The notes below the pieces were generated by a model that worked only from the letters and a program-made list of their open reading frames with translations, was not told where the DNA came from and searched no databases. 24,905 nt of DNA from the IMG/VR virus record IMGVR_UViG_3300018426_003176, positions 1 through 24,905 of that record; one strand, written 5' to 3'. Numbering within the stretch: the stretch's first letter is position 1; each line of letters begins with the position of its first letter. Positions 1-24,905 of this stretch are shown here, piece by piece. Source of the stretch: a virus. A program made the translations under genes and the position numbers.

Positions 1-1
1 A

Positions 2-301
2 ACTATTGAACAACTTGCTACAACTGAAGAAGCTCAGGCTAAAGTAATGGCTGTACTTCCACAAATGATGGAAAGAATGTTTTGGATTAATTGCCAAGGT
101 ACTGCAGCTGTTAAAGAAGGTGCCGAGAGATGTGCTTCAGTTTATGGCTTTGATACTTCTGATGAGAAGATGAAAGAAAAAGGTAAAGTATGGCAAACTC
201 TTAGAGATGCTAGCTTTAACTGGAAGCCAGTTGCAAGAGGTCAATTCAAGGAGCATGACGTAGCGGATGAAATTGCGATAAATAATTTCTCTTTCGCTTA
301 A
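2..301 (+). CDS. 3' end of an unrecognised gene (5' truncated by window edge)
   Basis: An open frame enters from the left edge and ends at TAA 299-301, giving 99 visible residues. The first in-frame ATG is at 47, but codons before it are open, so the true start is probably upstream. The visible part is mostly helical-looking and charged, with two cysteines (in INCQG and RCASV). I see no signal peptide, membrane segment or nucleotide-binding motif, and I do not recognise the family. The following gene starts 19 bases later. That it is a real gene is supported by the long open frame and by the tight fit to the next gene; no function can be given. Confidence 0.6.
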   Translation, partial: TIEQLATTEEAQAKVMAVLPQMMERMFWINCQGTAAVKEGAERCASVYGFDTSDEKMKEKGKVWQTLRDASFNWKPVARGQFKEHDVADEIAINNFSFA

Positions 302-320
302 AACTATGGTATAATATATT

Positions 321-965
321 ATGAATATTTGGTTTTGTGGGATTCCAGGCAGTAGATGGAGTGGAATAGATATATGTATTCGACACTGTCTACCTTGTGA
401 TCAAACCGACGAAACCGAAGATCGTATCTTCTTTCACAAAGCAAATGATAGAGGATACAAATTCAACGGTCATAGAGGTATTTACTGGGGTCCGGGAATG
501 ACATGCGGTCATTCCTGGACTAACCTCAAAGATGTTGGAAAAGAAAATATTCTCGATGAGATTAATAAAGAATTTACAGGTGAAGGCTATCGAGTTATTA
601 AATCACATGCACTCGCAAGAAATAATAATTTAGATTTTATCTGGGACAATTTTAAAGGTGACTATATGGTTCTTATAAAAAGAGATCCAATAGAATCTTT
701 TAAATGGTGGGACTCAATTATGAGTTTCGAAGACGATAAGTATCCATCTTATGTTGAGATGTATAAAGATCGTGAAACTATGCAAAAACTTTTAATCGAA
801 GAAGATGCATATATAGATATGTTTGCTAAGAAACATAAGCTTGAATGGAAACTATTTGATGCTGTTGAATCATTTAGAGATATACGAGGTTATGATTATT
901 CAAAAGCAATCACATTTGAATATAATAAGCATGATGATGTTTATATAAGTGTAACAAAAATATGA
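321..965 (+). CDS. Sulfotransferase-like protein
   Basis: This 214-residue protein looks like a small PAPS-dependent sulfotransferase, an enzyme that moves sulfate from PAPS to a hydroxyl or amine. Residues 7-14 (GIPGSRWS) resemble the 5'-phosphosulfate loop, normally G-x-P-R-S-G-T-S. Residues 121-126 (RDPIES), followed by FKWW, resemble the 3'-phosphate-binding R-D-P-x-x-S segment. The substrate cannot be read from sequence. There is no clear Shine-Dalgarno sequence: a TATAAT word at 310-315 lies just before the ATG. The transporter gene follows after 12 bases. The fold call is moderately sure because the first loop is degenerate; a generic P-loop-like phage protein is the alternative. Confidence 0.55.
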   Translation: MNIWFCGIPGSRWSGIDICIRHCLPCDQTDETEDRIFFHKANDRGYKFNGHRGIYWGPGMTCGHSWTNLKDVGKENILDEINKEFTGEGYRVIKSHALARNNNLDFIWDNFKGDYMVLIKRDPIESFKWWDSIMSFEDDKYPSYVEMYKDRETMQKLLIEEDAYIDMFAKKHKLEWKLFDAVESFRDIRGYDYSKAITFEYNKHDDVYISVTKI

Positions 966-977
966 ATGAGGTAAATA

Positions 978-2021
978 ATGAAAAAATTAATCGCGCTTTT
1001 TGCGATTTGTTTCGCAACAGCTGCTTCTGCAGCAACAATCGAAGTTCAATATCCATCTAAACCTGGAGCACAAGGTACCACTCTATGGGGTGATACAGTT
1101 GTAAAAGAACTTCAAAACTATACTGACCACACTTTAGTACCAAGATTTGTATCAGGTGCTCGTGGTAAAAAATCTTTAAAGTCGTATTCTTCGACAGATA
1201 AATCAACACTACTTATTACACACGGTGGTAATGCAGAAGCTTTCCTACTGGAAAATGTTGGTGATTTCGATTATGCAAAATATGATGCAATGGTCGTAAT
1301 GAACTCATCAATGTGGATTTCGAAAGTTGCTAATCGTAAAGGTGTAATGACATTCCCACTTGATGGTGGATCTGGGTTTGGTCCTGATTGGATTTCAGTT
1401 GGTATGATGGAATGTGGTCCAGAAAAATCTGCAAAGGTTGATACTTTCCTACAATGTGTTAATAAGAAAATGCGTTTAGTCGGTGGTTTCAAAAAAGGTG
1501 GTGTGAGACGTAAAGCATTTAATGATCAGTTACTACAAGGTAGTCGTGATACGATGGCTTCTGCTTTAGCTGCTTCTGAAAGACAATATAAAGAAGGTAC
1601 TCATGTAGTTTGGTATTCACATGGTATTGTTGATAAGAATGGAAAATACGGTGATCCGAATAACGAAAAAGGTAAGCAAACATTTGAAGAAGCATATAAA
1701 CTTCAATATGGCGTAGATCCTTCTGGTGAAGTATATGACGCTTATCGTTTAAATCAAGCATATCGTGATGGATTGCAAAAAGCAATCTTTACTCATAAAG
1801 ATAATCCATATAAAGATGATATGAATAAAGCAATTAGTAAAATGTTAGAAGATAAAGATGCTGTCGCAAGACTTCAAAAGAAACTTGGTAACTATCCTTG
1901 GTTAGGTGCTAAAGACGCATCAACACACTCTGAATATATTACTAGTATTAAAACAGAAGAAAATTCTAAAAATCTATTAAAAATCGCTAAAGACTGGTTC
2001 AGATACGACGTTAAGAAGTAA
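978..2021 (+). CDS. Periplasmic solute-binding protein, TctC/Bug-like
   Basis: The 347-residue product starts with a clear signal peptide: MKK, a hydrophobic run, then ASA before a mature start near residue 20, so it should be exported to the periplasm. The mature part resembles the TctC (Bug) family that captures carboxylates for tripartite tricarboxylate transporters: an early YPSKPGAQGTT stretch, then RFVSGARGKKSLKSY and STLLITHGG, which correspond to the usual 'PGAGG...TL' ligand-loop region. The stop codon overlaps the ATG of the TctA-like permease by one base (TAATG), which strongly supports a joint role. The ligand is unknown. An AGG/GAGG-like Shine-Dalgarno precedes the ATG. Divergent from textbook TctC, so the family call rests partly on the neighbour. 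Confidence 0.7.
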   Translation: MKKLIALFAICFATAASAATIEVQYPSKPGAQGTTLWGDTVVKELQNYTDHTLVPRFVSGARGKKSLKSYSSTDKSTLLITHGGNAEAFLLENVGDFDYAKYDAMVVMNSSMWISKVANRKGVMTFPLDGGSGFGPDWISVGMMECGPEKSAKVDTFLQCVNKKMRLVGGFKKGGVRRKAFNDQLLQGSRDTMASALAASERQYKEGTHVVWYSHGIVDKNGKYGDPNNEKGKQTFEEAYKLQYGVDPSGEVYDAYRLNQAYRDGLQKAIFTHKDNPYKDDMNKAISKMLEDKDAVARLQKKLGNYPWLGAKDASTHSEYITSIKTEENSKNLLKIAKDWFRYDVKK

Positions 2022-3535
2022 TGATTGAATCACTCGTTTCGCTCCCACTGTATTTGCAGTGGGGTATCATTATTGCAGCAGGAGTATTATATGGATCTCT
2101 TATTGGTCTAATACCTTCTGCTGGTCCAGCAAAAGCATTAATACTACTCTTTGGATTGGTTCAATTATTTGATATTCCTGGAGCAGAATACTTATTTGTA
2201 TTATTTGCAATTGCAGTAATGGTATCGTGTTCTATTGGCGATTCATTTGCTTCGGTACTCATTGGCATCCCAGGAGCTGATGGAACCGCAGCGACAATGG
2301 TAGATGGTTTCCCTCTCGCGAAACAAGGTAAAGCATCATACGCATTGTCAGCAGCAATAACCACTTCTACACTTGGTGGATTATTGTTTGGAGTTGTTGG
2401 ATTCTCTTTGTTTCCAATGTACAATCTGATTAGTGATTATATAAGTGTACCAGAAATATTTGGTATGATTGTTTTATCCTTCTCACTTATTACTCTTATT
2501 ACTACTCGCTATGCAATACGTTGTTTAATTGCATTAGCATTTGGTTTGTTTGTAGGATTAATTGGTTATGATATGTACTCGACTCCAAGATGGACTGGTG
2601 GATGGGAATATCTAGTTGATGGCGTATCAATAGTTATTGTCACCGCCGGTTTATTTGCAATGCCAGAATTATTAGAAGTTCTAAGAAATAAAAATGAATA
2701 TTCTAAGATTGATAAGAAACATCATAATCAACAAACTTGGCAGGGCATTAAAGATACATTTAAACATGGGTGGATTGCATTTCAAGGTTCACTTATTGGT
2801 TTTATTGTAGGTGTATTACCCGGAACTGGTGGAGGAATAGGAGATTGGTCTGCATATACTGCAACAACTGCTATTTCTAAAAAAGAAAAAATTCCATTTG
2901 GTAAAGGTAATATTAAAGGTGTAATTGGCAGTGAGGGTGCAAATAATTCCGGTAAAGCTGGAGCACTTCTTCCTGCATTCTTATTTGGTATTCCAGGCAA
3001 TCGTGGTGTTGCAATTATTATGGCTCTTTTCATGTATGTAGGATTTGAAATGGGCACGGTTGCTTTAGTAGAAGATCAGCAATTTATAGATCATTTATAC
3101 TGGGGATACATGTTAGGTACTGCAATCGCTGGTATTGTACTCTTATTATTTGCAAGACAAGTATCAAAAATAGTTTATTTAAAACCAATCTATTGGGTTC
3201 CTATAATGGCAGGATTAACAATATGGTCTGTATTAGCGGCTAATTATTATGTAACTTGGTGGGAGGATTTAACATTACTCACATTCTTTAGTATACTTGG
3301 TTACTATATGAAGAAATATGAATTTAGTCGTCCGGCATTTTTAATTGCATATTTCTTAGCAGAGAGACTTGAAGGTTCATTCTTTCAAATACAACAACTA
3401 TATTTTATGGATGGAAACTACATAAATAATCCTATATGGAGTATGCATCCTATAATGACAGGTTGCTTAATATTCGCATTAATGATTCTAATTTATGGAA
3501 TTAAGAGAGATAAATCTCTTACAACATACTCATGA
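2021..3535 (+). CDS. tctA: Tripartite tricarboxylate transporter permease, TctA-like
   Basis: This 504-residue protein is strongly hydrophobic with about a dozen likely membrane segments and has the normal length for TctA, the large ion-coupled permease of TTT transporters in the inner membrane. It shows the two internal-repeat signatures of the family: GLIPSAGPAKALI near the N-terminus and G-V-L-P-G-T-G-G-G ending at residue 272. Other family-like parts are SFASVLIGIPG and the matching AFLFGIPGNRG segment in the second half. It overlaps the upstream binding-protein gene by one base and the downstream hydroxylase gene by ATGA. The small membrane partner TctB is not visible on either side. Likely host-derived cargo that would add carboxylate uptake during infection. 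Confidence 0.88.
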   Translation: MIESLVSLPLYLQWGIIIAAGVLYGSLIGLIPSAGPAKALILLFGLVQLFDIPGAEYLFVLFAIAVMVSCSIGDSFASVLIGIPGADGTAATMVDGFPLAKQGKASYALSAAITTSTLGGLLFGVVGFSLFPMYNLISDYISVPEIFGMIVLSFSLITLITTRYAIRCLIALAFGLFVGLIGYDMYSTPRWTGGWEYLVDGVSIVIVTAGLFAMPELLEVLRNKNEYSKIDKKHHNQQTWQGIKDTFKHGWIAFQGSLIGFIVGVLPGTGGGIGDWSAYTATTAISKKEKIPFGKGNIKGVIGSEGANNSGKAGALLPAFLFGIPGNRGVAIIMALFMYVGFEMGTVALVEDQQFIDHLYWGYMLGTAIAGIVLLLFARQVSKIVYLKPIYWVPIMAGLTIWSVLAANYYVTWWEDLTLLTFFSILGYYMKKYEFSRPAFLIAYFLAERLEGSFFQIQQLYFMDGNYINNPIWSMHPIMTGCLIFALMILIYGIKRDKSLTTYS

Positions 3536-4002
3536 ATAAGTATTGTAAAATAATAAAAAAATACGATTTAAATAAAATAAAAGAAGAGATAGAAACTCTT
3601 CCATATTTTGAAAAAGAATTGTGCTTACAAGGTATAAATCCAGATTCTGATTATAATGAATGTTTAGGAAAAATTGAAAATTTAAAATATCCAGAAGATT
3701 CATTTAAATATCCATTATTTGATATTCCATATATTAATTCAATATTAGAAGAAAACAAAATATATAGGACGAGATTACTAATATTAAAGCCTCATACTTG
3801 TTATTCTTGGCATAAAGATCGTACATTTAGATATCATATTCCAATCATAACACATCGAAAATGTAAATTTGCATTTGAAGATTTAGTATTTCATATGCCC
3901 GCTGATGGAAGTTTATATGAAGTAGATACAAGACAAAAGCATACTGCATTTAATGGTAGAAATGACGAGGGGAATCGTTTACATTTAGTTGGAAATATAT
4001 GA
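3532..4002 (+). CDS. 2OG-Fe(II) dioxygenase-like, aspartyl/asparaginyl hydroxylase type
   Basis: The 156-residue protein carries the iron-binding facial triad expected of a 2-oxoglutarate/Fe(II) oxygenase: H94-x-D96 in the segment SWHKD and H137 in RQKHTAF, with R149 in GNRLHL as a candidate 2-oxoglutarate anchor. The preceding RLLILKPHTCYSWHKD layout is like aspartyl/asparaginyl beta-hydroxylases and phage prolyl-hydroxylase-like proteins. Such enzymes hydroxylate protein side chains or small molecules; the substrate is unknown. Its ATG overlaps the stop of the permease gene (ATGA), and its own stop overlaps the next start in the same way, so it is translated as part of one operon. Family call is fairly sure, specific activity is not. 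Confidence 0.65.
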   Translation: MNKYCKIIKKYDLNKIKEEIETLPYFEKELCLQGINPDSDYNECLGKIENLKYPEDSFKYPLFDIPYINSILEENKIYRTRLLILKPHTCYSWHKDRTFRYHIPIITHRKCKFAFEDLVFHMPADGSLYEVDTRQKHTAFNGRNDEGNRLHLVGNI

Positions 4003-4367
4003 AAAAGCCAGATAACGTAGTGGATGCACCAGGATTAACACAATATCCAACTAATGTTGGCGCGCCAGCGTTTACTGTTCCTGCAGTTCTAACAAAGAAA
4101 AGAGAGCGAGGAGCAAATGCAAGAAATCAATTAACAACGCATTTTGAAGAATTAAAAAAAGAATACTTTAGATTATCTCAACTAGCAGAAGATACTGAAA
4201 TGGTTTATAATTCTAAATTTAGTTTTAATCCAGTTGTTGGTAGAACTTATCATTTGTATATGAGTAATGATGGTTTATTTTTAAGTATGATTGAACCAGA
4301 AAGATGGAATATGGAACATCATGGAAGTTTTAAATTGACAAGCGAACATACTTGGGAAAGAATATAA
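3999..4367 (+). CDS. DUF2452-like conserved phage protein
   Basis: The 122-residue product matches what I remember of the DUF2452 family, common in T4-like marine phages: an N-terminal GLTQYPTNVGAPAFTVP segment, a basic and helical middle, then VYNSKFSFNPVVGRTYHLY and a C-terminal LFLSMIEPERWN...GSFKL stretch. No activity has been assigned to the family as far as I know. The gene overlaps its neighbours on both sides (ATGA with the hydroxylase gene, TAATG with the dehydrogenase gene), so it is part of the same translated unit. Recognition comes from recalled family patterns and not from a search. Confidence 0.65.
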   Translation: MKKPDNVVDAPGLTQYPTNVGAPAFTVPAVLTKKRERGANARNQLTTHFEELKKEYFRLSQLAEDTEMVYNSKFSFNPVVGRTYHLYMSNDGLFLSMIEPERWNMEHHGSFKLTSEHTWERI

Positions 4368-4873
4368 TGAAAATAGCAATAACTGGACATACAGAAGGAA
4401 TTGGAAAAGCCATATATCAAGCTTATCTTAATGAAGCCGATGCATTAGCGATTGGGTTTTCAAGACAAAACGAGCATGATATTTCTGATAAAACATGGTA
4501 TAATAAATTATTAGAATTTGATGTTGTTATTAATAATGCACACGAAAAAAATTATCAAATAGATTTATTACATTTTCTTGCTAAAAATAATTTTAAAGGT
4601 AAAATAATTAATATGGGATCTATTAGTTCTGACGGGGAAAAACAAGAAATCCGTCCTTATTCTACTTGGAAAGCAGCACTTGAACATGCTAATGCTCAAT
4701 TATATAATATTGGTTTTAATACTTGTATACTTAAACCAGGATTAATTGATACACCAAGAGTAGAAGGAAGATTTCCAGATAAAGAAAAAATGCATACTGA
4801 TGATATTGTTAAAATAATTAAATTAGTTATTGATAGTAAATTTAGATTTAAACAAATTACATTTGGAGAATAA
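4367..4873 (+). CDS. Short-chain dehydrogenase/reductase (SDR)
   Basis: A 168-residue Rossmann-fold oxidoreductase of the SDR superfamily. It shows the cofactor loop T-G-H-T-E-G-I-G at residues 6-13, the INNA segment that corresponds to the usual NNAG, a catalytic-serine candidate in NMGSISSDG, and the Y-S-T-W-K active-site pair (YxxxK). LKPGLIDTP matches the SDR PG motif. The protein is shorter than classical SDRs of about 250 residues, so parts of the substrate-binding region may be missing. I chose the ATG at 4367 because it overlaps the previous stop (TAATG) and places the glycine-rich loop directly after the first strand, as usual. Substrate unknown. Confidence 0.75.
   Translation: MKIAITGHTEGIGKAIYQAYLNEADALAIGFSRQNEHDISDKTWYNKLLEFDVVINNAHEKNYQIDLLHFLAKNNFKGKIINMGSISSDGEKQEIRPYSTWKAALEHANAQLYNIGFNTCILKPGLIDTPRVEGRFPDKEKMHTDDIVKIIKLVIDSKFRFKQITFGE
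4865..4870 (+). promoter_or_regulatory. Ribosome binding site favouring a TTG start
   Basis: GGAGAA lies within the last codons of the dehydrogenase gene, six bases before the TTG at 4875. It supports TTG as the start of the methyltransferase gene over the in-frame ATG at 4830, which has no comparable site and would give a 44-base overlap. Confidence 0.5.
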
Positions 4874-4874
4874 T

Positions 4875-5501
4875 TTGCTTAAAAGTAGAGATTTAGATAC
4901 ATTAGAAAAGATTATTGCTAGATATAATTGCGAGGAAGAATTTCGCAAAAGAGAATTAGCATTATATCGACAAAAGTCTGGATTGGACTTAGCATTAGAA
5001 GTTCAAGCAAGTAAACCAGATTTAGTAATTGATTTTGGTTGTGGTGGAAATTTATTTAAAGATTACATAGATAATCTTATTGGAATAGATATTACACCTC
5101 ATCCTAAAGTAGATATTGTAGATGATATACATAATGCATTAAATTATTTTAAACCCAAATCTGCAGATTGGATTTTTAATTTTGGCGTGTATCAATTTCA
5201 ATCTAATGATGGAGAAAAACAAACAGAAATAATGTCTGAGTTAATTAAAGATAATGGAACTATTGTAGCACACTGTAATAGAATCGCGCCAGGTACATTA
5301 TCTATACATGATTCAGAAGAATATATAAAATTATTAGGTGCCCAATATGGTCTTAAAACTACAGAAATTGATTGGAGTTATACAGATACTACAAAAATGA
5401 CACCCGAACATTTAAAAATACAAAAAGAAGTAGCCAAATGGAGTGAGTTTGAAATGAAAGATTTAATTTCTCCAAGATTAACATGGCGATGGAATAAATA
5501 A
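4875..5501 (+). CDS. SAM-dependent methyltransferase-like protein
   Basis: About 208 residues from the TTG start. The segment LVIDFGCGGNLF is a clear class I methyltransferase motif I, and NLIGIDITPHP is the following acidic strand that would hold the SAM ribose. DWIFNFGVYQFQ fits the motif IV strand and DNGTIVAHCNRIAPG the motif VI region. The substrate is unknown. A start at ATG 4830 would add 15 residues, but the Shine-Dalgarno sequence at 4865-4868 supports TTG 4875. The gene lies between the SDR gene and heme oxygenase; nothing links it specifically to bilins. Confidence 0.7.
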   Translation: MLKSRDLDTLEKIIARYNCEEEFRKRELALYRQKSGLDLALEVQASKPDLVIDFGCGGNLFKDYIDNLIGIDITPHPKVDIVDDIHNALNYFKPKSADWIFNFGVYQFQSNDGEKQTEIMSELIKDNGTIVAHCNRIAPGTLSIHDSEEYIKLLGAQYGLKTTEIDWSYTDTTKMTPEHLKIQKEVAKWSEFEMKDLISPRLTWRWNK

Positions 5502-5519
5502 TATTAAAGGAGAATGAAT

Positions 5520-6086
5520 ATGCACAATGTGGAAGGTCAACAAAGTAAACTTAAAGAGCTTACATGGGCTCATCATCAATCAGCAGAGCGAAGAGCTTTT
5601 GCAAAAGAACTTATTAGTGGCTCAATCGATACAGAAATCTATTATAAATTTTTACAATGCCAATTTTTAAATTATCAAGTATTAGAAAAACACTGTAAAA
5701 TTCCAGAACATCTTTACCCAATTCGTAGATCTGATCGTATCTTTCAAGATATTCGTGAGCTTGAATCAGAATACGGATTTTCACCAAACGGAAAGTTCCC
5801 ACCTTCAGTAGATCAATATGAAAGTTATATTAATGAAATAGCAAATGATAATGAGAGACTATTAGCACATATGTATGTGCGTCATTTTGGTGAATTGCAT
5901 GGTGGTCAAATTATCAAAAACAAAACTCCAGGTTCAGGTATGATGTACGAATTTAATGGAGATACAAAAGTCCTTATTTCAGAATTTAGAAAACTATTAA
6001 ATGATGATATGGCAGATGAAGCAAAAGTTTGTTTTGATTTCGCATCACAGCTTTTTGATGAAATGTCAGAAATGATGAAAAAATAG
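5520..6086 (+). CDS. ho1: Heme oxygenase
   Basis: Heme oxygenase opens the heme ring to give biliverdin IX-alpha, Fe2+ and CO, using electrons usually from ferredoxin in these organisms. The 188-residue helical protein shows the proximal heme-ligand region LTWAHHQSAE, with H19 as ligand candidate (H-x-x-A-E), and the distal-helix signature YVRHFGELHGGQII, which matches the family's YxRxxGDLxGGQ. Residue numbers are from the ATG at 5520. An ATG also occurs at 5514, but AGGAG at 5508-5512 is only one base from it and seven from 5520, so 5520 is preferred. With the bilin reductase at 7185 it forms a two-step bilin pathway. The gene ends directly at a promoter (6087-6115). Confidence 0.92.
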   Translation: MHNVEGQQSKLKELTWAHHQSAERRAFAKELISGSIDTEIYYKFLQCQFLNYQVLEKHCKIPEHLYPIRRSDRIFQDIRELESEYGFSPNGKFPPSVDQYESYINEIANDNERLLAHMYVRHFGELHGGQIIKNKTPGSGMMYEFNGDTKVLISEFRKLLNDDMADEAKVCFDFASQLFDEMSEMMKK

Positions 6087-6115
6087 TTGACATTTATATT
6101 ATTATAGTATATAAT
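6087..6115 (+). promoter_or_regulatory. Sigma70-type promoter, TTGACA-N17-TATAAT
   Basis: Perfect consensus boxes TTGACA (6087-6092) and TATAAT (6110-6115) with a 17-base spacer, preceded by AAATAG. It stands immediately after the heme oxygenase stop and about 35 bases before the next start, which has a strong AGGAGG Shine-Dalgarno sequence at 6141-6146. The 12-mer AAATAGTTGACA is shared with three further sites in the window. It should drive 6151 through pcyX. Confidence 0.8.
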
Positions 6116-6150
6116 AAAGATATAAACTGCAAATAATATAAGGAGGAGAT

Positions 6151-6342
6151 ATGATTTTATCAGCAGAAATCAACGAAGACTTAGATTACATTCCAGAATA
6201 TCTAGAAAAAGATAAATCAAAATCCACGAGAATGCAGAGAGACGAAGCTGCCCGCGAGCGTCGTCATAAAACAAAAGAAGTAGTAGTAACCCGCACACAA
6301 AATGAATGGGCCAAAGCGCATAGAGCGAAGAAGAAAAAGTAA
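6151..6342 (+). CDS. Small charged protein of unknown function
   Basis: A 63-residue protein with an acidic N-terminal third (SAEINEDLDYIPEYLEKD) and a strongly basic remainder ending in AKKKK. No domain is recognised. It is the first gene after a consensus promoter and has the best Shine-Dalgarno sequence in the window (AGGAGG, four bases from ATG), so it is probably made early and in quantity. Its stop overlaps the next start (TAATG). The basic tail would fit nucleic-acid or RNA polymerase binding, but that is only a guess from charge. Confidence 0.65.
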   Translation: MILSAEINEDLDYIPEYLEKDKSKSTRMQRDEAARERRHKTKEVVVTRTQNEWAKAHRAKKKK

Positions 6343-6533
6343 TGAGAAAGTTTACACAGAAAATTCAACAAGATAATGAAGGAAACCTGTATTTTGAATT
6401 AGAAGAACAAATATTGGAAGAACTTGGTTGGACATGGGGTGATAATTTAAAATGGGAACCAATTGATGATACGAAAACTTCTTGGAAGCTTAGTAAAATA
6501 GATGATATTCAAAAAGAAAAAGATAGTAGTTGA
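6342..6533 (+). CDS. Small protein with AbrB/MazE-like beta motif, unknown function
   Basis: A 63-residue protein. The segment YFELEEQILEELGWTWGDNLKWEP resembles the short swapped-hairpin pattern of AbrB/SpoVT-type proteins, where 'LP.ElleeLGW..GD.L.W' is typical, followed by a final strand TSWKLSKI. Small proteins with this pattern are frequent in T4-like cyanophages as I remember them. Members of the fold often bind DNA or act as antitoxins, but no partner toxin is visible here, so the role is open. Starts on a TAATG overlap with the gene before. Confidence 0.6.
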   Translation: MRKFTQKIQQDNEGNLYFELEEQILEELGWTWGDNLKWEPIDDTKTSWKLSKIDDIQKEKDSS

Positions 6534-7209
6534 TGCATTTACTTTCAATGAAAATATTGCAAAGTATCCAATAGAAAAAACATCAAAATATCTTCCAGAC
6601 TGGTTTAAAAAATTAAAACCGGTACATAATATAGATGAAGATAATCATCATTTAAAAGTTTCTACATTTAAAAAATGTGATGGAATTGGAGATTTAATTA
6701 ATAATACATTTGCTCTACCTTTATGGGCAGACTTAAGTATTATAGTAAATGACGATGGAATTTATGAATGGAAATATCCGTCTCCTCCATATAATTATGG
6801 CATGGAGCAACATCCAGATTATCATTTACAAGGAGCATTTGATCCATTAGTACATGCTAAGATTAAATCTCCTTGGATATTAAAAGAAAAAACTGGAGTA
6901 AATTTTTGTCAAATACAAGGTTTTTATTCTTTTAATAAACAACCATTACAAATTCCACCAGGTATTGTAAATTATAAGTATCAACATTCAACACATATTA
7001 ATATGTTTTTAGAACGAAGTAAAAATTACTTTTTTGAAGTTGGCACTGCAATGGTATATTTACTTCCTATGACTGATAAAAAAGTTGAAATTAAAACTCA
7101 TGTTGTTTCTAAAGAAGAATATAATAGTTTATCTCAATTAAGTGCTCCACAAAAATTTATGGATGCGTATAAGGAAAGAAAGAAATGTCCGATTTATGGG
7201 AACAATTAG
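6502..7209 (+). CDS. Conserved phage protein of unknown function
   Basis: A 235-residue protein with no motif I can name. It begins with a basic KKKKIVVDAFTF stretch, continues with PIEKTSKYLPDWFKKLKP, and contains several tryptophan/proline-rich segments (LPLWADLSIIV, EWKYPSPPYNYG, KIKSPWILKEKTG). No signal peptide or membrane segment. The look is of a compact beta-rich cytosolic protein of the kind seen in T4-like marine phages. The start at 6502 overlaps the previous gene by 32 bases in another frame; no strong Shine-Dalgarno sequence decides it. It overlaps the bilin reductase start at 7185, so the two are probably cotranslated. Confidence 0.6.
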   Translation: MIFKKKKIVVDAFTFNENIAKYPIEKTSKYLPDWFKKLKPVHNIDEDNHHLKVSTFKKCDGIGDLINNTFALPLWADLSIIVNDDGIYEWKYPSPPYNYGMEQHPDYHLQGAFDPLVHAKIKSPWILKEKTGVNFCQIQGFYSFNKQPLQIPPGIVNYKYQHSTHINMFLERSKNYFFEVGTAMVYLLPMTDKKVEIKTHVVSKEEYNSLSQLSAPQKFMDAYKERKKCPIYGNN

Positions 7210-7886
7210 ATAAGTATGCTAAACGATTAGAGTTAACCTTTGATCGTCATATGACTAGAATTGATAATCCTCTATATACCGATGATTTAAAGTTTGAAGG
7301 TTGGAAAGATTTATTTTGGAAATCTTGTTTTATTCGTAAAGCGCACCTTAAAATAATTGATAATAGAGAAACACAAAAGCTTTGGTTAATGCATATTAAC
7401 ATTTATCCAAAAGTTGGTATTGAACTACCTATTTTAGGATTTGATATTGTTGCAGGACCAAATAAGATTACAGGTTCTTTTATGGATTATTCTCCATTGC
7501 ATGGTTATGATCATCCATATAATACACATATGAAAGAAGTTGTTTCTAAATTAGAATGGAAAAGATCTCGTGAATTACCTGATTGGGCTTTAGAAATATT
7601 TTCAGAAGATATGATTGCAGTAGGTAATATTAGAGTTGGAGAAGAATTAGATCAATTTATTAAAGTAACTGAAGAATTAACTGATTATTATTTAAATAAT
7701 ATGTTTGCTCATGCAGCAGATGAAGACAGAGATACTACCGAGCATTTAAACAAATATTGTATTAATCAAAAGAAAAATCCACACTTACACAATTCTATTT
7801 TAAAGATGGGTATTTCTGAAGAGTTAAAAGATAAGTACATAAACAATATTTTATTTGAAGAAATAGTTGACATTACAGAAAATTAG
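7185..7886 (+). CDS. pcyX: Ferredoxin-dependent bilin reductase, PcyX/PcyA-like
   Basis: FDBR enzymes reduce biliverdin with electrons from ferredoxin. The 233-residue product has the core INIYPKVGIELPILGFDIVAG: D87 sits where PcyA and PebS have catalytic D105, and H70 lies 17 residues before it, as PcyA H88 does (PebS has Asn there). The C-terminal YCINQKKN resembles the YCxxQxKN segment of PcyA. N198 falls where PebS has D206. These features favour PcyA-related PcyX over PebS. PcyX enzymes described from oceanic phages make phycoerythrobilin; product here is inferred. AAGGA at 7171-7175 precedes the ATG. Its 3' end carries a promoter -35 box. Heme oxygenase lies 1.1 kb upstream, but no ferredoxin is in the window. 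Confidence 0.82.
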   Translation: MSDLWEQLDKYAKRLELTFDRHMTRIDNPLYTDDLKFEGWKDLFWKSCFIRKAHLKIIDNRETQKLWLMHINIYPKVGIELPILGFDIVAGPNKITGSFMDYSPLHGYDHPYNTHMKEVVSKLEWKRSRELPDWALEIFSEDMIAVGNIRVGEELDQFIKVTEELTDYYLNNMFAHAADEDRDTTEHLNKYCINQKKNPHLHNSILKMGISEELKDKYINNILFEEIVDITEN

Positions 7887-7894
7887 TATATAAT
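7867..7894 (+). promoter_or_regulatory. Sigma70-type promoter, TTGACA-N16-TATAAT
   Basis: TTGACA at 7867-7872 and TATAAT at 7889-7894, spacer 16, preceded by AAATAG. The -35 box is inside the last codons of pcyX (encoding I-V-D). It should drive 7929, gp33 and gp59. Same 12-mer as at 6081, 8845 and 11217. Confidence 0.75.
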
Positions 7895-7928
7895 AGATAT
7901 ATAATCGAATTAATAAAAGGAGACAAAA

Positions 7929-8150
7929 GTGGGTATGACAACATCAGGGATGTGGCCAAACACATTACTTAAAGAAAGAGATGGTAAAACATTAAAAGTA
8001 GAAATTTTTGAAAGTTCGGATGGATCTTCGTGTAAATTTTATATTAATGAAGAGTTAGTGGCAGAAGAAATGTACCCTTTAAAATCTCGTCAATGGGCAG
8101 AAGATGCTGCAGAAAATTGGCTTGATGGTATTAAAACACTTAAAGGATAA
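7929..8150 (+). CDS. Small conserved phage protein, unknown function
   Basis: A 73-residue protein with GTG start. AAAGGAG at 7916-7922 is six bases from GTG 7929, better placed than for the ATG at 7935, so GTG is chosen. The pattern WPNTLLKERDGKTLKVEIFESSDGSSCKFYINEELV reads as three or four beta strands followed by a C-terminal helix with RQWAEDAAENWLDGI. I associate similar small proteins with the region before gp33 in T4-like cyanophages, but know no function. It is the first gene after a consensus promoter and is followed by gp33 after two bases. Confidence 0.65.
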   Translation: MGMTTSGMWPNTLLKERDGKTLKVEIFESSDGSSCKFYINEELVAEEMYPLKSRQWAEDAAENWLDGIKTLKG

Positions 8151-8152
8151 TT

Positions 8153-8389
8153 ATGTTAGTCACGCCAAAAACTCCAGAAAGGATTCATCATGAAATAGAA
8201 GGCATGTTAAAGAAAGGTGTAAGTTATATAGATGCTCTATGTGAATATGCTAGAATTAATGAAATAGAAATAGAAGTTATAGCAGATATTGTTAAGAAAT
8301 CAACCATATTAAAGGAAAAAATAAAGACCGAAGCAGTTGAGCTGAGGATGGTACATTCAGATGATACAGACATCACTAAGTTATGCTAA
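8153..8389 (+). CDS. 33: Late transcription coactivator gp33-like
   Basis: A 78-residue helical protein with the pattern of gp33 from marine T4-like phages: YIDALCEYARINEIEIEVIADIVKKSTILKEKIKTEA. In T4, gp33 binds the beta flap of host RNA polymerase and links the sliding clamp gp45 to late transcription with sigma factor gp55. It is shorter than T4 gp33 (112 residues), as is usual in marine relatives. Its position directly before gp59, with a 29-base overlap, matches the T4 order 33-59-32. The exact TATAAATA words in this window are the expected targets of a gp55/gp33 system, although gp55 itself lies outside the window. Confidence 0.75.
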   Translation: MLVTPKTPERIHHEIEGMLKKGVSYIDALCEYARINEIEIEVIADIVKKSTILKEKIKTEAVELRMVHSDDTDITKLC

Positions 8390-8960
8390 TGAAAAGTCGT
8401 TTGAGTATTACGTAAAATATTTAGCACTCAAACAACATTTTTCAAGCGATTATGATTTCCATAAGTATAATGGAAAAATAAGAGCAAATTTTGATAAGTA
8501 TCGTACTAGAAATGATTGTTATTTCTTTGAAAAATTATCAAATAAAGATGATCCTATAAATCTAATGGTTGCTAATATGATAGTAAAACCAAATGTTTGG
8601 ATAAGAGAAATTATAGAACAAGATGGTGAAGAAAGATATATTGAATGGAAAAAGAAAATACAATCACTATCAAAAGTATTTAAAACAGATTTGAATAATT
8701 TACAAGATAATTATCAACAAAACTTTGTATCAGTAGACGGGCAACATCCATATGTAATTACTGCATATATGCAAAGAAAAATTAGTTTGGAGACGTTAAC
8801 TATATTAGCAAAGATTTCTAATATATTTCCATATTGGGAAGAAAAAATAGTTGACAAATTCATAGCAGGTGATATAATTAAACTAATAAAAAATTATTCA
8901 CCATTTTTAGAAATTGACGAAAAAAAGTTCAAAAAAATTATACGTGAACGTTTTTTCTGA
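8361..8960 (+). CDS. 59: Helicase loader gp59
   Basis: A 199-residue protein matching T4 gp59 (217 residues), which loads gp41 helicase on gp32-covered forks. The N-terminal YYVKYLALKQHFSSDYDFHKYN corresponds to T4 'YKLYLMIKQHMNGKYDVIKYN', and YFFEKLSNK matches T4 'YFFQKLSEK'. The C-terminal part is helical, with MQRKISLETLTILAKI similar to T4's 'LQSNIISFETFILLD'. It overlaps gp33 by 29 bases in another frame and is followed by gp32 after a 74-base leader. A promoter for gp32 is embedded in its 3' end (8851-8878). Its partners gp32 and gp41 are both encoded close downstream. Confidence 0.85.
   Translation: MIQTSLSYANEKSFEYYVKYLALKQHFSSDYDFHKYNGKIRANFDKYRTRNDCYFFEKLSNKDDPINLMVANMIVKPNVWIREIIEQDGEERYIEWKKKIQSLSKVFKTDLNNLQDNYQQNFVSVDGQHPYVITAYMQRKISLETLTILAKISNIFPYWEEKIVDKFIAGDIIKLIKNYSPFLEIDEKKFKKIIRERFF
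8851..8878 (+). promoter_or_regulatory. Sigma70-type promoter inside gp59, for gp32
   Basis: TTGACA at 8851-8856 and TATAAT at 8873-8878 with spacer 16, preceded by AAATAG. It is wholly inside the gp59 coding sequence (TTGACA lies in codons for I-V-D) and points to gp32. Same 12-mer as three other promoters in the window. Confidence 0.7.
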
Positions 8961-8968
8961 TATAAATA
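8961..8968 (+). promoter_or_regulatory. T4-type late promoter, TATAAATA
   Basis: Exact match to the T4 late -10 element, placed immediately after the gp59 stop and 66 bases before the gp32 start. T4 gene 32 is also transcribed late. Together with the embedded sigma70-type site it would give gp32 expression both early and late. Confidence 0.7.
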
Positions 8969-8970
8969 AG

Positions 8971-9022
8971 TATGTAGGTTATCCTACGTATATAACGCAA
9001 TACAAAAATACAACGCAATATA
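8971..9022 (+). promoter_or_regulatory. gp32 mRNA leader: hairpin followed by A-rich direct repeat
   Basis: Bases 8971-8978 and 8983-8990 can form an 8-pair stem (one U-G pair) around loop TTAT: core GTAGG/CCTAC. Downstream, AACGCAATA occurs at 8994-9002 and 9012-9020, an 18-base period, in an A-rich stretch poor in G that leads into the AAGGAG ribosome site. In T4, gp32 represses its own translation by binding an unstructured leader nucleated at a pseudoknot. This leader has the right parts for a similar control; a pseudoknot itself cannot be shown by eye. Confidence 0.5.
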
Positions 9023-9034
9023 AGGAGAAATGAT

Positions 9035-9967
9035 ATGTCATTCGACGCACTCAAAAAGAATCGTTCAGCTTCGCTCGATAAACTGAACAAACAACTAGAA
9101 AACATTTCACAAAAATCTTACTCAGATCCTAACGAAGGAAAGTTTTGGAAGCCAACTCGCGATCAAGCAGGTAATGGTTTTGCAATCATTCGTTTCTTGC
9201 CAGCACCTAATGGTGAAGAAATGCCTTTTGTACGTATCTGGGATCACGGTTTCCAAGGTCCTACGGGTCTTTGGTATATCGAAAATTCTCTTACTACTTT
9301 AAATCAAGATGATCCTGTATCAGAATACAATGGTAAACTTTGGAATAGTGGTGTTGAAGCTGATAAAGAACAAGCACGTAAACAAAAACGTCGTTTGAAA
9401 TATGTCGCTAATATCCAAGTTATTAAAGATTCTGCTAATCCAGCAAATGACGGTAAAGTATTCCTTTATCAGTTTGGTAAAAAGATCTTTGATAAATTGA
9501 ATGATCTTATGAATCCACAATTCGAAGATGAAACACCAGTAAATCCATTTGATCTATGGGAAGGTGCTAATTTCCGTCTTAAGATTCGTCAGTTCGAAGG
9601 TTATCCTAACTATGATAAATCTGAGTTCGAAGCTCCATCACCTCTATCTGAAGATGATGCAGTGTTAGAATCGATTTATAATCAAGAGCATTCATTGCAA
9701 GATTTGATTGATCCTAAGAATTTTAAATCTTATTCTGAATTGAAAGCAAAATTACACCGTGTACTTGCACTTGGTGAAGCTCCAATTGAACCTTCTACAG
9801 CAGAAGATAATATTGAAGCAGATGATCTAGATCTAAGTAAAATGGGTAATAATGAGAAAGTAGCATCTGCTCCAGAAGCTCCTGCTGCACCTCAAGAGTC
9901 ATCAGCAATGAATATGGCAGATGATGACGATGATCTTTCAATTTTCAAGGAACTAGCAAATGGCTAA
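9035..9967 (+). CDS. 32: Single-stranded DNA-binding protein gp32
   Basis: A 310-residue relative of T4 gp32 (301 residues), which coats ssDNA cooperatively in replication, repair and recombination. The N-terminal KKNRSASLDKLN corresponds to the T4 cooperativity region around KRKST. The core has VRIWDHGFQG, WYIENSLTTL, DPVSEYN and GKVFLYQFGKKIFDKLN, the last matching T4 'GKVFKYRFGKKIWDKIN'. The C-terminus is acidic (ADDDDDLSIFKELANG), as needed for binding partner proteins. Unlike T4, the zinc site is absent: H71 remains, but the cysteine positions are S85 and the D-D-P-V-S segment at 92-96. A strong AAGGAG precedes the ATG. The stop overlaps the next gene by eight bases. Confidence 0.93.
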   Translation: MSFDALKKNRSASLDKLNKQLENISQKSYSDPNEGKFWKPTRDQAGNGFAIIRFLPAPNGEEMPFVRIWDHGFQGPTGLWYIENSLTTLNQDDPVSEYNGKLWNSGVEADKEQARKQKRRLKYVANIQVIKDSANPANDGKVFLYQFGKKIFDKLNDLMNPQFEDETPVNPFDLWEGANFRLKIRQFEGYPNYDKSEFEAPSPLSEDDAVLESIYNQEHSLQDLIDPKNFKSYSELKAKLHRVLALGEAPIEPSTAEDNIEADDLDLSKMGNNEKVASAPEAPAAPQESSAMNMADDDDDLSIFKELANG

Positions 9968-10289
9968 TAAAACCTACGAAGAGCTCTTAGACTTTGACTT
10001 TGGCTTCAGCTTTATCGACGAGGAACTCGAAGAAAAACAAGCTGCGGCCGAAGAAACCATTCAACAAGTCAGTAGCGAAAAGCAAACTTTAGAAGATCAA
10101 TTAACTGACGCTAAAGTAAAAGCTGACGACCTTGAATATCGTCTAGAACTTTTATATAAATCAATAACACCGTTTTTAGACAATTTATGTCAAAATGCGG
10201 ATAAGTCAACAATTTATTGGCCTGATCGTGTTTCAAAGATTAATGCCTATAAAGCAAAACTATTAACAATTGTAGATGGAGGGTCTTAA
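9960..10289 (+). CDS. Coiled-coil protein between gp32 and uvsX, unknown
   Basis: A 109-residue protein. After an acidic N-terminus (LLDFDFGFSFIDEELEEK), residues from about 25 to 70 form an obvious heptad-like coiled coil (AAAEETIQQVSSEKQTLEDQL...VKADDLEYRLELLY). The C-terminal 40 residues look globular and contain KSTIYWPDRVSKINAYKAKLL. No family is recognised. It overlaps gp32's end by eight bases and uvsX's start by one, so its product should be made together with these two. A small accessory factor of the replication or recombination complex would fit the position, but that is inference only. Confidence 0.7.
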   Translation: MANKTYEELLDFDFGFSFIDEELEEKQAAAEETIQQVSSEKQTLEDQLTDAKVKADDLEYRLELLYKSITPFLDNLCQNADKSTIYWPDRVSKINAYKAKLLTIVDGGS

Positions 10290-11359
10290 TGAGTCTATTA
10301 GATAAGATTGTAAAAAATAGTACCATTAAAATGACTGCTCCTATTGCAGAGTCAAAAGTTTTTGGTAAAAAAGATATGGCACCAACATCAGTGCCTATGG
10401 TAAATGTTGCATTATCTGGTAATTTAGATGGTGGTTTAACTCCAGGACTTCTTGTTCTGGCTGGACCATCTAAACATTTCAAATCTGCTTTCGCTCTTTT
10501 AATGGCTTCAGCATATATGAAAAGAAATCCAGATGCAGTATTATTGTTTTATGATTCAGAGTTTGGTACACCACAAGCTTATTTCGAATCATTTGATATT
10601 GACATGAATCGTACAGTTCATACTCCAGTTACAAATGCTGAAGAACTTAAATTCGATATTACTTCTCAACTTGATAAAATTGAAAAAGGCGAGAAGGTTA
10701 TTATTGTAATCGATTCAGTTGGTAACCTTGCATCTAAGAAAGAGGTTGAAGATGCACTTGACGGTAAATCAGTTGCTGATATGTCACGTGCTAAAGCACT
10801 TAAATCTCTATTCCGTATTGTAACACCACATTTAAATCTTAAAGATATTCCACTTATTGCAGTTAATCATACTTACAAAGAGATTGGATTATTCCCTAAA
10901 GATGTTGTGTCTGGTGGTACAGGTATTTACTATTCAGCTGATGCAATTTGGATTATTGGTCGTCAACAAGATAAAGTTGGTACAGAAATTCAAGGTTATC
11001 ATTTTGTAATTAACATCGAAAAATCTCGTCATGTTAAAGAAAAATCTAAGATTCCTATTACAGTAAGTTGGGAAGGTGGTATTCAAAAACTATCTGGACT
11101 TATGGAAGTTGCTGAAAAAGGTGGATATATTATCAAACCAAAAGTTGGTTGGTATCAAGCTGTAGATCCATCTACTGGTGAAGTTATTTCTGGCGATAAA
11201 AATTATCGTGCGAAAGAAATAGTTGACAATCCAGAGTTTTGGGATATAATATTTAATAATACAGATTTTAAAGATTATATTAAAAATGCTTTTTCAGTGG
11301 GAGGAAGTGTTATAATCTCTGATGATGAAACAGTGACTGAAGACGTAAAGGATGATTGA
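10289..11359 (+). CDS. uvsX: UvsX recombinase (RecA/Rad51 type)
   Basis: UvsX is the phage RecA homologue that forms filaments on ssDNA and carries out strand exchange in recombination-dependent replication. The 356-residue protein has Walker A at 59-66 (GPSKHFKS, cf. T4 GPSKSFKS), FYDSEFG with catalytic-Glu candidate E91, Walker B VIIVIDSVGN with D142, and the loop segment VVSGGTGIYYSAD. The C-terminal tail is acidic. It is slightly shorter than T4 UvsX (about 390). Start ATG overlaps the previous stop (TAATG); its end overlaps the gp41 start by eight bases. A promoter aimed at gp41 is embedded near its 3' end at 11223-11250. Confidence 0.95.
   Translation: MSLLDKIVKNSTIKMTAPIAESKVFGKKDMAPTSVPMVNVALSGNLDGGLTPGLLVLAGPSKHFKSAFALLMASAYMKRNPDAVLLFYDSEFGTPQAYFESFDIDMNRTVHTPVTNAEELKFDITSQLDKIEKGEKVIIVIDSVGNLASKKEVEDALDGKSVADMSRAKALKSLFRIVTPHLNLKDIPLIAVNHTYKEIGLFPKDVVSGGTGIYYSADAIWIIGRQQDKVGTEIQGYHFVINIEKSRHVKEKSKIPITVSWEGGIQKLSGLMEVAEKGGYIIKPKVGWYQAVDPSTGEVISGDKNYRAKEIVDNPEFWDIIFNNTDFKDYIKNAFSVGGSVIISDDETVTEDVKDD
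11223..11250 (+). promoter_or_regulatory. Sigma70-type promoter inside uvsX, for gp41
   Basis: TTGACA at 11223-11228 and TATAAT at 11245-11250 with spacer 16, preceded by AAATAG. It lies in the uvsX coding sequence, again with TTGACA inside codons for I-V-D, about 100 bases before the gp41 start. Fourth copy of the 12-mer AAATAGTTGACA. Confidence 0.65.
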
Positions 11360-12740
11360 AAAAACAGTAATATCAAACCTAGTATTTAATGAAGACTATT
11401 ATCGAAAAGTATATCCATATGTACAAGTAGAGTACTTTGATGATAATAGTCTGAAAAAAATATTTGAAACCTATTCTACATACGTAGAAGAATTTAAAGA
11501 GCCTCCTTCAATAGAGGCTCTCAAAATTTCACTAGATAAGAGAAAAGATTTAAATGAAGATGGATATAAAGAAGTTATGTCCACCGTGGATTCTCTTGCT
11601 CTAGATAATGATACAAACATTGACTGGCTAGTTTCTGAAACTGAGAAATTCTGCCAGGATAAAGACTTGTTTAACTCTATTCGTAAAGCAATTTTGATCA
11701 TGGATGGTGAAGACAAAGTAAATGAAAAAGGTTCTATTCCCGAACTTTTATCTAAGTCTCTTTCCATCAGTTTTGATAGTTCGATTGGTCATGATTTTAT
11801 TGATGATGCTGATAGTCGTTATGACTTCTATCATAGAAAAGAAGAACGACTACCTTTTGATATTGAGATGCTGAATAAAGTTACCAAGGGCGGGCTACCA
11901 CGTAAGTCCATGTCAGTACTCCTTGCAACGACTGGCGGTGGTAAGTCTCTCGTCAAATGTCATATGGCTGCTTCTTATCTAATGCAAGGTAAGAACGTAG
12001 TTTATATTACTATGGAAATGGCAGAGGAAAGAATTGCAGAGCGTATCGATGCTAATATGATGGATACTTCTCTTGATGATTTAAAAATTATGCCAAGAGA
12101 TGTATATGAAAAACGAATTAATCGTATTAAAGATAAAACAACTGGTAAACTTGTTGTAAAAGAATATCCAACCGGTTCTGCTCATGCTGGACATTTCCGA
12201 CATCTATTAAATGAATTAAAGATGAAACGTGGATTTACTCCAGACGTTATCTTTATTGATTATTTAAATATATGTGCTTCATCTCGAGTTAAAGGCGCGG
12301 CTCAAGCAAACTCTTATACACTTGTAAAATCAATTGCAGAAGAAATTCGTGGTCTTGCAATGGAGTTTAATTGCGCTATTGTAACATCTTCTCAATATAA
12401 TAGAGATGCTTATGGAAATTCTGATGTAGATCTTACAAATACTTCAGAATCTATGGGTATTACTCATACCGCGGATTGTATACTTGGTATTATATCATCT
12501 GAAGATCTTGATAATCTTGGCCAAATTATGTTTAAACAATTGAAAAATCGTTGGAATGATTTGAACTATTATCGTAGATTTGTAGTTGGTATTGATAGAT
12601 CTAAAATGCAAATATATGATCTCGAAGATAATGCACAACAAAATATTCAAAATGATAATCCAACTGCTAATACAACACCAAATGGACCAGCTTTTGGACA
12701 ATCTAAGAAAACATTATTCTCAGCAGGCGGCATTGTATAA
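11352..12740 (+). CDS. 41: Replicative DNA helicase gp41 (DnaB-like)
   Basis: A 462-residue SF4 helicase, close to T4 gp41 (475 residues), the hexameric 5'-3' replication helicase that works with primase gp61. The N-terminal helical domain spans about residues 1-150. The RecA-like motor starts at LPFDIEMLNKVTKGGLPRKSM, with Walker A at 192-199 (ATTGGGKS), VVYITMEMAEERIAERI as the motif carrying the catalytic Glu, and Walker B DVIFIDYLNI with D303. VTSSQYNRDAYGN and ESMGITHTADC match DnaB motifs 3 and 4. The C-terminal tail is low-complexity (NDNPTANTTPNG). The last codons overlap a late promoter word (TATAAATA, 12736-12743). Confidence 0.94.
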   Translation: MIEKTVISNLVFNEDYYRKVYPYVQVEYFDDNSLKKIFETYSTYVEEFKEPPSIEALKISLDKRKDLNEDGYKEVMSTVDSLALDNDTNIDWLVSETEKFCQDKDLFNSIRKAILIMDGEDKVNEKGSIPELLSKSLSISFDSSIGHDFIDDADSRYDFYHRKEERLPFDIEMLNKVTKGGLPRKSMSVLLATTGGGKSLVKCHMAASYLMQGKNVVYITMEMAEERIAERIDANMMDTSLDDLKIMPRDVYEKRINRIKDKTTGKLVVKEYPTGSAHAGHFRHLLNELKMKRGFTPDVIFIDYLNICASSRVKGAAQANSYTLVKSIAEEIRGLAMEFNCAIVTSSQYNRDAYGNSDVDLTNTSESMGITHTADCILGIISSEDLDNLGQIMFKQLKNRWNDLNYYRRFVVGIDRSKMQIYDLEDNAQQNIQNDNPTANTTPNGPAFGQSKKTLFSAGGIV

Positions 12741-12743
12741 ATA
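12736..12743 (+). promoter_or_regulatory. T4-type late promoter, TATAAATA
   Basis: Exact late -10 word overlapping the gp41 stop codon, 24 bases before the start of the next gene. It marks a change from replication genes to a probable late gene set. Confidence 0.75.
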
Positions 12744-12764
12744 TACCTAAACAGTAAAGGTATA
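12742..12764 (+). repeat. Inverted repeat over the ribosome site
   Basis: TATACCT (12742-12748) and AGGTATA (12758-12764) are perfect 7-base complements with a 9-base loop. The right arm contains the AGG of the ribosome site for 12768. In transcripts starting upstream of the late promoter both arms are present and could hide this site; a transcript from the late promoter itself would lose most of the left arm. Confidence 0.4.
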
Positions 12765-12767
12765 ACA

Positions 12768-13589
12768 ATGAAGGGTTTTAAAAAATATATCAATGAAACA
12801 GTTGGCGTGGGCGGTCTTGCGTATGAAGCAAAAGTACGTAAGTCTGTAATTCAAACTTTAAAAAACAGAGCGTTTTCAAAAGATAAACGTATTACTCTTA
12901 AACCAGACAATGCTGGTGGATTTGCTTCTAATGTAGTAGATATGTACCTTACTTTAGATGGTAAAGATGTTCCTGTAGAAATTAAAATGGATAAAGATGC
13001 TCAAATGGGCGGACCATCTGTTAAGATTAATAAAGGAAAACCATACGGACTTTCAAAAGCAGGTGAAGATCTTGAAGATGATGTACAAGAAATGATTATC
13101 AATGCTGTTAAGTCAAAAGAAAGACCTATCAGAAATTATATCAAGCAAATGAAAACGCTAGAGCCAATTGAGCTACATAAGCAAGCTGGCGTATACGAAG
13201 TTCCATTCAAAACAACAAAAGAAGCTTGGGCAATATTACAGAAAAAAGGTTTACTCAAACCTATCAATACTATAGTTAAATATAATACTAAATTTATTCA
13301 TGATTGGTATGCAAGAAAAAAATGTTATTATATTCAAATTGGTAAATTGGGTATGTTCTATTTACAAAAAAATCCATTAGGTTTAAAAATTCCACAACTT
13401 AAAGCAGATATAGAAATTTATGTTCGCTTGACTCGTTCTGGTTCTGGTGGAACTAAAGCATATCCAACACAAAGATCATCTCAAATCAGAGCAATTGCTA
13501 GTCTAAAAGTAAAAGGTGGTAAATCTCCATTATCTTTAGATAATCCAAAAGATGTAGAAGAAATATTTAATCAAATGATGAGCAAGTAA
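12768..13589 (+). CDS. PD-(D/E)XK nuclease-like protein with capsid-targeting-like N-terminus
   Basis: The 273-residue protein has a nuclease-like core: E20 in the first helix, D58 in SNVVDMYL, then 12 residues to E71-I-K73 (VEIK), which is the D...(D/E)xK pattern of PD-(D/E)XK nucleases. The remaining part is basic. Its N-terminus MKGFKKYINE follows the same pattern as the T4 internal protein III leader (MKTYQEFIAE as I recall it): M-K-x-aromatic-x-x-aromatic-I-x-E, ending in the gp21 protease motif I-x-E at residue 10. It is the first gene after a late promoter, with AAAGG seven bases from ATG. A packaged nuclease is therefore plausible, but neither packaging nor activity is shown. Confidence 0.6.
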   Translation: MKGFKKYINETVGVGGLAYEAKVRKSVIQTLKNRAFSKDKRITLKPDNAGGFASNVVDMYLTLDGKDVPVEIKMDKDAQMGGPSVKINKGKPYGLSKAGEDLEDDVQEMIINAVKSKERPIRNYIKQMKTLEPIELHKQAGVYEVPFKTTKEAWAILQKKGLLKPINTIVKYNTKFIHDWYARKKCYYIQIGKLGMFYLQKNPLGLKIPQLKADIEIYVRLTRSGSGGTKAYPTQRSSQIRAIASLKVKGGKSPLSLDNPKDVEEIFNQMMSK

Positions 13590-13590
13590 A

Positions 13591-14598
13591 ATGGCAACAT
13601 TTACTGCTATGAATTTTCCTCGCGAAGGCAATGAAGATTTTAATAGAGCAGGATATAGAACAGTATATGCTCCGTCATCAAATGCAAATACTTTTAAATA
13701 TGCAAAAGGATTTCCATTAGCACAAGATACATATTTGTATACTGATGATGGTCAGCCTATAAGAAAACTAAATAAAGGTTCTCATGTTCATTTCTTATAT
13801 CCTTCTAGATTAGTTCATAATTTAGATATAGGTATTTCTAGAAGAGGTACATATAGCGCCATTTCTACTAAAAGTCATAAAGGTAGAGTAGAAGGATATA
13901 TTTTAATTAGTCATGTAATTAAACCAGCCGGCGGAGCACAAAATAGAGTTGCTTCGGGTTCAGCCTCACAAAAAGCTGTTGCTGATGCAGTACAAAATAT
14001 AGCATTCAAACATGATTATGATTATAAATTTATTTCTATGGCTAGGCCGGGATCTAATGCGCCAGATTTAATATGTGAAGTCGATGGCCACAAAACTCAG
14101 TTTGAAATTAAAGGCGCCGGAAGTGATAATGCGCCTATTACATTTTTTGATAAATCGGTAAGTAGGATTAGAAAAACTCCAAAAATTATAGATGATATAT
14201 CAAAATTATTTGCTACTCATAATAAACTTAAATTAGTAAAAAAAGATTTTGTTAGTGTTATTGATTATTTTAGAGCAGAAAATAACGAGTTTGGGTTTCC
14301 TGGAGATGATGGAGCTCCAAAGTCCGGTAAAATACCACCATTTTTTACAACAACAAGTAGACCATTATTATTAAAATTACATAAGTTAATATTACGTCAT
14401 TTTGCTGAAGGTGGAGATAACTACTTTGTAATAAATAATAGAAGTAATAATACTTTTAAATTTTATTATACTGAATACGGGCAAAATATTTTGCATTTAA
14501 AAGATCTTCCAGAGTTTAGTTCTTTTTCATTAGCAACATATGGTGGAGCTTCTAGTGGATCTATGCGCGCAGGTTTAAAAATAAAATTAAGAGATTAA
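13591..14598 (+). CDS. Second PD-(D/E)XK nuclease-like protein
   Basis: The 335-residue protein contains P158-D159, then 12 residues to E172-I-K174 (FEIKG), a complete PD-(D/E)XK signature with the same D-to-E spacing as the gene before. The segment before it, SASQKAVADAVQNIA, fits the first helix, though without an obvious glutamate. The N-terminal 110 residues (FPLAQDTYLYTDDGQ, GSHVHFLYPSR, GRVEGYILISH) look like a separate beta-rich domain. There is no capsid-targeting-like leader. It starts one base after the previous stop. Substrate unknown; restriction-like, repair or packaging-related roles are all possible. Confidence 0.6.
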   Translation: MATFTAMNFPREGNEDFNRAGYRTVYAPSSNANTFKYAKGFPLAQDTYLYTDDGQPIRKLNKGSHVHFLYPSRLVHNLDIGISRRGTYSAISTKSHKGRVEGYILISHVIKPAGGAQNRVASGSASQKAVADAVQNIAFKHDYDYKFISMARPGSNAPDLICEVDGHKTQFEIKGAGSDNAPITFFDKSVSRIRKTPKIIDDISKLFATHNKLKLVKKDFVSVIDYFRAENNEFGFPGDDGAPKSGKIPPFFTTTSRPLLLKLHKLILRHFAEGGDNYFVINNRSNNTFKFYYTEYGQNILHLKDLPEFSSFSLATYGGASSGSMRAGLKIKLRD

Positions 14599-14640
14599 AA
14601 ACGTTGTACTTTTTAATAAAAATAGGTTATAATATAACTA

Positions 14641-15873
14641 ATGGTTAGAACATTTAAACAACATTTAACAGAAGATAAAAATGTACATATGGAACACCTC
14701 GAAGATTCTATACTGAATCTTGGTGTTGATGGTACACGCTCTGCAATTAATTTTTTGCGCAGTGTAAGAGATATGTTGGCAGGTAATGCTAAATCTGGTG
14801 TAAATGTAACAGTTAAATGGGATGGTGCTCCTGCAGTATTTGCTGGAACAGATCCTGAAGATGGTAAATTCTTTGTTGCGAAGAAATCAATTTTTAATAA
14901 AGTACCAAAAGTATATAAAACAAATGCTGATATAGATGCAGATACTGATGGTGATTTAAATGCTAAATTAAAACTTGCTTTAGCCGAGCTACCTAAACTT
15001 GGTATTAAAGGAGTTGTACAAGGTGATTTTTTATATGATAAAAAAGATATTAAAACGGTTAACATTATGGGAGTCCCGCATATTACTTTCCATCCTAATA
15101 CGATTGTTTACGCGGTACCTAAAGATAGTGACCTCGCGAAAGAAATCCTCGGATCCAAGATCGGAGTGGTATGGCACACAACATACACAGGAAACTCAAT
15201 TAAAGAACTGTCTGCTTCTTTTGGAAAAGAGATTGCAAGCGGTCTCAAAAAAACGAAAGGAGTCTGGTCAGTAGATGCTGTCTATAAAGATGTTTCTGGT
15301 AATGCTACAATGACTGGAAAAGAAACTGCTTTTGTTACTAAAAAGCTTTCAGAAGCTGGTATGTTATTTAGAAAAATTAAAAAAGAAACATTTAATGGTA
15401 TTTCAGATAATCCTGATACATTAATGAGAGTTAAAACTTTTATTAATACAAAAATTAGAGAAGGCCAACGAATTGGAAATACGAGAATATTTGTTAAGCA
15501 ATTACAGGACTATATAAATAATGTATATCAAAAAGATGCAGACAAAAAGAAAACAGAGAAGGGTAAGGCAAGTTCGTTTGCAAAACGTGATGCAACTTTG
15601 GAGTATTTCAAAAAAACACCCGCATCTCAGATAACAATGATGTTTGATTTGTATAATTTAATTATAGATATTAAACATATAATTATTAGTAAATTAGATA
15701 AAGCAAAGAGAATAGGAACGTTCTTAAGAACAGATAATGGTTATGAAGTAACAGAACAAGAAGGTTTTGTTGCAATCGATCACATGGGTAAAAACGCAGT
15801 TAAACTTGTTGATCGTCTTGGATTTAGTAGAGCTAATTTCTCAGACAAATATATTAAAGGTTGGCAAAAATAA
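14641..15873 (+). CDS. Ligase/nucleotidyltransferase-like protein (DUF6267-like) with capsid-targeting-like N-terminus
   Basis: The 410-residue product resembles a marine-phage family I recall as DUF6267. Residues 59-62 (KWDG in VTVKWDGAPAVFAG) match ligase motif I KxDG, where Lys takes the AMP. E374-G-F-V-A and K388-L-V match motifs IV and V in the style of T4 RNA ligase 1 (EGxVA, then K about 13 residues on). VVQGDFLY at 125-132 is a motif III candidate. Motifs I and IV are about 315 residues apart, far more than in Rnl1, so a large insertion must exist or the match is partly chance. The N-terminus MVRTFKQHLTE ends in L-x-E like a T4 capsid-targeting leader. No clear Shine-Dalgarno sequence is near the ATG. 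Confidence 0.6.
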   Translation: MVRTFKQHLTEDKNVHMEHLEDSILNLGVDGTRSAINFLRSVRDMLAGNAKSGVNVTVKWDGAPAVFAGTDPEDGKFFVAKKSIFNKVPKVYKTNADIDADTDGDLNAKLKLALAELPKLGIKGVVQGDFLYDKKDIKTVNIMGVPHITFHPNTIVYAVPKDSDLAKEILGSKIGVVWHTTYTGNSIKELSASFGKEIASGLKKTKGVWSVDAVYKDVSGNATMTGKETAFVTKKLSEAGMLFRKIKKETFNGISDNPDTLMRVKTFINTKIREGQRIGNTRIFVKQLQDYINNVYQKDADKKKTEKGKASSFAKRDATLEYFKKTPASQITMMFDLYNLIIDIKHIIISKLDKAKRIGTFLRTDNGYEVTEQEGFVAIDHMGKNAVKLVDRLGFSRANFSDKYIKGWQK

Positions 15874-16611
15874 ATGGCTCAATATTATCCAAGTGAAGAT
15901 TTACATCTAAATATAGCAAGAGGACTTGTTAAAGGTACTTCATTTATCCACAAGTTTGGTGCCGTTCCTGCTTTAAGTATTAATGTAACGGGGTCGGTTT
16001 GGGATATTAATGATACATTGTATCCTTGGGCAGCATTAGATACTCCTGCTGTTGTGAACGTTAAAAGAAATAACATAGCAGACGAAGGTCATACAGTTAC
16101 AGTTCAAGGCTTGGATTCTGATTATAATTTTCAAGAGGAAGAAATTGTAATTTCAGGTACTAACACTCTTAGTACTAAACTATTCCGTAGAGTAAACCGC
16201 GCATTTTGTACTGCAGGTGGGGAAACAAATACTGGCAATATTGATATTGAAGCAGGCGCAGCTGGCGGAACAATTGTTGCTCGTATTACTGCAGGTAAAG
16301 GTCAAACACTAATGGCTGTTTATACTGTTCCTGCAGGAAGTACGGCATATATTACACAAGGGGTTTCTTCAGTTCAAGGTGGCGGGCAAGCAACAGGTGA
16401 TATGATGATTCGCCAATTTGGTCAAGATACTTTCCGTGTTGGGCATAGTTTTGAAGTAACTTCAGATGGTGGAGCTTATTTCTATCCATTCAGTGTCCCT
16501 GTAGCAGTATCTGAAAAATCTGATATTGATGTTAGAGCAAAAGCTGCTGGTAATAATTCTCGTGTTACTTCAGCATTCGATATAATTTTAATTAAAAATG
16601 GACTTGGCTAA
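15874..16611 (+). CDS. Probable virion structural protein
   Basis: A 245-residue, beta-rich protein low in lysine clusters and rich in glycine, threonine and valine, with segments such as SINVTGSVWDINDTLYPW, HTVTVQGLDSDYNFQEEEI and AGKGQTLMAVYTVPAGSTAYI. This composition is typical of phage surface or decoration proteins, and I associate the N-terminal YYPSEDLHLNIARG pattern with structural proteins of marine phages. The last third (FRVGHSFEVTSDGGAYFYPFSVPVAV) looks like a receptor- or capsid-facing beta sandwich. The gene follows the ligase-like gene with no gap. Exact place in the virion cannot be told. Confidence 0.55.
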   Translation: MAQYYPSEDLHLNIARGLVKGTSFIHKFGAVPALSINVTGSVWDINDTLYPWAALDTPAVVNVKRNNIADEGHTVTVQGLDSDYNFQEEEIVISGTNTLSTKLFRRVNRAFCTAGGETNTGNIDIEAGAAGGTIVARITAGKGQTLMAVYTVPAGSTAYITQGVSSVQGGGQATGDMMIRQFGQDTFRVGHSFEVTSDGGAYFYPFSVPVAVSEKSDIDVRAKAAGNNSRVTSAFDIILIKNGLG

Positions 16612-16614
16612 ACT

Positions 16615-16623
16615 CAATAAATA
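16615..16623 (+). promoter_or_regulatory. Possible degenerate late promoter
   Basis: CAATAAATA differs by one base from the late word TATAAATA and lies 30 bases before the methyltransferase start, a similar distance to the exact copies. It could start the sugar/sulfate cassette. The single mismatch in an AT-rich gap makes it weak. Confidence 0.3.
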
Positions 16624-16653
16624 AAAAATATATTTTGTAAATGGAGAAATATT

Positions 16654-17214
16654 ATGGGTATAATTCGTGACCGTGGTAATGATGGTGGCAATATTTGGAG
16701 ATGGGACACTCTCATCAGATTCATTAAAGAAAACAATTATAAAACAGGCGCTGAACTTGGAGTGCACGATGGTGTAAGCTTCAAAAATATGGTAAAACGT
16801 TGTCCTGAATGTAATTTAGTTGGTGTTGATTTATATGAATCACAACCAGAAAATAATGGTCCAGAAAAATGGACACCAGGCGAAAATGGACATGCTTGGG
16901 ATCATAAACGTTATTACACAGATTTATTAAACTTTTGTCATAATCATGATAACGCTGTTATTATTAAAGATTATACAACAAATGTCGCAGAACAATATCC
17001 AGACGGTCATTTCGATTTTGTATTTATTGATGCTGATCATGGATATGAAGGTTGCTTAAGAGACATTAAAGCTTGGCACCCTAAAGTCCGTGAAGGCGGT
17101 AGAGTTATTGGTCATGATATTCACTTTCCTACAGTACAAAAAGCTGTTACAGAATTTTACGGAGAAAACTCTTGGAACACCGAAGATGATTTCATTTGGT
17201 GGATTCAAAAATAA
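16654..17214 (+). CDS. Class I SAM-dependent methyltransferase
   Basis: The 186-residue protein has motif I GAELGVHDG (residues 32-40), the acidic strand LVGVDLYE, and FDFVFIDADHGYEG, the strand and D-A-D-H pattern of the Methyltransf_24-like family found in sugar and antibiotic pathways. VREGGRVIGHDIHFP is the matching motif VI region. Acceptor unknown; together with the following glycosyltransferases and sulfotransferase, a sugar methylation in a glycan pathway is likely. GGAG at 16643-16646 precedes the ATG. Its stop overlaps the next start (TAATG). Confidence 0.75.
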   Translation: MGIIRDRGNDGGNIWRWDTLIRFIKENNYKTGAELGVHDGVSFKNMVKRCPECNLVGVDLYESQPENNGPEKWTPGENGHAWDHKRYYTDLLNFCHNHDNAVIIKDYTTNVAEQYPDGHFDFVFIDADHGYEGCLRDIKAWHPKVREGGRVIGHDIHFPTVQKAVTEFYGENSWNTEDDFIWWIQK

Positions 17215-17858
17215 TGATTGAAAAGAAACTTTCACAAATTTGGATTGGTCCAAAGCCTGCTCCATTAAAATGGATGTATACTTGGAGAGATAAACATCCA
17301 GGCTGGGAGTATTCTATTTTTACTGATGAAATGTTAAAATCTCGTAAGTGGCATAATCAACATTTAATAGAACATTATTATAATACTGCAAAATGGCCTG
17401 GCGTTTCCGATTTAATTCGTTATGAATTATTGTATGAACGGGGTGGATTTTGGCCTGAAGCAGATATGGAATGTTTAAATGACACTACAGAATTATTTGT
17501 AGCACCTGACGATCATGCATATACATGTTATGAAAATGAAAAAGGTAGAGAAAACTTTGTACAACCAATTATGGCTGCTAATCCAGAAAATCAATTTGTT
17601 AAACATATAATTGATACACTTCATAAATTAAAACCACAAGATCTTAAAGAACCTTGGATGTCAACAGGGAATGCATTTCTTGCAAATCATGTTGTTAATT
17701 GGAAAGATAAATTAACTATATGGCCTTCACATTGGTTCATCCCTTTATTTTATATTGGTGGAGCAAAGCGCTATGACGGACCTGATAAAGTGTATGCAGA
17801 CCACAAATGGGGGTCCACAGGCCATGCAAATAGTGTATCATATGATAGAGGAATATAA
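17214..17858 (+). CDS. Glycosyltransferase, GT32-like (DXD sugar-binding type)
   Basis: The 214-residue protein shows the Gly_transf_sug pattern: an N-terminal KLSQIWIGPKPAP, the SDLIRYELLYERGGFW segment (65-80) typical of 'aDi.RYeiLy.yGGiYlD.D', and the metal/nucleotide-sugar site as E82-A-D84 in place of D-x-D. It should move a sugar from a nucleotide donor to a glycan. I use ATG 17214, which overlaps the previous stop by one base and puts the first strand at the N-terminus; an in-frame ATG at 17196 would add only MVDSKI. Ends on a TAATG overlap with the sulfotransferase gene. Confidence 0.78.
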   Translation: MIEKKLSQIWIGPKPAPLKWMYTWRDKHPGWEYSIFTDEMLKSRKWHNQHLIEHYYNTAKWPGVSDLIRYELLYERGGFWPEADMECLNDTTELFVAPDDHAYTCYENEKGRENFVQPIMAANPENQFVKHIIDTLHKLKPQDLKEPWMSTGNAFLANHVVNWKDKLTIWPSHWFIPLFYIGGAKRYDGPDKVYADHKWGSTGHANSVSYDRGI

Positions 17859-18517
17859 TGTATATATCACACAAATATAAATTAATATTTTTAAGAACAC
17901 CTAAAACAGCAAGTAGTAGTTTATCAGAATTTTTTATTAAAAATATTCCTGATGATTACGCGATTTATACTCCAGTAGAAGATTCTAATATTCCTGGAAC
18001 GTTAAATCCAGATATTATTAATAAGTATAAAATTAATTTTAAATATTATCATTTTACATTAGAAGATTTAGTTAATAATGAAATTATAACAGAAGAACAA
18101 GCAAAAACATATAAATCATTTGCTGTTATAAGAGATCCAGTTGATAGACAAAAAAGCTTTTATTATTTCTATAAAAACTGGAAAGGTAGGCATTCACCTG
18201 CATCATTAGATGAATATAAAGCCTGGACTTCAAATGGTTCATTTATTGGAGAACCAAACTCTGCTATTAAACAAACAGATATTCTTTCTATAAACGAAGA
18301 AATTATTGGTAATTATTGGTTATATGAAAACATAAATGATGAATTAAATAATCTTATGAATGAATTACATTTGCCTGTTAAGTATCCATTAACTAATCAT
18401 AAAAATGGTTATAGAAAAAATAGAGATAATGAAATTGTATTTGATGATCAGTCTATGAGTGATTTAAGAAATGCATTTACTAAAGACTTTGAAATATATG
18501 AAAGCTTACATTCTTAA
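17858..18517 (+). CDS. Sulfotransferase
   Basis: The 219-residue protein has a convincing PAPS-binding loop: FLRTPKTASSS, with P15-K-T-A-S-S-S21, and a 3'-phosphate site VIRDPVDRQKSFYYFY with R92 and S100. This is the layout of carbohydrate sulfotransferases of the Sulfotransfer_2 type. Placed between two glycosyltransferases, it most likely sulfates a sugar on phage or host surface glycan, using PAPS made by the host. The ATG overlaps the stop of the GT32 gene; the 3' end overlaps the GT25 gene by 20 bases. Confidence 0.78.
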   Translation: MYISHKYKLIFLRTPKTASSSLSEFFIKNIPDDYAIYTPVEDSNIPGTLNPDIINKYKINFKYYHFTLEDLVNNEIITEEQAKTYKSFAVIRDPVDRQKSFYYFYKNWKGRHSPASLDEYKAWTSNGSFIGEPNSAIKQTDILSINEEIIGNYWLYENINDELNNLMNELHLPVKYPLTNHKNGYRKNRDNEIVFDDQSMSDLRNAFTKDFEIYESLHS

Positions 18518-19181
18518 AATTGATACACCTATTTCAAATGAGTATGCTAAAACATGTGCAGACTCTTGTGATAAAGTAGGATTAAACTGGGAATATTTTA
18601 ATGGATACCAAAATATGACCGGTGCTGCAGCATGGGGATTAACAGGTATTAAAACTCAATTTAATGAAGCTTATCGTTATATAGAAAATCCAAATGCTGC
18701 TCAAAAAGCAAATGCTTGTAGTGCTGGACATGCCGCAATATGGAAAAAAATTGCAGAAGGTCCAGATGATATTGGTATTGTATTAGAACATGATGCAATA
18801 ATGCTTCAACCAATAACTATTCCTATTCCTGAAAATATGATTGTAACTCTTGGTTATAAAATGCCAGATATAGAAAGATATGATCATGTTGCAGCAGGCC
18901 TTCCTACTGAAATTATTCCTATTCGTGGTCATGAAGGTGCGCATGCATATGCAATGACTAAAAATACTGCGCAGTTTCTTGTAAACGAAATAGAAGCAAG
19001 AGGTGTTATGAGTGCAGTTGATAATGCTTATTTTATTATGGGACAAAGAAGTACTAGAGTTCCATTAGGAATAATGTCACCTACGCCTGCAATTGGTTGG
19101 TTAAGAGAATCAACAATCTGGGGTGGATCAGCATATAGAAACTATAATTTTATACCTTCCTTTCAGGAAAATTATAAATAA
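18498..19181 (+). CDS. Glycosyltransferase, GT25-like (LPS glycosyltransferase type)
   Basis: The 227-residue product begins MKAYILKIDTPISNEYAKTC, the short first strand and arginine/lysine-poor helix seen in GT25 LPS glycosyltransferases ('..vinL.rs..R...'). KANACSAGHAAIWKKIAEG corresponds to the family's 'gevGCalSHi.iw..i', and IGIVLEHDAI to 'i.iLEDDa.', with E-x-D as the metal site. HEGAHAYAMTKNTAQFLV matches 'g..aYliSr.gA..ll'. I use ATG 18498 so that the first strand is N-terminal; the ATG at 18471 would add nine residues. The last codons contain the late promoter word at 19173. Confidence 0.72.
   Translation: MKAYILKIDTPISNEYAKTCADSCDKVGLNWEYFNGYQNMTGAAAWGLTGIKTQFNEAYRYIENPNAAQKANACSAGHAAIWKKIAEGPDDIGIVLEHDAIMLQPITIPIPENMIVTLGYKMPDIERYDHVAAGLPTEIIPIRGHEGAHAYAMTKNTAQFLVNEIEARGVMSAVDNAYFIMGQRSTRVPLGIMSPTPAIGWLRESTIWGGSAYRNYNFIPSFQENYK
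19173..19180 (+). promoter_or_regulatory. T4-type late promoter, TATAAATA
   Basis: Exact late -10 word overlapping the stop of the GT25 gene, 35 bases before the start of the 1151-residue gene at 19216. Confidence 0.75.
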
Positions 19182-19215
19182 CAGTAACTAACAATAATTA
19201 TTTTAGGATTTTATC

Positions 19216-22200
19216 ATGGCAGACAAGCCAAAAAAGGGTAAAAAGAGTTTTAAGTCTTTTAACCCAAAGAACATTATTGACGTAAAACCAACACTTGATG
19301 AAGCTGTAAAGAAAACGGCTGTAATTAGTTTTGGTAGAATGAATCCAATTACTATTGGTCATGAAAAGTTAGTAGGAAAAGTTACTACAGAAGCTAGAAT
19401 GAGAAAAGGAACTCCTATGATTTTCTTAACTCATTCAGAAGATGCTAAGAAAAATCCTTTATCATATAATGATAAAATTAAATTTGCTCAAAAAGCATTT
19501 GGTAAAATTGTAGTAAAATCTCCAGCAAGAACAATTATCGAAGTTACTAAATATTTAACTGGTAAATATAGTAATCTAGTAATGGTTGTTGGTTCTGACA
19601 GAATTAAAGAATTTGAATCTCTATTAAACAAATATAATAATAAAGAGTTTAAATTCGACAATATAGAAGTAGTATCATCTGGCGATAGAGATCCAGATGC
19701 AGAAGGCGTAACTGGCATGTCAGGTACTAAGATGAGAGAATTGGCATCTAAAAACGACATTACTGCATTTACTAAAGGCCTTCCTAATAGATTAAAACCC
19801 AATGCTAAACAAGTATTATTAGCAGTAAGAAAAGGTATGAATATGTCAGAAGAAAATATAGTAGAAGAGCAAGAATTAGACGAAGCTTTAAGTAGAATGG
19901 CTCGTCGTAAACGTTCAATCGCTGCAAGGAGAGCACGTTTTAGAATGAAGCGTGGTAGAGAAAGAGCGAAAAAGAGAGTTGCTTCTTTAGATGTACTTAA
20001 AAGACGTGCTCGTAAAGCTGCTATTAAATTTTTTAAGAAAAGATTTACTAAAGGTAGAAATTATAATACAATGTCTGCTGGAGAAAAAGAAATCATTGAT
20101 AAGAGAGTAGAAAAGATTAGTAAAAAACGTTTAGACCAAATCGCTCGTAAACTTCTTCCGAAGATTAAGAGAAAAGAATTAGATAGACGTAAAGCTATGA
20201 TGGCACGCCAAACTAAAAATGAAGAAGTACATTTAGAAGAAGCTTCAAAAGCTGATACTAGAGTTCGTAAGCGCCCACACATGATGATGGATTCAAAAGG
20301 AGCTGTTAAATTTGATGGACGTTTTAAAATTTATAAGAAAAAAACAGTTAATGAATCAGTTGAAGATGAAGTAGTAGATTTAATGGAATCTACAGAAGCT
20401 TTTGCCAATTCAGTATCACCAGAGCAAATTGATGAGTTATCAAAAGAAAAATTAGCGGGATATGAAAAGAAAGCTAGAACTTCTGCCATAGTTAATGCTC
20501 TTAAGTTTGGTAAAAAAGCTCATGATAAGTATAAGAAAAGAGAAGCTGGTTTAAAGAAAGCATCAAAGAAAACTGGTACTCAATATTCAAATGCTTGGAG
20601 GCATGAATCTAATGCTAGTGGCGAAAAAAATCTAGAATTAGATAGAGAAAGAGCTGCAAAAGCAAAATTAAAGCCTAATGATCGTGCTAAAATAGATGCG
20701 ATCAAATCTATGATGAAACACGCAAATGAAGAAACACAAATTGATGAATTATCAAATGATCTTTTACAAAGATATGATGATGCTAAAGAGAAAAAACATA
20801 GACAACCTGATGGTTCAACGAAATATAAAAGTGTACATCAATCATTGAAACGTACTGTTGGTGGTATTCGTTCTTTAAAAAGACAAGCAGGTTTTAAAGC
20901 ACCTACTAATAAAGTTTCAAGAGCAGATCACTTTGCTGCATACGGTAAAGATGGACATAAAGTTGTAGCAAAACATAATAAAAAAGTAGCAAGAGAATCA
21001 GTTGAATATGATTTAAACGAAGATGCAAAAGTTATTGCTCACTTAGTTAAAAAAGGTTTAAATCCTAAAGATGCTGCAGCTTCTACAAAGAAACATTTAC
21101 CTTATGTTAAAAAAGCATACGGTAACCTTTCACCTGCTCAAGCTGCCGCAAAAGTCAGTATGGCAAGAGCAAATGAAGAAAAACAAATCGACGAATTATC
21201 AAAAGATACATTAAAATCATATCGAAAAAAAGCTGATAAATCAGCAGTTGATAGTTTAACAAGTAATGATCCTAAGCAAAAATTAAAATACGGGAAAAGA
21301 TTAACTGGTATGGGTAGAGCAACTAAAAGATTGAATAAAGAAGAAAAACAAATTGATGAATTATCAAAAGATACTCTTATGAAATACTCTGATGCTGCTT
21401 CTAAAGATCTTATGAAAGCAGTACATGGTGATAAAACTTCTAACATCTATAAAGTTAATAAAACCTCAAAATCTGGTAAACCATTAACAGTCCAAGGTAT
21501 TAGACGTAGACAAAACAAAAAATTTGATAGAAGAACATCACAATCAGGTGATGCATATCGAAAAGCACAAGCAATGGAAAGTGTCGAGCAAATTGATGAA
21601 TTATCAAAAGATACACTTGGTAGTTATATTGGAAAAGCAACTGATGATAAAAAAGCTTGGAAAGATACTAGAAAAGCTTTTGCAAAAAAAGGTTATAAAG
21701 ATCATGGATTTGAAAACTCAAAAATAGCAAAAAGAAATACGGGTATTAAGAAAGCAGCATCAAGATTGACTAAAGAAGATACACAATTTGATGAATCAAT
21801 ACATCACGATATAGATCATTCAGATCCAGATTTTAAACGTCTATTGAAAAAACACAATGTTACTCATAGTGTAGTTAAGAGAGGTCCACAATCTGGTGAT
21901 AGTATTAAATTACATGGTGATAAAAAGAATGTTCAACATGTTTCAAAGGTATTAAGAAACCCAGAACAGCATCAAAATGAAGCATGGTCTCCATTAAGTA
22001 AAGGCACTCAAGATCATATTGCTGATGTTCAACAAAAGAGAGCAAATGATCTTAAGAAATTAAGAGATGCAAAAAGAGCTAAGAATCCTACTTTCATGGA
22101 TAAGTTTAAAAAAGGATTTAAGAAAGAAGATACAGAACAATTAGATGAATTAAATCCTTCAACATTAGGAAGATATAGTCGTGCAGCTGCAAGAGATGTG

Positions 22201-22671
22201 GGTATTACTAGTGATCATAAAAGAATTAAAAAGCGTCTAAAAGGTATCGATAATGCTACTCATAAGCTTGCTATGAAAGCAATTAGAGGTGGCGTAAGAG
22301 AATCGAAAGTACCTTTTGATCCTCCATATAAAAAGGTTAAAAGCGGTACTACTATAGATAAATCAGGTGCTAAACATACTCCAATGTCTAAAGCTCGTCA
22401 TTTAGCTCAAATGGCTATTAAACAAGCAATGGATAAAAAGCAGAAAAAAGAAGATGTAAACGAAGCTACTTGGAGTGTTGATGTTGCGGGCATGCCTAAA
22501 TTTTATGTCGATGGTAAATCACAAGGTGATGTCAAAAAAGAACTACGCAAATTAATCAAATCCGATAAAATTAAAGAAATTATAGTTAAAAGAGTTCAGC
22601 CGATCGAGGTTAGAAAAGATTTTAGACAAAGATCTCAAGATCCATCTGGTAAAGCAGAAACAGAAGAATGA
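19216..22671 (+). CDS. Nucleotidyltransferase-headed repeat protein, candidate prohead-protease polyprotein
   Basis: At 1151 residues this is the largest gene here. Residues about 33-205 form an HIGH-type nucleotidyltransferase domain: FGRMNPITIGH (T46-I-G-H49), MVVGSDRIKEF, and GMSGTKMR (168-174) for the ISGxxxR motif. From residue 216 on it is very Lys/Arg-rich and divided by repeats of E-(K/T)-Q-I-D-E-L-S-K-D-T-L. Motifs L/I-x-E before likely segment borders end at residues 29, 223, 342, 407, 511, 602, 660, 715, 795 and 978; degenerate copies end at 860, 922 and 1083. T4 gp21 protease cuts after such motifs, so the protein may be cut into an enzyme and a series of basic peptides inside the head. 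A late promoter precedes it. Nucleotidyltransferase call is firm; cleavage is inferred. Confidence 0.75.
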   Translation: MADKPKKGKKSFKSFNPKNIIDVKPTLDEAVKKTAVISFGRMNPITIGHEKLVGKVTTEARMRKGTPMIFLTHSEDAKKNPLSYNDKIKFAQKAFGKIVVKSPARTIIEVTKYLTGKYSNLVMVVGSDRIKEFESLLNKYNNKEFKFDNIEVVSSGDRDPDAEGVTGMSGTKMRELASKNDITAFTKGLPNRLKPNAKQVLLAVRKGMNMSEENIVEEQELDEALSRMARRKRSIAARRARFRMKRGRERAKKRVASLDVLKRRARKAAIKFFKKRFTKGRNYNTMSAGEKEIIDKRVEKISKKRLDQIARKLLPKIKRKELDRRKAMMARQTKNEEVHLEEASKADTRVRKRPHMMMDSKGAVKFDGRFKIYKKKTVNESVEDEVVDLMESTEAFANSVSPEQIDELSKEKLAGYEKKARTSAIVNALKFGKKAHDKYKKREAGLKKASKKTGTQYSNAWRHESNASGEKNLELDRERAAKAKLKPNDRAKIDAIKSMMKHANEETQIDELSNDLLQRYDDAKEKKHRQPDGSTKYKSVHQSLKRTVGGIRSLKRQAGFKAPTNKVSRADHFAAYGKDGHKVVAKHNKKVARESVEYDLNEDAKVIAHLVKKGLNPKDAAASTKKHLPYVKKAYGNLSPAQAAAKVSMARANEEKQIDELSKDTLKSYRKKADKSAVDSLTSNDPKQKLKYGKRLTGMGRATKRLNKEEKQIDELSKDTLMKYSDAASKDLMKAVHGDKTSNIYKVNKTSKSGKPLTVQGIRRRQNKKFDRRTSQSGDAYRKAQAMESVEQIDELSKDTLGSYIGKATDDKKAWKDTRKAFAKKGYKDHGFENSKIAKRNTGIKKAASRLTKEDTQFDESIHHDIDHSDPDFKRLLKKHNVTHSVVKRGPQSGDSIKLHGDKKNVQHVSKVLRNPEQHQNEAWSPLSKGTQDHIADVQQKRANDLKKLRDAKRAKNPTFMDKFKKGFKKEDTEQLDELNPSTLGRYSRAAARDVGITSDHKRIKKRLKGIDNATHKLAMKAIRGGVRESKVPFDPPYKKVKSGTTIDKSGAKHTPMSKARHLAQMAIKQAMDKKQKKEDVNEATWSVDVAGMPKFYVDGKSQGDVKKELRKLIKSDKIKEIIVKRVQPIEVRKDFRQRSQDPSGKAETEE
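20425..22155 (+). repeat. Dispersed in-gene repeats encoding Q-(I/L)-D-E-L-(S/N)
   Basis: Six copies of the unit, with I or L codons starting at 20428, 20740, 21187, 21352, 21592 and 22141, followed by a related 45-80 residue helical segment with pattern L-S-x-D-T-L-x-x-Y-x-x-K-A and later a basic G-I/M-x-x-A-x-x-L end. DNA similarity is high only around the motif (for example AAATTGATGAATTATCAAAA), so copies have diverged by selection on the protein. Spacing is irregular. Confidence 0.8.
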
Positions 22672-23801
22672 TTTCTTTTAAAAAACACCACGGCGAAACC
22701 TTAGAGGAAGGTGTTAACGATCCTGCTATTTTTAAAGTAGTCTTTACGGCGGGAGGTCCAGGTAGTGGTAAGTCATTTACTGCTCATATGGCTGGTCTTG
22801 TTCCATTAGGTTTTAAAGTAATTAATATTGATCCAGCATTTGAAAAAATGATGAAAGATGCCGGTTTAGATACTTCTAAACCAAACGAAGTTTTTTCAGA
22901 TAAAGGTCAACAAATCCGTAAACTTGCAAATAATGTTGTAGGTACTCAAAAGAAACTTGCTTTAGAAGGCCGTCTTGGTCTTTTAATCGATGGTACTGGT
23001 AAAGATTATAATAAAATTAAAAGTCAAGTAGTAGCATTTAGAAGAATGGGTTATGAATGCGCTATGATCTTTGTTAATACTGATCTTGAAACAGCAATCA
23101 ATAGAGATATAGAACGAGGTAAAGGACCTGGTGGCCGTACACTTGGAAAACCAATGGTAAGTAAAATGTGGAAAGATGTGCAAAAGAACATCGGTAAATT
23201 CCAAAACTTATTTAAAGGCCAAATGTATATTGTTGATAATAATGAAGGAACAGATATTAGACAAGCCACATTACCAGTATATAGAAAGATTTCTGCTTGG
23301 GCTAAAAAAGAACCTCGCATGCCACAAGCAAAAGCTTGGATTACTGCAGCAAGAATGAAAAAAGAAGAGCATGGAGCAGGTGATAGAGGGACAGACGAAT
23401 TAGTAAGTAATTTTAAAGCAGATACTCCAGGTGAAAACGGTAAAAAAGTAAAAATTACTAAACCTTCTACAAATGACGAATTATTACAAGAAGGTATTGC
23501 AAAAGACTTGCTCAAAGATATTGCAAAGATTGCAATAGGTAAAAAACGTTTCCATGATTTAAAACGCATGGTTAATAAAGACAAATATAAATTTGCTGTT
23601 ACTCAATATAGAAAAATGAAAAAAGATGTTAGAAGTTCTGGTGGACCAGAAAAATGGATTAATAAACATGGATTGGGTAGAGGTGCAAGATTAATGCCAG
23701 GTATGTTAGATAATTATTTAAAAAATACTGCAGCAGATTTAGCAGGCATTACTCCAAAAGAGTTCAATGCGGTTTTAAATAGAAACACAAGATATAAGTA
23801 A
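22668..23801 (+). CDS. P-loop kinase-like protein (zeta-toxin/polynucleotide-kinase type) with capsid-targeting-like N-terminus
   Basis: The 377-residue protein has Walker A G29-G-P-G-S-G-K-S36, a VINIDPAFEKMMK segment after the second strand, LLIDGTGKDYNKIK as the Walker B-like strand, and a lid-like region DIERGKGPGGRTLGKPMV. This is the layout of zeta-toxin and polynucleotide-kinase-type phosphotransferases. The N-terminus MISFKKHHGETLEE ends in L-x-E at residue 14 like a capsid-targeting leader. A second L-Q-E at 273-275 separates the kinase from a basic C-terminal domain of about 100 residues. The start overlaps the stop of the 1151-residue gene (ATGA), so the two are translated together. 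Substrate unknown. Confidence 0.7.
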   Translation: MISFKKHHGETLEEGVNDPAIFKVVFTAGGPGSGKSFTAHMAGLVPLGFKVINIDPAFEKMMKDAGLDTSKPNEVFSDKGQQIRKLANNVVGTQKKLALEGRLGLLIDGTGKDYNKIKSQVVAFRRMGYECAMIFVNTDLETAINRDIERGKGPGGRTLGKPMVSKMWKDVQKNIGKFQNLFKGQMYIVDNNEGTDIRQATLPVYRKISAWAKKEPRMPQAKAWITAARMKKEEHGAGDRGTDELVSNFKADTPGENGKKVKITKPSTNDELLQEGIAKDLLKDIAKIAIGKKRFHDLKRMVNKDKYKFAVTQYRKMKKDVRSSGGPEKWINKHGLGRGARLMPGMLDNYLKNTAADLAGITPKEFNAVLNRNTRYK

Positions 23802-23809
23802 TATAAATA
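23802..23809 (+). promoter_or_regulatory. T4-type late promoter, TATAAATA
   Basis: Exact late -10 word directly after the stop of the kinase-like gene, 28 bases before the start at 23838; AAAGGG at 23826-23831 is the ribosome site. Confidence 0.75.
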
Positions 23810-23837
23810 TATCAAAACAATATTCAAAGGGTTAAAA

Positions 23838-24905
23838 ATGAAATCATTTAACAGTTTTAAAGAAGCTATGGATCCGGTTAATAAAGCGGCTCTTAAAAAG
23901 AAACATAAAGAGCGTAAAGACCAAGATATTAATAATGACGGTAAAGTTAACGATACTGACAAATATTTACATAACCGCCGTCAAGCAGTAACACAACAAA
24001 TAGGTGAAAAATTAAAAGCTTCTGATGATATGGGTAAGTGGATTGATGATTTCCAAGACTCTGATGCACCTCAATTTAAAGGTAAGTCCAAAGAAAAGAA
24101 ACGCCAAATGGCTATTGCAGCTAAGCTAGATGCAGAAAAAAATGAAAGTTATAAGTCATATGCTCAACAAAAAGCAGTATGGGCATCTCGTAAAGATGGT
24201 GGTAAAGGACATCCTGATAATAAAAAGAAAAATGAATCAAACGTTGAAGAAGCTAAGAAAATGAAAGGCGAAGATCCTTGTTGGGATAGTCATGAAATGG
24301 TGGGCATGAAAGATAAGAATGGTAAGAAAGTTCCGAACTGTGTACCAAAAAATGAATCAGCAGAAAACAGAGTTGACGTAATTAGAGCAGTAGCTCAAAA
24401 AATTGCTATGGAAAAAGAAGCAAAAAGAAAAGCGGCTGAGAAAAAAGCAGAAGCTGATGCTAAAAAAGCAATGGCTAATGAATCAAAAGATCCAAATAGA
24501 TATGATGATGGTCCAGGTGTAGATCCAAATAGATATGATGATGGTCCAGGCGTAACACCTAAAAAGAAAAAGACTATAAAAGAACTATCAAATAAAACAC
24601 AGAGCGAAGGATATACAGGTGGTCCTCATGATGCTGATTGGGTTAATAAATCTGAAAAGTTAGAAAGAGCTAGAAATAGAGCTAAGAGAATGGGTGATCA
24701 TAAAAAACACGCAGAACTAGATGCTCAAATTAAACAACACTATAAGCGCGGACCAGGTGTGCGTGAAGCAGTAGATCCACAGGATAAAGGTGAGTATGAT
24801 GATGAGGGTGGTATGGCACAAACTCAAATCAATAAAATCATGGATGCTGCAAAAGAATTAAAAGGTATAATCGGTAAAGACGATAATCTACCTGAGTGGG
24901 TGCAA
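23838..24905 (+). CDS. EF-hand-containing basic protein, probable head-associated (3' end beyond window)
   Basis: 356 residues are visible without a stop. The N-terminus MKSFNSFKEA resembles the leaders of the neighbouring proteins, with F-x-E in place of I/L-x-E. Residues 30-41 form a complete dockerin-like calcium loop (D30-x-N32-x-D34-G-x-V-x-x-x-D41). Residues 145-170 hold a two-cysteine module (EDPCWD...KKVPNCVP; C148, C168). A Lys/Ala/Glu-rich coiled stretch follows (about 185-215), then an 11-residue tandem repeat, and I247-K-E-L-S, which matches the I-D-E-L-S motif of the 1151-residue protein. The last visible residues LPEWVQ fit a C-terminal domain I recall in marine phage structural proteins. 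A virion or prohead-core role is likely but unproven. Confidence 0.65.
   Translation, partial: MKSFNSFKEAMDPVNKAALKKKHKERKDQDINNDGKVNDTDKYLHNRRQAVTQQIGEKLKASDDMGKWIDDFQDSDAPQFKGKSKEKKRQMAIAAKLDAEKNESYKSYAQQKAVWASRKDGGKGHPDNKKKNESNVEEAKKMKGEDPCWDSHEMVGMKDKNGKKVPNCVPKNESAENRVDVIRAVAQKIAMEKEAKRKAAEKKAEADAKKAMANESKDPNRYDDGPGVDPNRYDDGPGVTPKKKKTIKELSNKTQSEGYTGGPHDADWVNKSEKLERARNRAKRMGDHKKHAELDAQIKQHYKRGPGVREAVDPQDKGEYDDEGGMAQTQINKIMDAAKELKGIIGKDDNLPEWVQ
24489..24554 (+). repeat. 33-base tandem duplication
   Basis: Two adjacent 33-base units (24489-24521 and 24522-24554) differ at one base (GGT versus GGC) and encode D-P-N-R-Y-D-D-G-P-G-V twice. The near identity points to a recent in-frame slippage duplication in the EF-hand protein gene. 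Confidence 0.9.

Follow-up and report, generated by a model that had tools for sequence, protein, structure and literature searches.

T4-like leaders on enzymes of a phage gene cluster suggest cargo packaged in the head

Comparison of a viral gene cluster with its relatives indicates that several of its enzymes carry an N-terminal leader resembling the capsid targeting sequence (CTS) of phage T4, and we consider packaging in the head with removal of the leader to be the best explanation (probability roughly 0.7). The stretch analysed, hereafter the window, comprises 24,905 nucleotides of IMG/VR record IMGVR_UViG_3300018426_003176. Packaging itself is well supported: the leader is conserved on unrelated domains, virions of three related cyanophages contain leader-bearing enzymes according to published mass spectrometry (MS), and the cleavage motif is retained at the junctions of fused domains. 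The leaders are genuine and are a property of protein families. The features of the window are as follows.

12768..12797, + strand: CTS-like leader MKGFKKYINE (F4, Y7, I8, E10), from sequence, profile and aligned homologues
12798..13589, + strand: nuclease-like domain, putative PD-(D/E)xK (alignment A2, 15 sequences)
13591..14598, + strand: second nuclease-like protein, leaderless in the window, read from sequence only
14641..14673, + strand: CTS-like leader MVRTFKQHLTE, from sequence, profile and conserved E11
14674..15873, + strand: DUF6267 (PF19782), covalent-nucleotidyltransferase/RNA-ligase-like domain, from Pfam, alignment, model and fold search
15874..16611, + strand: leaderless homologue of S-CREM2 gp176 (HMM E 2.2e-68)
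19216..19302, + strand: long, non-canonical leader-like segment of the 1151-aa protein (SFKSF; LDE ends at residue 29)
19303..19884, + strand: nucleotidyltransferase (NMNAT/cytidyltransferase-like), ending ...QELDE (phrog_3041 E 2.2e-60, phrog_395 E 3.7e-39)
19885..20241, + strand: very basic domain (net +32)
20242..22671, + strand: basic repeats, mostly with Q-I/L-D-E-L between them, putative gp21 sites
22668..22709, + strand: leader-like MISFKKHHGETLEE preceding GVNDP, from sequence and homologues
22710..23801, + strand: P-loop kinase (Zeta_toxin PF06414 / AAA_33 PF13671, over the Pfam cut-off)
23838..24905, + strand: start of a 612-aa ORF, MKSFNSFKEA (aromatics at 4 and 7, no I/L at 8)

The leader in the window and across families

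T4 genetics assigned leader positions 4, 7, 8 and 10 to capsid targeting and processing (PMC9026906). Of the T4 internal proteins, ipII and ipIII fit the leader pattern and ipI does not, and no match was found among the 21 other complete coding sequences of the T4 stretch examined. A sequence-only reading of the window had proposed that five proteins share such a leader, mostly ending in I/L-x-E. All five N-termini are present, and four end in that motif (INE, LTE, LEE, LDE), the exception being 23838 (FKE). We scored them with a profile built from homologous ligase leaders against 6737 internal-Met controls. The leader at 12768 matches the canonical positions (aromatic 4 and 7, I/L 8, E 10) exactly (p=0.0024), and that at 14641, longer by one residue and with H where the second aromatic would stand, gave p=0.0001, its own family being the training set of the profile. 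The canonical positions are partly occupied at 23838 (p=0.03) and 22668 (p=0.05), and are missing from the start of the 1151-aa protein at 19216 (p=0.69), where SFKSF lies at residues 11-15 and LDE at 27-29. Taken alone, the window thus holds two clear leaders of five, two weak ones and, in the 1151-aa protein, no canonical leader, which confirms the original observation in part. The weak cases are made more credible by their homologues, since FKEF...L(D/E)E is retained in relatives of the 1151-aa protein and the kinase family includes forms such as MLSFKTYLEE followed by GVNDP.

Among IMG/VR relatives, many homologues in all four enzyme families have their own leader of about 10 residues, M-x-x-F-x-x-F/Y-I/L-x-E, directly N-terminal of the domain. 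Domains differ from phage to phage and the leader stays. Of 1833 ORFs outside the ligase family, 144 exceed the 99.9% background level of the ligase-trained profile (3.3 expected), and the strict pattern is seen at 7 of 7687 internal methionines. By family it is sharply divided, with zero members in 44 of 57 families versus 89% of 99 ligases; the trait is far above chance at the family level. Loci were obtained through homology to leader-bearing proteins, and the overall match rate is therefore biased upward, so that the family contrast and the S-CREM2 genome described below are the fairer tests. No clean fraction is available for the nucleotidyltransferases, which clustered with polyproteins and kinases in a single group of 364 (21% strict leaders). 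In the ligase-like and nuclease-like models, confidence is lowest over the first ten residues (mean pLDDT 33 and 27).

Enzyme domains and internal cleavage motifs

The assignment of the DUF6267 protein as ligase-like holds. Motif I KxDG (K59, D61, G62) is invariant in 52 of 52 aligned proteins, as are E374, G375 and K388, and leader residue E11 is conserved in at least 90% of them. By sequence, the family profile had no match among solved structures. The structural model aligned best with an RNA ligase (VIA-align Z 7.9, below the tool's safe level; rmsd 3.9, 187 aligned), and 49 of the 50 rows shown were RNA or DNA ligases; fold alignment with T4 Rnl2 gave Z 7.1, and the best Foldseek match had E 0.21. 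Our literature search found no paper on DUF6267. The homologues in S-SM1 and S-CREM2 are leaderless, and the latter (gp87) is missing from the S-CREM2 virion list; this is consistent with leader-dependent packaging, but also means that the enzyme can do without a leader.

The kinase call likewise stands, with scores of 37.9 bits (curated cut-off 22.3) for Zeta_toxin and 34 bits (cut-off 27) for AAA_33. The protein also weakly resembles phrog_505, a phage polynucleotide kinase (E 1.4e-7), and its matches among solved structures were weak ones to adenylate kinases only. A HAD family of related phages matches the polynucleotide kinase phrog_415 (E 3.9e-10). The ORF at 23838 runs past the window end; a near-identical contig, with 11 mismatches over 12,859 bases, gives its length as 612 aa, and it has a segment in common with virion-labelled SSCSM1_92.

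The nuclease call is retained as putative, on the strength of an invariant pattern, D58...E71-x-K73 (D...ExK), in 15 of 15 aligned proteins; Pfam gave no match to the domain at 12798, and fold search with its model (pLDDT 67.6) gave no significant one. Eleven of the 15 have the leader at the equivalent position, two with a shifted Glu (MKSLKLFLEG), and it is missing from four. For the second nuclease-like protein, which has no Pfam or PHROG match, two of three distinct N-termini in the family place a leader before the same start (YLTE followed by VATFSAKNFP; WLNE followed by VATFSPKNFP).

The nucleotidyltransferase domain of the 1151-aa protein is confirmed by its PHROG cytidyltransferase matches, with no Pfam match and nothing in the solved-structure search. 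It contains GRMNPITIGHE, which fits the GxxNPxTxGHE motif of NMNAT/cytidyltransferase-like nucleotidyltransferases. The protein has 15 raw I/L-x-E motifs where shuffling gives 7.7 (p 0.0095). Across 17 polyproteins, however, their number is close to that of the reversed motif (211 vs 201), so raw counts were dropped and junction positions used instead. The basic domain, a separate leader-bearing gene in phage C48C1 (MLSFKQFVSE followed by V), has the cleavage motif at its junction in 40 of 44 fused cases (I/L in 30), versus 11 of 44 for the reversed motif. In 12 of 12 fused kinases [ILVM]xE lies directly before G-V/I-N/H-D, 11 of them having I/L, and the reversed motif stands there in 1 of 12. 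A corresponding test on the RGVAAW domain was left unused: it had only two fusions to count, and although each showed the motif, p was 0.056.

Leader-bearing proteins in cyanophage virions

The leader pattern was fixed before the S-CREM2 sequence was retrieved. Six of its 219 proteins fit, and four of these are MS-detected virion proteins: a SAM hydrolase, an APH-like kinase, the cytidylyltransferase and gp13. This corresponds to 4 of 28 non-structural virion proteins versus 2 of 167 non-virion proteins (Fisher p=0.004), and to none of 24 structural proteins. The ligase-trained profile ranked gp154, gp6, gp13, gp175 and gp14 highest, four of the five being virion proteins. S-CREM2 gp176, whose homologue in the window is leaderless, is also an MS-detected virion protein (Table 3, PMC10665884).

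Homologues of the window's nucleotidyltransferase are reported virion proteins in S-SM1, S-CREM2 and S-SCSM1. Their N-termini (MKKFSAFLNE, MKNFSSFLTE and MKSFLQFLKE, respectively) have F4, F7, L8 and E10 in all three MS-detected NMNATs examined; for the S-SM1 leader the ligase-trained profile gave p=0.015 only. The S-SCSM1 leader was missed by both earlier patterns and is captured by the strict pattern widened by L at one position. In S-SCSM1, genes 89-93 are five consecutive genes after gp41/mazG, all virion-labelled. Over the first 124 of 228.8 kb (+ strand), three ORFs match the pre-set pattern and none is virion-labelled, and the NMNAT is the one leader-bearing protein among 31 virion-labelled, the other 30 (including cluster genes 89, 90, 92 and 93) being leaderless. 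PMC9602691 also lists a virion NMNAT/cytidylyltransferase for S-CBWM1. The enzyme was not detected in S-PM2 virions (PMC3037559), and is not named among the 14 virion proteins given for S-CREM1 in the part available. A term search of the main text of PMC10665884 found no mention of capsid targeting, targeting sequence, propeptide, leader or gp21, and our literature search found one paper that has both "capsid targeting" and "cyanophage" (PMC9026906). Literature searches found no published virion MS for the window's phage or its ligase and kinase families, no phiM12 virion proteome among the matches listed, and no published test of leader removal or host entry for these proteins.

A packaging model, its rivals and known systems

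We propose that the cluster, downstream of the UvsX and gp41 genes, encodes capsid cargo. The leader, which stands on each enzyme or at the front of a longer protein, would bind the prohead core through the aromatics at positions 4 and 7, and would be removed by a gp21-type prohead protease that cuts behind the I/L-x-E of residues 8-10. Internal cuts at repeated I/L-D-E sites would probably divide the long nucleotidyltransferase protein into enzyme and basic pieces. Prohead protease PF03420 was found in 10 of 13 related records and gave no match on the window's 41-kb contig, window and contig being fragments; the major capsid protein gp23 of C48C1, G002, G003, G004, G007, G008 and S-CREM2 has an LxE at residues 52-72, a putative cut site. 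The mature enzymes would remain with the DNA and probably enter the host with it; their injection seems to us somewhat favoured. There the RNA-ligase-like enzyme, P-loop kinase, nuclease-like protein and NMNAT-like enzyme, joined in related phages by a HAD protein whose family is that of phage polynucleotide kinases, could mend RNA breaks and replenish NAD ahead of phage gene expression. For leader removal and host entry we argue from the T4 precedent, and core binding and the repair function are what we infer.

The proteins might instead be packaged and cut for head assembly, as core components or as basic fragments condensing DNA, and not be injected in active form. Cutting the 1151-aa protein in silico at I/L-D/N/E-E yields 11 pieces, of which 10 are basic (net +4 to +32) and one is -1, and T4 core proteins are cut to fragments that mostly leave the head (PMC9026906). 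Mere filler would, however, have no need of the catalytic residues kept in the ligase-like and kinase families, and the domains vary between phages behind a constant leader; we judge this role unlikely. Less probable still is a chance or convergent N-terminal motif on enzymes acting only in the infected cell. A looser pattern does yield chance matches (1 to 11 seen in eight records vs 0 to 4.8 expected), with little excess in G007 (6 vs 4.8) and G003 (4 vs 3.0); the S-SCSM1 pattern matches are not virion-labelled, and virion proteomes can include carry-over, according to the authors of PMC9602691. These observations are set against the profile excess and bimodal families, the S-CREM2 enrichment and the NMNAT leaders of three phages.

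Granted packaging with leader removal, what the payload does is a separate matter. RNA repair as its main job is a tentative proposal, and a kit mainly for NAD restoration or nucleotide metabolism is an equally tentative one. The NMNAT-like enzyme is the best-documented virion member, and the authors reporting it propose NAD regulation (PMC9602691, PMC10665884). Against this, the ligase model aligns first with RNA ligases, and both the kinase (weakly) and the HAD family match phage polynucleotide kinases. We give about even odds to a broader scheme, a general plug-in system for cargo in marine T4-like phages, in which an exchangeable 10-residue leader or inner I/L-x-E site would serve many unrelated domains, long members would be gp21-processed polyproteins, and a kit for RNA repair, NAD repair and counter-defence would be delivered before phage gene expression. 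Domains named for it are RNA-ligase-like, kinase, HAD, nuclease-like, NMNAT, SAM hydrolase and APH-like kinase; further candidates are perhaps a Cas9-like nuclease and a DnaJ domain.

For T4-like phages that infect ocean bacteria, the leader could provide a sequence rule able to flag capsid cargo. NMNAT and other enzymes found in virions would gain a route into the head, for which the proteome reports, in the parts available, stated no mechanism. If ligase, kinase and HAD protein are delivered, RNA repair would be inside the particle, ready at entry against tRNA-cutting or NAD-draining defences. The leaders could also be tried where such phages are to deliver proteins.

Among the closest known systems is that of T4 IPI-III and Alt, whose gp21-cut CTS is alike in leader length, residues 4/7/8/10 and cleavage motif, with a related prohead protease and variable cargo behind a similar leader. 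It differs in that the proposed cargo here consists of nucleic-acid and nucleotide enzymes of about 220-1150 aa, and in that the cut motif is here retained between the domains of longer fused proteins. The virion NMNATs of S-SM1, S-CREM2 and S-SCSM1 are homologous to the window's nucleotidyltransferase and carry a T4-CTS-like leader, although no targeting leader is named in the available portion of their literature. T4 Pnkp and the T4 RNA ligases provide kinase, HAD phosphatase and RNA ligase functions; the corresponding predicted functions lie here on separate leader-bearing proteins. P1 DarB (PMC9024508) has an N-terminal packaging signal, and phiKZ/SPN3US (PMC9026906) cut head proteins with a prohead protease, in both cases with unrelated cargo. 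For polyvalent proteins (PMC5512222), which are likewise phage proteins of several domains, packaging and injection are also predicted, but their likely processing is ascribed to zincin-like peptidases, whereas here we ascribe it to a putative gp21-type site.

Putative cargo genes and their neighbourhood

The window covers part, 24.9 kb, of the genome of a marine T4-like phage, and in it genes for an ssDNA-binding protein, UvsX recombinase and a replicative helicase/primase (relatives of gp200, gp43 and gp44 of cyanophage S-CREM2) lie upstream of the putative cargo cluster. The order uvsX, gp41, ligase-like gene, nucleotidyltransferase, with other genes interspersed, is common to the window, Pelagibacter phage HTVC008M and Synechococcus phage S-SM1.

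Cluster with the putative cargo genes (window coordinates)
12768: nuclease-like protein, by the invariant residue pattern of its alignment
14641-15873: DUF6267 protein (PF19782, E 4.1e-112)
15874: relative of S-CREM2 virion protein gp176 (HMM E 2.2e-68)
16654-19181: methyltransferase, two glycosyltransferases and sulfotransferase, between ligase and nucleotidyltransferase
19216-22671: nucleotidyltransferase (phrog_3041, E 2.2e-60), then a very basic domain, then basic repeats
22668: P-loop kinase (Pfam and PHROG profile searches)

Inspection of N-termini found no leader on the methyltransferase, glycosyltransferases or sulfotransferase. A tblastn search with the DUF6267 protein hit 464 of 50,697 phage records, and K59-W-D61-G62, E374-G375 and K388 are invariant across 52 aligned sequences. 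Its structural model (pLDDT 86.6) finds its best alignments among RNA ligases (Naegleria ligase, RNA editing ligase, Trl1, T4 Rnl2; Z up to 7.9, where the tool warns that values under 8 may reflect just a common arrangement), with DNA ligases next; Foldseek with the model returned no significant match (top E 0.21, a DNA ligase). Because Z is below 8 and Foldseek gave no significant match, we label the protein RNA-ligase-like. The ligase, nucleotidyltransferase and kinase calls of the sequence-only reading are upheld, the ligase as ligase-like; for its nuclease call the invariant pattern is the one feature found.

Elsewhere in the window, a TctA family permease (2021-3535; PF01970, E 2.2e-84) directly follows a gene (978-2021) whose product has a signal-peptide-like start and no Pfam match, the pair representing a phage-borne tricarboxylate transporter component, and a heme oxygenase lies at 5514-6086 (PF01126, E 2.1e-19). 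A second IMG/VR contig (41 kb; L206) has 11 mismatches over the window's last 12,859 bases and continues past it. There it encodes an acidic 90-residue protein beginning MSLEKIVAE (L206:15363-15635; window frame 27409-27681), which may be a component of the prohead core akin to T4 gp67/gp68.

A conserved leader on unrelated enzymes

Among IMG/VR relatives the leader's letters vary and its frame is constant (M, 1-4 residues, F or L/Y, mostly polar, any, F/Y/H, I/L/V, any, E, with the conserved domain directly after) before ligases (MLSFKNYLAE, MKKFDKYIVE), nucleotidyltransferases (MIGSFKQYLVE, MKNFSDYIVE), kinases (MLSFKTYLEE, MQRLTSYLEE) and nucleases (MINLKQWLDE, MQRFVDFVNE); in the remaining members of these families it has diverged or is missing. 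T4 IPII and IPIII start MKTYQEFIAE, whereas the IPI start differs. The sections of a T4 review consulted (PMC9026906) state that capsid targeting sequence (CTS) residues 4 and 7 are important for targeting and 8 and 10 for processing, and that gp21, the prohead protease, cleaves after L/I-x-E.

The survey took in 1932 distinct ORFs, each 80 residues or longer, from the collected loci. Among the 57 families with six or more members, the strict leader is wholly absent from 44; it occurs in 89% of ligases (n=99), 88% of a HAD family (n=8), 33% of the nuclease family (n=12) and 60-75% of three further families (n=8-10). Internal methionines, taken as background, give 7 strict matches in 7687. With a profile built from ligase leaders only, 144 of 1833 other ORFs exceed the 99.9% background score (expected 3.3), an excess that is not a genome-wide rate because the loci were chosen mostly via leader-bearing queries. 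A looser pattern was scanned on eight phage records.

Looser pattern, hits versus expected
C48C1: 11 vs 2.6
G008: 9 vs 1.4
G002: 7 vs 2.0
G004: 5 vs 1.5
G009: 4 vs 0.0
G007: 6 vs 4.8
G003: 4 vs 3.0
HTVC008M (part): 1 vs 0.0

There is therefore a clear leader excess in some genomes and little in others. Other leader-bearing products are a HAD protein resembling phage polynucleotide kinases (phrog_415), a protein with a DnaJ domain (E 2.5e-8), further nuclease-like proteins and members of families whose function is unknown; many leader-bearing clusters consist of one sequence, and chance will account for some of them. At one locus a leader-bearing DnaJ-domain protein adjoins a leader-bearing protein that by eye is ADP-ribosyltransferase-like (L021:6520-7515 and L021:7634-8146), the latter with no Pfam or PHROG match.

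Leader-bearing enzymes in published virion proteomes

MS-detected S-CREM2 proteins are tabulated with coordinates in the accessible part of PMC10665884, and our test pattern was fixed before that genome was retrieved. It matches 6 of 219 CDS.

S-CREM2 pattern matches, by that table
gp6: SAM hydrolase, MKDFDSFLEE, in virion
gp13: MKDLHSFLTE, in virion
gp14: APH-like kinase, MKRFDAFLTE, in virion
gp154: cytidylyltransferase, MKNFSSFLTE, in virion
gp37, gp175: not MS-detected in virion

By the same table, matches comprise 4/28 non-structural virion proteins vs 2/167 non-virion proteins (Fisher p=0.004), and none of 24 structural virion proteins. The DUF6267 proteins S-CREM2 gp87 and S-SM1 gene 189 have no leader, and gp87 is missing from the MS list (PMC10665884); it may serve as a natural control, although a single absence could reflect low abundance. 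Separately, gp12 (L203:7704-10313), a Cas9-like nuclease listed there as virion-detected, carries PLRFASFMAE, a leader-like stretch spanning residues 16-25 that the pattern does not cover.

In the portion of PMC3037559 consulted, the S-SM1 virion contains a putative cytidylyltransferase, T4-GC190, that was not detected in S-PM2 virions; the S-SM1 product begins MKKFSAFLNE. The NMNAT ORF91, reported in the S-SCSM1 virion (PMC9602691, in part), begins MKSFLQFLKE, a leader accepted only with the strict pattern widened at one position. None of the other CDS has a leader among the 31 labelled as virion proteins within the first 124 kb, where the pre-set pattern matches three other ORFs, none virion-labelled. 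Five consecutive genes, 89-93, are all virion-labelled: gene 92 has a segment in common with the partial ORF at window 23838 (E 2.7e-6), and gene 90 belongs (E 6.9e-28) to a family located just upstream of the ligase, for example at the related loci L133, L086, L096 and L097. The passages on S-CREM1 give it 14 virion proteins and name none of them as an NMNAT.

Putative cut sites, proposed route and known systems

Twelve distinct cases have the kinase domain internally, 51-901 residues into a longer ORF, and all 12 have I/L/V-x-E-G-V/I, middle residue free, immediately before it (reversed motif, 1/12). Where the basic domain is fused, [ILVM]xE lies at most 8 residues upstream in 40/44 (I/L in 30; reversed motif, 11/44); in C48C1 this domain is a separate gene with its own leader, MLSFKQFVSE. 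The junction motif in fused forms and the leader on separate forms thus place the predicted cut at the same point. Shared ancestry could also preserve junction residues, but at the kinase junction P3 and P1 are constant and P2 and P4 variable.

Unrelated enzymes with a conserved leader, leader-bearing enzymes among reported virion proteins and a cut motif at junctions are shown, and a matching protease and gp23 motif are present in relatives. For the proposed packaged payload, the leader would bind the prohead core and be removed from the cargo, which would then be injected. In the host, the ligase-like protein, kinase and HAD protein might heal and seal RNA, and the NMNAT-like enzyme might restore NAD; both may hold.

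Our literature search, with preprints and most subscription papers outside its reach, found "capsid targeting" and "cyanophage" together in PMC9026906 alone, and did not find the link between CTS and NMNAT, the breadth of enzyme cargo or the inner cut sites. CTS cargo in T4 and virion NMNAT in cyanophages are already known, and the T4 review, in the sections consulted, suggests that the CTS is perhaps a general loading route for various proteins in T4-like phages (PMC9026906).
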